A stretch of 64,000 nucleotides of DNA. Source: Methylocystis iwaonis (GTDB lineage: Bacteria; Pseudomonadota; Alphaproteobacteria; Rhizobiales; Beijerinckiaceae). Below the pieces are notes generated by a model, which worked only from the letters and a program-made list of their open reading frames with translations, was not told the origin of the DNA and made no database searches. The translations under genes and the position numbers were made by a program. Positions 1-64,000 of this stretch are shown piece after piece; positions within the stretch are counted from its first letter, which is position 1; every line of letters begins with the position of its first letter. The DNA lies in assembly GCF_027925385.1 (NCBI RefSeq), contig NZ_AP027146.1:16097-80096 (forward strand), in the 5' to 3' direction.

Positions 1-2
1 GC

Positions 3-434
3 CGGCCACGGGCAATCGCCCATGCCGACCGTCTCGCCTCGGCGCTCTCTCTCGACGTCGCAGGAACGGGGTGGACACCCACGGTCGACAATTTCCTCGG
101 CCGGGTCACCAAGGCGCGCATTGTCCAGGCAGTTCGCGAGGCGAAAGGCGCCGATGTCGCCCGACGGATCGAGACGCTCAAGAAGGGCGATATGGCGCGG
201 GAAGCGGAAACGCTTCTGACAGGCGCGGGCTGGCTGCCCGAGCCGCTGCGAACCCCGGGCCACGGGCCGCACGCTTCATTGGAAGCAAGCTCTTCTTCAG
301 CGCCGGAGGAAGCCGCGGCGATCGAGGAAGGCGCAACGGCGGAAGGCGATCCCGCCTTCGACGAAATTGTTGCGTCTGATGACGATGCCGAGCCGGCGCC
401 GGTCGACGACGTTCAAAGCGTCGCCGCCGAGTAG
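3..434 (+). CDS. ParB/RepB-family partition-type protein, C-terminal part only
   Basis: The frame is open from the left window edge to a TAG at 432-434, so the N-terminal nuclease/HTH domains lie outside. The visible part holds a helical stretch containing VDNFLGRVTKAR, then REAKGADVARRIETLKKGDMA and AGWLPEPLR. These are typical of the C-terminal region of the large ParB-like proteins found on alphaproteobacterial plasmids and integrative elements. The protein ends in an acidic Ala/Glu/Asp-rich tail. A terminator follows directly. Whether it works in partition or as a DNA-binding regulator cannot be told from this part. Confidence 0.75.
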   Translation, partial: RPRAIAHADRLASALSLDVAGTGWTPTVDNFLGRVTKARIVQAVREAKGADVARRIETLKKGDMAREAETLLTGAGWLPEPLRTPGHGPHASLEASSSSAPEEAAAIEEGATAEGDPAFDEIVASDDDAEPAPVDDVQSVAAE

Positions 435-458
435 ACCTTCAAGAGGTCAACTGCGCAT

Positions 459-489
459 GGGCTCGCCAGAAATGGCGGGCCCTTTTTTT
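459..489 (+). terminator. Rho-independent terminator after the ParB-like gene
   Basis: GGGCTCGCC (459-467) pairs with GGCGGGCCC (474-482), one G-T wobble, across a 6-nt loop and is followed by seven T residues (483-489). It sits 25 nt after the ParB-like stop and just before the ribosome binding site of the next gene. Confidence 0.85.
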
Positions 490-504
490 GTTGGAGGAGA
501 TTCC

Positions 505-1548
505 ATGTCGAGTTCAGTTGCGTCGGATTTGTCGCGCCGCCTTGCCCAGGACGCCGAGGCGGTCTGCCGATACTATTTGTCGAACGGGCGCCGCCACGGC
601 CGTTACTGGATCGTTGGCGACGCCCGCAATACGCCGGGTCGCAGCCTGTTCGTTCGGTTGACGGGTCCAGAGAGCGGCAAGGGCGCAGCGGGGCATTGGA
701 CTGATGCGGCCTCGGGCGACTACGGCGACCTCCTGGACGTTATTCGCGAAAGCGTGGGTCTGAAAGATTTCTCGGACGTTCTCGACGAAGCGCGGCGATT
801 CCTCAGCCTGCCACGCGCTGATCCACGGTCGAAGCAGAGGCTCGATCGCAAACAGCGGCCGACAGGCTCTCCGGATTCGGCGCGCCGCCTGTTTGCCTTG
901 TCACGGCCGATCGCCGGCACATTGGCCGAGCGCTATCTGCATCATCGGGGGATCGCAACGCCACGGAATCTCGAAAGCCTCCGTTTTCATCCACGCTGCT
1001 ACTATCGATCCGGGGACGGGTTCGCCCCTGAAACCTGGCCCGCGATGATCGCGGCGGTCACCGATCGCGACAACAAGATCACCGGCGTGCATCGCACATG
1101 GCTCGACAGATCGGGGCGCGGCAAGGCGCCGATCGCCTCCCCTCGACGCGCCATGGGCGAGTTGCTCGGCCATGGCGTCCGATTTGGCGGGCCGCTCGAC
1201 GTGATGGCGGCTGGCGAAGGGATCGAAACCGTGCTCTCGGTTCGATGTCTTCTGTCCAGCATGCCGATGATCGCGGCGCTCTCTTCCGCCCATCTCGCCG
1301 CTATCCATTTCCCTCAGACCTTGCGCCGCCTTTATGTCCTGCGCGACAAGGACTCCGCCGGCGAAAGGGCATCAGTGACCCTTCTTGACCGCGCGACGGC
1401 CGCGGGAATTGAGGCCGTCGTTCTCACCTCCGAACTTGGCGACTTCAACGATGATCTCCGCCGCCTTTGCAAGGCCCGGTTGCAAGCGGCGATCAGAGGC
1501 CAACTCGCCCCTCAGGACATCAGCCGGTTCATGAGGCCGGTGCGGTGA
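505..1548 (+). CDS. Toprim domain protein, primase-like (DUF7146 type)
   Basis: A 347-aa protein starting at ATG 505 behind GGAGGA (493-498). The N-terminal third (GHWTDAASGDYGDLLDVIRES) resembles the zinc-finger/primase region of plasmid and phage P4-type primases. The C-terminal third carries a Toprim-like fold with AAGEGIETVLS (the Glu of motif 1) and LYVLRDKDSAG (the DxD motif). Such proteins are standard on alphaproteobacterial plasmids and probably prime or process plasmid DNA during transfer or replication. A longer reading from position 367 is open but runs through the terminator hairpin, so I rejected that start. Confidence 0.85.
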   Translation: MSSSVASDLSRRLAQDAEAVCRYYLSNGRRHGRYWIVGDARNTPGRSLFVRLTGPESGKGAAGHWTDAASGDYGDLLDVIRESVGLKDFSDVLDEARRFLSLPRADPRSKQRLDRKQRPTGSPDSARRLFALSRPIAGTLAERYLHHRGIATPRNLESLRFHPRCYYRSGDGFAPETWPAMIAAVTDRDNKITGVHRTWLDRSGRGKAPIASPRRAMGELLGHGVRFGGPLDVMAAGEGIETVLSVRCLLSSMPMIAALSSAHLAAIHFPQTLRRLYVLRDKDSAGERASVTLLDRATAAGIEAVVLTSELGDFNDDLRRLCKARLQAAIRGQLAPQDISRFMRPVR

Positions 1549-1696
1549 TGTCGGCTTGCGACGCAAGGAGCGCCCCATCCCCTGCCCTCACTCGATTGCA
1601 TTAATTATCTTCTTTTCCTTCTCGGAGCCTGCCGCGTCCCGGCCTTCTGAGAGGGCGACCCTTGCGTCGGGCGCGCCGGCTTAGGCAATGGCTGCG

Positions 1697-1755
1697 GCCG
1701 GCTATTTTCCGTCGCGCCCTGCGGGCGCTTTACAGCGCGAACCAAAATAGCCGGC
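1697..1755. repeat. 59-bp nested inverted repeat (cruciform candidate)
   Basis: GCCGGCTATTTT (1697-1708) is perfectly complementary to AAAATAGCCGGC (1744-1755). Nested inside, each set off by 3 nt, are TCGCGC (1712-1717) and GCGCGA (1735-1740). It lies in the 330-bp gap (1549-1880) between the Toprim and DUF2493 genes, where I see no other gene. The rest of the gap is GC-rich leader sequence of the CTTCGCTACGCTGCGG kind. The DUF2493 gene has a good ribosome binding site at the end of this leader. Confidence 0.6.
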
Positions 1756-1880
1756 GCTTCGCCATCCTTCGCTACGCTGCGGCCGGTCGCTGCGCGCCCG
1801 GTGCCAGCCGGTCCCGCCCGCGCCTTCTGTCGCCACGAAGGCCGCGAGGGTCGCGGCCGATCCGACGAAGGAGAGCGCCA

Positions 1881-2819
1881 ATGACGACCAAATTCAACGA
1901 CCAAGGCCTCGAGACAATTCCTGCCGCCTCCTCGACCGAGCGCGTTCTCGCCGAGCTTCAACTCTATGGCTACCGGCCCTTCCAGGACGAGCCCGACCCC
2001 CGGCCGCTGCCCGACGCCCAAGCGATTACCGGCGCCGTCGCTGACATCTTCGATGCCCTCCTGGTGACATTCACGGACACGCGTCTGGAGCCCGATCTCG
2101 AGGAACTGCTCTGGTCGACTGTCAACCTCTTCCACCGGGCAGTGCTTCGCGTTGAGCGGGAGCTCGACGACAATGAGCAGGCACAGCGGCGCAGCCAAAA
2201 GGAACAGGACGGCTCGGAAATCCGCTCGGTGGAGCTGGAGCGCCTGATCTGCGAGGGGCAAACGCTGCTCGAACGCCGCGACAGCCTGGAACTCTTCCGC
2301 GACCAAGCCGCCGACGCCTTCGAAGTGCACACTGGCTCGTCCTGGCGTCCCCGCTCGGGCTCCAAGGTGAATCATCGATCCTTGACGGCCGCCATGATCG
2401 ACAGCCGCGACTTTCTCGCCGCCAAGCGCCGGATAGAGTCTGAGCCGCTCCTTCCGGCCGGGCCGCGGATCGCTTTCACCGGCGGGCTCGACTTCAACGA
2501 CCATCGCGCGATCTGGGATCGCCTCGACAAGGCTCTCGCCAAACATCCCGGCATGGTGCTGTTGCATGGCGGGTCGCCCAAGGGAGCGGAACTCATTGCC
2601 TCCTGCTGGGCGAATAATCGCAAAGTCACGCAGATAGCGTTCAAGCCAGACTGGACCCGCCACGCCAAGGCGGCCCCCTTCAAGCGCAACGATCAGATCC
2701 TCGAGACACTCCCAATAGGTGTCATCGTCTTCCCCGGCTCGGGCGTTTCCGCAAATCTTGCCGACAAGGCGCGCAAGCTCGGCATCCCGGTGTGGAGGTT
2801 CGAGGACGGCGGCGCATGA
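1881..2819 (+). CDS. DUF2493 (YspA/SLOG-like) domain protein
   Basis: A 312-aa protein from ATG 1881 behind AAGGAGAG. The C-terminal 130 residues carry RIAFTGGLDFNDHRAIWDRLD, LLHGGSPKGAELIASCWA and LPIGVIVFPGSGVSANLADKA, the Rossmann-like SLOG/DUF2493 signature that binds nucleotide-derived ligands in relatives. The N-terminal half is helical and Glu/Arg-rich (about residues 80-150, probable coiled coil). These genes are very common on alphaproteobacterial plasmids beside Toprim and ParB-like genes. The exact role is unknown. Confidence 0.85.
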   Translation: MTTKFNDQGLETIPAASSTERVLAELQLYGYRPFQDEPDPRPLPDAQAITGAVADIFDALLVTFTDTRLEPDLEELLWSTVNLFHRAVLRVERELDDNEQAQRRSQKEQDGSEIRSVELERLICEGQTLLERRDSLELFRDQAADAFEVHTGSSWRPRSGSKVNHRSLTAAMIDSRDFLAAKRRIESEPLLPAGPRIAFTGGLDFNDHRAIWDRLDKALAKHPGMVLLHGGSPKGAELIASCWANNRKVTQIAFKPDWTRHAKAAPFKRNDQILETLPIGVIVFPGSGVSANLADKARKLGIPVWRFEDGGA

Positions 2820-2960
2820 GCGCCGTCCATCTTCTCGTTGCGACCCGGCGACGATTTTCGCTCGAGTCATGCGACGCTCGATCGCATCTTGGACAATGAC
2901 GGATTCAAGCATGGCCATGGTCCAGAGGGATGGAAAGCGCCTTCCGAACGTTGCGGCGCT

Positions 2961-2984
2961 ATGCTAAAATATATGATATAGCAT
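2961..2984 (+). promoter_or_regulatory. AT-rich near-palindrome before ssb (motif copy a)
   Basis: The arms ATGCTA and TAGCAT bound a wholly A/T/G core. TGCTAAAAT (2962-2970) also reads as an extended -10 (TGN-TATAAT-like) 36 nt upstream of the ssb start. Promoter and operator functions are inferred. The CTAAAATATAT core recurs elsewhere in the window. Confidence 0.5.
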
Positions 2985-3005
2985 TCAGCAGCGGACGCAA
3001 GCGCC

Positions 3006-3362
3006 ATGACCTCTCGAAATCTCTTCATCATTTCCGGAAACGTCTCGCAAAATCCCCGTCGATTCGGCGACAACGCGCCAAAGACAGTCCTCACGGTCGC
3101 AGTCGACGATATTTGGACGGATCGCGAGACTGGAGAGAGAAAGAAGCGAACGGATTTCCTGACGGCCTATACGTTTAACAAGAAAATTGGCGACTTTGTC
3201 TTGGCGCAGGTAAAGCCAGGATATCAGGTCACGATTGACGGCCGCATCCGATCAAACTCTTACGAGAAGGGCGGCGACCGGGTCTATTCGACCGACCTCG
3301 AAATCATTCGCATCGATGCGCACCCGCCGCGGGCAGAAGCCGGCAGCGGCCTTCCCGAATGA
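3006..3362 (+). CDS. ssb: Single-stranded DNA-binding protein (OB fold)
   Basis: A 118-aa SSB-like protein: NLFIISGNVSQNPRRFGDNAPKTVLTVAVDDIW, then FNKKIGDFVLAQVKPGYQVTIDGRIRSNSYEKGGDRVYSTDLEIIRI, the standard OB-fold order. It lacks the long acidic tail of chromosomal SSB, as do many plasmid SSBs. The stop overlaps the next gene's ATG (ATGA, 3359-3362), so the two are translationally coupled. A second SSB-like gene lies at 12213-12548. Confidence 0.85.
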   Translation: MTSRNLFIISGNVSQNPRRFGDNAPKTVLTVAVDDIWTDRETGERKKRTDFLTAYTFNKKIGDFVLAQVKPGYQVTIDGRIRSNSYEKGGDRVYSTDLEIIRIDAHPPRAEAGSGLPE

Positions 3363-3907
3363 TCCGTCAAATGCTGATTTCCTTGCTTGCGGTTGGCCTT
3401 AGGCTGAGCGTCGCCAGCGCTGAGGAAGCAAGCGTCTACACGCCGCAGAGCGCGCTGCAATCGACGCCCATGCGTGTCGAAGTGATCGACGCGACGTCTT
3501 TTCGCGACATAGAGACCGGCGCAAGGTACCGGCTCTATGGCGTCGACTCCTGCTTGGCGATGCAGACCGCGAATTTGAATCGTCAATCCTGGCCTTGCGG
3601 CGCCGTCGCAATCGCTTGGCTCACGAACGCGACCCTCGGCAAATGGGTATCCTGCAATGCTTTGCGGGAAACGGCCGGCCAGCTTCTATCCCGCTGCGCG
3701 TCGTCAGAGCATCAGGATCTCGCGGCCGACATGTTGAAAGAAGGCCTCGCGATTGTCTTGCCGATTGCCGAGGGCCAGGAGGTGCGCGCCTACAGCCAGC
3801 TGCAGGATCAGGCTCGCAAGCAATATAAGGGATTATGGTCCAGTCAGTTCATGATGCCCTGGGATTTGAGGGCCAAGCAGGCTGAAGGGTCGGCCTCAAG
3901 CCGCTGA
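3359..3907 (+). CDS. Exported thermonuclease-like protein, probably catalytically degenerate
   Basis: A 182-aa protein with a signal peptide (hydrophobic residues 4-20, probable cleavage near VASA-EE). The body follows the SNase (TNase) fold: VEVIDATSF where nucleases have DGDT, RYRLYGVDSC where they have IRLxGIDAPE, then WPCGAVAIAWL and a late YKGLW. The usual acidic and arginine catalytic residues are not in place, so it may bind rather than cut. Similar exported proteins occur in conjugative plasmid backbones. It is coupled to the SSB by an ATGA overlap. An Edman- or MS-mapped mature N-terminus would confirm export. Confidence 0.7.
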   Translation: MIRQMLISLLAVGLRLSVASAEEASVYTPQSALQSTPMRVEVIDATSFRDIETGARYRLYGVDSCLAMQTANLNRQSWPCGAVAIAWLTNATLGKWVSCNALRETAGQLLSRCASSEHQDLAADMLKEGLAIVLPIAEGQEVRAYSQLQDQARKQYKGLWSSQFMMPWDLRAKQAEGSASSR

Positions 3908-3956
3908 GCAAGGACGGCGAGCGACTTGCTCTCGCGCTCAAAATCGGGTTAGAGTC

Positions 3957-3979
3957 CTCTATCATACTATATGGTAGAG
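3957..3979. promoter_or_regulatory. AT-rich dyad before the lipoprotein gene (copy b)
   Basis: CTCTATCATA on the left mirrors TGGTAGAG on the right around a CTATA centre. It ends two bases before the lipoprotein ATG at 3982, so a protein bound here would cover the start site. The ATACTATAT core is shared with the copy at 8531-8559. Confidence 0.45.
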
Positions 3980-3981
3980 AG

Positions 3982-4587
3982 ATGCCCGCGCACGCTGCCC
4001 TTCTTATCGCTCCCTTGATCTTGGGCGGCCTCGTCGGCTGCGAGGCGCCAAGGGCTCAATACGCTTCTATGGCCGAGGCGCCTGCGCGCGATCGACTTCT
4101 CGCGCCCCGGGAGGTGGTTCCCGGCCGTCTCGCATACGCCGACGCGCCGGATGCTTTCGCGCCAGTTCTGGCAAGCCATGTCGCCTATCCCACCCAGGCC
4201 CAGGCGAATCACGCCTTCCAGCGCTCCTGGGCGTCGAGCGAGCAGTCCGACGGCGATCCCTTGGCCCTCATCGTTGGTGATCCCAAGGGCTCCGGTCGCG
4301 GGCCGGTACGCGTTCGGCTCTTCGCCTGTCGCTCGGGGGCCTTGGACGACATCACCGGACGAATTGTCCCGGCTCGCGGACGCGTCGTGCACTGCGCGAC
4401 GGATTTCCTCGACGCGCAGGATCGTCGGTTGTTCCGCGAAACCGTGAACTTCTTCTATGAGCGCGGCGCATGGCGCATGGCGCAAACGGCCCCGCCCCAA
4501 GCCCAGGCGCCGTGGATTGCTCCTGAATCCTCTCCGAAGGATTATTTTTCATGGTCGCCGTGGGGACCGCGCACGACGCCCTACTGA
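3982..4587 (+). CDS. Putative lipoprotein of unknown function
   Basis: A 201-aa protein with a short signal peptide ending in a lipobox (GGLVGC, Cys about residue 20), so it is likely a membrane-anchored lipoprotein. The mature part has no domain I recognise. RVRLFACRSGALDDITGRIV and HCATDFLDAQDRRLF suggest a small beta-rich domain with two cysteines. No ribosome binding site is obvious because the start abuts the AT-rich dyad. Its place in the plasmid backbone hints at an envelope role in transfer, but this is inference only. Confidence 0.65.
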   Translation: MPAHAALLIAPLILGGLVGCEAPRAQYASMAEAPARDRLLAPREVVPGRLAYADAPDAFAPVLASHVAYPTQAQANHAFQRSWASSEQSDGDPLALIVGDPKGSGRGPVRVRLFACRSGALDDITGRIVPARGRVVHCATDFLDAQDRRLFRETVNFFYERGAWRMAQTAPPQAQAPWIAPESSPKDYFSWSPWGPRTTPY

Positions 4588-4855
4588 CCCGTTGCAGGGT
4601 GACACTTCCTGGCCCAGCGACGCGATCGACCTCATCGGCGCTGGACGGGCGCGGAAGCTTTCCGGAGCCCGGATGGGGGAAGATCGACCAAAGGGAACGG
4701 CGCATCAAGCGTTTGTGCTCGGAACGTTGAACTCCCGACACCGGCATTGGTGGATCAGAAAATCGACAAGTACGGCTGCGCAGGACCCAGGCTTTTCTGC
4801 GGGGGGCCCAGAAGGCGCAGTGAGACGACACTGAGGACCGTTTCCTTGTGCGTCA

Positions 4856-5947
4856 TCACAGTGCGACGCGCGTCAGCGTCCGTTCGGCTCGGTCGCACAC
4901 CCATTCCGAGATGCGCTTTCCCAGAATTTGCGCCGGCCTTGTCAGGAGAGCTTCGAGCAGCAAAGCAAGAACCACGGTTAAGCCTGCTGCAATGCTTAAA
5001 ACCAGGATCGGTGGCGCCAGGTCGCCAAGCGACTGATGGATCCCAGACATAATTGGGAGATGCACGAGATAGATCGAGAAAGATAGCTCGCCAAGTCTTT
5101 GCAGCACGCTTCCTCCCTGAGGCTGAGGTCTTTGTTGGATGGCCGAGGCGACGACAAGTCCGAATATGATCGCGACCATGGCGATCACCGATCCTGAGGC
5201 CAAAGCTCCAAACACGCGCGCGAGAATTGACGCAGCTACGAGCCAAAAAGCGGCGATGGCCTTGCTAAAGCGCGGCAAGGGCCATTGCCTCGTCAGGCCG
5301 AGCGAGAGCAGGACGCCCACAGCGAAGCCGTCGAGGCGGAATGTCCACCAAAAGCCGCCCCAGGGGCGTTCGCTCAGGGCGCCGGCGGCGAGAGTCGTCA
5401 TGCAGACCACGGCCGTCAGTTTAGAGCTCAGCGCGATCAGAAATGGCGCCGCCAAATAGAATTGCATTTCGCTCGCGAGCGACCAGAAATGCGAGGTGGC
5501 CGTCGGCGCGCCACAGCCGACCGCGCCATCAAAACAGGGAGCCCAATACAGATTTGCGTAAAAGCCGGCGGCCGCTTTCAAATCGTCTGCTGTTTCGCCC
5601 AGCGAAATCCCGTGCGCCTGAGAGAGTGCGATCAGGTCGATCACGGCCCAGGCCGGCAGGCCGATCCGGAGAATTCGACGGATCCAGAACGCAATCGCGC
5701 CGCGCCAGAAGCCGCCATCCGCCTCCAAGCGTAATCGCCTCGCGCTTTCGGCGGCGGCAAATCCGGAAATGACGAAAAACAAGTCGACGCCCACGCCGAG
5801 CGCTGGAACGCTCAAGACGCGCACTGCGGCCAGGTCGGACCCAAAAACCAGACCAGTGTGGGACGCGACGACCGCCAGGATCGCGAGGCCGCGCAGTTCG
5901 TCGAGGGCGCGGATCCGCCCCGCAACGCGATCGAAATTCGGCCCCAT
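4856..5947 (-). CDS. Acyltransferase 3 (OafA/YrhL) family membrane protein
   Basis: A 363-aa polytopic membrane protein. The start has RIRALDELRGLAILAVVASHTG, containing the family Arg-(6 residues)-His pattern, followed by VDLFFVISGF and, later, HFWSLASEMQFYLAAPFL. About ten hydrophobic segments follow, and SFSIYLVHLPIM lies near the C-terminus. Members O-acylate surface polysaccharides or lipids. It is transcribed leftward, divergent from the exported-protein gene at 5989, with an AT-rich dyad between them. The 270 bp to its left (4588-4855) hold nothing I can assign. Confidence 0.85.
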   Translation of the reverse strand: MGPNFDRVAGRIRALDELRGLAILAVVASHTGLVFGSDLAAVRVLSVPALGVGVDLFFVISGFAAAESARRLRLEADGGFWRGAIAFWIRRILRIGLPAWAVIDLIALSQAHGISLGETADDLKAAAGFYANLYWAPCFDGAVGCGAPTATSHFWSLASEMQFYLAAPFLIALSSKLTAVVCMTTLAAGALSERPWGGFWWTFRLDGFAVGVLLSLGLTRQWPLPRFSKAIAAFWLVAASILARVFGALASGSVIAMVAIIFGLVVASAIQQRPQPQGGSVLQRLGELSFSIYLVHLPIMSGIHQSLGDLAPPILVLSIAAGLTVVLALLLEALLTRPAQILGKRISEWVCDRAERTLTRVAL

Positions 5948-5969
5948 GAGCGACTTGCCTTTGCGCCTT

Positions 5970-5991
5970 CACTATATAATATAGCATAGTG
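5970..5991. promoter_or_regulatory. AT-rich dyad between divergent genes (copy c)
   Basis: CACTAT (5970-5975) and ATAGTG (5986-5991) are perfect inverted arms around ATAATATAGC. It lies between the divergent acyltransferase and exported-protein genes and overlaps the GTG start proposed for the latter. A shared operator/promoter is inferred. Confidence 0.45.
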
Positions 5992-6600
5992 CACCACCCG
6001 CCAAATCGTTCCGCCTTGAAACGCCGACGCGCCCTGCTGGCGGCGGCGCTTTGTTTCGCGGCGGCGACGGCCCAAGCGCAGGAGCTCACGCCCCATCCGG
6101 AAAATTGGCGGCCGATCGTTTATCGCGACCTGCAAATTCCGGGGCCCCAAGATCGAATTTATGCCGACCTTTGGGCCGATGTGATCCAGAGCAATAACCG
6201 CCGCTATCTCGCCGCGGGAGATCGGCGTTTTCTGCTCGGCAATGCGCCAGTGCGCGAAGCGCATGCGCTCGTGCGCGGCGGCGATAAGGTCGCGCTCCTG
6301 AGCATTCTCGATACGGCCACCCATTGCGTCGCCGTGGCGAGAGATCCGAGCAGCGACCTTTCGGTAAAGATGTGCCCGATGCGGCTTGCTGTTTGGAATG
6401 GGAGCTCGACGACGCTCAGAGAGGCCAAAGGCTGCTATCTCGAACCAGGCGCTGGGGCGCAGAAAACCATGGCGAACTCGTCTTACGCCGCCTCATACAC
6501 ATCCTACGATGTCTTCACGAAATCGATCAGGCTTGGAGTCATCCTTGGGCGCCGCGTCGTCGAGCAGTGTTCGCAAACCGTGCCGCTCTACCTCGATTGA
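5989..6600 (+). CDS. Exported protein of unknown function
   Basis: Up to 203 aa from GTG 5989. A TTG at 6016 would give the more natural signal peptide (KRRRALLAAALCFAAATAQAQ), so the start is uncertain. After cleavage near AQA-QE the protein is a mixed globular domain with ADLWADVIQSNNRRYLAAGDRRFLLGN and several Cys (HCVAVA, KGCYLE, EQCSQTV) that could form disulfides. I recognise no family. A small membrane protein gene follows after 11 nt. Confidence 0.6.
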   Translation: MHHPPNRSALKRRRALLAAALCFAAATAQAQELTPHPENWRPIVYRDLQIPGPQDRIYADLWADVIQSNNRRYLAAGDRRFLLGNAPVREAHALVRGGDKVALLSILDTATHCVAVARDPSSDLSVKMCPMRLAVWNGSSTTLREAKGCYLEPGAGAQKTMANSSYAASYTSYDVFTKSIRLGVILGRRVVEQCSQTVPLYLD

Positions 6601-6611
6601 GGCCTCTCTCG

Positions 6612-6977
6612 ATGCATCGGATCTACGCCGTTTCCTACGCAATCTACTACTGGTCGGAGTGGCTGTTTCTTCTGGCTTTTGCCAGCTTGTTCGTCATTCC
6701 GTTCACATCGCTCGAGGCGCGCTTTGCGGTCTGGTGCGTCGCGCTTGTGGTCGCGTTTGCAAGCCTTGCCGCGGGAGTCCTGTCGGAGGCGTTATGCCGA
6801 GCCCTGTTGCGCTGGCGCCGCGAGAGGCGAGGATTTTCAGAGGAGGAGGCGCGGCGGGTCGAGTTCCTTGAAGAGGACAGGCGCGTTACGCATGTCGAAC
6901 AAGAGGCAAGCCGACTCGCGGCCGACCGCCATCAACAGAGCGTCGAGGCGTGGTGGATAAACAACCGCCGTGGCTGA
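6612..6977 (+). CDS. Small two-helix membrane protein
   Basis: A 121-aa protein from ATG 6612 with two hydrophobic segments (about residues 14-32 and 39-62), then a charged cytoplasmic-like tail rich in Arg and Glu (RRERRGFSEEEARRVEFLEEDRR) that looks coiled-coil. It follows the exported protein by 11 nt and probably shares its transcript. No family recognised. Confidence 0.55.
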   Translation: MHRIYAVSYAIYYWSEWLFLLAFASLFVIPFTSLEARFAVWCVALVVAFASLAAGVLSEALCRALLRWRRERRGFSEEEARRVEFLEEDRRVTHVEQEASRLAADRHQQSVEAWWINNRRG

Positions 6978-7110
6978 GCGCGTGTCGACGACTGTCTCTG
7001 ATCCTTCCAGGCGAATACGGGGCGGCGGTTCACCCTCTCTTCTCGGCGCGGCGCCATAGCGCCCTGCCCGGTGAGAGGCCTCGCAGCCGCCTTGAAGGCT
7101 TTCGAAGAGT

Positions 7111-7386
7111 TCAGAATGGCCAACGTGTGGAATCGTCGAGCAACGCTTGCAATTCTTGGCGCGTCGCTTGGCTGAGCGCATTCCGTTCGCGTCGCGCGAA
7201 GACGGAGCACCAGAACAGGGCTTCGTCCGGTTCCTTTTCGTAAACGGCTTTTCCGATCAGGATGGCGATCAGCGCCAATCGGTCGCATTCGTCTGGGCCG
7301 AAATGATCATTCAGAATACTGACGGTCTCTTCGGCGGATCGCCTCTTCTCTGCGCTTTGTTCCAAGATGGGAGAAGAAGCAATCAT
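7111..7386 (-). CDS. Small helical protein, unknown
   Basis: A 91-aa acidic, helical protein. The ATG (7384-7386 on the complement) is preceded by a good GGAGG at 6-nt spacing, which decided the start over a longer in-frame reading with low-complexity Arg-rich sequence. Visible pattern: EETVSILNDHFGPDECDRLALIAILIGKAVYEKEPDEALFW. No family recognised. It lies leftward and downstream of the XRE gene, across about 270 bp (7387-7654) in which I see no gene. Confidence 0.55.
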   Translation of the reverse strand: MIASSPILEQSAEKRRSAEETVSILNDHFGPDECDRLALIAILIGKAVYEKEPDEALFWCSVFARRERNALSQATRQELQALLDDSTRWPF

Positions 7387-7654
7387 TTTTAGCCTCCATT
7401 CGCCGTCAAGACCGGCCCTAAGCGATTCATCACTGCAAGCGCCAAGAGAAGCGCCTCTGCGGGCGTCTGCGCTCCCGTAGCCAAAACACCCTGTCCCGTT
7501 GCGGTCTCCTCTCCTGTTGCCGACTCGATGCAGCCTCTCCCAGCCGACAAAGCTTGGCGCCGGCGACATTCGTGCAGCGAAAGGCTCAGCAAGAGTCGCT
7601 TGGATGAAGTCGCTGGCGCGACCGGAGCCATTTTCTGCGTTACTTTGTCGGAAG

Positions 7655-8137
7655 TTAGGCTCTCTTGCGCGACTTGGTCTTTCGTGTCGCCTTTGCCTTC
7701 GACGCCGAAGCGGGCTTATCGACGGCGGACGGTTTCGCCTCGGCGGGTTGTTCAGCGGGTTTCGACGCCGGGGGGGTGATTGCGAATTGATCTGCGGCAA
7801 ATTTTGACCGCGTCTGGCGTCGCGCCTCTACGCTTTGCGTCAGCCGGTCGAGATCGATGTTCTGGCCGGCGAGCCAGGCGCGCATGACCTTCTCGTCAAT
7901 GCCGAGCATGTCCCAAACCGAGAGGTCCAGCGCTTTGGCGGTCCGTTCGATCGTCCAAAACGTCGGATTGCCGATGCCCTTTTCCAAATTGTAGTAGGCA
8001 GCCATCGACATGCCGATCTTATCGAGGAAGGTTTTGAGGTTGGGGTATTCCTTGGCTTTGCGCTGCAAGATAATGGCGAACAAGGCGGTCGCGACAGAAT
8101 CCCTGTCTTCGCCTTCTTGTTGTTTTGGCATCGCCAT
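7655..8137 (-). CDS. XRE-family DNA-binding regulator with basic tail
   Basis: 160 aa from ATG 8137, chosen because GGGAGGT lies 9 nt upstream. Residues about 15-75 form an XRE/Cro-type helix-turn-helix (LKTFLDKIGMSMAAYYNLEKGIGNPTFWTIERTAKALDLSVWDMLGI). The C-terminal 60 residues are Ala/Pro/Lys-rich and end KATRKTKSRKRA, likely a nonspecific DNA-binding tail. An AT-rich motif (copy d) lies 90 nt upstream of the start. It is the only plain XRE repressor in the transfer half of the window and is a candidate binder of the recurrent AT-rich dyads; that link is inferred. Confidence 0.75.
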   Translation of the reverse strand: MAMPKQQEGEDRDSVATALFAIILQRKAKEYPNLKTFLDKIGMSMAAYYNLEKGIGNPTFWTIERTAKALDLSVWDMLGIDEKVMRAWLAGQNIDLDRLTQSVEARRQTRSKFAADQFAITPPASKPAEQPAEAKPSAVDKPASASKAKATRKTKSRKRA

Positions 8138-8227
8138 AACTGTTCTACCTCCCCTCCCCAAATGACGAACCGTGACGCCTTGCGCCGAGCCCGAAACGAG
8201 CGACTCACATTACCGTCAGGCTTTCGC

Positions 8228-8247
8228 CTAAAATATATCATATTCTA
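8228..8247 (-). promoter_or_regulatory. AT-rich motif upstream of the XRE gene (copy d)
   Basis: CTAAAATATATCATATTCTA shares its first 11 bases with the copy before ssb. It lies 90 bp upstream of the leftward XRE gene in a 479-bp gap (8138-8616) that otherwise holds only copy e and no recognisable gene. Confidence 0.45.
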
Positions 8248-8530
8248 TCCTGCCAGAAGATCATTGAGTTATCCTTTATGATAAGGCAAAGCTTGGACCG
8301 CCCTTTGTCTTCTCCCCCGCCCTTTCCCGGTAAGGCCTCACAAGCTCATGGGGCGTTGTGGGAGTCGATCGAGGGCGCGCCTCTGATGCTCTAAGCCTCT
8401 GAATTATAAGTCTGAAGGTTGGGGCTGTCGAAAAGTTTGCTCACAGGCCGCAAGGCCATGGAGGCTCGGGCGTGGCCTAGAGGCGCTGCGCTTCTGATGC
8501 CGCCTATGAAAGCAGGTCGAGCGGCTCGAT

Positions 8531-8559
8531 GCTCTATCGAATAATATAGTATAAAGAGC
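8531..8559 (+). promoter_or_regulatory. AT-rich dyad upstream of exported gene (copy e)
   Basis: GCTCT (8531-8535) and AGAGC (8555-8559) bound ATCGAATAATATAGTATAA. The complement contains ATACTATAT, as in copy b. It lies about 58 bp upstream of the gene at 8617. Confidence 0.4.
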
Positions 8560-8616
8560 TTCGGTGCGTTATGCTCCGAGCCAGGCCGTTGCGGGCAAAC
8601 TTTCAGGAGGAGGATC

Positions 8617-9075
8617 ATGTCGCGACCTTTTCTCTCGGGAGAGGGGGCGTTAGCGCCGACTCATTGCATGAGGGTTGGTCGGCGTAAATCGCGCGGCAGG
8701 CTGAACCTTTGGGCGTCTTTATGCATCATTTTGCTCGCTTTCTCGGGCAGAGCGCTTGCCGACGAACGCGACCGTTTGGCGCCGGGGCTTTATGTCGCCG
8801 CGACGGTCGGATGCGACGGCCTTGGCGGCGGCGGCACGGTTGATTTCGACGGCAAGAATTTCTCGCCGCACTACCAGGCATGCCTCAGTCAGGCGCTTGG
8901 GCAAAACGCGCGCTATCGTCAGACCTGCATTGAGGGACAAGGCGCAAACTATCCCACGACGGCGCAAATCCAGGGTGACCCTTCCAAGACGATGAGGGAC
9001 GTGACGATCGCGGTTCTCTCCCGAAACGCCTTCTCCATGAATGGTGTTCGATACGACTATTGCGGGGCAAGATGA
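8617..9075 (+). CDS. Exported small protein, unknown
   Basis: 152 aa from ATG 8617 behind a strong AGGAGGAGG. A long basic N-region precedes a signal peptide (LWASLCIILLAFSGRALADE). The mature domain (about 100 aa) has LAPGLYVAATVGCDGLGGGGTVDFDGKNFS, paired Cys, and ends AFSMNGVRYDYCGAR. No named family comes to mind. It overlaps the lytic transglycosylase gene by 4 nt, so a periplasmic role tied to transfer is plausible. Confidence 0.65.
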   Translation: MSRPFLSGEGALAPTHCMRVGRRKSRGRLNLWASLCIILLAFSGRALADERDRLAPGLYVAATVGCDGLGGGGTVDFDGKNFSPHYQACLSQALGQNARYRQTCIEGQGANYPTTAQIQGDPSKTMRDVTIAVLSRNAFSMNGVRYDYCGAR

Positions 9076-9788
9076 TGCGTCGGGCCGCTTTGCTTCTCGT
9101 GTCGCTCGCCTCTACGCTTGCCTTCGCGAGCGACTGTCCCAACGGCGACAATCTGCTCAAAAACAACACGCCGCTCAGCCAGTTGTGTTCAAAGGGTTTC
9201 GGCCAGTTTAACCCCGGCTCGTTACAGCAGGCGATCGGCAACCAGCCGAACAATGTCGCGATGATCACCGCAGCCGCTGAGCAGCAGGGCGTGCCCGTCG
9301 ATCTCGCGCTGGCGGTTTCCTATCACGAGTCGGAAGGCTTCAACTCCTGCGCCGGATCCGACACCGGCGTCAAAGGTCCGATGCAGCTTACGCAACGGAC
9401 CGGAGATAGCCTCGGCTACAACCGCGACATCAACGAACAGAATATCATGGGCGGCATGAAGCTGCTCAAACAATGCGACAATAAATGTGGCGATACGGCC
9501 TTTTCCTGTCTCTCGGCGTGCTACAACGGCTCGCCGCGGCCTGGAGAACAGGCCGGCTGGGCGAGAGGCGTGCAGAACGCCTACGGGAAGCTCCACAGCG
9601 ATCCTTCGCTTCTGGCCTCCGCCACAAGCAACTGCTCTTCCTCGGGCTCGAATTCGAGCTGTCCCGACGCCGCCGGCGGCGTGGTGGCGTCCTCGGCGAC
9701 GCCGAGCGCCCCGACAACGCTCCCGAGCCTCGGCGCGCCGCCCGCGCTCGCCAGCAGCGACATCGTCGTGGCGCCGACGCAAATCTGA
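9072..9788 (+). CDS. Lytic transglycosylase, SLT type
   Basis: 238 aa from ATG 9072 (overlapping the previous stop). A signal peptide (ALLLVSLASTLAFA) precedes an SLT-like domain: GVPVDLALAVSYHESEGFN with the catalytic Glu in HESEGF, VKGPMQLTQRTGDSLGY, and a late SCLSACYNGSP. The C-terminal 60 residues are Ser/Pro/Ala-rich and low in complexity. It would open peptidoglycan locally for the transfer apparatus. It is a second transglycosylase besides VirB1 at 37558-38280 and is more Cys-rich. Confidence 0.8.
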   Translation: MMRRAALLLVSLASTLAFASDCPNGDNLLKNNTPLSQLCSKGFGQFNPGSLQQAIGNQPNNVAMITAAAEQQGVPVDLALAVSYHESEGFNSCAGSDTGVKGPMQLTQRTGDSLGYNRDINEQNIMGGMKLLKQCDNKCGDTAFSCLSACYNGSPRPGEQAGWARGVQNAYGKLHSDPSLLASATSNCSSSGSNSSCPDAAGGVVASSATPSAPTTLPSLGAPPALASSDIVVAPTQI

Positions 9789-10072
9789 GCGGCGCATTTG
9801 GCGGCGCAGTCTCAATCCGCGCCGTTGCCCAAAGAGGCGCCGGGTTGGCACGCGTTTGGCGTGTTATTGTCCTATTTTAGCAGATGCCTCACCGACATGG
9901 TTCCGCGGATTTACGGCCTTTGACATAGCCGCGTTCAATCGGAGTCACCGCCTCAGGCGGGAACAAATTTCGAATTTTCGCTGATTTTTTGCGCAGCTCG
10001 TCCATCAACGCGCGTCTGCGCGCGACCATCCTTTCCCGGCGAGCGAGCTGCCGGGTGGCCTTTCTGATTCTA

Positions 10073-10084
10073 CTAAACTATAAA
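10073..10084 (+). promoter_or_regulatory. CTAAACTATAAA motif upstream of orphan repC (copy f)
   Basis: This 12-mer is identical to the one at 14235-14246. It lies left of the predicted antisense RNA, in the 524-bp leader (9789-10312) of orphan repC, and could belong to the promoter that reads into repC. Confidence 0.4.
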
Positions 10085-10121
10085 CTGTGCTTCCCAGAGT
10101 CGCATGGAGGGAAGCAGGCCC

Positions 10122-10211
10122 CAAAAAGGAAAAGCCCGGCGCGAAGGCCGGACCTCTCGAATAGCTGGCTAGAAGGGACGGCAACCCCTTCACACCCGAA
10201 CACCAACCGTG
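10122..10211 (-). ncRNA. Predicted counter-transcribed RNA of orphan repC
   Basis: On the complement there is a -35 TTGCGT (10240-10245), a 16-nt spacer and a -10 TAGAAT (10218-10223). About 90 nt later comes a terminator: GTCCGGC pairs with GCCGGGC around CTTCGC, followed by TTTTCCTTTTT. On the plus strand AAAAGCCCG (10130-10138) can pair with CGGGCTTTT (10225-10233), and CCCGAACAC...GTGTTCGGG (10195-10217) forms a second hairpin. Such alternative folds are expected of a ctRNA-controlled repC leader. The RNA itself is inferred. Confidence 0.5.
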
Positions 10212-10312
10212 TTCGGGATTCTAGCGGGCTTTTCTCATTACGCAAGAGGTTTGCGCGTTTCGCGCCACGGAAATTCTTTGCCTGCTTTCCGCTTAAACGC
10301 GGAGAGCAAAGG

Positions 10313-11563
10313 ATGACCCATGCCCAATCGAACGCAACGGGCCGCCGCCGCGATTCCGCGACGAGCTGGCGCGTTGGCAAGCTTTTTGACGCGCCGCTCT
10401 TCGCCGTCTCGCGTAAGGAACTTCTAAAAGCCGCGCGGGACGCCGTGCGTGCGCTTGCGCTCGACCGCAGCGAACGTCAGCTGATCGAGTGCCTCGCGGT
10501 TTGCTTCGGCGAACAGCAGCTGGCGCATGGTCTGCTCTGCTGGCCGTCGAACACGCAGATCGAGAAGAAGACCGGCATGAGCGAGCGCACGATCCGTCGG
10601 ACGATCGTAAAGCTTCGCGAGCGCGGTGTGATCGTGATGCGCGACAGCGCCAATGGGAAGCGCTTTCCAATTTCCAACGCCAAGGGCGAGCTCGTCGACG
10701 CGAGAGGCTTCGATCTGACGCCGCTGCACGCGCGCGCCGCGGAATTCGCTGAGCGCGCTCGCGCCCTTGATATTGAAGATCGCGTGCGCCGGCAGCTGCG
10801 CGACGACCTCACGGCCGCCCGCAACGCCTTGCTCGATCTGTGTGCCGAGGATCCGTCCGGCGCCTATGCGGAAATTCTGGCGCGCGCGAAGGTCGTGTCG
10901 CGGCCCTCGAAAGCCGCCGCGCCAGAGGAATACGCCACGGCGATCGAAGCCTATGTCGAGTTAGCCGAGGAATCTCGCGCGGTCCGCTATCGGGTCGATC
11001 CTTCGGCTGAGTCGCCCGGCTCTGCCGGCCATGCGGGCCGTCACTCAGAGCAAAAATCCAAACCCTCTACCGAAGATTGCAACGCCCCTCGCCACCGCTC
11101 CCCACCGCCATCCGACCAGCCCGACTATTCCAGCAATGACGCTTTTCGAGAAAGGAAGGGGGGCGACGTTCGGCGAAACGAACGGACGACGCTGGGGACG
11201 GCGGACCGAGCGATCCCCAAGGACCTCGCCCTCTGGCTCGCCGCCTGCCCCGAGCTCGGGGAGTGGGGAACAGTCACGACGATCGAGCGCGCGGCGACCC
11301 TGGGCGCTCAATTCATTCGGGCCTGCGGGCTCGCCCGGCACGCTTTTGACGCAGCCTCTACACGGCTCGGCGCCGTCAACGCCGGCCTACTTGGTCTCTT
11401 TGTCGTTCAGCGACATGCCGATGGGGAGCAGCGCGGCGGCACGCCGATACGCTCTCCGGGAGGGCTATTCGTCATGCTCGCCCGCGAGATCGAGCGTGGC
11501 CGCCATCCACTCGAGAAGGAGTTGATCGCGATGCAGCGCCGGCGCGGGCGCAATTGGCGCTGA
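10313..11563 (+). CDS. repC: RepC-family plasmid replication initiator (orphan copy)
   Basis: 416 aa from ATG 10313 behind GGAGAGCAAAGG. A longer reading from 9989 runs through the ctRNA region and is rejected. The N-terminal half is a winged-helix DNA-binding domain (PSNTQIEKKTGMSERTIRRTIVKLRERGVIVMRDSANGKRFP, then GFDLTPL), matching the same region of the repABC repC at 52069 (RRDSPNGKRF, GFDLTPL). A Pro/Ser-rich linker is followed by the C-terminal domain LAACPELGEWG...RSPGGLFVML. There is no repAB beside it, so it is either a second replicon or a relic of a merged plasmid. In this family the origin often lies within repC. Confidence 0.85.
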   Translation: MTHAQSNATGRRRDSATSWRVGKLFDAPLFAVSRKELLKAARDAVRALALDRSERQLIECLAVCFGEQQLAHGLLCWPSNTQIEKKTGMSERTIRRTIVKLRERGVIVMRDSANGKRFPISNAKGELVDARGFDLTPLHARAAEFAERARALDIEDRVRRQLRDDLTAARNALLDLCAEDPSGAYAEILARAKVVSRPSKAAAPEEYATAIEAYVELAEESRAVRYRVDPSAESPGSAGHAGRHSEQKSKPSTEDCNAPRHRSPPPSDQPDYSSNDAFRERKGGDVRRNERTTLGTADRAIPKDLALWLAACPELGEWGTVTTIERAATLGAQFIRACGLARHAFDAASTRLGAVNAGLLGLFVVQRHADGEQRGGTPIRSPGGLFVMLAREIERGRHPLEKELIAMQRRRGRNWR

Positions 11564-12212
11564 CGCCTACGTGAGGGATCATCCCGCCCAACGTGCGGCC
11601 TTCTCGGGAGCGGTCAGCCGTTTGGTCTGTCCTGTTCTGGGTCGACTCTATGCGGGTGCCCGTGACGACCTCATGGGAGGCCGAACCCGAGATCGCCATC
11701 GGGCGTTTTGAGCCGTGCTTCGGCGATGCCCCGCGCGGTAGGGATCGTTGGCTGGATCGATCGGAGCTCACACTGATACGAAGGTCGAAACACGAAGGTG
11801 AACCGTTCCATCAGCGTCCAGCCAATGTCGAGCTTCGATCTTGGCCGTTTCAGGCGCCATCGACGCAGTCATATCGAAGGTCCTCGCCGAGGCGGCTCGC
11901 GAGAACTGGCGACAACGTCGAACGCTTTCTCCCTAAACCTCCAAGACGCCTCCCCTTTCGCTTAAGTCATTGACGCATACGTTCGGCGGGCCGTGGCGTC
12001 GGCCACTGGCGTCGAAAATTTTCCCCTTGCCGCCTGCGTTGGCAATTCCTCGCGCTCGCGCGCAAGCGCCCTCAAAATTTCCGTCGCCGGGCGTGGCGCG
12101 GCGCTTCGCTGGCCCCTCGCCTCCGGCTCGGGCTCTGCCAGGCCCTGTGCCGCCCGTCTGGCGCGACATAAGCGAAGGGGATGGCTCCTTCGCGGATAAA
12201 AGGAGAAAGACG
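11564..12212. other. 649-bp gap without a convincing gene
   Basis: No frame here has plausible composition or a ribosome binding site. The right half (from about 12010) is GC-rich leader sequence (GCGGCGCTTCGCTGGCCC type) that resembles the leader of the DUF2493 gene at 1740-1860. Both run into A-rich ribosome binding sites, so they may be related 5-prime untranslated regions. Confidence 0.5.
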
Positions 12213-12548
12213 ATGTTCGACTTCGCCCGCTTCCACATCCTCGGCCGCGTCGGCAAGATCAAGACCTTCGAGAAAAACATCCGCGTGTCAATCGCCGCCA
12301 ACGCCTCCTACAAAAAGGACGGCCAATGGGTGGACGAGACCGACTGGAACAAGATCGTGATTTTCGACAAGAACACGCGTCAATATGTGACCGAAAACGT
12401 CGAATCCGGCGACTACGTCCGCGCGCAGGGCCGCCTGCGCCAGAACAGCTTCAAGCGCGACGGCGAGACGGTCTATGTTGTCGAACTCATCTGCGACGAG
12501 TTCAGTCGCGCCCCGAAAAAGAAGGCCGCCGACTCCGCTGCGGCCTAA
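12213..12548 (+). CDS. Second single-stranded DNA-binding protein
   Basis: 111 aa from ATG 12213 behind AGGAGA. The OB-fold pattern is clear: ILGRVGKIKTFEKNIRVSIAANASYKKDGQWVDETDWNKIVIF, then VESGDYVRAQGRLRQNSFKRDGETVYVVELICDEF. A short basic/Ala tail follows instead of the acidic tail of housekeeping SSB. It differs clearly from the SSB at 3006. It is convergent with the tra-like genes to the right. It probably coats transferred single strands. Confidence 0.85.
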   Translation: MFDFARFHILGRVGKIKTFEKNIRVSIAANASYKKDGQWVDETDWNKIVIFDKNTRQYVTENVESGDYVRAQGRLRQNSFKRDGETVYVVELICDEFSRAPKKKAADSAAA

Positions 12549-12555
12549 ACCGCAA

Positions 12556-12578
12556 GGGCCGCTCCTCTGGGGCGGCCC
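12556..12578. terminator. Hairpin between convergent genes
   Basis: GGGCCGC (12556-12562) pairs perfectly with GCGGCCC (12572-12578) between the convergent ssb and traM-position genes. There is no long T-run, so its efficiency is uncertain. Confidence 0.4.
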
Positions 12579-12586
12579 AATTGCCT

Positions 12587-13399
12587 TCACAAATCCAGGA
12601 GCCATCTCACCGAGCGGCTGCGCCGGAATTCCACCAAAAATCTCCTCAACAAGGCGCCTGCCGCCAGACCCAGCGTCGCCCAGACGGCGGCAGGCAGGCC
12701 GGCGACCCAACCCATGACGGAGAGCCCCCGTCCTGCGGCGTTCGCCGGCGCGCCGGGTGGCGCATCAAGCCACAGCGGCGGCGCGCAAGCGCGGGCGCCT
12801 TGAACCACATAGACGCCTTTACCGCCGTCACAGTTGTCGCGAAGCGTCTTCGTCAGATCGCCATTGGCCCGCATCAAGTCGAGCCAGCTGTCGGCGTCTG
12901 CGCGGGCGGCGAGGGCCTCTGCCCCCTGTCGGAGTTGCGCTTGGTCCGTGCGACCCGCGGCATATCCCAATCCACCGCCGAGGGCCGCCGCAAGACAGAG
13001 CGCCGCGATCTGGAAAAACCGCGCCTGCCCCTCCTCGCGGCTGGAAAGCTCTCGCAACGCATTCGTCGCCGCTTGGCGAACGTCGCCCTTGGTCCCTTCG
13101 ACCATTCTCGCGATCTGGCCCGCGACATTTTCTCGCGCGGCCGCGACAGCAGCGTCGGTCAACGGCTTGACCGCTTCCTTCGCCGCGTCCTGAACCCCTT
13201 GCGGAAAGCTGTAAATCGCCGCCGGGATGTCGATCGCAGCCTTCTCCAGGATCCCGGCGACGGCGAGAAACACGACGGTGGGATCATCCGGGGAAAGCTG
13301 CAGATCGCCGATCCGCCGCCACATGGTTTCGCGGATCGCGGGATCGACGCCAAGCACGTCCGCGGCCCTCTCAAAACGGGATTTGGCGCCCGCATCCAT
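12587..13399 (-). CDS. Membrane-associated protein in traM position
   Basis: 270 aa. The N-terminal part is helical (VDPAIRETMWRRIGDLQLSPDDPTVVFLAVAGILE). A hydrophobic segment lies at about 130-148 and a second at about 230-248, with a conserved-looking DNCDGGKGVYVVQGARAC between them, so it is probably an inner-membrane protein with a periplasmic loop. It starts inside the previous stop (TGATG overlap with the ParA-like gene), so it is tightly coupled. I do not recognise the family with certainty. Position and coupling match traM of the IncP traK-traL-traM operon; sequence alone does not prove it. Confidence 0.6.
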   Translation of the reverse strand: MDAGAKSRFERAADVLGVDPAIRETMWRRIGDLQLSPDDPTVVFLAVAGILEKAAIDIPAAIYSFPQGVQDAAKEAVKPLTDAAVAAARENVAGQIARMVEGTKGDVRQAATNALRELSSREEGQARFFQIAALCLAAALGGGLGYAAGRTDQAQLRQGAEALAARADADSWLDLMRANGDLTKTLRDNCDGGKGVYVVQGARACAPPLWLDAPPGAPANAAGRGLSVMGWVAGLPAAVWATLGLAAGALLRRFLVEFRRSRSVRWLLDL

Positions 13400-14208
13400 C
13401 AGGCGCCTGAGAGGCCGAGCAGAGGCAAGGCTGGAGCGATCATCGCCACGAAGTCGCGTTGGAACTTGGCGACATGCGCTTGTTCCGTGATCGTCAGCAA
13501 CCCAACGGCCTGCGCCTGCGAGAAGCGAATGTTTTCGGCGTCCAATTTCGCGAAGGTGCCGCTCTGCAGCGAGGGGAACTCGATTTCGAGCCCGCCTTCT
13601 TGCAGCAGGCGCCGGCGTGTGCCGCCGCCTTTGCTCTCGCCCTTAGCGTCCCGGAAGCCGTACCAGAAGGGAAAGTCGCCTGGCGGCTTGCCGTGCTTCA
13701 GATTGACGACGGCGACATGGTCGACGCTCGCGCCGGTCAAGTCGAGCCAGCGCGCGACGGACTGCGTGGAGCCGATGTCGGGCGAGATCACGTGGAACAC
13801 GGTCAGCCGACACCCATGCGTCGCGAAGGCGTCGAGCAGGCCGGAGAGCCCCTCGCCGTCGTCGACGATCTTCGTCAGATCGGCGAGTAGTCCGCCGGCG
13901 AGATCGTGGATGTAAAGCGGATCGTTCGAGGCGATCGAGTCAAGCAGAATGTTGCGCTCGTTGTCGCTGCGGCCATTGTAGAAGCCGATTCCGACCGCGG
14001 GATCCTGGGTCTTGGACAGGGACCCTTCAGTCTCTCGCGTCCCAAGCACGCGGATGGTTGCGCCGATCGAGCCATCCGCGTCGAAGGCAAGGACGCGCTC
14101 TCCCTGCGTCCGCAGCCAGTCCACCAAAGCGCGGGTGAATACGGACTTGCCAACGCCGCCTTTTTCGTTGGCGATCAACGCCACCCGCCGCTTGCCGTCC
14201 GACGCCAT
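13399..14208 (-). CDS. ParA/MinD-like ATPase, TraL/StbB-type position
   Basis: 269 aa from ATG 14208 with GGAG upstream. A deviant Walker A (EKGGVGKS, Lys16 and Lys21) opens a MinD/ParA fold, followed by ERVLAFDADGSIGATIR and VVNLKHGK. It lacks the DNA-binding N-terminus of partition ParA. In IncP plasmids TraL, and in R388 StbB, such ATPases sit beside oriT and affect transfer or plasmid positioning. It is coupled to the downstream membrane gene and preceded by motif copy g. It is unlikely to be the partition ATPase, because repA (49626) fills that role. Confidence 0.75.
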   Translation of the reverse strand: MASDGKRRVALIANEKGGVGKSVFTRALVDWLRTQGERVLAFDADGSIGATIRVLGTRETEGSLSKTQDPAVGIGFYNGRSDNERNILLDSIASNDPLYIHDLAGGLLADLTKIVDDGEGLSGLLDAFATHGCRLTVFHVISPDIGSTQSVARWLDLTGASVDHVAVVNLKHGKPPGDFPFWYGFRDAKGESKGGGTRRRLLQEGGLEIEFPSLQSGTFAKLDAENIRFSQAQAVGLLTITEQAHVAKFQRDFVAMIAPALPLLGLSGA

Positions 14209-14234
14209 TCGTCATCTCCAGAGCTACTATTCTC

Positions 14235-14246
14235 CTAAACTATAAA
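14235..14246 (-). promoter_or_regulatory. CTAAACTATAAA motif upstream of the ParA-like gene (copy g)
   Basis: The plus-strand 12-mer is identical to copy f. It lies 27 bp upstream of the leftward ParA-like ATPase start, where it may act as an internal promoter or operator. Confidence 0.4.
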
Positions 14247-14300
14247 GAATAATCCTCCGAGCGCCTACCCCATCCGAGGCCGAGGCCTGCCGCTTTCCAC

Positions 14301-14834
14301 TCAAACGTCTTCGTTGAAGCGGTGGCCGAGCACCTCAGCGGCCGTCTTTCCCGTTTGTCTCAGTGGTTTTACGACCGCCTGTGAAATCGGCGCCGGAGCG
14401 TCCTGCGTGCGCGACATCGCCGGCGGCGCCACGGGCGTATCAACGCATTGCTCCGCGGTCGCCTCCGGCCTCGTCGCGTCTGCTTCGCGGCTGTTTTCCG
14501 CCTTTGTTGTCTGCGCATGGCTGAAGATATCGGGGCTATGTGCATTTGATGCGCGCGCGGCTTTGCCCCTTCCCCCCGATGCTTGCTGCGCCTTCGCGCG
14601 TTGCGCTTGTCGTACATATTGGCGAAACGTATGCAGGCTCATGTGGACTCCGTTTCGCGCGAATATCGCGACGATATCGCTGTCCGTATGCCCCCTCTGT
14701 CGGCAGGATGTGACGTCATCTATCGCATCTTCGATCGCCTGCCTGAGGCTTTTTGCGCCACGGGGTTTTGCAGGCGCCTCCCGCAAATCGGCGAGGGCTT
14801 GCGCCCAGTTCGCGTCGGTGTGTTTCTGCGTCAT
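14301..14834 (-). CDS. oriT-proximal DNA-binding protein, TraK-like position
   Basis: 177 aa from ATG 14834 (AGAGGA upstream; a GTG 39 nt earlier is possible). The first 90 residues contain AIEDAIDDVTSCRQRGHTDSDIVAIFARNGVHMSLHTFRQYVRQAQR, a small helical domain like those of TraK/KfrA-type plasmid DNA-binding proteins. The rest is low-complexity Ala/Thr/Pro. It is transcribed away from the relaxase with the presumed oriT between them, as traK is in RK2. The TraK name is by analogy. Confidence 0.55.
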   Translation of the reverse strand: MTQKHTDANWAQALADLREAPAKPRGAKSLRQAIEDAIDDVTSCRQRGHTDSDIVAIFARNGVHMSLHTFRQYVRQAQRAKAQQASGGRGKAARASNAHSPDIFSHAQTTKAENSREADATRPEATAEQCVDTPVAPPAMSRTQDAPAPISQAVVKPLRQTGKTAAEVLGHRFNEDV

Positions 14835-15154
14835 GCGCGCGAATCCTCTGTGACATTGTGCTCGGACATTCACGAGACGTATCGACGCATTGTCGTGATG
14901 CGTGCGCGATACGTCCTCCGATACCTTTCAGGTACGCACCGGCGCATCCATCAATATGCTAAAGTGTAAAGTGAGACAATGCACATAAGGAGATGAGACG
15001 CGTTGGCGAGACAAAATTGCGATAGAGTGCTGATAAAGAGAGGGTTAGCAGGCGTTTTGGTTGTTTCCTAGTTTGACAAGATACCGGTTTGTTGAGTATC
15101 GTATAAAATATAGAAGAAGCCAAGCGCCCGCTCTCCTCGCCGCTCAGGATCGCC
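14835..15154. other. Candidate origin of transfer (oriT) and divergent promoters
   Basis: A 320-bp gap between the leftward tra-like genes and the rightward MobC-relaxase operon, with no gene. It holds a nested inverted repeat at 14877-14914 (ACGTATCG and CGATACGT outside, ACGCAT and ATGCGT inside), a short dyad TACCT-TTC-AGGTA at 14922-14934, motif copy h (TATGCTAAAGTGTAAA, 14955-14970), and a TTGACA (15073-15078) followed 18 nt later by TATCGTATAAAATA. The complement of 15145-15150 reads ATCCTG, the core of the MOBP nic consensus, but it overlaps the mobC start region and is weak evidence. Confidence 0.5.
14877..14914. repeat. Nested inverted repeat in the oriT-like gap
   Basis: The outer arms ACGTATCG/CGATACGT and inner arms ACGCAT/ATGCGT stack into a 14-bp stem with a 7-nt loop and a 3-nt bulge. 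It is 42 bp from the TraK-like start and is a plausible relaxosome or repressor site. Confidence 0.6.
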
Positions 15155-15574
15155 GTGCCCCGACCGCGCAAGCCCGACATCGCCAAGCATCGCGTCCAGG
15201 CGGACTTTTCGCCGGAGGATTTCGCGCGGCTCGAGCAGGCCTGCGCGATTTTCGGGCTGGGTAAGTCCGATCTGCTGCGCCGGCTTGTGCGCGCGTCGAT
15301 CGACCTAGGCCCCGCGCTCAGCGTCGAGAACGGCAAGGCGCTCGCGGCGACGGCGCGGGAGCTGCGCGCCTGCGGGCGAAATATCGCGCAGATCGTCAAG
15401 GGCATTAATCTCGGCTATGCGCCGCAGCTTGCCGAGGACAAGGAGCTTTTCGTCGCCACCCACCGGGCGCTCTCCGAGATCAGCGCGCTCGTCCATGAGA
15501 TGACCGTCGCCTATGGCGCGCGGCTACGTCGCGCCGCAGGCTTAAAGCCGCTTCCCGGGACGGAGGCGTCATGA
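15155..15574 (+). CDS. mobC: Relaxosome accessory protein MobC
   Basis: 139 aa from GTG 15155, with no strong ribosome binding site. The N-terminal ribbon-helix-helix-like segment (RVQADFSPEDFARLEQACAIFGLGKSDLLRRLVRASI) is followed by ARELRACGRNIAQIVKGINLGYAP, the classic MobC NIxQIxxxxN-type signature. It would bind oriT and help the relaxase open the strand. Its stop overlaps the relaxase ATG (ATGA at 15571-15574). Confidence 0.85.
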   Translation: MPRPRKPDIAKHRVQADFSPEDFARLEQACAIFGLGKSDLLRRLVRASIDLGPALSVENGKALAATARELRACGRNIAQIVKGINLGYAPQLAEDKELFVATHRALSEISALVHEMTVAYGARLRRAAGLKPLPGTEAS

Positions 15575-17886
15575 GCGAGGCTCGAGCGAACCTCCGCGCC
15601 TCCCTTGTGCTGGAAATGAACCGGCTCGCCGTTATGGCGGACGCCGTCCGGCGTTCTCGCGCGGCGCGGGAGAAGCAGGGACTCGAGGAGCGGCCTGATA
15701 GGGTGGTAGGACTGAGGCCGTCGACGGCCTCCTCATTGGAGCATTCACGGGTCTCGGCCCAGGAGCCAGCCCCGCGTGCCCTGGCTTCGGATCGCGTTCT
15801 ACGCGGAATGACCATCACGGGCGCGGAGGATGAAGAGAAGCGGCGGCGGTTGCCGGACGTCTCCGCCAAGGGCGGGAAGCCGCCGCGCCTAAGCGTCGAC
15901 GTCGGGTCTTCCCCCGCCGTGATCGGCCGGGGGGCGCCGCTGATCTCACGGGCGCGGGCCTTGGCGCAAGGCTATCAACCGGCCGTCGTCAAGGTCGTCT
16001 CCTATGCGCATGGCGCGGCGCGGGCCTCGGCGACCGCGAATTATGTCGACCGCGAAGACGCCATTCTCGAAACCCAGGACGGCGTCGAGTTGAAGGGGCG
16101 CGCGGCGATCAACGGCGAAATCGCGGAATGGGCGAAAGATTTCGAGCCGCGCAAGGAAAGCCAGGACGTCGCCGGCGTGCGCTTCCAGGTCATGGGCCTC
16201 AAAGACACGCCGGGCGACCGCGGCACTTTGGAGAAGGCGATGTCAGCCGCCTTTGTCGGGCATCGCTACGCTTATCGCATCAACGCCTTGACGGATGGCG
16301 CGATCGAAGCGCGGGCCGTCGTCGCCTTTGCCGGAACGCTCCGCGAAGGGGAAACGGACACGCGGGAGCGCTTCTATGTAACCGAACGCCACGTCGCCGA
16401 GGGTTTTGAAGCCCGCGTTTTCGCGCCGAAATCCGAGGCGCGAATGAAGGCTCGCATTGAGGCGGCGACCGGGATCGGCCAGCACCGCATCGTGCTCGAG
16501 CCCGGCGCGCCTGGCAACGGCCCAACGAGCGTCGTCGATCGCCTGACGCGGCTCCAGGAGCATGGCGCGGCGGCCTCAGATAGCGGCGCCCTCCTCGACA
16601 ACGCGAGCGCCATCCAGGCCGAGTCGCGCGCCTGGCGGCGGGACCTGCGCTCCTTCAAGCCACGCGACACGATGCACCTTATCGTCTCCACCAAGGCGGG
16701 CGTCGACGTCGGCGCCTTCAGGACCGCCGTGCGGGGCTTCGTCCATGAGCAGTTCGCCGCGCACAAATTCATGTTCGGCGTGCACACCGACAAGGCGGAC
16801 GCTGGGCATGTCCACGCCCATGTGATCGTCGCTGTCCGGGACGCCGAGGGCGTGAAAATTCATTCCGGGCCGCAGGATTTTCGACACTGGCGCGAGACCT
16901 TCGCGGAGCACGCCCAGATGCAAGGGCTAAAGATCGTTGCGACCTCCGCGGCCGAGCGCGCTTCGTCGCAGAGCTATGGCCCTAAGGACAAGGCGATCGT
17001 CGACGCCGCCGATCATCCTCGGCCGGGCCGAGAGGCGCGGGATCGCGCCTATGCGAGCGACCCGGCCAACAAGACGCTCATCGACAATGCGCGCCGACGC
17101 ATCGAGATTGCGCGAACAAATCCAATTCGCATGCCGGCCTCGGAGCGTCAGCTCGCCGTCGCGAACGACTCGGCCTCAACGTGGCGACAGCTGGCGCAGG
17201 AGGAACCGCAGAGCGCGACGGCAAGCGCTCTTGCCCAGCGGACGCAATTCTCTCAAGCCGCCGGGCAAGCAATCGCCACGCTCGTCAATCAGGCTCTCAT
17301 CACCCAAACCACGAGGAGCAGCGCCATGCCGATCACCGCCGCGCAAATGGGATCCGACCTCAAGCTGCTCAACGAAGCCGTGGACAGGGTCGGCGCCGTC
17401 CTGCCGGCGGATACGAGAGCCGCATTTTTCGAGCGCTCGGGGCGCTATCTCGAAAAGCTTGCGGCGCGCGTCGATATGCAGCGTGAATTCGAGGCCAAAT
17501 CCTCGCAAGCCGCGCTCGCTCCTGTCGTGGAACAGTCCGCGGGAATCGCTCGCGTCGAACAACGCGAAGCGATCAGCGCGCAGAGGCTCGTGGAAAGGGC
17601 CGAGACGGCAACGAATGCGACACCGGCAGACGCGCGTGATATCGACACGTCTCGCGTCATCGTGCGGGAAGCCCGGAGAACAGCAGCTGGCAAGCTAGCA
17701 GGTACGCACGTGGTCGTTGAAGCTCAGCGTGCGCTAACGGCCATTGCCGTGGAGCCTGCGGAGGCTTCGCTCGCTGTCGATCCAAGGCTCGAAGTATTAA
17801 GGCGCCAACAAGCAGAAAAGCTGACTCAAAGTGCTGCCGAGCGAGAGGCTACGGTTAAGGCAATTGAGGCCGAGATCGAAGAGTGA
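15571..17886 (+). CDS. MOBP-type relaxase (VirD2/TraI-like) with long internal insertion
   Basis: 771 aa. Motif I lies at residues 141-160 (KVVSYAHGAARASATANYVD, candidate nicking Tyr158). The metal-binding motif III is H405-x-D407 followed by H413, H415, H417 (HTDKADAGHVHAHVIV). The spacing between Tyr and the His triad is about 255 residues, far longer than in VirD2; an extra domain (about 195-310) lies between them. The C-terminal 300 residues are helical and Ala/Glu/Arg-rich, ending EAEIEE, and probably carry the secretion signal read by VirD4. It nicks at oriT and pilots the strand through the T4SS. It is coupled to mobC. Confidence 0.8.
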   Translation: MSEARANLRASLVLEMNRLAVMADAVRRSRAAREKQGLEERPDRVVGLRPSTASSLEHSRVSAQEPAPRALASDRVLRGMTITGAEDEEKRRRLPDVSAKGGKPPRLSVDVGSSPAVIGRGAPLISRARALAQGYQPAVVKVVSYAHGAARASATANYVDREDAILETQDGVELKGRAAINGEIAEWAKDFEPRKESQDVAGVRFQVMGLKDTPGDRGTLEKAMSAAFVGHRYAYRINALTDGAIEARAVVAFAGTLREGETDTRERFYVTERHVAEGFEARVFAPKSEARMKARIEAATGIGQHRIVLEPGAPGNGPTSVVDRLTRLQEHGAAASDSGALLDNASAIQAESRAWRRDLRSFKPRDTMHLIVSTKAGVDVGAFRTAVRGFVHEQFAAHKFMFGVHTDKADAGHVHAHVIVAVRDAEGVKIHSGPQDFRHWRETFAEHAQMQGLKIVATSAAERASSQSYGPKDKAIVDAADHPRPGREARDRAYASDPANKTLIDNARRRIEIARTNPIRMPASERQLAVANDSASTWRQLAQEEPQSATASALAQRTQFSQAAGQAIATLVNQALITQTTRSSAMPITAAQMGSDLKLLNEAVDRVGAVLPADTRAAFFERSGRYLEKLAARVDMQREFEAKSSQAALAPVVEQSAGIARVEQREAISAQRLVERAETATNATPADARDIDTSRVIVREARRTAAGKLAGTHVVVEAQRALTAIAVEPAEASLAVDPRLEVLRRQQAEKLTQSAAEREATVKAIEAEIEE

Positions 17887-18171
17887 TGATTAGTGAGACG
17901 CAAGGCGTTCCTACTGATGCGAAGTGGATTTGCTGCGCAACCCGGCTTAGCATAGCGATAGACTTCGAAGCGCGGCGGTTTAATGAGGGCCTTCGGATGC
18001 AGGCGATCCAGAGCCTGTTTCTCACCGACCTGCAAAGCCGCCACATCCTGGATAAGAGGACAACCAACTGGCTATGATTTGCTCGCATGCACTAGGCTCT
18101 CACTGACCTTGGGTAGGCGTTATCCCATACAGATTTTTAACGAGTCAGCCAAGAGCGCTGTGTGCGCACTG

Positions 18172-19065
18172 CTACATCGAAATTGAAACGTAATTGGATT
18201 CGAAAATGCGTTGTTCGCTTTCGATCGCAAGCCGGAGGTGGCAGTAGAGTGCCCAATACTTGCGCCACAGGGGAGCCGTCGGTGGCAAATACTCGATCGG
18301 CAATCCCATTGTCCGCGCTGCCTCCCAGCCAATCATTTGCCCATGCGAAGGATAGCGGTTGATATCCATCAGTTCGCTGGCGATCTTCGAGAAGTTAGCT
18401 CCACGTCGCTTCAGAAGATTTTCTGCAAACAGGCGGGCGCGGTCTCTGACCGATTGAAATTTGCGCACGATCACTGGATCAAATTTATCGAAGGTGAGGC
18501 GGGTCGCTTCGTCGTCGGAAGTTTGCGTTAGCGCCTGCCTTGCCTCCTCGTAGGCGGTGAGATATGTCAGTACCGAATAGACGATGTCATGGCCATTCCC
18601 GTCTTTGGAAGATACCTGAGGATCAATCGGTCCTAGCTCGGAGGAATCGCTCATGATGATAGTGTTGGCGCCCAGCGCCATCAGTGTGCCCGCGCTCTTG
18701 GCATAATCGGGCACGATGACACGCAGCTGCCCCTCCTCGCCGGTCGCATTCCTGACCAGCGTGATCAGTTTCTCGGCGGCATCCACATCGCCGCCAGGCG
18801 TGTGCAGCATCAAATCAATCGGTTCTCCAGGTGTGACGTTGTGGAGCATGTCAACGAACCCGAGCGTGTCGAATCGGTCGACCGGGGCCTTAGTGCCGGC
18901 GACATAGCAAAGAAGCTTCGGCTGGCTAGCCTCGATTTCACGGATCAAGGTCTGGCGCTGATAGCGCGCCGCATTCATTGCCGTGAACATCGGGGTCTTT
19001 TCGATCGCTCGCGCCGGCTGGGGCGTGAGCGGTTGCGATTCGACGTCTCTTCCATGGTCATTCAT
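18172..19065 (-). CDS. SDH_sah-family ClpP-like serine protease of the ubiquitin-like operon
   Basis: 297 aa from ATG 19065, chosen for its ATGA overlap with the preceding gene. It has a ClpP/crotonase-like fold of the serine-dehydrogenase-proteinase family: DLMLHTPGGDVDAAEKL (oxyanion loop, 88-92), YAKSAGTLMALGA with the candidate nucleophile Ser124 after Lys123, and SELGPIDPQ (Asp149). There is no signal peptide or membrane segment apart from a weak hydrophobic patch. It is last in the operon. Likely roles are processing the Ubl precursor or cleaving modified targets; both are inferred. The 285 bp between it and the relaxase (17887-18171) hold no gene I can support. Confidence 0.85.
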   Translation of the reverse strand: MNDHGRDVESQPLTPQPARAIEKTPMFTAMNAARYQRQTLIREIEASQPKLLCYVAGTKAPVDRFDTLGFVDMLHNVTPGEPIDLMLHTPGGDVDAAEKLITLVRNATGEEGQLRVIVPDYAKSAGTLMALGANTIIMSDSSELGPIDPQVSSKDGNGHDIVYSVLTYLTAYEEARQALTQTSDDEATRLTFDKFDPVIVRKFQSVRDRARLFAENLLKRRGANFSKIASELMDINRYPSHGQMIGWEAARTMGLPIEYLPPTAPLWRKYWALYCHLRLAIESEQRIFESNYVSISM

Positions 19066-19397
19066 CGGTCGCTGTCCTTGGTCCATATGATTTTGCCGTT
19101 ACGAACAAAATAATGACAGCGTCTGTCTGTACCGCGATAATCGACGCTAGGATAGATACCTAATCGAGACGAAGCATTCAGCGTCCAGTAGGGCCGGCGG
19201 ACCGGGTCAGAGTTCAACATAATTCTATGTCCGGTACGACACGGACAGTCGAAGACAATCCATTTGATATGGCGCAGATCTCCGACTAAAACGATGGCGT
19301 TACGCGGCAACCGTTGGGGCACCTCGTCGGCAGAGGATACTGAGCCGATTGTACGCCAGCGCCAGAAAGGCAGCCATTGCCACCACGCGATTTTCAT
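19062..19397 (-). CDS. DUF6527-type small zinc-binding protein
   Basis: 111 aa from ATG 19397, overlapping the E1 stop as ATGA. The Trp-rich N-terminus (WWQWLPFWRWR) is followed by a compact domain with C51-P-C53-x3-H57 and C94-H95, probably one zinc site, as in treble-clef or rubredoxin-like proteins. It matches my memory of DUF6527 proteins encoded beside bacterial E1/E2/Ubl genes. An E3-like or adaptor role is a guess from neighbourhood. It overlaps the protease gene by 4 nt at its end. Confidence 0.7.
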   Translation of the reverse strand: MKIAWWQWLPFWRWRTIGSVSSADEVPQRLPRNAIVLVGDLRHIKWIVFDCPCRTGHRIMLNSDPVRRPYWTLNASSRLGIYPSVDYRGTDRRCHYFVRNGKIIWTKDSDR

Positions 19398-20779
19398 ACT
19401 GTCACCCACAGTTGTCCAAGGAACGGGTCTTCATCGCCGGCACCCCATTTGCCCTGTGCTTGATGGCAGTAGTGAGCGTCATGTGGGAAAGCGCGATTCG
19501 TTGAAATCTCGCGTTCGTGGAGTCTGAGCAGCGTCTCGGTAGGTCGCTCCGGGGGGCCATATCCGATCAGGCGATCAAGCAATTCATTCACGGCCGCGGC
19601 GGCGACGGCGGTGGTGAACGCCACCACCGCCGGCTCAACCCGACCAAGCGCGGGGGCGTATCCTTCGTTGGCCAACCGTTGTCTCTCGTCAGGCGACTTC
19701 ATCTCGGCGGATGCACGACCTAAGTCGACTCGGTTACGGCAAACCAGACAGCCCGCGCCAGGCGTCAGCGTCGTGACCCGCGCGTCAATACCAATGAGCG
19801 TGCCCGCTTGATCGCTGCTTAACAATACCCCAACGTCTATTACCGGGGTCAGGAGATAGGTAGAGATTCTGGAGAGCACGAGCCGGCCAGCATTGTCGTC
19901 GGTGCATCCGAAAATCAGGTCGCAGCTGCGCAGCGCCCAAGCAACGCTCCGAGTAGTAATCATCCCGTCCACGATAGAACAGTCGAGGTCTGAAGCGATT
20001 GCCAGGAGATGATCGCGTAGCACCTCAACCTTTAGTTGACCGACGCGCCCAGGCGTGGAGCCGTAGACCCGTGTGACATTGCTCTCGGATAAGCTGTCGT
20101 TATCAATCAGCAGCAGATGGCGAACGCCCAGCCGGACGAGCTGCTCGGCGACAGCCGACCCTGTCCCTCCGGCTCCGACGATGCCAATGCGCAGGTCTCC
20201 GAGAATCGTCTGGATAGCTGGGCCGAAAGCGCGAACGTTACGGTCAAACAGCGCTTCCGGCAGAGTGGCCTGCCGCGCGAAGGCTGGCATGAGCTTCCAG
20301 CGCTCGCCGACCACCCACAACCGGTCAATCGACGACGTCTCCCCGGTCTCCGGTGTCAACTCGCCGCTGAATACGTAATCCGCGCCTCGCGGAGATGCGA
20401 TCAACGTTCCGTATAAGCCTGAGCCACTGCGCAGCTGAAAGAGGTCAGCTATCTCGCGATCGACCTGACGATCGTGATTGCTCGGCAACGGTGCACCCTC
20501 TTCGCCGGGATGGGTGTGAAACCAAATTGGAACGGCGTGATCCGCTTCGGCTGCACCGAGCGCCGGCACATAACCTTGAGAAGCTATCAGCAGATGGTGC
20601 GGGCTCTGTTCGATGTAGGCCTCCGGCGGAACCGGATGCAAGCTACGCGCGAGAAGTCGGACATCTCGCCCCGCCTCGATTCGGCGAGCGAGGAGAACAG
20701 CAGCGCATTCCATCGAATTGCGCGAGGCCGTCGCGACCTCCTCCGAGAGCGGACCCGGAATTACGAGCGTCGTTGTCAT
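19394..20779 (-). CDS. JAB/JAMM peptidase fused to ThiF/E1-like adenylyltransferase
   Basis: 461 aa from ATG 20779 (ATGA overlap with the E2-like gene). The N-terminal 165 residues are a JAB domain with a complete JAMM set: Glu24, His88-Thr-His90-Pro, Ser100, Asp103. This is consistent with active metal-dependent isopeptidase activity. Residues about 180-430 are an E1/ThiF domain with GAGGTGS (202-208), LLLIDND (Asp226/228), GCTDDNAGR (291-299) and a CxxC at 344/347 with C438 near the end. Where ThiF/MoeB carry the thioester Cys after the CxxC, this protein has LANEGYAPALG with no Cys. One polypeptide thus holds both the activating and the deconjugating enzyme. Confidence 0.9.
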   Translation of the reverse strand: MTTTLVIPGPLSEEVATASRNSMECAAVLLARRIEAGRDVRLLARSLHPVPPEAYIEQSPHHLLIASQGYVPALGAAEADHAVPIWFHTHPGEEGAPLPSNHDRQVDREIADLFQLRSGSGLYGTLIASPRGADYVFSGELTPETGETSSIDRLWVVGERWKLMPAFARQATLPEALFDRNVRAFGPAIQTILGDLRIGIVGAGGTGSAVAEQLVRLGVRHLLLIDNDSLSESNVTRVYGSTPGRVGQLKVEVLRDHLLAIASDLDCSIVDGMITTRSVAWALRSCDLIFGCTDDNAGRLVLSRISTYLLTPVIDVGVLLSSDQAGTLIGIDARVTTLTPGAGCLVCRNRVDLGRASAEMKSPDERQRLANEGYAPALGRVEPAVVAFTTAVAAAAVNELLDRLIGYGPPERPTETLLRLHEREISTNRAFPHDAHYCHQAQGKWGAGDEDPFLGQLWVTV

Positions 20780-21165
20780 GCTGCCAGCGCCGCAGCGGCG
20801 GCGGCGACCTCTTTGCGGACGAGCGCCAGATAGCTTTCCAGCGAGTCGAGCCCGGAGCGCCACTGGCCCGGATTGAGGTGGCGTGACCAGCGCTGCCAAG
20901 TGCGCCCAAGGTAGACCTCTTGAGATTCAGTTGCGGCGATAAGGCGCCCATCGATGCGGCGCACAGCCGGCTCAAACCACCACATGTCAGGTGCGATGTC
21001 GGGGTAACCTGGCGACAGACGCAGGAGAAGATCGGCGCTTGAGTGGTTGAATCCCTCCGGCAAGGAGAAGGCGGGAATGACAACGCAAATCATGCCACCC
21101 TCCAGCGTCACGGAGCTGCCCGGCGCTCGCGCCTCAAGGTAATTTTGATCGATAGTAGGCAACAT
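20776..21165 (-). CDS. E2-like protein, prokaryotic E2 family E type
   Basis: 129 aa. A UBC-like core is visible: MICVVIPAFSLPEGFNHSSADLLLRLSPGYPDIAPDMWWFEP (beta strands and the P-x-x-P turn), then TWQRWSRHLNPGQWRSGLDSLESYLALV, the WxRH-WrpG pattern I associate with Prok-E2_E. The only cysteine is Cys27 in the first strand, not at the usual catalytic site after the P-x-x-P loop. The stop overlaps the JAB-E1 start (ATGA), and the start lies 14 nt after the Ubl stop. It likely receives or presents the Ubl; the chemistry is uncertain. Confidence 0.8.
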   Translation of the reverse strand: MLPTIDQNYLEARAPGSSVTLEGGMICVVIPAFSLPEGFNHSSADLLLRLSPGYPDIAPDMWWFEPAVRRIDGRLIAATESQEVYLGRTWQRWSRHLNPGQWRSGLDSLESYLALVRKEVAAAAAALAA

Positions 21166-21179
21166 CAGCGTACTCCCTA

Positions 21180-21449
21180 CTAGCGGCCGGGGTTGATCTG
21201 GGCCGGTGCAGTGAAGAAACGCAAGCCGTTGCGCATCTCCACCTTGGTATCCGTATCGATTTTCACATCGGATCCTCCCGGCACCACTTCGAAAAGGTCA
21301 CGGTCTGGCCCGATGTCAGGCTCCGGTAAACGCCGCAGCTCGCCGCCAGTCAGCACCATTTCTCGAACTTTGTAGTTTGTGCGGTCGATCTTGATCTCGA
21401 ATGCCTGGGGACGATCAGGCCTTAGCGCGTCCACACGATCATTATCCAT
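21180..21449 (-). CDS. Ubiquitin-like protein, single multiubiquitin-type domain
   Basis: 89 aa from ATG 21449 with GGAGGT upstream. One beta-grasp unit of the multiubiquitin type: FEIKIDRTNYKVREMVLTGGELRRL...DRDLFEVVPGGSDVKIDTDTKVEMRNGLRFFTAP. The C-terminus is INPGR, with no terminal Gly-Gly, so it is conjugated through a different end, needs trimming, or acts non-covalently. It is first in the operon, so probably the most abundant product. Multiubiquitin proteins often carry two or three repeats; this one has a single unit. Confidence 0.8.
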   Translation of the reverse strand: MDNDRVDALRPDRPQAFEIKIDRTNYKVREMVLTGGELRRLPEPDIGPDRDLFEVVPGGSDVKIDTDTKVEMRNGLRFFTAPAQINPGR

Positions 21450-21532
21450 TTTGCCACCTCCATGTCTTGATACCCTGATACCACGACACCACGTATATTG
21501 ACAAGCAGTCTGATTTGGTTCAGAAAAGCACT
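21450..21532. promoter_or_regulatory. Divergent promoter region of the Ubl operon and RHH gene
   Basis: Two tandem TGATACC units (21468-21474 and 21476-21482, 8-bp period) lie next to TTGACA on the plus strand (21498-21503). On the complement, TTGTCA, a 17-nt spacer and GTATCA could drive the Ubl operon, with the TGATACC repeats overlapping its -10 region. A repressor binding the repeats, for example the adjacent RHH protein, would shut the operon; this is inferred. Confidence 0.4.
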
Positions 21533-21739
21533 ATGAAACAAGTCAAAGCGATGACTGTCCGCCTCTCCGAAGATCAGGCTCAGGCCCTCGAGATGCTCGC
21601 AAGCGTTGAAAATCGGCCCGTGTCGGACGTGATTCGTTCTGCTATCACCACCCACATTGAGACACGCCGTCGCGATCCAAAATTTCAGGCCGGGCTTAAG
21701 GACCGTATCTCGCAAGCGCGCAAGCTTCTCGACCGATGA
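21533..21739 (+). CDS. CopG-like ribbon-helix-helix protein
   Basis: 68 aa from ATG 21533. TVRLSEDQAQALEMLASVENRPVSDVIRSAITTHIETRR is a textbook RHH domain; a short basic tail follows. It is divergent from the Ubl operon and 52 nt upstream of the Fic antitoxin. It may be a local repressor for either unit, or the remnant of a toxin-antitoxin pair. Confidence 0.7.
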   Translation: MKQVKAMTVRLSEDQAQALEMLASVENRPVSDVIRSAITTHIETRRRDPKFQAGLKDRISQARKLLDR

Positions 21740-21791
21740 AGATCGTGGTCAGTGGGTCGGGTGCCTCAGCGAAAACCGTGACGAAGATAGA

Positions 21792-21995
21792 ATGAAGAAG
21801 ACACCGAAGCGTTTTGGCGGCACTGATCTCGTCCTCGGGCAGCAGACGTTCGCTGCCATCTCGGCGGTGGAAGGGTTAGGCCTCAGCGTCGCGAGCCGCA
21901 AGCGGCTGGCCGACATGAAGAAGCGCAAGCTATCCACCGATCAACAGCGGTCCGAAGTTATCCGCGCCTATTTGGACGCTAAGTCGCGTAGGTGA
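21792..21995 (+). CDS. Fic antitoxin, VbhA-like
   Basis: 67 aa from ATG 21792. The pattern FAAISAVEGLGLSVASRKRLADMKKRKLSTDQQRSEVIRAYLD resembles class I Fic antitoxins, whose inhibitory helix places a Glu in the Fic ATP site; here the candidate is the Glu of SAVEG. The residue four before that Glu is Ile rather than the usual Ser/Thr, so inhibition should be tested. It overlaps the toxin gene (GTGA, 21992-21995). Confidence 0.7.
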   Translation: MKKTPKRFGGTDLVLGQQTFAAISAVEGLGLSVASRKRLADMKKRKLSTDQQRSEVIRAYLDAKSRR

Positions 21996-22570
21996 GAGCG
22001 CTCGGCTACGACGCATTCGACGACCCCTACGCCTACAAAGGCATAAACACGCTCAAGAACAAGCTCGGCCTGCGCGATCCGGATTTGCTTGAGGCGTTTG
22101 AACTCGAAATGACGGCGATCCGAGCGCGCGAGCCTTTGCCACGCGGAGTTTACGACGCGCTTCACTACCGCCGCGTCCACCGCCACCTGTTTCAGGACGT
22201 CTACAGCTGGGCCGGAAAATATCGAACTGTGCGTACGTCTAAAGGAGGTAACCCGTTTTGCTTTCCCGAGCACATCGACGCACAAATGAAGCGCTTGTTT
22301 GGGACGCTTGGGATAGTTTTGAATTCGCCACATGCTGATGACTTCGCCCGTGAGGCAGCGCGTTTTCTCGGTGAGTTAAACGCGATTCATCCGTTCCGAG
22401 AGGGCAATGGGCGCTCCCAGCTGACCTTTATAGCGATGATCGGGGAACGGGCCGGCTATCCGTTAGCCTTCGCGCGTGTGAAGCGCGAAAGCTTTCTGCC
22501 GGCGATGATCCGCAGCTACGAGGGCGACCTTAATCCGTTGATCGCCGAGCTTCGCCTCCTACTTGGCTAA
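21992..22570 (+). CDS. fic: Fic-domain AMPylating toxin
   Basis: 192 aa from GTG 21992. It carries the full Fic motif HPFREGNGR (133-141) with catalytic His133, and the upstream flap FQDVYSWAGKYRTVRTSKGGNPFCFPEHI. Class I Fic toxins transfer AMP to targets such as gyrase or topoisomerase IV in relatives; the target here is unknown. It is coupled to the antitoxin and works as plasmid addiction or defence cargo next to the Ubl operon. Confidence 0.9.
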   Translation: MRALGYDAFDDPYAYKGINTLKNKLGLRDPDLLEAFELEMTAIRAREPLPRGVYDALHYRRVHRHLFQDVYSWAGKYRTVRTSKGGNPFCFPEHIDAQMKRLFGTLGIVLNSPHADDFAREAARFLGELNAIHPFREGNGRSQLTFIAMIGERAGYPLAFARVKRESFLPAMIRSYEGDLNPLIAELRLLLG

Positions 22571-23261
22571 AGCAGGCCATTTCGAAGTGCGGTATCTGAA
22601 GGCTCAGCGGGCGCTAAATTGAAATCAGCTCGAATCTCTATCCGGCACTGCCAATCCGACTCATTGATGGTTAATGGATCGTGTCCCATGACGTGGTGTA
22701 GGTGAGCGCGATCATCCCGGTCGCCGGCGAGGGCCGAACTGGTCAGGCGGCCACGGCGGCGTGTCGCAACCCGATCTTACCAGCGAACCGTCGATGACCA
22801 CCGCAAGCCGCTCGCTCGCTACGGCGCTACGAAAGGCGCGCGTCGCGAGCCGCTTGCTCCGCCCGAGCTACACCAGTTCCCGGGATACGACCTGATGATG
22901 CTCTTGAAGTCTATTTGAAATTTAGCGTTTGAGGATGAGCGGCTTGTCGAGGGCGCGCTCATTCAGCCAGCCGGCCGGAAATCAATGTGCGCGGCTCTTC
23001 ACAGAGTGTCTGGCGAGATCAGAAATGACTTCGAGAAAGCCGGAGCCAAGCACCTTGAGCCCGTTTCCGTCTCATCGGCGGCCGCTTCCCGGAGGGCTTC
23101 GCGCGGACGGCCTGGCGCGCAGGGCATAGTGTCGAGCGTACCGGCGACGCCAAAATGCGCACGGCCAATGCCGACCCCTTCGGATGGCTTATTCGCCCTT
23201 GACTGCGGCTTTGTGAGCAATGTAAACAGAATACTGTGAACGATGGTCACATGGAGCGAGT
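22571..23261. other. 691-bp gap without a supported gene
   Basis: Short frames here have poor composition and no start signals. A leftward reading at 22999-23250 (GIGRAHFGVAGTLDTMPC...) could be a decayed end of a gene I cannot name. The last 60 bp lead into the ParA-like operon. Confidence 0.4.
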
Positions 23262-24311
23262 GTGGCAGAATTCTGGGAAGACCTCGTCGGGATCAACGAG
23301 ATCGCCGCCATGACCGGTGTCTCGCGACAGGCCGTTGCCAATTGGAGAGTCCGAGCCGCTGATTTTCCGAAGCCAGTTCGCGAGCTGGCTTCGGGCCCAA
23401 TTTTCCGGCGCTCCCAGATTCGCGCCTGGTTAAAGCGCCACAAGAGAAAAGGGAAGCCGATGACCCACGTAATTTCTACGATTAACTTAAAAGGCGGAGT
23501 CGCGAAGACAACGACTACCGTTGCTCTAGCTGAGACGTTCTCTGCGAATATGGGCAAGAAGGTGCTGGTGATCGACCTTGACCCCCAAACCAACGCCACG
23601 CTGATGTTGATTGGCGAGGAGAAATGGTTCGAATTGAACAAAAAGGAACAGACTTTAGCGCGTCTATTTAAGGATGCGATGGACCCCGACAATCGTAAAT
23701 TCAATTTGGAGGGCACGCTTCAGAAGCAAGTATCCGACGTGGGCGCTGCGCGAACCATCGACCTGCTGCCATCGAGCCTCGACCTCATCGACGTCCAGGA
23801 CAAACTCGCCTCGGCCCCCGCGGGGAAATTCTACGCGGCCAATCCGATCGATCTGCTCTGGCGAGCCGTAAAGGGAAAGCTCGATGATTACGACGTCGTC
23901 ATTGTCGATTGCCCTCCTAACCTAGGGATTATCACTTTGAACGGTCTTCGAATCTCCGAAGGCTATATAATTCCCACAATTCCGGACCATCTCTCGACCT
24001 ATGGCATTCCACAGATTACCACGCGCATCAGGGACTTTTCTGAAGCCATCTCCGAAACCATCGAGCCTGTTGGAATCGTTGCGACCAAGTACCAAGCCAA
24101 TTCAACGGTGCATAATAACGTGCTGAAGCAGCTTCGAGAAGATGCCGATCTTCCCGACGTGATGGATACCATTATCCGGCAGGCGAATGCGGTCGCCGCT
24201 GCGGCCGAATTCCAGATGTACTCGCGAACCCTAAAGCAGAAGTACGGAGCAGAGCTGGCGGGTCAGTACGATGACCTCGCCAGAGAGATCTGGTCTGCCC
24301 TGGAGGCGTGA
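23262..24311 (+). CDS. HTH-ParA fusion ATPase
   Basis: 349 aa from GTG 23262. Residues 1-65 are an AlpA/MerR-like helix-turn-helix (VGINEIAAMTGVSRQAVANWRVRAADFPKPV...FRRSQIRAWLKRHKRK). From residue 67 a complete ParA/Soj ATPase follows: LKGGVAKTTTTVALAE (deviant Walker A), VLVIDLDPQTNATL, VVIVDCPPNLGIITLNGL. It overlaps the next gene (GTGA). With no parB beside it and a HEPN gene two positions downstream, this is probably not a partition operon. Confidence 0.85.
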   Translation: MAEFWEDLVGINEIAAMTGVSRQAVANWRVRAADFPKPVRELASGPIFRRSQIRAWLKRHKRKGKPMTHVISTINLKGGVAKTTTTVALAETFSANMGKKVLVIDLDPQTNATLMLIGEEKWFELNKKEQTLARLFKDAMDPDNRKFNLEGTLQKQVSDVGAARTIDLLPSSLDLIDVQDKLASAPAGKFYAANPIDLLWRAVKGKLDDYDVVIVDCPPNLGIITLNGLRISEGYIIPTIPDHLSTYGIPQITTRIRDFSEAISETIEPVGIVATKYQANSTVHNNVLKQLREDADLPDVMDTIIRQANAVAAAAEFQMYSRTLKQKYGAELAGQYDDLAREIWSALEA

Positions 24312-24784
24312 CAATGAATATCCGGAAATTCCTGACGGCGCTCGTCCGTGAAATCGCCGATGAGGCCGAGCACAACCCAAGTTTCCGAGAGAGAATCGAG
24401 CAGGCTCTCAGCGTCGCGCCGCTGGGTGCCGATGTGGCCCATGCTCCCAGGACCGCATCCAAGACGGAAGAACCCAAACGACCTAGCAATCGGCGTGCGC
24501 CGGCTGTTCTAGATCCAGTCCAGCTGGCGCGCCAAGGCGAGGGGGTCTTGCGTAATGCGCTTGGAGAGTTAAACATTGAGCAGCTGCGTGATGTCGTTGC
24601 CGACTATGGGATGGATACCGGCAAGCTCGTGATCAAGTGGCGGACCCCGGATCGCATTATCGATCGCATTGTTGAAGTTTCTCGGCAGCGCGCACTTAAA
24701 GGCAGCGCATTTCGGGACATCGCGCCCGAAGATCCACAGGAGCGACCTTCAGCGCCCGATCTGCCCGAACCACGTGAAGGGTGA
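24308..24784 (+). CDS. Middle protein of the ParA-HEPN operon, unknown
   Basis: 158 aa from GTG 24308 (ATG 24314 also possible). A charged N-terminal helix (REIADEAEHNPSFRERIEQAL) and a Pro/Arg-rich linker lead to a compact C-terminal domain: LGELNIEQLRDVVADYGMDTGKLVIKWRTPDRIIDRIVEVSRQRALKGSAFRD. I recall similar short domains in other accessory genes but cannot name the family. It overlaps the ATPase gene and precedes the HEPN gene by 7 nt, so it is probably a bridge between them. Confidence 0.65.
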   Translation: MTMNIRKFLTALVREIADEAEHNPSFRERIEQALSVAPLGADVAHAPRTASKTEEPKRPSNRRAPAVLDPVQLARQGEGVLRNALGELNIEQLRDVVADYGMDTGKLVIKWRTPDRIIDRIVEVSRQRALKGSAFRDIAPEDPQERPSAPDLPEPREG

Positions 24785-24791
24785 GACGGAA

Positions 24792-25382
24792 ATGACAGCC
24801 GTGATCAACTTCGCGAACTTTCAAATCATGGAGCCAGAGACGAAGGACCTTGTCTTAGAACTTATGCAGAATGCCGACCGGCAGCGGTCCGCGTTCATGT
24901 CATTTGTTAATATTTGGATGGCCTTCAACGGGTGGATGGCGGCGATTACCGAGCGGGAGACCGACGCGGACATGATCCGGGACCTCTCTGTCAACCGTCG
25001 CCTGACCGATGCCTATGCCGGCTTGATGGAAAACTCTCGCGCGTTTCATCGTCTTGTTTATGATTTCTCGGCGATGTGGCCAGTTCTAAATGTCCGAGAC
25101 GTACGGAAAAAACTTGGCCGCGACGCCTTCTGGCGGCTTCATAGCGATGAATTCGCCGCAGCCTGCAGTGCAGCCAATGTCAAGCGCCAGCCCTCGGCGT
25201 GGAATGCCGGCGATAGGCCATCGTGGGAACAATTGTTGCGCACGATCTACCAAGTGCGGTGCAACCTGTTTCATGGCGAAAAGTCGCCGCAGAACGTGCG
25301 CGACCGCCAGCTTATTCTTAAGTCGGATCGCATCTTGCGGACCTTTATAGTCGAGACGGGCTGCTTCGAGTGGCACGCATGA
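24792..25382 (+). CDS. HEPN-like protein with RxxxxH motif (putative RNase toxin)
   Basis: 196 aa from ATG 24792. It is all-helical, with the diagnostic R156-C-N-L-F-H161 (Rx4xH) inside LLRTIYQVRCNLFHGEKSPQNVRDRQLILKSDRIL, the arrangement of HEPN ribonucleases. N-terminal helices (FMSFVNIWMAFNGWMAAITE) resemble the dimerising half of large HEPN proteins. It has no membrane segment. It is last in the ATPase-linker-HEPN operon; the ATPase may control the RNase. The 266 bp after it (25383-25648) show no gene. Confidence 0.75.
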   Translation: MTAVINFANFQIMEPETKDLVLELMQNADRQRSAFMSFVNIWMAFNGWMAAITERETDADMIRDLSVNRRLTDAYAGLMENSRAFHRLVYDFSAMWPVLNVRDVRKKLGRDAFWRLHSDEFAAACSAANVKRQPSAWNAGDRPSWEQLLRTIYQVRCNLFHGEKSPQNVRDRQLILKSDRILRTFIVETGCFEWHA

Positions 25383-25648
25383 CCGCTTCTGTCATAGCGT
25401 CTGGAGGCACAAATCGTTCGCCTCCGCTGGATGGCAGCGACAATCGGCGTGACCGCCCCGCCGATTGTCCTCCTTTAGTGGCGCGCAGCCGCACCCCGCG
25501 CGTCTTTTTTGCAAGGTGCTGACCGGTTGAGGGTGTCTCGCACTCATGGCCACGGGACGCTGGGCCAAGCCAATCTGCACGGAAACAGCTTCGTGTTCAG
25601 CAAACCTGTCTAACACTTCACGGAGCCCAAGCCTTGAAGGCCCGAGAT

Positions 25649-27691
25649 CTAAGCTGCGCTCCAGCCTTTTCGGATTTTCTCCGCAATTGCCATCAATTCC
25701 TTCAGAGCGAATCCAACGTCTTCGCCCGATCCCGAGGAAGCAGAGTGGCTCGCCCGCCTCGCCTCGGCGTTTATCCCCGCGATCGCATCCGAAAGCTCGG
25801 CGCTGATGCCCACAGGGCCCCTCTGTGTGCTCTGGTTCTCTGAGCTTATAGCGGGTCCCGCGCTCGCCAGCGAGGGTAGGATGGAGCCAGACTCACCTTG
25901 CGGTGCCCTCGAGACCAGCGTCGATTTTGAATGAATCTCGAGCCATGCGGAGGGTTCCGTCCACCGCCGCAAACTTGGCGGGTCGCCTCTCGCGGCCCCC
26001 GCTTCATCGACGAGCCGCCGCATTTGGTGATCACGAAAAAAATAGAGCTTCCCAATCTCGAACGGCCGCGCATTGGCGACGAGCAGGATCGACCTATCCC
26101 TCGGCATCCGCGTCAGCTCCTGCGGCCGTCGCAGCGGCGCCGCCATGTGCCCGAGCGACACGCGAGACTGAGACAGGCCTGCTCCCATCATCTTCGTCGT
26201 GTGCGTCGCCGTGTACGTCCCAAGCGCGTCCGAGACATATTTTGCGGTCTCATTGTCGTTGATTGCGACGAAGAGCTTTAGCGCCGCGCCGGCAACAAGC
26301 GTCTCGCGCATCGCCTTGCCGTACGTCTCGTCGAGCTGGGAGATGTTTTGCAGCACGATCGTCATGCGGAAGCCATAGCCAGCGCTGACCGCGATCTTCG
26401 AGGCGAGAGACGACATCCTACCAAGCGCGTAGAATTCATCGAGGAGCAGAAGGACCTGATACGGCTCGTCGGCGCCAGGAAGATTGCGCATCAGCACATC
26501 GTGGATCTGCTGAAACAAGATGCGAATAAGCGGGCGGTAGCTTTCGAGATCGGCAAGCGGCGAGCCGATAAAGATCGACATGCGCTTGCGGCGCAGGTCG
26601 CGGATGTCGAAATCCGACGTTTCGGTCGCGGCGCAGATCAGCGGCGAGTCCCAGGCCGCAAAGGCGTTGTTGACGTTGAACATGACCGAGCCGCGGGTGC
26701 GGTCGGGAATCGCTACGAATTGATTGAAGGCGTCAAGCACCCAGGACGGGACAGAACCGTCATTTTCCGTCCCGGCGATGGCTTTGAGCACATCGGCGAT
26801 GTCGTGCCCAGTCGAGATCACTCGCACGGCGGAGCGAATATGCCGCGCCTTCTCGAAATGGATGCTGGTCATCACATAGCCGAGCAGTGCCGCGACGGTC
26901 TTGCGCGCGGCAAGCGTCCATTCATTCTCGACTGAGCCGGTCGCGACGAGGAAGGTCGCGATATTGGCGCAGTCCGTCGCCATTTCGGGACCGGGCCGCA
27001 CATAGTCGAGCGGATTGTAGCGGTGGGAGGAGGCGGAGCCCGGCGCGAAGACGAAAACACTGTCGCCCTTCGCCGCACGCGCCGCGCCGAAGGATTTCAG
27101 ATTCTCGCTCTTGATGTCGAGCGTCACCATGGAGCCTGGCCAGGCGAGGCCGTTCGGGATAACAAAACTCACGCCCTTGCCGGTGCGGGTCGGGCCGACG
27201 ATCAGCAAGTGCCCGGGGTCGTTCGAGATCAGCGTTTGTCCATTAAGACGGCCGAGGATGATCCCGCTTCTCGCGGCCAGACCCGCACGGCGTGCCTCGG
27301 GGAGCGTTCCGAAGCGCGCGTCGCCATGCAGCGTCGATCTGCGGTTTGCGTAAAGAAAGATCGCTAGGGCGAGGAAGAGCGCGAGCACGACGCCGGCGGC
27401 GAGGGCGCCGTTTTCCAGCGCGAGTTTGGCAACGCGCTCGTCCTGGGCATAGACATAAAAATGCTTGTAGGCGAGCGGAAAGCCATGGTCGAAGGAGATC
27501 GGCGGAAACTGCTCGAGGTCGAAGCGGGGATTTTCCGTCGTGACCCTCTTGAGAAGCGCCCATTTCTGCGCAGGCCTGGAGAAGCCGGAGCGAAAGCCGG
27601 TCACGATCGCATAGGGCACGGCCCAAAGCAGCGCCGCGGCAATGAAAACAAACAGCCCGATAACCAGCCGCTCGAGATGTTCCCGCATCAT
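25649..27691 (-). CDS. virD4: VirD4/TraG-family type IV coupling protein
   Basis: 680 aa. Two N-terminal membrane segments (about 9-33 and 95-115) precede a RecA-like ATPase with Walker A GPTRTGKG (166-173) and Walker B LLLLDEFYALG (about 400). It recruits the relaxase-DNA complex to the secretion channel. It is last in the virB operon, starting 14 nt after the virB11 stop. A C-terminal tail of about 100 Ser/Ala-rich residues may bind substrate. The relaxase gene lies 7.8 kb away on the other strand, the two separated by the defence-type cargo. Confidence 0.92.
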   Translation of the reverse strand: MMREHLERLVIGLFVFIAAALLWAVPYAIVTGFRSGFSRPAQKWALLKRVTTENPRFDLEQFPPISFDHGFPLAYKHFYVYAQDERVAKLALENGALAAGVVLALFLALAIFLYANRRSTLHGDARFGTLPEARRAGLAARSGIILGRLNGQTLISNDPGHLLIVGPTRTGKGVSFVIPNGLAWPGSMVTLDIKSENLKSFGAARAAKGDSVFVFAPGSASSHRYNPLDYVRPGPEMATDCANIATFLVATGSVENEWTLAARKTVAALLGYVMTSIHFEKARHIRSAVRVISTGHDIADVLKAIAGTENDGSVPSWVLDAFNQFVAIPDRTRGSVMFNVNNAFAAWDSPLICAATETSDFDIRDLRRKRMSIFIGSPLADLESYRPLIRILFQQIHDVLMRNLPGADEPYQVLLLLDEFYALGRMSSLASKIAVSAGYGFRMTIVLQNISQLDETYGKAMRETLVAGAALKLFVAINDNETAKYVSDALGTYTATHTTKMMGAGLSQSRVSLGHMAAPLRRPQELTRMPRDRSILLVANARPFEIGKLYFFRDHQMRRLVDEAGAARGDPPSLRRWTEPSAWLEIHSKSTLVSRAPQGESGSILPSLASAGPAISSENQSTQRGPVGISAELSDAIAGINAEARRASHSASSGSGEDVGFALKELMAIAEKIRKGWSAA

Positions 27692-27705
27692 CGGCGCTCG
27701 ACCTT

Positions 27706-28755
27706 TCAGCGCGCCCGCGCCGCGGCGCCCTGCTTCCAGGCCGCCATGCGCGAGAAATAGACCTCAGACGTTCCGCGCCAGCCGCCCAGCCGGCTTTGTT
27801 GGACCACGATTGGCAGGACCGTCTTCACATAGGCGATGATCTCGTCCTTGCGCAGGCCGAGTCCGCTCTGCATGACCATCAGCGCGAGCTGCTCGAACGC
27901 GCCCGCGGCGCTGTCGGCGTGAATCGTTGTGATCGAGCCGGGATGGCCGGTGTTGATCGCCCGCAGGAAGGAATAGGCCTCCGACCCCCGGATTTCGCCA
28001 AGGAAAATCCGGTCCGGGCGCAGGCGCATGGCCGCTTGGAGCAGGCTCTCAATCGTGACCCGCGCCTGGCCCTGGTCGCCCTTGGAGGCGACGAGCGGCA
28101 GGAAGTTTTTTTGCAGCGGCCTTACCTCGCGCGTGTCTTCGATCGTGACGATCCGCTCCTCGAGGGCCACCTCCTTTAAAATAGCGTTGAGGAAAGTGGT
28201 CTTACCTGACGAGGTTCCGCCGGAAAGCAAGATGGAATAGCGATTGCAGACAGCGAGCCGGATGAAGGCCTCGATCCGCCCCGCGTCCAAATGCTCGCAG
28301 AGCTCGCTATCAATCTCAGACAACTCGTTGCCGACCGAGACCTTGACTCGCTCAAACGAGCCCATGCGGCGGTAGTCTTCCAGCATGAGCTCCTTGATGA
28401 CCTGCTTGCGGATTGCGAAGGCTCCGCCGTTCGTCGTCGCCGGCGGCAGCACCCCCTGAAAGCGTTCGCCGGTGGCGAGCGCAGCCGAGAGCAGCGGGTG
28501 CTCGCTATTAACGCTCTGGTTCGAAAAGCCCGCGACGCGCTCGCAGAGATGCCGAATCCAGTCACTCGTGACCGCAGGCGCCTCGATCCGCCGCATCGAC
28601 GACTCCCCCATGACCTCGACGAAAAGCTCGCCCGGGCCATTGGCGACGATTTCGACAACGGTATCGTCGTTCAGCCATTGCCGCAGCGGCCCGAGCGCGT
28701 CCTCGAGAAAGACTGTGTGGGCGTCGGCGTCCCTATCGACGAGCCTTGGCTTCAC
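27706..28755 (-). CDS. virB11: VirB11 secretion ATPase
   Basis: 349 aa. GGTSSGKT (179-186) and LRPDRIFLGEIRGSEAYSFLRAINTGHPGSITTIHAD (Walker B, Asp/His boxes) are the VirB11/GspE signatures. It forms a cytoplasmic hexamer that powers pilus assembly and substrate transfer with VirB4. Its start overlaps the end of virB10 by 23 nt. Confidence 0.95.
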   Translation of the reverse strand: MKPRLVDRDADAHTVFLEDALGPLRQWLNDDTVVEIVANGPGELFVEVMGESSMRRIEAPAVTSDWIRHLCERVAGFSNQSVNSEHPLLSAALATGERFQGVLPPATTNGGAFAIRKQVIKELMLEDYRRMGSFERVKVSVGNELSEIDSELCEHLDAGRIEAFIRLAVCNRYSILLSGGTSSGKTTFLNAILKEVALEERIVTIEDTREVRPLQKNFLPLVASKGDQGQARVTIESLLQAAMRLRPDRIFLGEIRGSEAYSFLRAINTGHPGSITTIHADSAAGAFEQLALMVMQSGLGLRKDEIIAYVKTVLPIVVQQSRLGGWRGTSEVYFSRMAAWKQGAAARAR

Positions 28756-30034
28756 GGCGCAGCTCCCTCAGTTCCTCTTTGACGGGGTCGGGATAAAATA
28801 GGGAGAAGTCGAGATCCTTCTTGATGAAGACGACGATGCGCGCGCCCTGGTCGACGTAAACGGTGGGCGGGATGTTGATCGAATCCCGCAGCGCCTCTTG
28901 CGAGAGCCGGGTCAAGGATTGCGAAACCTGCTGCGCGCCGATCTGCCGGGCGTTGATCAAATTTTGATTGGGCAAAGTCGTGATTGCCGTGAGCTGACCG
29001 GTGAAGGGATCGAGCGCATATTGGCTTTGTTGCTGGTAGCTGTTGACGTTCTGGCCAAGCGTCGCGACGAATTGCGAGACGCCGCCGATGACGCTGAGCG
29101 CGACTGCCGCCCCGAAACGCTCGACATAGTGATTGTCGAGGAAGCCGGAGTTCCCGGCCCGGCCGAGATCGTCGGTCCCCGGCGAACCCAGCTGAACGGA
29201 GACGCCGTCGGGGCGCAACAGCCGCGTCCAGACCACGAAAACCCTCGTCTGCCCGCGGGCGAGCCCGGAGCGATATTCGCCGATCAAGGTTGATCCCGAG
29301 GGGATGAGCACGCGCCGACCGTCGAAGGACCAGGCGTCTTCGCGGGTGATCGCTTTCACGGAGCCCGGAAGGTCGCTCTGGATCGCGGTCAGCAGCTCGC
29401 CGCGCACCATCGTGCCTTGCGGCACGAGGGCGTCGATCCGGTCGTTTTTCGTCGCGATGGATCGCTCGACGCCGGCGGAGCCGGCGCGGGCGAGAAAGCG
29501 CCGGTTAGGGTCATCATCGGCCGTTTCCGAGGTCCCACCCGGGGTCCTCTCATCGTTCCCTGCCGCCGCGCCGAGCGCGCCATCGGCGACGAGCTGGGGC
29601 GCCCGCAGCCGCTCCCAGCGCCGCCGCTCCTCTTCGGCGGCGAGACGCCGGGCCTCGACGTCGTCGACTTTCGGTTCGCTCTCCGTCTCGAAGGCCGGCG
29701 GCGCGACAAGAGGCGTGGGCGGGGCGACCGGCGGCGGGGGGACCTCGGCGGCTGGGGGCGGCGGAGGGGCCGTCATCTTGCCGAGATCCAGATTCGGGCG
29801 CTGGTCGATCGCCGGCGCCGGAAAAGCGGTGGTGTGGAATTCCTCTTTCTCCGGCGCGGTCATCGGCCGCGTCTCCTTATGCTGGGAGGCGTAAACCATC
29901 CAGCCGACGAAGAGCGCTGCGGCGCTGGGGACGCCGATCTTGATGAAATTTCCCATGACGTGTGACGAGCGCTGGACCGAGCTTCTTGCCGCATCTTCGA
30001 GCTCGAGCGAACGATAATGTTCGGGCGACGGCAT
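28733..30034 (-). CDS. virB10: VirB10 channel scaffold protein
   Basis: 433 aa. A short cytoplasmic N-terminus, a membrane helix (about 33-48, FIKIGVPSAAALFVGWMVYA), a long proline-rich periplasmic linker (PPPPPAAEVPPPPVAPP region) and the C-terminal beta-barrel domain (RRVLIPSGSTLIGEYRSG...TRLLRPDGVSVQLGSPGTD). It spans both membranes and links the channel to the ATPases. Confidence 0.93.
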   Translation of the reverse strand: MPSPEHYRSLELEDAARSSVQRSSHVMGNFIKIGVPSAAALFVGWMVYASQHKETRPMTAPEKEEFHTTAFPAPAIDQRPNLDLGKMTAPPPPPAAEVPPPPVAPPTPLVAPPAFETESEPKVDDVEARRLAAEEERRRWERLRAPQLVADGALGAAAGNDERTPGGTSETADDDPNRRFLARAGSAGVERSIATKNDRIDALVPQGTMVRGELLTAIQSDLPGSVKAITREDAWSFDGRRVLIPSGSTLIGEYRSGLARGQTRVFVVWTRLLRPDGVSVQLGSPGTDDLGRAGNSGFLDNHYVERFGAAVALSVIGGVSQFVATLGQNVNSYQQQSQYALDPFTGQLTAITTLPNQNLINARQIGAQQVSQSLTRLSQEALRDSINIPPTVYVDQGARIVVFIKKDLDFSLFYPDPVKEELRELRREAKARR

Positions 30035-30043
30035 GTTCGCTCC

Positions 30044-30862
30044 TTACCAAAATTGAAAGCCGTTCGAGCCCACGCGCTCCGGCGCATAGGGCTCGAGGCC
30101 GTCAGGCTCATGGAGATTGTTCAGCCGCCGATTGAAGACGCAGGTCGCTTCCGCGCCGTTGCGCAGCGTCCACTGGAAATTGACCTTGTCGACGATGACG
30201 TAGGGACCCTCTTTATGGAAATTGACGACGCTCTCCTTGCGGTCGTGATCGACAACGAAGATCGCCGGCGTCTCCTGATCTGCGGCGAAGCGAAACCAGG
30301 TTTTGACGCCATCGTCGAAGACCGCGGTCGGCTTTGAGAGCGAGGAGCCCTTATAGGCGTAATCGCTGTTGGCGTTGGCGACGTTGAAATTCTTCGTATT
30401 GGGATAGCTTGCGCGCTCCTTGGCGAGCGCGATGAGCCTGGCGTCGGCCTCGTCCTCAGGGAAGCGGAAGCGCACCTTGAACACTTGCGCCCTTCCCTGC
30501 CGGAAATCGGCGCGCAGAAGGAACGAATAGATGCGCTTCGACGTGACCACGTTCAAATTGGAAAAGGCGTTCTTCTCGACCGGCTTCACGAAGATGATGT
30601 TGCCGCGCTTGTTGGGCTCGACCTTCCAGGCGACAGAGTCGCCGAGCGCCAATGTCTCGATCTTCTCGTCCTCGCCCAGCACAATCATTGTGGAGACGCC
30701 ATAGGAGCCGTTGATGGCGACGACCTCGTCGGGGCGGAAACTGACCTCCCGCACCCGAGCGTCGTAGCGGCCCGCCCAAGGCGACTCCTCAGCCTGCGCG
30801 AGGCTCGGAGCGCCGGTCGCGAGCAGACCGAGAAGGAGGGGGAAGCCAAGATGCCAGGTCAT
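30044..30862 (-). CDS. virB9: VirB9 outer-membrane complex protein
   Basis: 272 aa with a signal peptide (LGFPLLLGLLATGAPSLAQA). VirB9/CagX signatures: YDARVREVSFRPDEVVAINGSYGVSTMIVLGEDEKIETLALGD, then NLNVVTSKRIYSFLLR and a C-terminal NGAEATCVFNRRLNNLHEPDGL. It forms the outer-membrane core with VirB7 and VirB10. The start overlaps the virB8 stop (ATGA). Confidence 0.93.
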   Translation of the reverse strand: MTWHLGFPLLLGLLATGAPSLAQAEESPWAGRYDARVREVSFRPDEVVAINGSYGVSTMIVLGEDEKIETLALGDSVAWKVEPNKRGNIIFVKPVEKNAFSNLNVVTSKRIYSFLLRADFRQGRAQVFKVRFRFPEDEADARLIALAKERASYPNTKNFNVANANSDYAYKGSSLSKPTAVFDDGVKTWFRFAADQETPAIFVVDHDRKESVVNFHKEGPYVIVDKVNFQWTLRNGAEATCVFNRRLNNLHEPDGLEPYAPERVGSNGFQFW

Positions 30863-31635
30863 TTCTCGGCTCCCGTCGCGGTCGGGACCGTTTCCTGGTC
30901 GCGGCGGTATTCGGTCGTCTGGAAGCCGAGCGGATTGTCGAAGCGCATCTGGTTCGACATGGGCGCGCCGGAATAGCGAAAACGCACCAGCGCCACCCAG
31001 TCGCGATGGACGGTGTTGGAGGCGGATTTTTCATCCGTGCCAAAGCGCACCAGCGCCGTGCGCTGGTTTGGGAACGTCACCGATTTGACCGAGACGGCGA
31101 CTTCCGTGGTGGCGCCGAAGGTTTTGACCGGGTTCTTCGGATTGGCCGGGCTGAAAATCTCGGTGAGATCGCGGGCGGCGTCGCCGGTCGAGAGCAGCTG
31201 CGCGAGATCAAAATTGTCCTTGAGCGCCTTGGGATCGTAAGTCTCGCGCGCCTTCACATAGCGCACGACGTTGAACATGGTGACGGCTTCGTCTTGGCTG
31301 AGCGCTCCCTGCGCCATCGGCCGCTTGACCTCGACGAAGCCTGAGGATTTGTCGACGACGATCATATAAGGCTCAAAGGTCTTGAGCGGCGCGAGGCTTG
31401 CGAGCGAGACGATCGCGCCAAGCGCGATGACGGTCATCACGGCGGCGATGATCCAGGCGATCGAGAGCGACGCATTTTTCCAGAGCGTCCGGTCCTCTTC
31501 CCAGGTCCCGCCCTCCTGGTAGTAGCGCGCGCCCTCCCCTGTCGCGGGGGCTCCAGGGCCCGGCGCAATGGGGGCGAACTCTTCTCGCAGGACCCTGCGG
31601 GGGAGGCGGCGAAACGGCAATTCCCACATCATCAA
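30859..31635 (-). CDS. virB8: VirB8 inner-membrane assembly factor
   Basis: 258 aa. One membrane helix (about 55-75, SIAWIIAAVMTVIALGAIVSLASL) follows a 50-residue cytoplasmic part; the NTF2-like periplasmic domain contains VVRYVKARETYDPKALKDNFDLAQLLST and ALVRFGTDEKSASNTVHRDWVALVRFRY. It nucleates channel assembly. It starts inside the virB6 stop (ATGA). Confidence 0.93.
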   Translation of the reverse strand: MMMWELPFRRLPRRVLREEFAPIAPGPGAPATGEGARYYQEGGTWEEDRTLWKNASLSIAWIIAAVMTVIALGAIVSLASLAPLKTFEPYMIVVDKSSGFVEVKRPMAQGALSQDEAVTMFNVVRYVKARETYDPKALKDNFDLAQLLSTGDAARDLTEIFSPANPKNPVKTFGATTEVAVSVKSVTFPNQRTALVRFGTDEKSASNTVHRDWVALVRFRYSGAPMSNQMRFDNPLGFQTTEYRRDQETVPTATGAEK

Positions 31636-32723
31636 ATCTGGTCCATTTTCTTGGCGAGCACATCGGCGGCGCGTTGGCCATAGATGCGCTCATAGCGGGC
31701 GCGCGTGACGCGATCCTGCAGCGACCGATCGACGCCGAAGCGTGCGCCGTAGCCGAAAGGCACGCGGGCGCGATAGGCGTTTGAGGCGACCATCGCGCCG
31801 TTCGCGGTGACCGAGCGCCAGAGCCCGCCGATCGTCGTCGCATAGAGCGGAATGCCGCCGGCGATCGCCGCGGCCATGCCGGGGAGCTGGCTCAAGAGGA
31901 AAAGGCCGGTGAGGCCGACGAGAAAGAACGGCGCGAGCGCGCCCCAATCGACCTGGCCGCTGTTGATGGCGGCGCCAAGACCCGCGAAGATCGGCTGCGT
32001 GACGGTGAGGTAGAAGGCGAGAAAGGCGTAAACCAGCACCTGCAGCATCGCATACAGGACCGCCGCGGAGAGCCAACCGGAGAAAAAGCGCGAGGAGGCG
32101 TCGAAAAGCAGCAGCAGGATCATCAAGGGCGCGATGCCGAGGATCAGCCACAGAAAGACCTTCGAGAGAATGATCGTGAAGGTGGCGACCGCCAGAAACA
32201 GCGCGATGATGATCACGCAGGCAAGGCCGACGAGGGCCGAGGCGAAGGATTGCAGGCTGAACGCGAAATGCAGCTGGAAACCTTGCGCAACCTGGTTCCA
32301 GATCGCTTCCAGCGCCGAGACGACGGCGTTTGGCGAGGTGTAAGCATTATTGTTGCCGACGCTGAGCAGCCGATTGCCGATCGCAGCTGGTCCGTCATTG
32401 AAGAGTGTATAGGCAAAACTCGTGAAGTCGCTCCAGGAGGTCGCGAGCGCATAGATCACGAAGGCCCTAAACAGCCGAAAGGCGGCGTCGGTCGCCGTTC
32501 CCGTAGCGGTTCCGGCCCAAACGCCAAATCCCCAGAAGATCACATAGGCGATGAGGAGGAGCGAGGCGATCGAAGCCCCTGCCCCGCCCGCCGTCACATC
32601 CCGAGCAAGCTCCTGAAAGGCGCCCTGAACATAGGTGCAGCCGGTCTGGTCGACGCCAGAAAGGATCTGCGGGATGATTCCGGACCCGTAATTCTGCGTC
32701 GGGCAGTTCTGCAGCACGGTCAC
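31632..32723 (-). CDS. virB6: VirB6 polytopic channel protein
   Basis: 363 aa from GTG 32723; a longer reading reaches into the lipoprotein gene and is rejected, since VTVLQNCPTQNYG is the natural start and GTGA overlaps the lipoprotein stop. Six to seven hydrophobic segments of the TrbL/VirB6 type (IASLLLIAYVIFWGFGVWAG, LACVIIIALFLAVATFTIIL, FLWLILGIAPLMILLLLF). It conducts the substrate through the inner membrane. Confidence 0.88.
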   Translation of the reverse strand: MTVLQNCPTQNYGSGIIPQILSGVDQTGCTYVQGAFQELARDVTAGGAGASIASLLLIAYVIFWGFGVWAGTATGTATDAAFRLFRAFVIYALATSWSDFTSFAYTLFNDGPAAIGNRLLSVGNNNAYTSPNAVVSALEAIWNQVAQGFQLHFAFSLQSFASALVGLACVIIIALFLAVATFTIILSKVFLWLILGIAPLMILLLLFDASSRFFSGWLSAAVLYAMLQVLVYAFLAFYLTVTQPIFAGLGAAINSGQVDWGALAPFFLVGLTGLFLLSQLPGMAAAIAGGIPLYATTIGGLWRSVTANGAMVASNAYRARVPFGYGARFGVDRSLQDRVTRARYERIYGQRAADVLAKKMDQI

Positions 32724-32992
32724 TTGAGCCGCTCCGCGTTGATCGGGCGCAAGGAACCGCAGTCGCCAACGACGGATCTGAAGGGCGCAGGCGCGCGCGC
32801 CGCGTCCGGCTCCGCATAGAACAAGGCTTGCACGGCGTTCTGTTGCGGGCCCGCCGGCTCGGGCGTGGGTTGTTCCGCAGCAGCTGGCATGCCGCCTTCG
32901 GACATTGCGCAAGGCGCCTCCAACGGTTTGTAGCCGCAGCCCGAGAGCGCGCCCGCGAGCAGCGCGGTGCTCGCCAAGAGAAGACGTCCCAT
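32720..32992 (-). CDS. virB7: VirB7-like lipoprotein
   Basis: 90 aa with a signal peptide and lipobox (LLAGALSGC, Cys about 19). The mature part is Pro/Ala-rich with a conserved-looking VVGDCGSLRPINAERLK end. Its size, lipobox and place next to virB5 and virB6 match VirB7/TrbK-type lipoproteins that stabilise VirB9. It overlaps virB6 by 4 nt. Confidence 0.75.
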   Translation of the reverse strand: MGRLLLASTALLAGALSGCGYKPLEAPCAMSEGGMPAAAEQPTPEPAGPQQNAVQALFYAEPDAARAPAPFRSVVGDCGSLRPINAERLK

Positions 32993-32996
32993 CGCT

Positions 32997-33710
32997 CTAT
33001 TGTCCGTAGGGTCGAAACTGCATGGCGCGGGCCGCGGCGGAAAGCCCGGCGATGCGGTCGAGATTGGCCTGGTTGGCGGCGGCCGCCGCCGTATTGACCG
33101 CGCCATTGAGCTGGACGATCGACTGGCCGTTCTGCGCCTGGATCTGCGAGTTCTGATCGATCGAGCCTTTAACGTCGGGGGAGTTTCCGATCTGCTGCCC
33201 GCCGGTCGTGTAGGCGTTGCTGGCGCTCTTGACCGTCCCTTGCGTCGAGTTAATGAGCCCGAGAATGAGTTGGGCTGTGTTCGAGGAGTTGAGATAGGCC
33301 TTGTCGCTCGGGAGCGCGCCTTGCAGCCCGGATAGTGTTTTGACCAGATTGAGCCCATTGATCAGCGACGAGATGATTTGCTGAGAATCGCCGCCAAGCC
33401 CAGCGAAAGACAGCGGGCCCCCTGAAATCACCGAGCCGAGCGACGGCGCGCTCCCCATCGAAAAGCCGCTGCCGAGCGCCATTTGCGCGAGCGGCCCCTG
33501 CGCCAGCGACGAGCGGTCGCCGGTTACGGCCTGCAGGGTTTTCTGCACATTGGATAGGATATCCTGGTCGGTCGAGAGGATCTGCTTGGTGTTCGTCGCC
33601 GTCTGCTGGGACTGGGAGAGATTGGCGGCGTCGATCACCGGAACCTGGGCATGGGCGCCGCGAACAAGGAAAAGATTCGCAAGGCAGAAAGCCAATATCG
33701 CCCGTTTCAT
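32997..33710 (-). CDS. virB5: VirB5-family minor pilin/adhesin
   Basis: 237 aa with a signal peptide (AILAFCLANLFLVRGAHAQ). The long helical body QVPVIDAANLSQSQQTATNTKQILSTDQDILSNVQKTLQAVTG is typical of VirB5/TrbJ. It caps the pilus tip in related systems. It lies 4 nt upstream of the lipoprotein gene. Confidence 0.85.
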   Translation of the reverse strand: MKRAILAFCLANLFLVRGAHAQVPVIDAANLSQSQQTATNTKQILSTDQDILSNVQKTLQAVTGDRSSLAQGPLAQMALGSGFSMGSAPSLGSVISGGPLSFAGLGGDSQQIISSLINGLNLVKTLSGLQGALPSDKAYLNSSNTAQLILGLINSTQGTVKSASNAYTTGGQQIGNSPDVKGSIDQNSQIQAQNGQSIVQLNGAVNTAAAAANQANLDRIAGLSAAARAMQFRPYGQ

Positions 33711-33769
33711 GCAAAGCCCTTTTTCTAATGCGACGATGCGCGTTTGAGATAAACGACGACGTTTCCGAG

Positions 33770-34528
33770 TTAATCGGTGACGCGGCGCTCCACGCAGCCG
33801 CCATCGAGCAGCAACTGGCAGAACTGGCTCGAGGCCAGGATGCAGGGACTATTCGCCGTGCCGTCGCCGCGGTAGCCGGCGCCGCAGGTCGCGTTGCCGG
33901 GGAGAAGCCCGCTTCCTGAGGCAAAGGAAGTGAAATTCATGCCGCGCGCGGCTTGGCTCACCTGCGACACGCGCATCATGTTGATCGCGTTATAGGCGCT
34001 GATGAGCAGATTGGCGGTTGCGAGCACCTGGTTCCAGCCGAGGCCGTTCTGCGTCCCGCCGGAGGAATTTTGGTCATAGCCGGCCATGATGGTCGACGAC
34101 CCGCCGATGAGGCCGGAGGCGTTTTGATAGGTCGGCCCGTTGCTGACGATTGTCGCCTGCGTCGCCATATTGCCGGCGACGACGTCCCCTGCGGCTGAAC
34201 CGAAATTTTTTGTCGCCAACGCCGGGCCAGGCGCATTAGCGGCTGGCGCCGCCTGCATTTCCGAATCGTAGCTCTGGACCGCGGCGGCGCCCGCGGATGC
34301 ATTCGGCGTCGCCGTGTTGTTCTGCACCGCGCCCCTTTGGCCGGTGTGGGTTGCGCAATCGATGCCCTTCTGCCCGTCGCGCTGCTTTTGTTGCACCGGG
34401 ACCAGGGTGGTCGTCAGCGCCGAGGTCTGAATCTTTTGCGTGAGCTGCTCGGCGTCCTCGACCGGAATATCGGCGCGGGCGGCGACCGCTGAGGCGAGAA
34501 GAAAAGCCGACGTAAGAAGAACGCGCAT
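33770..34528 (-). CDS. Second VirB5-like exported T4SS protein
   Basis: 252 aa, signal peptide (LLTSAFLLASAVAARA). IPVEDAEQLTQKIQTSALTTTLVPVQQKQRDGQKGIDC opens a helical, Asn/Ala-rich protein; the C-terminus has paired Cys (NATCGAGYRG, SPCILASSQFCQLLLDGGCVERR). Its position between virB4 and virB5 suggests a paralogue or a dedicated surface protein. It starts inside the virB4 stop (TGATG). Confidence 0.65.
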   Translation of the reverse strand: MRVLLTSAFLLASAVAARADIPVEDAEQLTQKIQTSALTTTLVPVQQKQRDGQKGIDCATHTGQRGAVQNNTATPNASAGAAAVQSYDSEMQAAPAANAPGPALATKNFGSAAGDVVAGNMATQATIVSNGPTYQNASGLIGGSSTIMAGYDQNSSGGTQNGLGWNQVLATANLLISAYNAINMMRVSQVSQAARGMNFTSFASGSGLLPGNATCGAGYRGDGTANSPCILASSQFCQLLLDGGCVERRVTD

Positions 34529-36939
34529 CAGGCCGTCCTCCCCATGAAAGTGGGCAGCCAGGCTTCCGGCGCGCTCCCGACCTGCTCCATTAAGGAATAG
34601 AGCTCAGCGACCGTCTCGGTGCGCCCGGAGAGCACCTTGATGACCTCCGGCATGCCGCCGAGGTCCAATTTGGCGATGACCGAATCCTGCCCATGCTTGA
34701 TCAGAAAGGATCGCGCCTCGGGAACCGTCTCCCTGATCCAGCGCATTTCCCGGTCGGAAAGCTGGAAGGCCCTGCGGTAGCTTTCGTCATCCGCCTTGGC
34801 GTTGGCGAAGAACACATTGGTCGCGGTTTGCTCGATCAAGGTGTTCGCGGCCTTGGAGCGCACGATGTCGGCGGCGCTTTGGGTGCCAAAGCCGATGATG
34901 CCGTTCTGCTTGCGGAGGGTCTTGAGCTTGTCCTTGATAAAGTAAGAGAAAACCTCGTCATCGAGCAACCGCCAGCCCTCGTCGAGGAAGATCATGATGG
35001 GCGTCCCATCGATCAGTTCCTCGATCCGGTGGAAGATATAGAGCAGCGCCGCCGTGCGGATCGTCGGATTGTCGAGGACCCGCGTCATGTCGAAGCCGAA
35101 GATCGCGTGAAGCGAGAAACGGTCCTCGGGGTTATTGAAGAGCCAGCCGTTCTGGTCCTTGCGGATCCACGGCTCAAGCCGCGAGGCGAGGTCGCCCTCG
35201 CTTGCCTGAATTCGGCCGCGCAGCAGCGACTGGAAAGCGGGGAGGTTCCGCCCCTCTCGCGGGCCGGAGACGACGGTCTTGATTGCATTGCGGATGACTT
35301 GCTCTTCGGTGGCCGAGAGATCCGTGTCCAATCCGCCCTTGGGCCGAAGCAGGAAGGAGAAGAGACGGTAGAGAAACTCCCGCGTCTCGCCGCCGTCGGG
35401 AAGCATCAGGGGGTTGAAGCCCGTGGCGGTTCCAGGCTCGAGCGCCTCATATTGGCCGCCGAGCGCACGAATGAAAATTTCGGCGCCCCGGTCTTTGTCG
35501 ACGAAGACGAGCCGGGGCCGAGGGGCCAAGCGTTGCGCCTGCGCCGCGATGAAGGAGAGCCACACGGTCTTCCCCGAGCCCGAGGGGCCGACGACCGTAA
35601 AATTCCCGAGATCAGACACATGGAAATTGTAGAAATAGGCCGTTTGCGAAGCCGTCTGGAACACCGAGATCGCCGAGCCCCAGTGGTTCCCGGCGGGCGA
35701 GCCGCTCGGGAAATTATGCAGCGAGACGAAGCCCGCGAGGTTCTTCGAGCTGATGATCGAGTTGCGGGCGATATAGGGAAAGTTTCCGGGCCACTGCGCC
35801 CAGAAGGCCGGTTCCATATTGAGGTCTTCGCGCACCCAGATCACGGAGCGGTCGGTGAGCGCCGCGCCCGCCGCCGTGACCGCGGCGTCGACCTCCTGCA
35901 TGCTCTTACCCAACGCCAGCACCGTCATATGGTGCTCGCCGTAGAGGGCCTCGGAGGCGAGCAGTTCGTCCCGCGCGTCGTTCAAATGCTCGGCGACGAT
36001 CGACCCCGCCTCGTCGGACATGTCGACCTGGCGCGCGACGCGGTCGATATGGGATTGGGCGACGGGGCGGTCGATGATCGCGAAGGATTGCGCGACGATG
36101 AATTCGTGCGGGATGGTCAAGAGATTGTCGAGAAAGCCCGGCCCGGTCTGCGCTGGATATTCCCTCACCGACAGCGCCGCGCCAAAGCGGGTCTCGCTCG
36201 CCGATCCGCCGCGGATTTCGAGCGCGTTCTTGCCGAAGAACACGCGCTTCGTCGCCAGCGCCTGGTCGAGCGACATTCTGGGAAGATGCATCGGCCTCGG
36301 GATGGCGCCATTGCCGAGCTGGACCAGGAATTCGAGCGGTTCCGAGAACCAGACCCCTGCCCGCTCGACGACCTTGAGAAGGCGCGGACGATAGGCAGAC
36401 ATGGCGGAGAGGACCGCCGTCGTAACGTCCCGCAGCTCGGCTTGCGCCTCTTGCCGGTCGAAGGAGTCGCCGTCGCCGGTCTTCTTGCCCAGGACCGTCT
36501 GCATCAGCGCTTCAAAGGTTCCGGCGTGGCCTTGCAGGGGCCTGCGGATGATCGTGAGGTAGAGGTCGTTGACGAACATCCGCCGCTTCGAAAGCGCCGT
36601 GTGATAGCGCTCGTCGAGCTCCCGGCAGAAGGCGTTATCGAAACTCGACGGGATTGTCGGTTCGATGTCACGCCGGATGATATGCGAATAAAGCGCGAAG
36701 CGGCTGTTGCCCAGCGTGCGCACGAGGTCGTTGCGGCCGAGCATGCGGACGTTGATGCTGGACCAGTCCGCCGTCTGGAACGAGAAGCCTTCCAGCTTGA
36801 TGAAGTTCATCAACAGGCCGGACTTGGATTTGACGATGAAGTCGTCGACGTGGCGCAGATACGGCAGATGCGACGAGACTGGGCGTTCCCGCCGCGACAC
36901 CGCGCCAAAGCTCATCTGGTCCTGCAGCGTCCTCAGCAT
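34528..36939 (-). CDS. virB4: VirB4 secretion ATPase
   Basis: 803 aa from ATG 36939 (GAGGGG upstream; a TTG four codons earlier is less likely). The N-terminal CagE/VirB4 domain is followed by Walker A GPSGSGKT (about 451-458), DKDRGAEIFIRALGG and Walker B IMIFLDEGWRLL. It is the largest T4SS ATPase and drives pilin mobilisation. A 755-codon open frame on the opposite strand is a high-GC shadow. Confidence 0.95.
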   Translation of the reverse strand: MLRTLQDQMSFGAVSRRERPVSSHLPYLRHVDDFIVKSKSGLLMNFIKLEGFSFQTADWSSINVRMLGRNDLVRTLGNSRFALYSHIIRRDIEPTIPSSFDNAFCRELDERYHTALSKRRMFVNDLYLTIIRRPLQGHAGTFEALMQTVLGKKTGDGDSFDRQEAQAELRDVTTAVLSAMSAYRPRLLKVVERAGVWFSEPLEFLVQLGNGAIPRPMHLPRMSLDQALATKRVFFGKNALEIRGGSASETRFGAALSVREYPAQTGPGFLDNLLTIPHEFIVAQSFAIIDRPVAQSHIDRVARQVDMSDEAGSIVAEHLNDARDELLASEALYGEHHMTVLALGKSMQEVDAAVTAAGAALTDRSVIWVREDLNMEPAFWAQWPGNFPYIARNSIISSKNLAGFVSLHNFPSGSPAGNHWGSAISVFQTASQTAYFYNFHVSDLGNFTVVGPSGSGKTVWLSFIAAQAQRLAPRPRLVFVDKDRGAEIFIRALGGQYEALEPGTATGFNPLMLPDGGETREFLYRLFSFLLRPKGGLDTDLSATEEQVIRNAIKTVVSGPREGRNLPAFQSLLRGRIQASEGDLASRLEPWIRKDQNGWLFNNPEDRFSLHAIFGFDMTRVLDNPTIRTAALLYIFHRIEELIDGTPIMIFLDEGWRLLDDEVFSYFIKDKLKTLRKQNGIIGFGTQSAADIVRSKAANTLIEQTATNVFFANAKADDESYRRAFQLSDREMRWIRETVPEARSFLIKHGQDSVIAKLDLGGMPEVIKVLSGRTETVAELYSLMEQVGSAPEAWLPTFMGRTA

Positions 36940-36947
36940 CGAGCCCC

Positions 36948-37244
36948 TCAAATCTTATAGGAGTCGCAACCCCAAAATTCTCTGGAACGCGGCGGGCACT
37001 GGGAGGATCTCACGAACAGCACCTCGAAGATCCGGTCGTCTCTCAAGGTCATGACGTAGCCGAAGAGATGAAAAGGAATAATCCAGAGCAGATTGAACAG
37101 GTTGTGGGTGGCGAGAAAGATCACCGAGGTCACGACCATCTCGAACATGAAATACATGTAGGGGACGCCGACGATGGTCGGGGCCCGGGTCAGCGCCTTG
37201 ACGAGCGGGACGATCATCGGCTTTTCAAGATCGGCGTTGCTCAT
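36948..37244 (-). CDS. virB3: VirB3 inner-membrane protein
   Basis: 98 aa from ATG 37244, 2 nt after the virB2 stop. It begins EKPMIVPLVKALTRAPTIVGVPYMYF, the VirB3/TrbD signature, with two membrane segments and a C-terminal LRDDRIFEVLFVR. It associates with VirB4. Confidence 0.9.
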   Translation of the reverse strand: MSNADLEKPMIVPLVKALTRAPTIVGVPYMYFMFEMVVTSVIFLATHNLFNLLWIIPFHLFGYVMTLRDDRIFEVLFVRSSQCPPRSREFWGCDSYKI

Positions 37245-37246
37245 CG

Positions 37247-37561
37247 TCAGCCGCCGACCGAGGACTGGAAGAACTGAACGATCTGCGTCGAGCCGAAGAC
37301 CAGCACGATGCCGAAGATGATTGAGCCGGCGATGCCCCAGGTCATTCGGCCCGCCCAAGCAAGGAAACCTGCGGCGATGACCGCGAGAATGGCGAGAGAC
37401 GTCGAGATCGGCCCCGTGAGGGTTTGTACGAGCGTTTGCAGCGTCGACTGCACAGGAGAGAGCGTGCCGCCCGTCGCAAAGGCCGGAGAGCTTGCGTGGA
37501 GCAGCGCCAGCGCGGCCAGAGTTGAAATTTTGCCGCGGCCAGTTTTGCTAAAATGCCTCAT
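37247..37561 (-). CDS. virB2: VirB2 pilin
   Basis: 104 aa. A long signal sequence ends near ASSPAFA; the mature pilin (about 74 aa) has two hydrophobic helices (ISTSLAILAVIAAGFLAWAG, GIAGSIIFGIVLVFGSTQIV) around a short charged loop. It overlaps the virB1 stop (ATGA). Confidence 0.9.
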   Translation of the reverse strand: MRHFSKTGRGKISTLAALALLHASSPAFATGGTLSPVQSTLQTLVQTLTGPISTSLAILAVIAAGFLAWAGRMTWGIAGSIIFGIVLVFGSTQIVQFFQSSVGG

Positions 37562-38280
37562 TCCTGTTCACCATTCTGTTCGAAGTTCCAAACGAAGCCA
37601 GACCGCCAATTGTGGTCCTTGGCGCTTTCCTGCGGCTGCGCCGCGGGGAGAGGGCCGTGCTCATCGCCTGTCTTTGCGTTGATCTTGGGCCAGTCGTAGA
37701 AGTCGTTCACGACCGCGGCGACGAAGCTCACAGTTTCCGGAAACGGCGGGACGCCGTGATGCGCGAGGAGCGCCTTCTCGCCAGCGTTGTAGGCAGCGAG
37801 GATGTAGATCGGATTCCGATAGCGGCTGTGCAAGTCGCGCAGGAACCGGACCCCGCCTCTGACGTTGTCGGCGGGGTCGCAGATATTGACGCCGTAATGT
37901 TTGGCGGTCTCGGGCTCGAGCTGCATGAGACCGATCGCTCCGCGCGGCGAAACCGCGTTGCTCTGAAAGCGGGACTCAGCGCGCGCCACGGCCAACACAA
38001 AGTCAGGGAAGAAATTTTCGTCGCGGGCGATTTTCTCGACGAGGTCGCGCGCTGCGCTCGCTGGCATCGGCCCGGGTCCCGGGCAACTCTCGGTCTTTTT
38101 CGCGCCGCCTTCGGTCGTGCGCTCGACCTCTGAGCCCGCGACGGGCGCTGGAACCACCTTGCCAGACGGCGAGACCATCGCTTCCAGGGCGCGCCCGCGC
38201 GCGATCAGCGCTGCTTCGCCCGAGAGAGCTTGCGACGCAGCGCCTAAAGCAAAGAGAATTCCGAGAGCGGCGCCGCGCAT
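37558..38280 (-). CDS. virB1: VirB1 lytic transglycosylase
   Basis: 240 aa with a signal peptide. The SLT domain has LAVARAESRFQSNAVSPRGAIGLMQLEPETAKHYGV (catalytic Glu in AESRF) and ILAAYNAGEKALLAHHGVPPFPETVSFVAAVV. First gene of the virB operon; it clears peptidoglycan for the channel. Confidence 0.92.
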   Translation of the reverse strand: MRGAALGILFALGAASQALSGEAALIARGRALEAMVSPSGKVVPAPVAGSEVERTTEGGAKKTESCPGPGPMPASAARDLVEKIARDENFFPDFVLAVARAESRFQSNAVSPRGAIGLMQLEPETAKHYGVNICDPADNVRGGVRFLRDLHSRYRNPIYILAAYNAGEKALLAHHGVPPFPETVSFVAAVVNDFYDWPKINAKTGDEHGPLPAAQPQESAKDHNWRSGFVWNFEQNGEQE

Positions 38281-38295
38281 CTTGCCTCTGTGTTC

Positions 38296-38315
38296 TATTA
38301 AAATATATACTAAAC
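38296..38315 (-). promoter_or_regulatory. AT-rich motif upstream of virB1 (copy j)
   Basis: TATTAAAATATA (38296-38307) followed by CTAAAC (38310-38315). On the leftward strand TATATTTTAATA sits 16 bp before the virB1 start, so it probably belongs to the promoter/operator of the whole virB operon. Confidence 0.5.
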
Positions 38316-38560
38316 GAACTCGAGCCGACGGCGCAAGCGCCCCGAGACGGAATTTTTCACCGACGGCGGGAGCTTCCGGCGGGATCCCGGCTATGGAATC
38401 CTGGCTATGCCTACGGGCCCTGAGGCACCAATGGTTGAAACTGTCATTATAGACAGTGCCTTAGAGCGCACCAGGAATCCCTGTCGCGGTTCGATCGAGA
38501 TGGATCCGTTTTCGCGCCGGCGCGCAGTGCCCCCTGTCTGCCAAGCGGGCGGCGTTTCAA

Positions 38561-38572
38561 TGCTAAAATATA
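38561..38572 (+). promoter_or_regulatory. TGCTAAAATATA motif (copy k)
   Basis: It shares TGCTAAAATATA with the copy before ssb, including the extended -10-like TGCTAAAAT. It lies in the 445-bp gap (38281-38725) left of the small gene at 38726; no other gene is visible there. Confidence 0.45.
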
Positions 38573-38725
38573 ATCTAGAGCGTCTCTGGGGCCCCCTCTT
38601 CAAAGAGACGAGCGTTCTTGGCACTACGCGTCACGCCTTGCTTTCATTCCTCGGTGGCCAGGATAGTTGTGAGGATGCGGGTTTTGCGACATTCTTGCAT
38701 GAGTACGAGTTCTGAGAGGTTGCCC

Positions 38726-38944
38726 ATGACGAACGACGCCATTGCTCAACTCTCAATCCTCACGGAAGCGTTGACGGAGATTGTCGACTTGGCGACAGCT
38801 CGATCGAGCTCGGTCGCTCTGTCGAATGATCTGCTCGATCGAATGGGGGAAATCGCTGCGGGAGCGCTCACAGCCGCCGCAACCTACGGGCAGTTGCCGC
38901 CGTTTCCGATGGAGATCGGTTTTCGCGGGGAGACGCTGAATTAG
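38726..38944 (+). CDS. Small helical protein, unknown
   Basis: 72 aa from ATG 38726 with GAGAGG upstream. Pattern: NDAIAQLSILTEALTEIVDLATARSSSVALSNDLLDRMGEIAAGALTAAATYG, one or two amphipathic helices. It is divergent from the virB operon and 30 bp left of the IS element. No family recognised. Confidence 0.5.
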   Translation: MTNDAIAQLSILTEALTEIVDLATARSSSVALSNDLLDRMGEIAAGALTAAATYGQLPPFPMEIGFRGETLN

Positions 38945-38973
38945 CGTCGCTTGATCGCTGAAGCGCGCTTCTA

Positions 38974-40152
38974 GTGTCCCGTCTCTCAAATATCGACTAT
39001 TATTTCCCCTGCGAGTGATTTGCAGGAAGTCTTATTGGGATGGCACGGCCAATCAAGCAGATACAGGCTGAAGCAGAGGTCGTAGCGGAACTGCGGCGGC
39101 GGGCGCGTGCAAGGACGAGCCTAGTGCGCGAACGCGAGCGCGCCGAGATTATTCTTCTTCGACTGGACGGCGTCGGCGTCGCTGAAACAGCGGTGCGATT
39201 GAAGACGACGGCAAAGCGTGTCTCGACATGGTCGAAACGTTTCGAGATGCACGGGCTCGCTGGCCTTGAAGAAGCCGCAGGACGGGGTCGCAAACCTTCG
39301 ATCCCGGCGAGGAAAGTCGCTCGCGTCGTGACCGAAGTCACGCAGCCGCCGAAGGGACGCAAACGCTGGAGTGTGCGCAGCATGGGTCGCCATGCCGGCG
39401 TCTCCCATAGCACGGTGCAGCGCATCTGGTCGAAGAACGACTTGAAGCCCCACGTCACCAGGACGTTCAAGCTGTCGACCGATACTGACTTCGAGAGGAA
39501 ATTCTGGGACGTGATCGGCCTTTATCTCGACCCGCCGACGAATGCGCTGGTGCTGTGTTGCGACGAGAAAAGCCAATGCCAAGCGCTGGAGCGCTCACAA
39601 CCCAGTTTGCCGCTCGGTCCCGGCCATCCGCGCACGATCACGCATGACTACAAACGCCACGGCACAACGACGCTGTTCGCGGCGCTCGATTATCTGCAGG
39701 GCAAGCTGATTACGCGCACAGAGCAACGCCACACACATGTCGAGTGGTTGCGCTTTCTCAAGCAGATAGACCGGGAGACGCCCAAGAGCTTTGAATTGCA
39801 CCTGATCGCTGACAACTACGCGACCCACAAGCATCCTAAGGTGAAGGCGTGGCTCGCAAAGCGTCCGCGCTTCAATATGCACTTCACCCCGACATCATCA
39901 TCGTGGCTCAATTTGGTCGAACGGTTCTTCGCCGATCTGACCGAGGATGTCATCCGATCGGGTAGCTTTGCCTCGGTAAAGGAGCTGGTTGACGACATCA
40001 ACGCCTATCTGGCGGAACGCAACGCCAATCCCCAGCCCTATAAATGGACCGCGAAAGGCGAGGCCATCCTCGAAAAAATCAGCCGCGCCCGCAAGGCTCT
40101 CGAGAAAGCAGAAGCGGATGAGTTATTGGTCGCCAATTGAGAGTCAGGACAC
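38974..40152 (+). mobile_element. IS630-family insertion sequence, complete
   Basis: 1179 bp. The left end GTGTCCCGTCTCTCAA (38974-38989) and the complement of the right end GTGTCCTGACTCTCAA (40137-40152) match at 14 of 16 bases. Both sides are flanked by the TA target duplication (38972-38973, 40153-40154) expected of IS630/mariner elements. It carries one intact transposase gene. Confidence 0.92.
39040..40140 (+). CDS. IS630-family transposase
   Basis: 366 aa. An N-terminal HTH (DGVGVAETAVRLKTTAKRVSTWSKRFEMHGLAGL) and a winged helix precede the DDE domain: CCDEKSQC (Asp175), LIADNYATHKHPKV (Asp258), TSSSWLNLVERFFADL (Glu294). It appears intact, so the element may still be active. Confidence 0.95.
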   Translation: MARPIKQIQAEAEVVAELRRRARARTSLVRERERAEIILLRLDGVGVAETAVRLKTTAKRVSTWSKRFEMHGLAGLEEAAGRGRKPSIPARKVARVVTEVTQPPKGRKRWSVRSMGRHAGVSHSTVQRIWSKNDLKPHVTRTFKLSTDTDFERKFWDVIGLYLDPPTNALVLCCDEKSQCQALERSQPSLPLGPGHPRTITHDYKRHGTTTLFAALDYLQGKLITRTEQRHTHVEWLRFLKQIDRETPKSFELHLIADNYATHKHPKVKAWLAKRPRFNMHFTPTSSSWLNLVERFFADLTEDVIRSGSFASVKELVDDINAYLAERNANPQPYKWTAKGEAILEKISRARKALEKAEADELLVAN

Positions 40153-40781
40153 TAGCTTTCTTCGATTAGCGCAGTTGAGGAGGTGACCAGTTGGGCGTTA
40201 ACATGGACCGCTAGCCAAACCGTCGGCTCGGTTGCATCGGTCCATTCGATCCGATGCCGAAGACGCGCGGGTATTTCGACATAGTCCCCCGGACGCAAAA
40301 TGCGTGGAGCGTCCTCCCCCTCGAACAGCAATCCTGCTGAGCCGCTCAGCAGGATGACCCATTCGGTCTGCTCTTGGTCGTACCAATAGCCAGCCGGGCT
40401 TGCTTGGCCAGTCGAGACGATGCGTTCGATCCGCGCGCCCGGCAGCTCGGCCAAGGCGGTAAATTCCTCCTCGGTCAGACGCTCGGGGATGTTGGCAAAC
40501 AGATTACCGGCTGCGAGCATTGCGTCCCTCCCGGTGGCGGTCTTCCGCACGTCCTCATGCACCCCATGGCCTGTCAAATGGAAGTAGTCACGCCTTCCGG
40601 TGAGCATTAGCGCAAGGCCGTCGATGGCTGCGACGACGGTCGACGAAGAGTGATACAGCGGGCCGCAAACCTCCATGCGCGACTGTTCGCGCGTGATTTT
40701 CTCCCGGCAGGCGCCGATCGCCGCTAAGAGACGCTCGTGATCGACGAGGCGATCCGAGCGGCGGTTCGGTTTTCGGGGCAT
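40152..40781 (-). CDS. Cupin-domain protein with extra N-terminal region
   Basis: 209 aa from ATG 40781. Residues 1-75 (LVDHERLLAAIGACREKITREQSRMEVCGPLYHSSSTVVAAIDGLALMLTG) look like a separate small helical domain. From about 95 a cupin follows: NIPERLTEEEFTALAELPGARIERIVSTGQASPAGYWYDQEQTEWVILLSGSAGLLFEG...LRPGDYVEIPARLRHRIEW. The ligand is unknown. The IS element abuts the stop codon: the TA of its TAG is the target duplication, yet the reading frame ends identically with or without the IS. Confidence 0.75.
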   Translation of the reverse strand: MPRKPNRRSDRLVDHERLLAAIGACREKITREQSRMEVCGPLYHSSSTVVAAIDGLALMLTGRRDYFHLTGHGVHEDVRKTATGRDAMLAAGNLFANIPERLTEEEFTALAELPGARIERIVSTGQASPAGYWYDQEQTEWVILLSGSAGLLFEGEDAPRILRPGDYVEIPARLRHRIEWTDATEPTVWLAVHVNAQLVTSSTALIEES

Positions 40782-40846
40782 GGACAGGGCCTCTGTTGTT
40801 CTGTATTCGTTCTTATATGAGCACGGCGGCGTGGAGAAGGCCGAAA

Positions 40847-41608
40847 ATGGGGTTGAGGACTTGGAAACGAACTGGCGGCTGCGTGGTCCTGGCGTTCGCC
40901 GCGCTTGGTCTCCTCCCCGTGTTCGCGCCGCCAGCCAGCGCCGGGGAGGTGGAAATCCACTACGCGCCTGCCGAGAACCTTGAACACCTGGATGTCGGTC
41001 TGCTGCGCTCGGCGCATACAAAGATTGACATGGCGGCTTATTCCCTGACCGATTGGCCGGTCATCGACGCCCTAATTGACGCCAGTAGGCGTGGCGTCGC
41101 CGTCCGCATCGTCCTCGATCCGGGCCAGCAGCATGCCTTCGACCGACTTCGCGAAATCGCGGGCGCCATCCGCATGAAGGCGCCAGGGCCCTATATGCAT
41201 CTCAAGTCCTATGCGATCGACGGCCGGATCCTGCGCTCGGGGTCGGCAAACTTCTCAGCCTCGGGCCTGAAACAGCAGGACAATGACATCGTTGTCGTGC
41301 GCGAGCCATCCGCGGCCAACGCCTTCGAGGCTCGCTTCGAGCAGATATGGGCGGGCGCCAATCCGCTGCCGACCCCCGGCAATCAGTTCGCGAATCCCGC
41401 GCCCTCCCCCGCGCCCAAGACGGAAACGGCGATGCCTGAGAACTGCCTAATCAAGGGCAATGTCAGCCGCAGCGGCGAGCGTATCTATCATGTGCCCGGG
41501 GACCGCGCATACGCTCGCGTGCGGATGGACAAGGGGCGGGACAAGCGCTGGTTCTGTACCGAGGAGCAGGCCGTCGCCGCCGGCTGGCGTAAGGCTTCGA
41601 CTTGGTAA
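40847..41608 (+). CDS. Exported phospholipase D-family endonuclease
   Basis: 253 aa from ATG 40847 (GGAG at 10 nt; upstream TTG/ATG starts are open too). A signal peptide precedes one PLD unit: HTKIDMAAYSLTDWPVIDALI, RIVLDPGQQ and H118-L-K120...D125...GSAN (MHLKSYAIDGRILRSGSANFS). The C-terminal 60 residues (IKGNVSRSGERIYHVPGDRAYARVRMDKGRDKRWFCTEEQAVAAGWRKA) form a small domain often found at the end of such nucleases. It is a Nuc-like single-HKD enzyme that would dimerise; periplasmic DNA degradation is the likely role. Confidence 0.85.
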   Translation: MGLRTWKRTGGCVVLAFAALGLLPVFAPPASAGEVEIHYAPAENLEHLDVGLLRSAHTKIDMAAYSLTDWPVIDALIDASRRGVAVRIVLDPGQQHAFDRLREIAGAIRMKAPGPYMHLKSYAIDGRILRSGSANFSASGLKQQDNDIVVVREPSAANAFEARFEQIWAGANPLPTPGNQFANPAPSPAPKTETAMPENCLIKGNVSRSGERIYHVPGDRAYARVRMDKGRDKRWFCTEEQAVAAGWRKASTW

Positions 41609-41610
41609 CT

Positions 41611-41805
41611 CTACCAAACCCGCGGCGCGAACCGATATTTTTTCCGTTCTGCATGGGCCGCATATTTCGGGAACCGATTCGCTAGCGGCAGCCTTTCAAT
41701 TATGGCGCGTGTAGCCAACAGCATCACCAACGGCGGAACGAAAGCGACCCCGTAGAACGAGTCGAGCAGCAGCGGCGTCCCGAGCAGGAAGGGGCCGTTC
41801 ATCAC
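41611..41805 (-). pseudogene. Fragment of an isoprenylcysteine methyltransferase-like membrane protein
   Basis: About 64 codons (plus GGRELIV upstream in frame): NGPFLLGTPLLLDSFYGVAFVPPLVMLLATRAIIERLPLANRFPKYAAHAERKKYRFAPRVW. This matches the C-terminal part of ICMT/PEMT-type methyltransferases, but the expected VRHPxY region after GPF is missing and an in-frame stop lies about 30 nt further upstream. It is best read as a decayed remnant. Confidence 0.6.
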
Positions 41806-41973
41806 GATCAGCTCCCTACCGCCGGGGTCGGAGGCCTTGCATCAGGCTGAGGCATGCTTCCCGGCCGAACTAATCGACGTGCTAAACTCTGAAGCGGATG
41901 CTACAGGCGGTTCAAGGGCGTTGCATGACTGGCCGCTATAAAGGAGGAAGCCTCTCAAACATGGAGCTGAGCG

Positions 41974-42141
41974 ATGGCATCAGATACCCGCAATATCTAT
42001 TTAAAGTGGCCCGAGAACGCATTGAAGAACCGGAGCGCGACCCCCTCAGAGGTCTATCGCTGGATCAGGGCGAATGAAGTCGTGCCCGCCTCAGAGATGA
42101 CTGGGTCGCCCAATCCAAAAATCAAAGCGGCGCTTCCATGA
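41974..42141 (+). CDS. Small 55-aa protein coupled to the PLD nuclease
   Basis: ATG 41974 to TGA 42141, overlapping the next start as ATGA (42138-42141). Sequence features: NIYLKWPENALKNRSATPSEVYRWIRANEVVPASEM, Trp-rich and basic. The ribosome binding site is GGAGC. An alternative 38-codon frame starts at ATG 41961 behind AAAGGAGG (41940-41947); the overlap with the nuclease gene favours this one. It may be a control or accessory peptide of the restriction unit. Confidence 0.5.
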   Translation: MASDTRNIYLKWPENALKNRSATPSEVYRWIRANEVVPASEMTGSPNPKIKAALP

Positions 42142-43181
42142 GGCTTGTTGTCCAATCTCCAACGCAACCGGAGCGCATTATTGGCGCGCTTGAGGACATT
42201 ATCGACAATGAGACTGCCGAAATGCGGCTGTCGGTCGCCTACGTAACCGCGTCGGGGGTCCAGCTCCTTATCGAACGCCTGACAGAAAGGCTTGGGGTTT
42301 CGAAGTGGAGAAAGATGCGCAAGAGGCTGATTACCTGCGTTGATTATGGGATAACAGAACCAGAGGCTATGACGGCGTGGGGAGCGTTACCGCTGTCATC
42401 GTTGCATGTTCACAATGCCGACCTAATCACGAGCACGGACTTCACTCCAAAAATAGCGTTTCATATCAAGATGTATGAATTTCGCACCGGCAAAAAGGCG
42501 AACCTGTTGGTCGGTTCCGCCAATCTCTCCGAGCGCGCGCTGGTCTTCAATTGGGAAGCCGCATCGGTACATGTCGGGATATCAAACCTCAAGGTCCTGG
42601 ACGGTAGGTGGAAACAAATGCGTGTGGGCGCTATTGCGGCCGACGCGGCGTTGATTGCCGCCTATGATGCAGCCCGAAGAAAACATCCTCCTCCTCCGCC
42701 GCCGCCTATTCCTCCACCATCTAACAGCCCGTCCGATTCCCTGTGGGAAGCCATCAACAGTGCCACATGTGATCCAGCAGGCTACGAGTATTTCTGGGTC
42801 GACGCCGGGTATCTAAGCGGAGGCTCGCAGAATCAGCTGGAATTGCCGCGCGGCGCAAATCGGTATTTCGGCTTTAGCTTTGCCAATTATGATCTGCCGC
42901 AAGAGCCGATTGGAACGATCGGTCTTGCGGTTCGATCGGCGCTTCATTCGGATCGGCCCTTGAGCTGGCACGGCGACAATCGTATGGAACGTGTCAATCT
43001 GCCGACCGGGTTCAACTACGCTGGCAATGTCATGCTCTTTCGTCGACGGGCGACTTGGTTCGATTTGACGTGGACCCCCCTGGGAAGCGAGCGGGCCGCA
43101 GCATGGGCAGGAGCCTCCGAAGCTGTTGGGCGACGATATTGGGTTGGCAAAAAGGGTGGACGAGTCTGTGGGCTCTTCTGA
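42138..43181 (+). CDS. PLD-superfamily endonuclease, NgoFVII/BfiI-like (putative type II restriction enzyme)
   Basis: 347 aa. Residues 1-170 hold a PLD domain with H109-I-K111 and G126-S-A-N-L-S131 (FHIKMYEFRTGKKANLLVGSANLSERAL). A proline tract (about 184-196) links it to a C-terminal domain (200-340) with EYFWVDAGYLSGGSQNQLELPRG and FDLTWTPLG, possibly the target-recognition part, as in BfiI. It is convergent with a large adenine methylase 38 bp away. The restriction role is inferred from domain type and neighbours. Confidence 0.7.
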   Translation: MRLVVQSPTQPERIIGALEDIIDNETAEMRLSVAYVTASGVQLLIERLTERLGVSKWRKMRKRLITCVDYGITEPEAMTAWGALPLSSLHVHNADLITSTDFTPKIAFHIKMYEFRTGKKANLLVGSANLSERALVFNWEAASVHVGISNLKVLDGRWKQMRVGAIAADAALIAAYDAARRKHPPPPPPPIPPPSNSPSDSLWEAINSATCDPAGYEYFWVDAGYLSGGSQNQLELPRGANRYFGFSFANYDLPQEPIGTIGLAVRSALHSDRPLSWHGDNRMERVNLPTGFNYAGNVMLFRRRATWFDLTWTPLGSERAAAWAGASEAVGRRYWVGKKGGRVCGLF

Positions 43182-43219
43182 GGCCTCACCACACGTTCGG
43201 CATCAACATGTGCGGTGCT

Positions 43220-46200
43220 TTATCCGTCGAATAGCTTGCCCATTCCATTGCCGCGGCGTGGTTTTTTGCGGACATTTGTTTTGGTCGCGTTATGACCGGC
43301 CGAGAGTTTTTCCACTAGCGGATCAATTGCGTCTAGCTCCGCCGCGAGTTGTTCCTTTAGCCGCGCCCGCACCGCTCCGAGCGCGCGCGCCTGGAGGTTC
43401 TTAACATTTGTTGTCTTGACAAAATTCGCTGTCAGTCCCATGCATTTCCTGCCGAGCGCTGACAATGCCACGTGGTCGGCATCGTCCTTGTCGAACTTCG
43501 GGAAGGGCAGTTTTAGAATGAGCTTATGAATGTGGCGCGGACCAAACAGACCACGAGCTTGGAAATCCTTGATTTTCTCATTGGCATAGTCAGAGTTGAT
43601 GTAGCTGCACACGTAGTGCGCCTCGGCTTCCGACGAGCATTCACACCAGTAGTTCATGTGATCGACAATAAACGGGTGGTCGAATGACCCCCGATCGACG
43701 ACGGCAGCCGACGCATCCGTTGCGGACGATGTGTACAGAACAAGAAACCGCGCTTTCGGATTCTGATCGCTTAGCTTACTCTGCCAGTCTAGATAATCCG
43801 AGAGGCTAACTTTCATCTCCCTATTTTTGTCGGTCTTGCTTCTATCCCAATGCTTTTCCGCCTCAGAAAACCAGGCACTCCCATACCGAAAGCCGTTTTC
43901 CAAAAGGCCGTCGGCATCGAGCATTGTGAACCGCTCCCTACCTTTACCATCCTCTTTCAAGGTCACTGGCAGGACGACCAGAGGTGGGTCGACGAGGGCG
44001 AACGGGATAATGTTACGTGAGATTGACGTACGAAACAGCAATTTCCCTTCTGTCCTGCCGGAAAGCCGCTGCCCTTTCCACGGCGGCTTAGCCTCTCGAT
44101 CACTCGCGTCGGATGTGCGGATCGAGACCACGCGGTCCCGCACATTCGCGTCTTCTTTAAGCTTCTGGTCGATCTGAACGAAGAAAAAATTCCGGGGGAC
44201 GATCGTCGCACCCTGCGAGAACCGGGAGGCGTAGGCATTTGTCCCGGTTGAGGCTTCCATTGAGATTGCCGTCAATGCCGAGCGTGTCGCACCGCGACCG
44301 CCTTGGAGACGTGAATAATACCAGCGCCGTGTCTCGCTTGTTATGTATTTTTGGGCTTCACTCCAATGAAGCTGCGGACGCGGCAGGCGACCGGAAAAGG
44401 CTGCACCAGGAAGTCCTGTCGACGGGATCAGTCGGGCATCACTGTTTCCGAGGGACCGGGTGCAAAAAAGGACGCAACTGGGAACTCGAAAAAGCGGAGC
44501 AACGCCCTCAAGGTCCCACGCTTCCGTCAGCTTCAGGCCGCTGACTACCCCCGCTCTCGTATTATCGTGCTGATCGGCGGACATAAAACTACGCGGTAAA
44601 ACGAAGGCGAGCTTCCCGCTCGGTTTGAGGAAATAATTAACAGCGTGCGCCATGAAGATGGCAGCAATTTCGAGGTGAGGCATGTTCGCGCGGCTTTGGG
44701 GTGTGACCGCGTAGCCGTCAGAGACCTGTCGCAGCAATCCTTGATATTCCCCGTTTGAGATCGCGGAATAGGTCAGCCATGGCGGGTTGCCCACCACAAA
44801 ATCGAACCGGTTCATGAGGAATACCGGCTTATACGAATTTTGGAGAATGAACTTCCAAATGCTGTCGCGGCCCTGCATGTGCGCGACCTTCATCCCGCGA
44901 TAAACATCGAACAGCTGGCCGGGCAATTCGCTCGCGTGCGCTACCTTCAGCACCGAGCGAAGCAGCCGCCCAAAACGATCGCGATCAAGCTGCTCCTGGT
45001 ATCGCCCGACCATCTCATCGCAGAACGTGATAAGTTGGTCAAAGACGTCCGCGCCTTCGACACCCTTCACATCCAGCACGTAATTTTTATTGTCGACCGA
45101 AATCTGAAAATTGGTTTTGAAAAGGTCCGCCGTGCCTCTCGGCACGAGCAGCGAGTTCGCGAGATAAATATGCAAGACTACCGGCCGCTTCGCCTCGACG
45201 ACGCCATTGCCGAGGCTCAGCAATACAGTCGTTTTCGCGATCAGGACCGACAGCGGATGAATGTCTATTCCGACGACCTGTTCGGCCAAGGCTTCCGCCC
45301 CCAGCCGTGGAAACTCGCGCCGCATACGCGCGATAATTGCGCGCAGGAAGGACCCGCTGCCGCAGGCCGGGTCCAGAAAAGCCGACCCCTCTTCGACTTC
45401 AAGGCACTCGACGACATGCTCGCAGAGCCAGTCGGGGGTGTAATACTCACCAAGAGCGTGCCGCGTTTCGAGATCGATCAGCTCTTGATAAAGGCCCTTG
45501 AGAATGTCTTCGCGCACATCCGAAAAGTCATACTGGTTGAGTTGTAAGTTTAGCTCTCGAAACATCGGCCGGAGGCGCTTGAAGTAGGTGCCAGCCGTGA
45601 CCCAGTGGAAGAAATCGTCCTCAACAAAGCGCTCGATGTTGAGATTCTCGAAAACCGACCCGTCGAGGATCCCCGTTATGGTGCCGTCATCGGCGATCGG
45701 CTTTCTCGTAATCACGGCGTAAGCGATGAATTTTGCGAACACCGACAAGTAAGTATGGACGAGAAACATTGCTGGCGAGTCATCGAACTTGCCATAGGCG
45801 ATAGACAGAAATCGCTTCCATTGGTCGTAAGCGACCTGCAATTCCGATTTTTTGTTCACGTCGTCGGCGCAGGCTTGTAGGCAGGCGATCGAATTGATGA
45901 ACACGCCTGACGTGTCGCCGAAGTCGTTTTGGATGTTTTCAAGCGTCGCGGCGCGCGGTTGCGACGAAAACAAAACCTCATCGAGAAAAAACGGGAATTC
46001 CGAAAAATTCTCTTCGGCGAGGTCAAAACGCCGAATCTCGCGAAGTTTAAAATCTCGTCCGAAACTCAGCTTCCCAAACTCGACCTCCGACCAGTCCGGC
46101 GCATAGCGCCGCCAACGGATTCCATCCGTCGTCAGGAGTGTGAAACGATATTCCTGTCCCGATTTCCAATTGCCTTCGAGATACTCTTCGAGCTGCTCGC

Positions 46201-46492
46201 GTGCATGCTCGGCGGTCCTACCGAGGTCCTTTTCCCATTCGATAATGATCGTCTCGGTTTGACTATCCGCCCTGCCCTTTGCGATCCGGCCTTTTCGCGT
46301 GATGTTGGCGACTATCCGTTCTGCGCCGAGCGCGATCGCGGAGATCAGGCTTTGCGCCCCCTGGTCCTTGGCGAACGCGACGCTGAGATATTGTAGAAAG
46401 CGCTCTTTTTTAGCCTGTTCCGTGTTCGCGCGGCGCAGATCGTTGAACAGGGCCTCCGTGTGCGCGGGCTGAAAAATGCTTCTATCAGACAT
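43220..46492 (-). CDS. Large N6-adenine DNA methyltransferase (Eco57I/type IIG-like)
   Basis: 1090 aa. Motif I DPACGSG (374-380) and catalytic motif IV NPPW (569-572) define a gamma-class N6-adenine methylase. The N-terminal 300 residues include TETIIIEWEKDLGR (85-88), possibly a nuclease-like or recognition fold. The C-terminal 350 residues (IVPRNFFFVQI..., WKGQRLSGRTEGKLLFRTSI, LNAxDYANEKI-like SYINSDYANEKIKDF) look like a target-recognition domain. It protects or modifies DNA, most likely with the convergent PLD nuclease or as a stand-alone type IIG system. Confidence 0.85.
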   Translation of the reverse strand: MSDRSIFQPAHTEALFNDLRRANTEQAKKERFLQYLSVAFAKDQGAQSLISAIALGAERIVANITRKGRIAKGRADSQTETIIIEWEKDLGRTAEHAREQLEEYLEGNWKSGQEYRFTLLTTDGIRWRRYAPDWSEVEFGKLSFGRDFKLREIRRFDLAEENFSEFPFFLDEVLFSSQPRAATLENIQNDFGDTSGVFINSIACLQACADDVNKKSELQVAYDQWKRFLSIAYGKFDDSPAMFLVHTYLSVFAKFIAYAVITRKPIADDGTITGILDGSVFENLNIERFVEDDFFHWVTAGTYFKRLRPMFRELNLQLNQYDFSDVREDILKGLYQELIDLETRHALGEYYTPDWLCEHVVECLEVEEGSAFLDPACGSGSFLRAIIARMRREFPRLGAEALAEQVVGIDIHPLSVLIAKTTVLLSLGNGVVEAKRPVVLHIYLANSLLVPRGTADLFKTNFQISVDNKNYVLDVKGVEGADVFDQLITFCDEMVGRYQEQLDRDRFGRLLRSVLKVAHASELPGQLFDVYRGMKVAHMQGRDSIWKFILQNSYKPVFLMNRFDFVVGNPPWLTYSAISNGEYQGLLRQVSDGYAVTPQSRANMPHLEIAAIFMAHAVNYFLKPSGKLAFVLPRSFMSADQHDNTRAGVVSGLKLTEAWDLEGVAPLFRVPSCVLFCTRSLGNSDARLIPSTGLPGAAFSGRLPRPQLHWSEAQKYITSETRRWYYSRLQGGRGATRSALTAISMEASTGTNAYASRFSQGATIVPRNFFFVQIDQKLKEDANVRDRVVSIRTSDASDREAKPPWKGQRLSGRTEGKLLFRTSISRNIIPFALVDPPLVVLPVTLKEDGKGRERFTMLDADGLLENGFRYGSAWFSEAEKHWDRSKTDKNREMKVSLSDYLDWQSKLSDQNPKARFLVLYTSSATDASAAVVDRGSFDHPFIVDHMNYWCECSSEAEAHYVCSYINSDYANEKIKDFQARGLFGPRHIHKLILKLPFPKFDKDDADHVALSALGRKCMGLTANFVKTTNVKNLQARALGAVRARLKEQLAAELDAIDPLVEKLSAGHNATKTNVRKKPRRGNGMGKLFDG

Positions 46493-46506
46493 GTTCCCCG
46501 CCGTGG

Positions 46507-47610
46507 CTATTTTACTATGCGTAAGTCAGGTGGAGCCGAAACAGTGCGGCCGGAGGATTGCCGGCCGCCCGTAAGGCTGGTTAGCATCAATCCGAAAACC
46601 AGCTTATCAAGTTCCTCACTATCAATTTGGAGCTGATCGGCCACAGCAGCCTTGCTGACGCCTTCCTCCCGCAGTCCACCGAAGACGATTGCCAGCACCT
46701 GGGAGCGTTCCCGTTGTGCTCCTTCAGGCTCGTTTTTTCGAAAGCCTAATTGGCCCATTTCAATGCAAAGCGTCCGGTAATGCCAGTCGCTAAGCAGCTT
46801 GAGGCTATGAAGACGATGCGCCAGGGCTGCGACAGAGACGATCCAGAGTTTTTTCAGCTGAATGAGCTGCTTCAGCGTCGCCATGCGCGGCGCATTCGCT
46901 AGGACACTCGCGCGTGGCATCAAAAACGCCGCCGCAAAGGCATTGGCCTCTTTTTCGGCGTTCGGCTGATGCGGTCCGCAATGGCGATGCAACACGAGAT
47001 GACCGAGCTCATGCGCAGCGTCGAATCGACCATGTTCCGCTGATTTTAGCGTATTCAGAAACAGGAACGGCGTGTTGCTATGCCAGAGCGAAAAAGCGTC
47101 GACCTCGACGGAGTTTTCTGCGAGGGAGTAAACGCGAACACCCTTCGACTCAAGCAAGTGGACCATGTTTTTGATCGGTCGTTCGCCCAGCCGCCAATGC
47201 TGCCTTAGCGTCGCCGCAGCAGTTTCAGGGTCTTCGTCGCGGAGATCGAGCAGGTCGGGCGCGGGAAGATCAAAGCGGGTCTCTACCCAATCGTTCAGCA
47301 TGAAGGCGAGCGCGCCCGCACCAAGCGCTGCGTCGCGCTGGCCGGCCGTCATGCGGGACATCGAACGAAAACTCGCCGTCTTTGGCGTGGGTTCATGTAG
47401 ATCGGGACCGAAGAAGAATCCCGGTGGGAATCGTGTCGATAAGGCGAGGCGTTCGAGAGTTTCCGCTGAAGGGGGATATTCTCCTTTTTCATAGTCGCTG
47501 ATGGCCTTCGAGGTTACGCCTGCGATGGCCCCCAAACGTGTCATTGTCAGCCCTCGCCTTTTGCGCGCGAGGGTCAACCGGGAAGGTGTGAAAGAATGCT
47601 CGCTGTTCAT
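46507..47610 (-). CDS. XRE regulator fused to ImmA/IrrE-type metallopeptidase
   Basis: 367 aa. An XRE helix-turn-helix at 10-60 (LTLARKRRGLTMTRLGAIAGVTSKAISDYEKGE) is followed by an ImmA/IrrE zinc peptidase domain with HELGH (200-204) in FDAAHELGHLVLHRH. Such proteins cleave or regulate repressors after DNA damage or phage entry and often control mobile or defence genes. It ends 14 nt before the methylase start, so it is co-transcribed with it. Confidence 0.9.
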   Translation of the reverse strand: MNSEHSFTPSRLTLARKRRGLTMTRLGAIAGVTSKAISDYEKGEYPPSAETLERLALSTRFPPGFFFGPDLHEPTPKTASFRSMSRMTAGQRDAALGAGALAFMLNDWVETRFDLPAPDLLDLRDEDPETAAATLRQHWRLGERPIKNMVHLLESKGVRVYSLAENSVEVDAFSLWHSNTPFLFLNTLKSAEHGRFDAAHELGHLVLHRHCGPHQPNAEKEANAFAAAFLMPRASVLANAPRMATLKQLIQLKKLWIVSVAALAHRLHSLKLLSDWHYRTLCIEMGQLGFRKNEPEGAQRERSQVLAIVFGGLREEGVSKAAVADQLQIDSEELDKLVFGLMLTSLTGGRQSSGRTVSAPPDLRIVK

Positions 47611-48245
47611 GCTCGCCGACGCACGTCAATAATAGGATCAGGCCCGAAGTCGGGCGCGACAGGGATAATATTTCCGTCGAGCGGCAAAGCACCAAGGATG
47701 ATACGTTCTCGCCATCCATCAATGTGGCCGTCGTCGCCGATCGAGTCCGGCAACGACAATTCCGCCCGGACCTCTTCCCTGTCGCGATAGAACAACAAAA
47801 TCCACGTCGCGCGATCCGATTTACTCGCGGAGATCGCAGGCGCCGGCTCCGGGAAGAGGGATAACTGGGCGTTGGTATTAACGGCGTCGGCCGTGCTCGG
47901 TCCTTTCCGGCGGCGCGTCGTCGGCGACGCCGGCGGCTTGCATCCGGTATTCTCACAGCCAGAGGCGACCGCAATGGCAAACTTGCCCTCCGGCTCGACC
48001 GCCGTGCAGAAATTCCCTTCGTCCGAGCGAGACCAGCCTAACGGCGCGGTTTCCTCCCTGAGGATGCGCACGGTTCGACCCCATTGGAAAATGCCGGGGA
48101 AAAACGGCGGATCGTTTTCTGTGCAACTATCGCGGGCCAAGAGCCCACCCTTGATCGCGTTCCAGATGGGGTCAGAGGTGAGGCCAAGCGCCGCCAGGGC
48201 GGCTTGGATTTCGTCCGGTTCGCTGTGAATCTTCGACAGGAGCAT
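47607..48245 (-). CDS. Unknown protein leading the ImmA-methylase operon
   Basis: 212 aa. EPDEIQAALAALGLTSDPIWNAIKGGLLARDSCTENDPPFFPGIFQWGRTVRILREETAPLGWSRSDEGNF opens it; the middle is Ser/Ala-rich; the end has ATWILLFYRDREEVRAELSLPDS, a segment that looks like a compact sensor domain. It overlaps the XRE-ImmA gene (ATGA). Its constant partner position suggests a substrate or inhibitor of the peptidase, but this is speculative. Confidence 0.65.
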   Translation of the reverse strand: MLLSKIHSEPDEIQAALAALGLTSDPIWNAIKGGLLARDSCTENDPPFFPGIFQWGRTVRILREETAPLGWSRSDEGNFCTAVEPEGKFAIAVASGCENTGCKPPASPTTRRRKGPSTADAVNTNAQLSLFPEPAPAISASKSDRATWILLFYRDREEVRAELSLPDSIGDDGHIDGWRERIILGALPLDGNIIPVAPDFGPDPIIDVRRRA

Positions 48246-48448
48246 TGCGACCTCTTTGATCCGATTCGTCTCTTCCGAAAATTCTTCCTCAAATGAGGGA
48301 GAAAAACAAGAAGAAGCTCAGCCGAAGGCAAAGAATCCACTGCTTTTTCGGCGCGCCTTTGGAGGCTGTCGCCTGTTGTGACTTCTCTTGCATGACGCCA
48401 TGGATATGGCCATGTCCTGCGGGATTTAGTAACTGGCGTATCAAGGTT

Positions 48449-48478
48449 CCCCTCCCCTCCCCTCCCCTCCCCTGCCCC
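48449..48478 (-). repeat. CCCCT tandem repeat, G-quadruplex motif on the complement
   Basis: Five tandem CCCCT units followed by GCCCC, so the complementary strand holds six runs of four G separated by 1-2 nt, the strongest quadruplex-forming pattern in the window. It is 200 bp upstream of the unknown-ImmA-methylase operon. Confidence 0.75.
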
Positions 48479-49439
48479 GCAGGTCGCGAGTTTGCGAACT
48501 CATCGCTTCGGGTATGGCTCGTTTTTGAGTTCACATTGTAATTTTTCGACACGGTCTCGAACGCCCAGAGCGTTGCCTGGCGCATGGACGCAAGCGTCGA
48601 CGAGAGCAGGTCCGATATCGTATCCACCGCGGGGAATGCGGGGGGCGGCGATCCGCTGCGGAAAGACCTCGTCCATGCCCGTCTAGCAGATACTGAGCCG
48701 TTACCGGAATGAATTCTCGGCCAGGGCCAGGCCAAGGCATACGGATCGCCGCAAGCTATTGCGTGACCGTTTCGCTTTCCTCTTGCGACGCGTCGAACGG
48801 GATGATTCTCAGATCAAGGTTCCTTGAAGCTTGAATCCGAAGTCGGTTGCCGCCACCGTAGATCACCAACATCTGTTCCAGGAGTAGCCCACCCAGAATC
48901 GCATGAGGACGCCCCTCCCGTGCAGTTCGCGCTATGGGTTGGTCAAGGCATAGGTGTCGAGATCCAGGCAGATACGCACCCGGGCAAACCGGGCTCGACG
49001 ATGCGGCTTTGGAGACTTTTCGCAAACTCGTGGCGAACTCACCAGAGCCTCCGGGAATGGACGATGAGCCCAAAGCAGAGCGCTAGCAATTCATTCTGGC
49101 GTTGAACCCGTCGATTGTGCCGACCTGGATTGAGGCGCGATGCGGACGCCAGAATTGCCGCAGCCGCTTCTCGAATTGGGCGCATAGGTGAGCACCCTTG
49201 GAATGGTCTTTCGCGCGGCGCTTCAGCTTCTCGGCAACGGAGCCAAAAATTAGCGCGGTCTCTCTCGCGTTGAGACCCACCCCAAAATCCGGTTAAGCCA
49301 GAATTTCGTGGCATGCCCCCTTGATGTCGTCTCTGGGTGCCGACTGAATGCTGCGGACGGCGGAGTCCGCCGGTGTCGTCGGACACGGTAAAGCACTCTC
49401 TCCGCTCATCAAGCGATGCGGTTTGCAGCTTTTGGAAAA

Positions 49440-49455
49440 GTTTGCCGCGGCAAAC
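49440..49455. promoter_or_regulatory. parS: parS site 1 (upstream of repA)
   Basis: GTTTGCCGCGGCAAAC is a perfect 16-bp palindrome fitting the RepABC parS pattern GTTNNNNGCNNNNAAC. It lies 170 bp upstream of repA and is the probable RepB binding site used in partition and repABC autoregulation. Confidence 0.85.
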
Positions 49456-49625
49456 ATTCTCGACAAGGGGTCTTTTCAGCGACGACCATCAGGAAAACCC
49501 TTGAGGCGCAGGCGTTTCTAAAGAGATCGCAAGATGGCGCCTTGTCAGGGCAGGCCGAATCATATGAAACTTGTCGAGTAGCGTTGTTTTCCCGCTTTTC
49601 CGATCAACTCCGCAGATATACGACG

Positions 49626-50825
49626 ATGAACGCCGCCGCGCCAATTTTTCAAAACGAAACCCTTCGAGGGTTGATCCAACGGCATGCGCGAGACCTATCT
49701 GGGCAGCTTGCGAATCATCGCGTAGCGAGCTTCCCGCCCTCGGCCGCGAAGGAGTTCCGCCGGCTTCAGCCTTCCGAGGTCGCGCGGCTTCTGGGCGTCA
49801 ATGAAGGCTATCTCCGTCAGGTAGCCATCAAGGGCGATGCTGGCGTCGCCGTCAACGGCCGCCGCACATACTCGGTTGAGGATCTGAGAAACATCCGTCA
49901 CGCTCTCGCGCAGAACCCACGCGCCGACAGGCAATATTTGCCGCACCGACGTGACAATGAGCATCTGCAGGTCGTCGCCATCATGAATTTCAAGGGCGGA
50001 TCGGGAAAGACGACGACGGCGGCCCATCTCGCTCAATATCTGGCCCTGCACGGCTACCGGGTCCTTGCGCTCGACTTGGATCCGCAGGCCAGTCTTTCGA
50101 GCCTGTTCGGCCTCCAACCGGAGATCGACGTTGCGTCGAACGAAACCCTTTACGGAGCGATCCGTTACGACGCCGACCGTGTTCCGCTCGCCGGGATCAT
50201 CCGTTCGACCTACGTACCCGACCTGCATCTCGTGCCCGCCAATCTCGAGCTCATGGAATTTGAGCACGAGACGCCACGTGCGCTGACCGCGCGCGCAGGA
50301 GAGACGCTGTTTTTTGACCGGATTGCAGAGGTGCTGGGAACAATACAGGCGGCATACGATGTCGTCGTCGTCGATTGCCCGCCTCAGCTTGGCTATTTGA
50401 CCTTGTCAGCACTGACTGCCGCAACTTCCGTACTTGTGACGATCCATCCTCAGATGCTGGACGTGGCCAGCATGAGTCAATTTCTGAATATGGTTGGGGA
50501 CCTCCTTGAGGTGGTGGCGGAATCTTCCCCCGGCGGCGACGCGGGTTACGACTGGATGCGCTACCTGGTCACTCGATTTGAGCCGAGCGACGGCCCGCAA
50601 AATCAGATGGTCGGCTTCTTGCGGGCGCTCTTTGGCGAGCACGTCCTCAATCACCCTATCCTGAAAAGCACGGCGATCGCCGATGCGGGCCTGACCAATC
50701 AGACGATCTACGAGGCCGAACGGAGCCAATTCACGCGGGCGACCTACGATCGCTCTGTGGAATCGGTCAATGCCGCAAACAGCGAGATCGAGGCGCTGAT
50801 CTGCAAAGCGTGGGGCCGTAAATGA
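49626..50825 (+). CDS. repA: RepA partition ATPase of repABC
   Basis: 399 aa from ATG 49626; a longer frame to 49416 would include the parS site. An N-terminal HTH (FRRLQPSEVARLLGVNEGYLRQVAIKGDAGVAVNGRRTYSVEDLRNIR) and a ParA ATPase (NFKGGSGKTTTAAHLAQYLA, LALDLDPQASLSSLFG, VVVDCPPQLGYLTLSAL). It segregates the plasmid with RepB and represses the operon. It overlaps repB (ATGA). Confidence 0.95.
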   Translation: MNAAAPIFQNETLRGLIQRHARDLSGQLANHRVASFPPSAAKEFRRLQPSEVARLLGVNEGYLRQVAIKGDAGVAVNGRRTYSVEDLRNIRHALAQNPRADRQYLPHRRDNEHLQVVAIMNFKGGSGKTTTAAHLAQYLALHGYRVLALDLDPQASLSSLFGLQPEIDVASNETLYGAIRYDADRVPLAGIIRSTYVPDLHLVPANLELMEFEHETPRALTARAGETLFFDRIAEVLGTIQAAYDVVVVDCPPQLGYLTLSALTAATSVLVTIHPQMLDVASMSQFLNMVGDLLEVVAESSPGGDAGYDWMRYLVTRFEPSDGPQNQMVGFLRALFGEHVLNHPILKSTAIADAGLTNQTIYEAERSQFTRATYDRSVESVNAANSEIEALICKAWGRK

Positions 50826-51850
50826 GCCGGAAGAATATCTTTGGAGCGCTGGAAAAATTTGCCGCGGCAAACAATCCGGAGCGCACCGCAAAGAGTCCCG
50901 ATCGTCCGCTCGTGGATGTCGCCGATCAGCTGAGCGCCGCCGCGGCACCTGTCGGATCGTTGGGGCGTGTGCTGAGAGAGGCTAAACAAAAGTCCGCTCG
51001 CGCCGACGAGATGGAGCGCGCATTTCAGGAAGGCGCAAAGGTCGTCGAGCTTAGCCCCGCCGACATCGACCCGAGCTTCGCGCGCGACCGCATGTCAGGC
51101 TTTGAGCCGGACGATCTCGATGAGGGATTTCTCGCTTCGATCCGAGACAATGGGCAACAGGTTCCTGTACTGGTTCGCCCGCATCCGACAAAGCCCGGCC
51201 GTTATGAGACGGCCTACGGGCATCGGCGCATTGCTGGCGCGCGCATTCTGGGACGACCCGTGCGCGCCGTTGTACGCGCGCTGAGTGATGATGAACTCGT
51301 GGTTGCCCAGGGGCAGGAGAATGTCGAGCGAAACGGGCTGTCTTTCATCGAGAAATGCCGTTTCGCGCATGCACTAGAAAGACGCGCTTTTGCGCGCGAA
51401 ACGATCAGCCGCTCGCTATCGGTTCACAAGACGATTTTGTCGATCATGATTTCGCTGATCGAGCGGCTGCCGGCCGATATCGTCAATGCTATTGGCCCGG
51501 CACCCGCGACCGGGCGGCGCGCCTGGTCGTTGCTGGCGGACCGGCTAGATGCGCCTGGCGCGGCAGACCGCGTTCTAGAGTCAATTGCCTCGAAAGAGTT
51601 TGCCGCGGCAAATTCTGACGGACGATTTCAGTTGCTGCTCGCCGCGATGACAACGAGACCGACGAGGCCTCTAAAGGAGGCATGGAAGCGGGCCGACGGG
51701 CGTACTTTCGCGACTCTTGCGATTGACGACAAGAGGATTGTTCTGTCGATTGACCGCGCGAAGCATCCCGAGATCGCCAGGCTCGTTCTCGATCGGCTTA
51801 CGCAGTTACAGACGGAGCTTCAACAGGCGAGCCCAGAAGAGGAGGGATAG
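50822..51850 (+). CDS. repB: RepB partition DNA-binding protein of repABC
   Basis: 342 aa. The ParB-like N-terminal domain (VVELSPADIDPSFARDRMSGFEPDDLDEGFLASIRDNGQQVPVLVRPHPTKPGRYETAYGHRRIAGARILGRPVRAVVR) and central HTH (VERNGLSFIEKCRFAHALERRAFARETISRSLSVHKTILSIMISLIERLP) are clear. Two parS palindromes lie inside this gene, near codon 13 and codon 260. Confidence 0.95.
   Translation: MSRKNIFGALEKFAAANNPERTAKSPDRPLVDVADQLSAAAAPVGSLGRVLREAKQKSARADEMERAFQEGAKVVELSPADIDPSFARDRMSGFEPDDLDEGFLASIRDNGQQVPVLVRPHPTKPGRYETAYGHRRIAGARILGRPVRAVVRALSDDELVVAQGQENVERNGLSFIEKCRFAHALERRAFARETISRSLSVHKTILSIMISLIERLPADIVNAIGPAPATGRRAWSLLADRLDAPGAADRVLESIASKEFAAANSDGRFQLLLAAMTTRPTRPLKEAWKRADGRTFATLAIDDKRIVLSIDRAKHPEIARLVLDRLTQLQTELQQASPEEEG
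50857..50872. promoter_or_regulatory. parS: parS site 2 (inside 5-prime repB)
   Basis: ATTTGCCGCGGCAAAC, one base different from site 1, lies within repB codons 12-17 (the FAAAN residues). Confidence 0.75.
51598..51613. promoter_or_regulatory. parS: parS site 3 (inside 3-prime repB)
   Basis: GTTTGCCGCGGCAAAT, one base off the palindrome, again encodes FAAAN in repB (about codon 260). Confidence 0.75.
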
Positions 51851-51921
51851 TAAGAGAGCCCCGAAGCGAATGCGTGGGGCTGAATATCCGAGAAAGTCAT
51901 CATCAAGAAGGATCGAACTGC

Positions 51922-51977
51922 AAAAGAAAAAGGCCCCCGAAACGTCGCCGTCCCGGAAGCCTCTGTAAGTCCTAGCA
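51922..51977 (-). ncRNA. Predicted antisense ctRNA (repE/incA-type) between repB and repC
   Basis: On the complement: -35 TTGACA (52006-52011), 17-nt spacer, -10 TTCTGT (51983-51988), then a terminator AGGCTTCCG/CGGGGGCCT (51931-51961) followed by TTTTCTTTT. The implied RNA is about 50-55 nt, the size and position of the ctRNA that limits RepC synthesis in repABC plasmids. Confidence 0.75.
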
Positions 51978-52068
51978 AGCTCACAGAACCACTTCCGCGA
52001 ATCGCTGTCAAGAGTCTCGGCTCCGGTTTGGAGAGCGGATTTCTTTTGCCTGAATGAAGGGCAAAGAA

Positions 52069-53409
52069 ATGCAGACATATTCGTCGACGCCTTTTGGGCG
52101 GCGATCGCTGTCGCTTGCCATGGTGGCAAGCCAGGCGGCGACAAAAGAATTCGCGTCCCGCCCCGAAGCGCCGCAAATCGTCGTCCATAAATGGCGGCTG
52201 TTTCGGGCGCTGACGGAGGCGAAAGCTCCGCTTGGCGTCACCGATCGGGCGTTGTCGGTCTTGCACGCGTTGCTAAGCTTTCATCAGGAAACGGCGCTGA
52301 CGCTGCCCGAGAAAGAGGCCAACGGCTCGGAAAGCGAGACGGACCCCGGGATCGTCGTCTTCCCGTCCAATAAGGAGTTGTCGCTTCGCGCGCACGGGAT
52401 GGCGCCGGCGACGCTGCGCCGTCACATCGCGGTGTTGGTCGACGCCGGACTGATCATCCGCCGGGACTCACCCAACGGCAAACGCTTCGCCAGGAGAGGG
52501 CAGGGGGGTGCCATCGAGGACGCCTACGGCTTCGACCTAACACCGCTGGTTGCGCGCGCGACCGAAATCGAAAATCTCGCCGAAGAGGTTCGCGCCGAAA
52601 ACCGCGCGATGGCGCTGCTGCGCGAAAAAATTACTCTGGCGCGGCGCGACATCGTCAAGATGATCGAGACTGGGATGGAAGAGGGGGTTTGCGGCGACTG
52701 GGAAACCCGCCACAGCGATTATCAGGCGCTTGCCAGCCGCCAGGCGCGAAAAATGACGCGGACCGATTTAGAGGCTTTGGCGGGTGAACTCGCCGCGCTC
52801 GCGGCCGAAATCAATAGTGTGCTGGAGAACCACGTTAAACGCCAAAATAAGAGCGCCAATGAGTCTCAGACTGAGCGCCACATACAGAATCAAACCACAA
52901 ACATTTCTGATCTTGAACCTAGCCTTCGAGAAGGCAGGGCCGAGCCGCCCGGGCCAATCGGCGAGGAAGCGGATGGCGATGGGGCAGGGGCGTTGGAATC
53001 TGAGAGGCAGGAAGCCGAAACGCGCATCCGTCCTGGGCCGCCGCCCGCGCCAAGATCCTATCCGCTTGGGATGGTGCTGCAAGCCTGTCCGGATATCGTC
53101 GATTACGCCAGGGGCGGGGAGGTTTCATCGTGGCGCGATCTCGCAACGGCCGCCGCGACGGTTCGTTCTGCCCTTGGCGTTTCGCCCGACGCCTGGGCGC
53201 AGGCGCTCGAGGTTTTGGGCGAACATGACGCCTCGATCGTAATCGCCGCAATACTACAGCGGGGCGACGAAATCACATCCGCCGGCGGCTATTTGCGCGC
53301 GCTGACGGCCAAGGCGCGGGTAGGGGAGTTTTCGCTGGGGCCGGTGCTCATGGCGTTGTTGCGCGGCAAGGCCGCCAAGTCGGCGAGATTGCGAAAGGCG
53401 GCGGGGTGA
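52069..53409 (+). CDS. repC: RepC replication initiator of repABC
   Basis: 446 aa from ATG 52069 (AAGGG upstream; ATG 52054 also open). The N-terminal MQTYSSTPFGRRSLSLAMVASQ and winged-helix (VVFPSNKELSLRAHGMAPATLRRHIAVLVDAGLIIRRDSPNGKRF) are classic RepC; the C-terminal SYPLGMVLQACPDIVDYARGG...GVSPDAWAQALEVLGEHDASIVIAAILQ...GGYLRALTAKARVGEFSLGP too. The origin of replication is expected within this gene in this family. It acts only on its own origin. Confidence 0.95.
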   Translation: MQTYSSTPFGRRSLSLAMVASQAATKEFASRPEAPQIVVHKWRLFRALTEAKAPLGVTDRALSVLHALLSFHQETALTLPEKEANGSESETDPGIVVFPSNKELSLRAHGMAPATLRRHIAVLVDAGLIIRRDSPNGKRFARRGQGGAIEDAYGFDLTPLVARATEIENLAEEVRAENRAMALLREKITLARRDIVKMIETGMEEGVCGDWETRHSDYQALASRQARKMTRTDLEALAGELAALAAEINSVLENHVKRQNKSANESQTERHIQNQTTNISDLEPSLREGRAEPPGPIGEEADGDGAGALESERQEAETRIRPGPPPAPRSYPLGMVLQACPDIVDYARGGEVSSWRDLATAAATVRSALGVSPDAWAQALEVLGEHDASIVIAAILQRGDEITSAGGYLRALTAKARVGEFSLGPVLMALLRGKAAKSARLRKAAG

Positions 53410-53454
53410 TCGTGAAGGCTGTCGAGGTAGAAGGGGTCTGCGAGCGCCGCGCCT

Positions 53455-53973
53455 TTAGAAATTCAGGCCGGCCTTCTCGACCCAGCCGGCGGCGTTTTGC
53501 CCGATCGCGAGGACCTGCGCCCATCTGCCGTCTTGCCCGAGGACCTCGACGCGGGAGCCATAGACAGCTCGGCCAAGGATCTTCGCGTCTCCCCTTGGCG
53601 CGTCTCTGATGGGCAGATCGATTTTGGAGACCAGTGCGGAATCCAATCTCGACGGGTAAACTTTGGCGTCCGCGGTGGATTTGTCAGCCGTCGCCGTCTT
53701 CTGCCGGGTGATGATCTTCTGTTTCTCGCCGGCAGCATGCATTGTCTTGTGAGGGGCGGCGGACGTGTAAATGAGGGCGCACAGGGTGCCGAACACGAAC
53801 ACCGCAGCTGCGACGCTCTTTCCGGCGAAGAGGGCATATCTGACGCCGTCTCCGCGCGGGAGAGCTGAGGTCGCGGGCTTTGTGGCGGGCCGTGGCGTTG
53901 ATGTGTTGGCGCGGTGAGATTTCGTAGAATTTTTCTGATGACGTGACGCCCCGCCGGTCGTGACCGTCGACAT
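53455..53973 (-). CDS. Membrane-anchored SH3-domain protein
   Basis: 172 aa. A basic N-terminus and one membrane helix (about 51-70, SVAAAVFVFGTLCALIYTSAA) lead to a bacterial SH3 domain at the C-terminus (IDLPIRDAPRGDAKILGRAVYGSRVEVLGQDGRWAQVLAIGQNAAGWVEKAGLNF). It probably binds peptidoglycan in the periplasm. It is convergent with repC. Confidence 0.75.
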   Translation of the reverse strand: MSTVTTGGASRHQKNSTKSHRANTSTPRPATKPATSALPRGDGVRYALFAGKSVAAAVFVFGTLCALIYTSAAPHKTMHAAGEKQKIITRQKTATADKSTADAKVYPSRLDSALVSKIDLPIRDAPRGDAKILGRAVYGSRVEVLGQDGRWAQVLAIGQNAAGWVEKAGLNF

Positions 53974-54090
53974 GGATATCCCCTCGCCCTTTTCGAAGAT
54001 GATGATTAGACGGCGAAGGGTTTACAGAGCTTTGAAAGTCGAACGTCAGGTTCGGCTTTGAGGACAGTCTGGTCCGCCGGCTGCAGCGCG

Positions 54091-54321
54091 TCACAGGGCC
54101 GCATAACCGCGACGCACCTTCACGCGCCGCTGCCGGGCAAGAGCCTCCCTGGCTTGCGCCAAGTCGTCAAAAGCGGCCATGTGCAGGCGACCGGCGCGGC
54201 CAATCCGTCCCCATTCCGCGACTAGACACCAGCGCCCGAACAGATCGGGCGCGACCTCGAGGCGGTAGAAGCGGCGCATGTTCCTAGCGGGGTCGATGCG
54301 GTGCAGAAGGATCGCGTGCAC
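54091..54321 (-). CDS. WGR-domain protein
   Basis: About 76 aa from GTG 54321 (HAILLHRIDPARN is the usual beginning of this family; an ATG frame to 54480 adds low-complexity sequence). The domain RRFYRLEVAPDLFGRWCLVAEWGRIGRAGRLHMAAFDDLAQAREALARQRRVKVRRGYA contains the Trp-Gly-Arg signature. WGR domains bind nucleic-acid ends in larger proteins; stand-alone forms are common on alphaproteobacterial plasmids. Confidence 0.8.
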   Translation of the reverse strand: MHAILLHRIDPARNMRRFYRLEVAPDLFGRWCLVAEWGRIGRAGRLHMAAFDDLAQAREALARQRRVKVRRGYAAL

Positions 54322-54467
54322 GAGCGCGAGTCTGAGTCCTCGCGGGACGCCGGTCAAGAGACGGCGGCCTGGCGACGGTGTGCTCAGTAAATTCCCTGGC
54401 GAACGCGCCTGCTCACGTTTGCGGGCTTCCCAGACTTCCCCGTATCTTGCCGCAGGGGGAGGACGAA

Positions 54468-54791
54468 ATGAAATCAACACATCATAGCCAAGGCGCCGTC
54501 ACGCGCGCCGACCTAAGGACGGCTGTCTATGACGCTTGCTCCGGCTTGGCGCGGCGGGAGGCTGCCGATCTTGTCGACCTCATGTTAGCGGAGATCGGGG
54601 AAGCTTTGGTGAGCGGCGAACCAGTTAAGCTACGCGGTTTTGGCGCGTTTAACGTGCGCTGCAAGCGTCCGGGGGTCGGCCGTAACCCGAAGACGAAGAC
54701 GCCGGCGCCGATCGTCGCGCGCCGCGTTCTGACTTTCAAAGCGGCGCCTGGCTTGATCGCCCGGCTCAATCAGCCACCGGCTGAGTTGTAG
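54468..54791 (+). CDS. IHF/HU-family DNA-bending protein
   Basis: 107 aa from ATG 54468 behind GGGGGAGG. TRADLRTAVYDACSGLARREAADLVDLMLAEIGEALVSGEPVKLRGFGAFNVRCKRPGVGRNPKTKTPAPIVARRVLTFKAAPGLIARLN is an IHF-alpha-like fold with the conserved G-R-N-P-K-T arm. It is a plasmid-borne IHF that may assist the recombinase or transposon beside it. Confidence 0.85.
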   Translation: MKSTHHSQGAVTRADLRTAVYDACSGLARREAADLVDLMLAEIGEALVSGEPVKLRGFGAFNVRCKRPGVGRNPKTKTPAPIVARRVLTFKAAPGLIARLNQPPAEL

Positions 54792-54832
54792 ATGTTGAAA
54801 GCCTGAAACCCTTGTTCTTACAGGGCGTGGTT

Positions 54833-55870
54833 TCACAAGCCCGCCGCTTTGGTGAGATTGACCTTGAAGCGGTCGCGTTTCCTCTGATAGCGGCGGGTCA
54901 TTTCGGCCGAGGCGTGCCCAAGGTGCCTTTGCACATGGCCTTCCTCGATTTGCGCCGAGGAAGCGAGACCGGCCCGTAAGGAGTGACCGGAGAAGGCGCG
55001 GCGCCGTTCGCCTTCGGGCAAATCGCCGCGCAGGCCCGCGGCCAGCGCGGCCTTCTGGACCAGGCGGGCGACATGCTTGTCGGAGAGTCGCTCGGGCGCG
55101 ACGCCACCGTTCTTGTGGGCGACGGGCCGAAACACCGGACCCCGCGTGATCCTACCGAGTTTGAGCCAGGTCTCCAACATTGCCACGGGGCAGGTGAGGG
55201 GAGAGGAGCCGCGGCCGATCTCGACCTCGCGCCAGCCGGTCTTGCCGTTGAGGGTCAACAGCAGGCCACCGCCGTTCTGGTCGGCCCCGACGATCTCGAT
55301 CCAGCCGGTTCCGTCGTCCGTCTGCTCCGGGCCGCAGTCGAGGCCAACGATCTCCGAGCGGCGCAGGCCGCCGGCGAAGCCGATGGCGAGGAGAGCCCTG
55401 TCGCGAAGGCCGCGCAGGTCGTTGTCGAGGACCGCCAGCATCGCGAGAAGCTCGTCGGCGAAGATCGCCTCTTTCTGGACCGGCGGACGGGCGTGGGCGC
55501 GGCGGATGCCGGCCAGCACCGTGGCGATATGGGGGTCGCCCGTGTCGAGCGGGCGCCCGAGCTGGCGATAGCGCCAGCAGATGCCGGAGAGCCGGCGTTC
55601 GAGCGAGGAAACAGACAACGGCGGCCGACCCGGCCCGCCCTCGACGCAGGCGGCGAGATACAGGCCGACGGTCTGCGGGTCCGGGGGCAGGGGGTCGAGG
55701 CCCTGCCGGCGCAGCCAGGAAGCAAATTGGCGCCAGTCGGCGTCATAGGCCTTCTGGGTGTTCTCCGAGCGGGCGTTGCGGGCGTAGTCGCGGGCCTTTT
55801 CGGAGAGCGCCGCGAGATGGGGGGCGGGCTCGGCGAGCGCCCTGCCGTTGTCCTTGTCGGCTTCAGCCAT
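54833..55870 (-). CDS. Tyrosine recombinase/integrase
   Basis: 345 aa. A SAM-like N-terminal core-binding domain (RSENTQKAYDADWRQFASWLRRQG) and a catalytic domain with Arg170 (GGLRRSEI), Lys210, His296-x-x-Arg299 (HSLR), His319 (HLGH) and Tyr328 (TRRYQ). All catalytic residues are present. It lies just outside the left end of the tni transposon and may resolve cointegrates or integrate a cassette; target sites are unknown. A 16-bp repeat just upstream also occurs near the right end of the transposon. Confidence 0.88.
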   Translation of the reverse strand: MAEADKDNGRALAEPAPHLAALSEKARDYARNARSENTQKAYDADWRQFASWLRRQGLDPLPPDPQTVGLYLAACVEGGPGRPPLSVSSLERRLSGICWRYRQLGRPLDTGDPHIATVLAGIRRAHARPPVQKEAIFADELLAMLAVLDNDLRGLRDRALLAIGFAGGLRRSEIVGLDCGPEQTDDGTGWIEIVGADQNGGGLLLTLNGKTGWREVEIGRGSSPLTCPVAMLETWLKLGRITRGPVFRPVAHKNGGVAPERLSDKHVARLVQKAALAAGLRGDLPEGERRRAFSGHSLRAGLASSAQIEEGHVQRHLGHASAEMTRRYQRKRDRFKVNLTKAAGL

Positions 55871-55922
55871 TTTTGTCCTCGCTTACGCTGCCGCCGGGCG
55901 GGCCTCGCGCGCGGCTGGGCTT

Positions 55923-55938
55923 CGAAAATCCGACGCCT
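55923..55938 (+). repeat. 16-bp direct repeat, copy 1 (outside transposon)
   Basis: CGAAAATCCGACGCCT, identical to 59829-59844. It lies between the recombinase start and the transposon left end. Confidence 0.7.
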
Positions 55939-56256
55939 CGGCGGGTTTTGGGGAGCCCAAATCGGCACCTTTCGCCCTGTCGCTCCGGCTTTTTTAGCGG
56001 ACTGGACGCCATTGATTTTGCTGGAATCTGATTCCGGCATAATGAGCGGACTCCGGCCGGATTTGCGGAATATTTCGGTTTGATTGGCGGACGGCCGCGG
56101 CGTTTCGCATTGATGTCGCTCCGAGGGGCTTCTGCTGCTTTCAACGAACGCAAACGCATGAAAATGCGGCGAATCAGACGAATCATGATAGATTGGTTTC
56201 GGTCTTTTTCGCGGATTTTTCAGGCTTGATTGCCGGACGACGCGGGGGAGCGCCTC

Positions 56257-57900
56257 GTGACAAGGATCGACAAGCTCGAAGTCGATGACGAACGCTGGCG
56301 CGAGGCCACGGCGCGCGCCGCGGTGATCCGCCCGCTGATCGCGCAGGATTCCGTCCATCCGCAAGCAATCCGCGACGCCTGTCGGGAGCTCGGCGTCAGA
56401 AGGACGCGGCTTTACGAGTTGATCGAACGGTTCCGCGCGTCGCCCGTCGTCAGCTCGCTCGTGGCCGGGCGACGCGGTCCGAAGAAAGGATCCAGCCGGC
56501 TTACGCCGGAACAAGACCAGCTCATCGACGGCGCAATCAAGGAATTCTATCGCACGCGGCAGAAGCCGAGCGTCAATGCGCTGCGCCGGCGTTTGCGTCA
56601 GTTGTGTCAGCAGCGCGGCCTGCGCCCGCCGTCGTGGGACGCGATCAAAGCTCGGGTCGCGGGCACGGACGAGCGCTTGCTCGTACAGGACCGGGAGGGA
56701 GCGGAGGCCGCTCGCACGCGCTTTGCGCCGGTCGTTGGCGAATACCATGCGAGCCATGCGCTGGAAGTCGTGCAAATCGATCACACTAAGGTTGATTTGT
56801 TCGTGGTCGACTCCGTGCATCGCGAACCGATCGGACGGCCGTGGCTGACCCTGGCGATCGATGTCGCCAGCCGCATGGTGGCGGGGTTCTACGTCTCGCT
56901 CGAGGCGCCGTCGTCGACTTCCGTGGCCTTGGCCATCCAGCATCTCGTGCTGCCGAAGGAGCCCTGGCTGGCGCGGCTGGGCATCGCCGCCGAATGGCCG
57001 GTCGCCGGGATTCCCGAGGCGCTTCATCTCGACAACGCCAAGGAGTTCAAGGCGCGCGCGCTCGAGCGCGGCTGCGAGGAGCATGGCGTTCGACTGATCT
57101 ATCGTCCCGTGGCGCGGCCCCACTACGGCGGCCATATCGAGCGGCTGATCGGCACGATGATGGGCGCGGCGCATCTGCTGCCGGGCACGACATTTTCGAA
57201 TGTGGCCGAGCTCGGCGACTACGACTCCGCCAGGCATGCCGTGATGACTCTCGACGAGCTGGAGCGATGGCTGGCGCTGGAAGTGGTCCGGTATCACAGC
57301 GAGTTGCACGCCGCATTGAAGCAGCCGCCGATAGCGGCGTGGCGGGAAGCTTTGGCCGCTCGGCGGGTGTCGCCGTCGCATCCCAACGATCCGGCGGAGT
57401 TTCTTCTCGATTTTTTGCCGTTCAAGGAGCGCAAGGTTCGGCGTGACGGCGTGCGCTTGTTCGACCTGCGTTATTGGGACGACGTTCTGAGCCCCTGGGC
57501 GGGACGGCTGCGGCGCCGGCTCAGGATCAAATATGATCCGCGCGATCTCTCGAAAGTTTTCGTCGAGGATCCCGACGGCGGCCACTGGCCGGTGCGTATC
57601 GCTGATCTCAGCCGCCCGCGCATCACGCTGGCGGAGCACCGACAAGCGCAAGCCGCGCTGAGGGGGCGTGGGCGATCGCTCGTCGACGAGCGTCTGATTT
57701 TCGAAACCGTCGAGCAGCAGCGCACTCTGGAGGCGGCGGCCGCCATGGCCACCCGCTCGGCGCGCCGTCAAACCGAGCGGCGCGAGCGCGCCCTGGCGGC
57801 GTCGGCGGACACGCTGGGAACGGCGACGACGATGGCGGCGCCTAAGGATGATGAAGACTACGCCGATTTGCGCCCCTTGAAGGTGGAGGACTGGTCGTGA
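56257..57900 (+). CDS. tniA: TniA DDE transposase (Mu/retroviral integrase type)
   Basis: 547 aa from GTG 56257 behind GGGGGAG. An N-terminal HTH region precedes the integrase core: VVQIDHTKVDLFVVD (Asp175), ALHLDNAKEFKARAL (Asp259), GGHIERLIGTM (Glu295), then the Mu C-terminal domain (VRLFDLRYWDDVLSPWAG). It overlaps tniB (GTGA). Confidence 0.92.
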   Translation: MTRIDKLEVDDERWREATARAAVIRPLIAQDSVHPQAIRDACRELGVRRTRLYELIERFRASPVVSSLVAGRRGPKKGSSRLTPEQDQLIDGAIKEFYRTRQKPSVNALRRRLRQLCQQRGLRPPSWDAIKARVAGTDERLLVQDREGAEAARTRFAPVVGEYHASHALEVVQIDHTKVDLFVVDSVHREPIGRPWLTLAIDVASRMVAGFYVSLEAPSSTSVALAIQHLVLPKEPWLARLGIAAEWPVAGIPEALHLDNAKEFKARALERGCEEHGVRLIYRPVARPHYGGHIERLIGTMMGAAHLLPGTTFSNVAELGDYDSARHAVMTLDELERWLALEVVRYHSELHAALKQPPIAAWREALAARRVSPSHPNDPAEFLLDFLPFKERKVRRDGVRLFDLRYWDDVLSPWAGRLRRRLRIKYDPRDLSKVFVEDPDGGHWPVRIADLSRPRITLAEHRQAQAALRGRGRSLVDERLIFETVEQQRTLEAAAAMATRSARRQTERRERALAASADTLGTATTMAAPKDDEDYADLRPLKVEDWS

Positions 57901-58841
57901 CGAAGATCACGAGCGATGCGGGGGCCGCGGATTACGGCCATATCCTGCCGGCCTACCGGGCGCACGCGGCCGAGTGCGACGCCGCGCGCATCGCGTGGAT
58001 CCGGTCCGATCGATGGATTGCGACGACGCGGGCCGAAGAGGCTCTGTCACGGCTCGAGGATCTTTTGAGCTATCCGCCGCGCGACCGCATGCCCTGCCTG
58101 CTGATTTACGGCGACACCGGGATGGGCAAGACCAAGATTCTGCGCAAGTTTCTCAGGGACCACCCGCCGCGCTTCGACGGCAGGACCGGGGTGACCTCCG
58201 CGCCAATCGCGGCGATGCAGATGCCGGCGGAACCGCTCGAGGGCGACTTTTACAGCGAGCTGTTGACCGCGCTGCAGGCGCCGGCGCCGATCGAAGCGCG
58301 AACGCACCGGCTCAAGGAAACCTGTCGCGCGCTCATGAAAAGCCTCGGCGTTCGGATGCTCGTCATCGACGAGGTGCACGCCTTGCTCGCGGGCACGTTT
58401 CGGCAGCAGAGGATTTTTCTCAACGCCCTTCGGTTCCTGGCGAACGATCTGAGGGCGCCGCTGGTCTGCGCCGGGACGGATCTCGCCTGCCAGGCGCTTT
58501 TGACTGACCCGCAGCTCGCCGAGCGCTTCGAGGCCTTCCATCTCGACCGCTGGAAGAACGACCGCCGCTTGGCGGAGCTCTTGATCAGCTTGGTGGGCGT
58601 GCTTCCGCTGCGCCGGCCGTCGGCGCTGCACACGGCCGAGATGAGGCGGCGCGTGCTCGAACTGACCGACGGCGTGACGGTCCGCATCTTTCGGCTCGTC
58701 GAAAGCGCGGCGATCGCGGCGATCCGGTCAGGCGAGGAGCGGATCACGGCGCAAAGTTTCCTCGACCCCGACCTCGCGCCGCCGTTGGCGGCGATGAGTC
58801 GGAACATGGATGCGCGGCTCGCACGCGCCGCGGCCCGGTGA
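57897..58841 (+). CDS. tniB: TniB AAA+ ATPase
   Basis: 314 aa from GTG 57897. Walker A GDTGMGKT (72-79) and Walker B MLVIDEVHALLAG (about 155) with the TniB pattern FLNALRFLANDLRAPLVCAGT. It selects and activates the target for TniA. It overlaps tniQ. Confidence 0.92.
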   Translation: MTKITSDAGAADYGHILPAYRAHAAECDAARIAWIRSDRWIATTRAEEALSRLEDLLSYPPRDRMPCLLIYGDTGMGKTKILRKFLRDHPPRFDGRTGVTSAPIAAMQMPAEPLEGDFYSELLTALQAPAPIEARTHRLKETCRALMKSLGVRMLVIDEVHALLAGTFRQQRIFLNALRFLANDLRAPLVCAGTDLACQALLTDPQLAERFEAFHLDRWKNDRRLAELLISLVGVLPLRRPSALHTAEMRRRVLELTDGVTVRIFRLVESAAIAAIRSGEERITAQSFLDPDLAPPLAAMSRNMDARLARAAAR

Positions 58842-59758
58842 GCCGTCGCTTGCCGATTGCGCCGCGCCCCCATGACGATGAACTGTTGTCGTCGTGGCAG
58901 GGGCGGGTCGCGTGTCGTTATGGCGTGAACCGGGAGGTCCTCGGCCTTTCGCTCGGCCTTCCTGCAGCGCTCGCCGCGCCGAGGGGCTTCGCCGCCGCCG
59001 ACTACGCGCCGGACCTCGAGGTCGTCGCCGCGTGGGCGCAGGCTTGCCGGCTCGACCCGGCGCGGATCGAGAGCTTGGCGCTCAAGCGCCGACGCGACCA
59101 GGATCGCTATGTGTGGGCCCATGAGGCAGGGGGCGCCTTCGTCGGATTTTCGGCGTGTCCGGCCTGTCTCGACGAGGATGCGAAGGCGGGCCGCGACCAC
59201 TATCTGCGGCGCTCCTGGCTTCGGGTGGAAGCGCTCCTGTGCGCCCGACACGAGCTCTTTCTCGTCGAGGATTGCGAGCGGTGTGGCGCGCGCGGGTTTG
59301 GTTTCGTGCTGCTGGACGGCGCGGCGCGCCTCGTCTGCCGGCGCTGCGGGGCGGTCGTCCACCACGCGTCCGACGAGGGCAGGGAGCCGTCGCCCGGGGA
59401 AAAAGCGGTCCTCGCCGCGCTTGGCGCGACGCCGCCGGATGATGACGCCATGGCGACGGCGCGTCTCTTGTGGTCGCTGCCGCGTCCCGGCATGGCGCGG
59501 CGACCGCTCCTTTGTTGGGTGGTCGGCCATCCGCGATCCCCGCGCGGCATGGCCCGGGAGCGCGCCGCGCCACTTTCGACCGCAAGCCTCGACTGGCGCA
59601 GGGCGACCTGGATCGGTGTGGCGCAACTGCTGGATCGCGCCGGCGCGCGCGAGGTCTTTGGCCCCCCGAGGTTCGCGCTCGATCAGCTGAAAGCCTGGAC
59701 GCAATCCCGGCCGCTTTCACCGCCCCGGGCCCGGCTAGGGCTGCATCTGGCGGCGTGA
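58838..59758 (+). CDS. tniQ: TniQ targeting protein
   Basis: 306 aa from GTG 58838. It begins LPIAPRPHDDELLSSWQGRVACRYGV, the TniQ start, and has zinc-finger pairs CPACLDEDAKAGRDHYLRRSWLRVEALLCARHELFLVEDCERCGARGFGF and CRRCG. TniQ proteins guide target choice in Tn5053/Tn7-like elements. There is no CRISPR effector nearby. Confidence 0.9.
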   Translation: MSRRLPIAPRPHDDELLSSWQGRVACRYGVNREVLGLSLGLPAALAAPRGFAAADYAPDLEVVAAWAQACRLDPARIESLALKRRRDQDRYVWAHEAGGAFVGFSACPACLDEDAKAGRDHYLRRSWLRVEALLCARHELFLVEDCERCGARGFGFVLLDGAARLVCRRCGAVVHHASDEGREPSPGEKAVLAALGATPPDDDAMATARLLWSLPRPGMARRPLLCWVVGHPRSPRGMARERAAPLSTASLDWRRATWIGVAQLLDRAGAREVFGPPRFALDQLKAWTQSRPLSPPRARLGLHLAA

Positions 59759-59828
59759 CGATCGCTGCCGAGGGTCTTCTGCCGCGCCCCGGCGCTGGGC
59801 AGTCCGCCAATTAAGCCGGAAGGCGGCG

Positions 59829-59844
59829 CGAAAATCCGACGCCT
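59829..59844 (+). repeat. 16-bp direct repeat, copy 2 (inside transposon right end)
   Basis: CGAAAATCCGACGCCT, identical to 55923-55938. Confidence 0.7.
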
Positions 59845-60011
59845 GGATTGGCCGTCCGCTCATTAAACCGGAGCGACACGCCCACTCTAGCAGGGGTTTG
59901 CCTCTGCGTCCGATAAGCGCACATTATTGGACATCAATATCACAAGACAAGCCCGGCGGAAAGAGCCCAAAATCAGTCGACAAAGCGCCGCCGTCAGCTA
60001 AGATTCTTGCC

Positions 60012-61034
60012 ATGCAGCCGCTTGATTCGATGTGCGCGTCCGCGCCTGTTCCCTCCGCCAAGCGGCCGCCGCGCGCGCGCCGCGCCGAGGCGGCATTAGC
60101 GATGCAAACGTCTGAAATTCAACCGCTTCCGCGCTGGACGCGGTCGCAAGGGGCCGATTCTGGCGCGGCGGCTTTTTCGACGGGCGCTGGCCTCGCGCTG
60201 TTCGACCAGATCCTGCGCAGTGGATCGGACGGCGCTGAGCCGCCCTTCGCCGGCTGCCTGCGCCAGCGCCTCGCTCTGCGCGCCGCTGAATCCTGCGCAA
60301 CGCTCTCCCGGCTGCGCGAGGACGCGGCCGTCTTGCGCGACGCCGAACATCTTTCGGGCGGCGGCGAGACGAGCCCTGCCGGCCGGCTGCATAGTGTCTT
60401 CCGTCTTTACGCATCGTTTCCGGCGCGCTTCGACTCGACGCTCTTGCGCGCAGCGGGGCTGCTCGGACTGAATGAGGCGCTCGACGCGGGCGTCCTTGCG
60501 GAAGTGGCGACCACGGCGCCCGATCCGCTTACTGCGGCGGCGCGCGTCAGCGCCGCGGCGATGAAACACGGCGCGCCCACCGCGGACTGGGAAACTTTCG
60601 TCTTTGTCGTCGCCGATCTTGCGCTCGCGAGCCGTCTGAACTGGGCGCGGCCGGTCCCTCTGCTCGCCGTCGCCATCCTGCATCCCTCGCTGCGGCGCGG
60701 AGCAGGGGGAAAGCGCCCACGGCCCACGGACGACGACTGGCCGGATTCCGTCGCGCGCGCCTATGGGCTCGCAATCGTCGAGGCCCATGGGCTCGCCGTC
60801 GACCTGGCGAGGCGCGCGCAAAAGCTCGTTTCCGTCGCACCGATGTTGCGCGCGAAAGGCGCATGGCGCGTCGTCGAGATGCTGCTTGTCGACGACGCCG
60901 TCACGCCCGCCGCCGCCGCGTCCCGCTCCGGCCTCTCGGATCGCGCCGCGCGGCGGCTGTTCGACCGGCTCGTCGCGCTCGGCGCCGTGCGCGAACTCTC
61001 GGGCCGCGACAGTTTCAGGATCTACGGCCTGTGA
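60012..61034 (+). CDS. DUF1403 family protein
   Basis: 340 aa from ATG 60012 (an upstream frame to 59898 is open). LPRWTRSQGADSGAAAFSTGAGLALFDQILRS...CLRQRLALRAAESCATLSRLREDAAVLRDAEHLS is the DUF1403 pattern; the end LVDDAVTPAAAASRSGLSDRAARRLFDRLVALGAVRELSGRDSFRIYGL is a winged-helix. The function is unknown; it regularly precedes scpB on alphaproteobacterial plasmids, and the two overlap here (GTGA). Confidence 0.85.
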   Translation: MQPLDSMCASAPVPSAKRPPRARRAEAALAMQTSEIQPLPRWTRSQGADSGAAAFSTGAGLALFDQILRSGSDGAEPPFAGCLRQRLALRAAESCATLSRLREDAAVLRDAEHLSGGGETSPAGRLHSVFRLYASFPARFDSTLLRAAGLLGLNEALDAGVLAEVATTAPDPLTAAARVSAAAMKHGAPTADWETFVFVVADLALASRLNWARPVPLLAVAILHPSLRRGAGGKRPRPTDDDWPDSVARAYGLAIVEAHGLAVDLARRAQKLVSVAPMLRAKGAWRVVEMLLVDDAVTPAAAASRSGLSDRAARRLFDRLVALGAVRELSGRDSFRIYGL

Positions 61035-61723
61035 CCCGCGCCGCCGCCGCCCGTCTCGACCGCGATCTGTCCGATCTACCGGAGGGCATGCGCTGGCGCG
61101 TATGGATGCTGCGCGCCGAGGCGGCGATCTTCGCTTCTGCAAAGCCGGTCCCCCGCGAGACGCTCGCCGCGCTTGTCGGCGACGCCTGCCGGCTCGACGC
61201 GCTCCTCGCCGATATCAACGAAGAGCTCAAAGGGCGTCCCTACGAAATCGTCTTCGTCGCCGGGGGGTGGCAGTTTCGCACGCGCCCACGCCATGCCGAG
61301 ACGCTTCGCGCGCTCGCGGGGACGAAAAGCGCCGGGCCGCCGCCTTTCACCAGACTCGAAATGCTGGCGCTCTCGGCCATTGCTTATCAGCAGCCGATCA
61401 CCCGCGCGGGGCTCTCGCGTCTTGTGGGCCACGATATCAGCCGCGACATTCTCGGCCGGTTGAAAGGCCTCGGCGTCATCGCCCCCGGCCCGCGCGCTCC
61501 CGAACCCGGCGCGCCGATCGCATGGGTGACGACCGCCCGCTTCCTCGAAATGTTCTCGCTGGGAAGCCTGCGGGAATTGCCAGATCTCGACGCGCTCCAA
61601 GACGCCGGCGCGGGAAGCGGCAATGACGGTGTCGAGGTCACGCTCGACGACGCGCTCGGGTTGACCGAGGAGGAGGAGGAGTCCCATGAAATCCTGGACG
61701 AGGCGACCGAGATTGAGGTCTGA
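61031..61723 (+). CDS. scpB: ScpB-like chromosome segregation protein
   Basis: 230 aa from GTG 61031. Two winged-helix units: LRAEAAIFASAKPVPRETLAALVGDACRLDALLADINEELKGRPYEIVFVAGGWQFRTR and RLEMLALSAIAYQQPITRAGLSRLVGHDISRDILGRLKGLGVIAPG, then an acidic tail (TEEEEESHEILDE). It is the SMC-ScpAB kleisin partner; no smc or scpA is visible, so it may act with DUF1403 or host SMC. Confidence 0.88.
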   Translation: MTRAAAARLDRDLSDLPEGMRWRVWMLRAEAAIFASAKPVPRETLAALVGDACRLDALLADINEELKGRPYEIVFVAGGWQFRTRPRHAETLRALAGTKSAGPPPFTRLEMLALSAIAYQQPITRAGLSRLVGHDISRDILGRLKGLGVIAPGPRAPEPGAPIAWVTTARFLEMFSLGSLRELPDLDALQDAGAGSGNDGVEVTLDDALGLTEEEEESHEILDEATEIEV

Positions 61724-61884
61724 AGAAGGCGGCTGTCATTAATTGACCAAAGCGCCTATCGGATCTCCGCCATGCCGTTCGAGGGCGTGACCAATCCGTC
61801 CTCATTCGGCCACGAAACCTGGTGCGGGAACAGATTGGGCTGCGGCGCGCTCGGCCCTACAACCGATCAGGAAGGAGAAGGGTC

Positions 61885-62421
61885 ATGTCCGACAAGCTCA
61901 CCACCTGCCTGTGGTTCGACCACGGCAAGGCGCGCGAGGCCGCGGAATTCTATGCCGCAACCTTTCCCGACAGCCATGTCGGCGCCGCCAACGCCTCGCC
62001 CAACGACAATCCGTCGGCAAAGCAGGGCGACGAATTGACGGTTGAATTCACGGTGCTCGGCCGCGCGTTCATCGGGCTGAACGGCGGGCCCCATTTCAAG
62101 CCCAACCAAGCGGTCAGCTTCATGATCCTGACCGACGACCAGGAGGAGACTGACCGCTATTGGAACGCGATCGTCGGCAATGGCGGCGAAGAAAGCATGT
62201 GCGGCTGGTGCCGCGACCGCTGGGGCTTTTCGTGGCAGATTTCGCCGCGTGCGCTGCTTGCGGCGACGAGGGACCCCGATAGGGCGGCGGCCAAGCGCGC
62301 GATGGACGCGATGATGACGATGCGTAAGATAAATATTGCCAAGATCGAGGCCGCGCGCCGCGGAGAGAACGCCGATGTCGTAGAATCACCGGCGCGGTCT
62401 TCCTGTCGCTCGACGGCGTGA
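61885..62421 (+). CDS. VOC-superfamily (PhnB/3-demethylubiquinone methyltransferase-like) protein
   Basis: 178 aa from ATG 61885 behind [46 protein letters not shown]...[74 protein letters not shown] is the PF06983 glyoxalase fold. The last 20 codons run into the decayed gene below, so the natural C-terminus may have been near IEAA. The enzyme activity is unknown. Confidence 0.85.
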
Positions 62422-62803
62422 TGCAGGCTCCGGGTGGGCCGAGCGAAGACTATACGGGCGGGTTTGACGAGGGCGGCTGCTGTTCAGGTTCGGCGACGAC
62501 GGCATATTCGACACAATCGGGTCGCTGTTCGCGGGTGATTACGACTTGCTGCTCGGGCGACGGACCTACGATATCTTCGCCGCCTATTGGCCCTATGTGG
62601 AGGGCGACGGCGCAGAGATGGGCAGGGCCTTCACACGGGCCCGCAAGCACGTGCTGACTCGAGCTCAACGACACGCTCATTCTAGACGGCGAGAATACGT
62701 TTGCCGAAGGCCACGCGGCGCTCGGCCTGCTCCAGTTTCTCGCTAAGGATCGCCCACTCCATAAGCCGATTGATAACGACGCCATCAGGCGGTTGCAAAG
62801 CTG
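62374..62803 (+). pseudogene. Frameshifted dihydrofolate-reductase-family (RibD C-terminal-like) gene
   Basis: Homology runs through three frames: [33 protein letters not shown], then [40 protein letters not shown], then LNDTLILDGENTFAEGHAALG. The ATG at 62374 is followed at once by an in-frame TAG, another sign of an indel. At least two or three frameshifts make it inactive. Confidence 0.75.
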
Positions 62804-62865
62804 AGGGATAAGCAACCAGGCTTAGACCTCGACCGGCAAGTGCGCCGCTATGCCTCCTTGCGCCG

Positions 62866-63174
62866 ATGAGCGAGGACGGCGCGTTGAGCCGGCGTCGGTG
62901 CGGCCTGGTGCTTCTTCTAATCGCCGTCGTCGGCGTCGTCGTCGTCATCGCCAGCTTCGCGCTTCCGGAGGGCACGCGGTTGGTGGCGGTCGTGGTTATC
63001 CTTTTTTGCGGCCTTCATCTCCTCGTGAAACCGCTAAGAGTGGTAGTACGTAGATTGTTCCTGCGCTGTCGGTGTCGCGAGCCATTTTGGCGATCTAGAT
63101 TAACGAGTTCGGATGCGCAGGGCCTCATGCCGACAGCAACTGTCCAGTGGTCTCCCAATGCGCGCAATCTTTAA
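62866..63174 (+). CDS. Small membrane protein, unknown
   Basis: 102 aa from ATG 62866. Two hydrophobic segments (VLLLIAVVGVVVVIASFAL and VVAVVILFCGLHLLV) precede an Arg-rich tail. No strong ribosome binding site. The 219 bp after it (63175-63393) hold nothing I can support. Confidence 0.4.
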   Translation: MSEDGALSRRRCGLVLLLIAVVGVVVVIASFALPEGTRLVAVVVILFCGLHLLVKPLRVVVRRLFLRCRCREPFWRSRLTSSDAQGLMPTATVQWSPNARNL

Positions 63175-63393
63175 AAGACTTCGAGGCCCGCCTCGCCAAG
63201 GCTGATTGGGCGTCGCGGTTTTGGCCGACAAGCGCCCGGTGCTTGATCACTGCAAAACGCAAGACAGAACGGGAGCGAATGGCGCACTTGGAGCCATTTT
63301 TGGCAAATTTGCCCGCCTGTGGCTGGCCGGACCTTTGTTAAGTCTGTGTAATCAAATGACCTCGGCGAACCTGATGAGCGAGAATAATCCATC

Positions 63394-63693
63394 ATGAACC
63401 AGGGTGCGAAGCGCGAGCCGCTCAATACAAATGTCCTATACGCGGTTGCAGTCGCAATCTGGATCGTAGCAATCTGGGTGACAGCGTTTTACGTTGCAAG
63501 CGCCGCTGTAGCGGATGAAAGCGCTGGCGTCGGCGGAAATAGCTTCTTGCTAGGCGGTTCCTTGGCGACAGCGGGTGTTCTTACAGTCTTTTCCGTTCGC
63601 GAATTTATAGGCGCTTATAGAGCGTGCTTCGTAACGAGAGCAGAATATTCCGCGGATGGAGTTCAACCGAATCCAACAAAGGAGAAGAAAAAA
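63394..63693 (+). CDS. Two-helix membrane segment in frame with the next gene
   Basis: From ATG 63394 the frame encodes VLYAVAVAIWIVAIWVTAFYVASAA and FLLGGSLATAGVLTVFSVREFIGAY, two membrane helices, then NPTKEKKK, and runs without a stop into the monooxygenase-like domain. Either it is a membrane-anchored fusion or an artefact of an open frame, since a strong AAAGGAG precedes the downstream ATG 63694. Confidence 0.4.
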
Positions 63694-64000
63694 ATGGCTA
63701 AGCTTGGACTGTTTGTTGCGCTTGAAGCCAAGGCTGGGAAAGAACAGCAGCTGGCAGCTTTTCTAAAAAATGCGCTACCTCTTGTCGAGGCTGAACCGGC
63801 CACGGCCAGCTGGTTCGCGATTCAAATGGGTCCGTCGAAATTCGGAATTTTTGATACCTTCCCGGACGAGATAGGGCGGGAAGCTCATCTGTCAGGAGAA
63901 GTAGCCAAAGCTCTAATGGCGCGTGCGCCGGATCTTTTGGCAAAGGCTCCGTCGATTGAAAAGCTCGACGTATTGGCGGAAAAGCTCCAAAAGCCTCGAT
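63694..64000 (+). CDS. Antibiotic biosynthesis monooxygenase-like (ABM) protein, 3-prime truncated by window
   Basis: From ATG 63694 with AAAGGAGAAG upstream; open to the window end. KLGLFVALEAKAGKEQQLAAFLKNALPLVEAEPATASWFAIQMGPSKFGIFDTFPDEIGREAHLSGEVAKALMARAPDLLAKAPSIEKLDVLAEKL has the ferredoxin-like ABM pattern. Such small proteins are often heme- or quinone-related oxygenases; the substrate is unknown. Confidence 0.75.
   Translation, partial: MAKLGLFVALEAKAGKEQQLAAFLKNALPLVEAEPATASWFAIQMGPSKFGIFDTFPDEIGREAHLSGEVAKALMARAPDLLAKAPSIEKLDVLAEKLQKPR

Follow-up and report, generated by a model that had tools for sequence, protein, structure and literature searches.

A probable Bub-type ubiquitin-like conjugation operon with a predicted ClpP-fold protease on a conjugative-type plasmid of Methylocystis iwaonis

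Related operons in bacteria

The Bub (bacterial ubiquitination-like) operons for ubiquitin-like (Ubl) proteins are said to have been described by Ye et al. (2026) and Gong et al. (2025), and Ye et al. reportedly found Ser-oxyester chemistry in them. In the Bil (bacterial ISG15-like) defence operons, E1 and JAB are separate proteins and the E2 has a catalytic Cys. Operon type 6e, as set out in the excerpted text of Iyer et al. 2006 (PMC1779556), is sporadically distributed and comprises an E1-like domain with an N-terminal JAB fusion, a Ubl protein with 1-3 beta-grasp domains, an RWD/UBC-fold protein without a catalytic Cys and a metal-binding-type protein. That excerpted description gives neither a protease nor an RHH gene. 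In the excerpted account of Bub operons in PMC13373217, Cap control genes are common, not universal (CapW or CapH/CapP in 219/544, CapK/CapS in 59/544).

Here we describe a locus in a 64,000-nucleotide stretch of Methylocystis iwaonis DNA (the window). By homology, four of its five genes make up the operon that Iyer et al. 2006 classed as type 6e and that now goes by the name Bub; what is new is the fifth, which encodes a protease. The preliminary description had pointed to the combination of all five; its link to the protease stands, with the correction that the other four are of a described type. As in type 6e, JAB is fused N-terminally to E1, the Ubl is a single beta-grasp domain according to its profile matches, and the UBC-fold E2-like protein likewise lacks a catalytic Cys; we take the DUF6527 protein, for which metal binding is predicted, as the metal-binding-type protein. 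The E2-like and JAB-E1 proteins are homologous to Citrobacter BubB and BubCD, and DUF6527 follows. However, the two Citrobacter plasmid operons that we viewed fuse Ubl and E2, which are separate in the window. Both also have two upstream genes resembling CapK/CapS (read from the annotation) and no SDH gene, whereas the window has SDH last and a divergent RHH gene in the place of the Bub control genes. The logic of Ubl, E1, E2-like protein and JAB is shared with Bil, but the JAB-E1 fusion and an E2 without a conserved Cys set the window operon apart from the Bil make-up given above.

Gene cluster and plasmid setting

The five genes lie on the minus strand (span 21449-18172) in the order Ubl, E2-like, JAB-E1 fusion, DUF6527 and SDH/ClpP-like protease. 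Ubl and E2-like genes are 14 nt apart, and the three remaining junctions (E2/JAB-E1, JAB-E1/DUF6527 and DUF6527/SDH) are ATGA overlaps, so coordinates and overlaps agree with the leftward five-gene unit first proposed. The cluster was also placed correctly between relaxase and T4SS genes: it is flanked by a relaxase (15571-17886; Pfam) and by T4SS genes within 25649-36951. Together with the homology to BubB and BubCD, these flanking genes bear out the earlier claim that genes for Ubl tagging are carried here by a conjugative-type plasmid. Judging from sequence, their products are likely to mark proteins with a ubiquitin-like tag. For JAB-E1 we took the overlapping ATG at 20779 as the start (the open reading frame list has a longer TTG start), and for the protease the 297-aa form (the list has an in-frame upstream ATG, 304 aa).

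Predicted conjugation proteins

The BubA-like Ubl (21180..21449, minus strand, 89 aa) ends in INPG followed by R. It matches Pfam Multi_ubiq with 28.0 bits (cut-off 24.5), and its family profile matches PDB entries 9cd2 (2.5e-4; best single domain 0.016) and 8u38, the BilA Ubl (0.0097). The NPG is kept in 19/19 aligned rows and is followed by a tail of 1-9 residues. This alignment (A2) leaves out L024 (a fragment), L026 (a copy of L025), L029 (start unclear) and L033, whose Ubl has two domains and a 15-residue tail.

The BubB-like E2 (20776..21165, minus strand, 129 aa) matches Prok-E2_E with 120.7 bits (cut-off 25) and Citrobacter BubB (9eae/9eav) at 1e-13. Both Ubl and E2 thus have putative folds that match known Ubl/UBC relatives, namely solved multi-ubiquitin Ubls and solved BubB, as the beta-grasp and UBC assignments had suggested. 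The E2-like label holds as far as the UBC type is concerned, but the catalytic Cys of a classical E2 is absent: no conserved Cys was found across the 32 aligned rows, and the motif QRWSRH, which includes S94, is invariant in 32/32.

The BubCD-like JAB-E1 fusion (19394..20779, minus strand, 461 aa) matches ThiF with 121.1 bits (cut-off 28.1) and Citrobacter BubCD (9ea4/9ea5) at 8e-26. Prok-JAB scores 21.2 bits, below its cut-off of 25; the JAMM motif is nonetheless complete. Its residues E24, H88, H90, S100 and D103 are kept in 34/34 aligned rows, as are the E1 residues D226, R237, K250 and D294. All alignments hold readable copies only, and those of E2 (A3) and JAB-E1 (A4) leave out the clade loci L022, L024 and L026 as well as some near-copies among distant loci.

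DUF6527 protein and ClpP-fold protease

The DUF6527 protein (19062..19397, minus strand, 111 aa; 63.9 bits, cut-off 23.6) has an AlphaFold2 model with a mean pLDDT of 87.0 in which strands predominate, and a PDB comparison gave no clear match. From the alignment, a putative metal site is predicted at C51, C53, H57, C94 and H95, with the spacing C51, C53-x(3)-H57-x(36)-C94-H95. The excerpted text of PMC1779556 gives C-x(3)-C-x(35-38)-H-x(2)-C for the type 6e metal-binding-type protein. Nor does this published order fit most of the distant rows of our alignment (A5), in which C-x(3)-C is followed by C-x(2)-H.

The SDH-type protease (18172..19065, minus strand, 297 aa) matches Pfam SDH_protease with 63.5 bits (cut-off 31.3), and its predicted structure is a ClpP fold. 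The putative catalytic Ser-Asp-His (S124/D148/H241) is invariant in 42/42 rows of alignment A1, which leaves out L022, L023, L024 and L026. By modelled fold and Ser nucleophile motif (KSAGT), it belongs to the ClpP-fold (SDH) proteases, with predicted peptidase activity. It shares fold and motif with SDH/SppA/NfeD/ClpP proteases but differs in its invariant H241, its tie to a Ubl operon and the lack of a TM-like segment (a hydrophobic stretch was looked for in the sequence and none was found). The operon contains no ATPase partner for it.

Distribution of the cassette

Phylogenetic analysis of the E1 places the window in a well-supported clade that spans several phyla, and the related cassettes sit on plasmids in several cases. 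The protease accompanies 20/21 cassettes of this clade. It directly follows DUF6527 in 19/21, and the whole five-gene order is likewise the same in 19/21 (counting the broken genes of L022-L024, where the SDH frame is among those interrupted). Because this order recurs, the five-gene cluster is not a chance arrangement, and the co-occurrence that the preliminary description had left to be checked, including that of protease and metal-binding-type protein, is borne out. The window operon belongs to a widespread Bub branch equipped with a ClpP-like protease and a likely repressor of its own.

Among the other Bub operons viewed, none of the 24 informative ones has an adjacent SDH gene, a count that excludes four Rhizobium records. 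These four plasmids, which were first found via the protease, carry SDH in a second Bub subtype; on the three viewed it is fifth, after DUF6527, and in L055 and L056 its reading frame is broken. In the order sample of 397 genomes, SDH occurs in 2/2 genomes with a close E1 and 0/16 with a distant E1 (E <= 1e-20). Pairwise distances correlate about as well for E1-SDH (r 0.86) as for E1-E2 (0.87), which is also expected from inheritance as one unit. One cassette (L030) has the first four genes only, without protease or RHH gene; these four are therefore able to exist alone.

Promoter region and neighbouring genes

The divergent promoter region (21450..21514) contains a TTGTCA box and one TGGTATCA site over the -10 position, flanked on both sides by imperfect 8-bp repeats (TGGTGTCG, GGGTATCA). 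The TGGTATCA site is present in 19/19 intergenic regions, the same regions from which the pattern was picked. An exact tandem pair of sites at 8 bp occurs in 12 of the 19 (the window is not among them) and in none of 300 shuffles. The CopG-type RHH protein (21515..21739, plus strand; RHH_1 23.3 bits, cut-off 20.5), whose gene is divergent to the operon in 19/21 related cassettes, is a probable autorepressor of the operon. A Fic protein with a noncanonical motif follows (21992..22570, plus strand; 61.3 bits). Its gene lies near 11/21 cassettes and was not found in the other 10, some contigs ending early; it probably stands outside the tagging pathway proper.

Proposed pathway and alternative readings

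Our results show which genes are present and how they are conserved, the protease fold as predicted, the conserved active-site residues and the operator-like repeats; from these we infer every biochemical step of the following pathway, the fifth being the least certain. The RHH repressor would hold expression low from the 8-bp repeats. The JAB domain would remove the residues beyond NPG of the Ubl, and the E1 domain would adenylate the newly exposed C-terminal Gly. The Ubl would then pass to the E2-like protein and on to targets, most likely via an ester on the invariant Ser94, since no conserved Cys is present. Finally, the SDH protease would act as effector on Ubl-marked proteins, with DUF6527 as adaptor or in target recognition.

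Most likely the operon encodes a Bub pathway with a dedicated ClpP-fold protease that acts on the conjugates or on the Ubl. To the fuller reading, a distinct subtype of Bub-type (type 6e) conjugation with that protease as effector on Ubl-marked proteins, we give a probability of about 0.5. Only tentatively can it be extended to a self-contained bacterial tag-and-degrade analogue, spread by plasmids across phyla, in which one operon would supply the tag, the enzymes that activate it and transfer it by serine-ester chemistry, a JAB that trims it and a ClpP-fold protease that recognises tagged proteins and works independently of ATP. In the other bacterial Ubl operons viewed, the partner of the conjugation genes is a JAB peptidase. 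A conserved subtype with a ClpP-fold protease in addition makes coupling of Ubl tagging and proteolysis within one bacterial operon directly testable, along with the purpose of Bub pathways. The cassette, small and complete, and its likely repressor offer a simple system for reconstitution.

Alternatively, the protease may be specific for the Ubl, as a peptidase or esterase alongside JAB. It would then mature the Ubl C-terminus or reverse conjugates, perhaps ester-linked ones, and targets would not be destroyed. Serine hydrolases can cleave esters, all 19 aligned Ubls need C-terminal trimming, and SDH is tightly coupled to the operon; yet the JAB metal and catalytic residues are intact throughout, and the 24 other Bub operons have JAB and no adjacent SDH. 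This reading is possible, if rather unlikely.

An addiction or plasmid-maintenance module, in which harmful conjugation is balanced by JAB and SDH and RHH is an antitoxin-type autoregulator beside a Fic module, seems improbable. The excerpted text of Iyer et al. 2006 (PMC1779556) suggests that operons of this kind serve in addiction or protection, and the operator-like repeats, the frequent Fic neighbour and the cassettes that are plasmid-borne fit; but the operon holds no identified toxin, and the Fic gene was not found in the 10 cassettes noted above and is altered in motif. Plasmid control as put forward in the preliminary description is thereby a conjecture, and the role in defence that it also proposed finds no support in our results.

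Least probable is that SDH serves an independent function in stress and often just travels with the same mobile cassette: relatives are indeed found where no Ubl genes are annotated, among them phage, Thermus, Paracoccus and Pseudomonas contexts, and SDH without E1 occurs in two genomes of the order sample, but its start overlaps the preceding gene in the window, it keeps its place directly behind DUF6527 in the clade, and it recurs in the second Bub subtype.

Identity of the operon and its predicted pathway

The operon represents a genuine, conserved subtype of the bacterial ubiquitination-like (Bub) operons that is carried on a plasmid and has its own ClpP-fold protease and an RHH (CopG-type) regulator. 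On the minus strand (leftward, 21449-18172), it encodes, in order, a ubiquitin-like protein (Ubl, 89 aa), an E2-like protein (129 aa), a JAB-E1 fusion (461 aa), a DUF6527 protein (111 aa) and an SDH-type serine protease (297 aa). As the preliminary description had proposed, the genes form one tightly coupled unit, with a gap of 14 nt between Ubl and E2 and ATGA overlaps at the remaining three junctions. All five are supported by Pfam matches, JAB being the sole one under its cut-off (21.2 bits vs 25), with complete JAMM residues. The RHH gene (21515-21739) is divergent from the operon and is followed by a Fic gene (21992-22570). The siting between relaxase and T4SS genes was also confirmed: the relaxase lies at 15571-17886, and genes for a TraG-type coupling protein, TrbI, VirB8 and CagE/TrbE/VirB lie within 25649-36951.

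In the sections of Iyer et al. (2006; PMC1779556) consulted here, operon type 6e comprises a Ubl protein, a UBC/RWD-fold protein without a catalytic Cys, a JAB-E1 fusion and a metal-binding-type protein, a composition matched by the first four genes. Searches of the PDB paired the E2 with Citrobacter BubB (1e-13) and the JAB-E1 with Citrobacter BubCD (8e-26). Ubl as a single sequence had no match in the PDB; its family profile matched multi-ubiquitin Ubls (9cd2 at 2.5e-4, best domain 0.016) and BilA (8u38, 0.0097). Together, the type 6e fit and these matches identify the pathway, by sequence, as one of the Bub kind. Unlike the single-domain Ubl of the window, that of L022, L033 and L038 is a tandem of two domains, and L036 has a second Ubl-like ORF upstream.

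Homology gives good support to Bub-type conjugation by this predicted pathway. JAB would trim Ubl and E1 would adenylate it, after which Ubl would move to Ser94 of the E2 and then onto targets. SDH may then act on the Ubl-marked proteins, and DUF6527 could serve as an adaptor; the main rival explanation is that SDH is instead a second Ubl peptidase.

The SDH protease in related cassettes

Relatives were collected by E1 search (plasmids and genome contigs) or by the DNA of the region; the latter returned five plasmid records, the very ones that head the E1 plasmid list. Gene content was scored with profiles of all five families and tblastn. Cassettes with an E1 at least 50% identical form a close group of 21 (L019-L039; L025 and L026 are one copy), whose hosts, by record title, include Alpha- and Gammaproteobacteria, Acidobacteriota, Actinomycetota and a MAG labelled Geobacter, with many MAGs among them. 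The anticipated co-occurrence of the Ubl-operon genes with DUF6527 and SDH is borne out, since SDH is present in 20 of the 21, directly after DUF6527 in 19 and beyond RHH in L033; the profile search did not find it in L030. The SDH frame is broken in L022, L023 and L024. In L023 and L024 the breaks fall at similar positions, around residue 190, and both cassettes contain further broken genes. RHH is divergent in 19/21 close cassettes and was not found in L024 and L030, and Fic was found in 11/21, some contigs ending early. Directly after SDH, a PD-(D/E)XK nuclease-superfamily protein of ~885 aa is encoded in L025 (8796-11450) and L039 (8696-11341), and a RecB-like/AAA protein occupies this position in L021.

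The contrast set comprised 26 other Bub-type loci: L040-L052 from the E1 search of genome contigs, L063-L067 as wider cuts of loci found by E2 family, and L068-L075 picked by us from E1 hit lists. SDH was adjacent in none of these partly analyst-selected loci (0/26, or 0/24 without the uninformative L051, an E1 fragment only, and L040, where the contig ends soon after DUF6527); L041-L043 are alike. A weak SDH match (1.2e-4) in L045 is ~2.3 kb off on the opposite strand. Anti-phage dCTP deaminase-type genes occur near the Bub operons of L030 (7664-9304) and L075 (8270-9970).

Four Rhizobium records of a second Bub subtype (H117, H118, H119 and H121), which stand in one of these E1 hit lists and were excluded from the contrast count as first met via SDH, weigh against an SDH-less contrast. 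In the three viewed (L054-L056), SDH directly follows DUF6527, its frame being broken in L055 and L056; in the fourth, E1 and SDH matches are ~0.5 kb apart. Of the 40 records listed from that E1 search, only eight different ones were viewed.

In a 397-genome sample of the order, 18 genomes have an E1 match at 1e-20. Close E1 occurs in two, the source genome and G727 (65% over the larger piece, SDH ~0.6 kb from E1), both with SDH. None of the 16 genomes with other E1 has SDH at 1e-20, a threshold too strict to detect SDH proteins at the distance of the Rhizobium subtype (E 6e-15 for R. gallicum). SDH without E1 (1e-20) occurs in G573 and G747.

History of the cassette

A 34-row E1 tree places the 19 SDH-clade rows in one group (support 100/100), and the SDH-bearing Rhizobium L054 and L055 group outside it, with L004 and L006. 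This placement indicates that the SDH association was gained or lost more than once. Among clade members, distances between E1 proteins are correlated with the distances for SDH (r 0.86, 17 loci), E2 (0.87, 19), DUF6527 (0.88, 19), Ubl (0.76, 17), RHH (0.73, 18) and Fic (0.84, 9), each value reached by 0/2000 permutations, which indicates that the gene set travels as one unit.

Control region and Fic

Short repeats are common binding targets of RHH repressors. The site TG[GAC]TA[TC]C, a pattern derived from the same regions in which it was counted, occurs in 19/19 RHH-Ubl intergenic regions (shuffles: mean 0.9, at most 4). Exact tandem pairs at 8 bp occur in 12/19, vs 0 pairs in 300 dinucleotide shuffles; the window, outside these 12, carries a single exact site flanked on both sides by imperfect repeats. 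TTGTCA is present in 16/19 regions, and the sites lie 13-30 bp downstream of it, over the -10 position. Given such repeats, RHH autorepression is likely. In the parts of PMC13373217 drawn on here, 219 of 544 Bub operons adjoin CapW or CapH/CapP and 59 adjoin CapK/CapS. In Nitratireductor (L071), the annotation shows a further RHH gene upstream of the Bub operon, without a match to the RHH family of the window at 1e-3.

The Fic protein has the motif HPFREGNGRSQL. At the position of the last Arg in the canonical Fic motif, all nine relatives with a readable motif (two being the same copy) have L or M.

Plasmid setting

The window belongs to C5, an 80-kb contig in a 4.48-Mb genome. An 83-kb contig (C4) of the same genome carries a second copy of the operon, with identical E2, E1 and SDH proteins; the two plasmid-like contigs share 98.4% identity across 41.9 kb and 100% across 12.5 kb. 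E1 and SDH were both not found at E <= 1e-20 in G187, the only same-genus genome in the sample. The second copy and this absence fit a mobile gene set. The contig encodes two RepC-type replication proteins (9989-11563 and 52054-53409), of which only the latter passes both RP-C cut-offs. An N6 DNA methylase/Eco57I-type protein is encoded at 43220-46492, beside an M78 peptidase-HTH protein (46507-47610).
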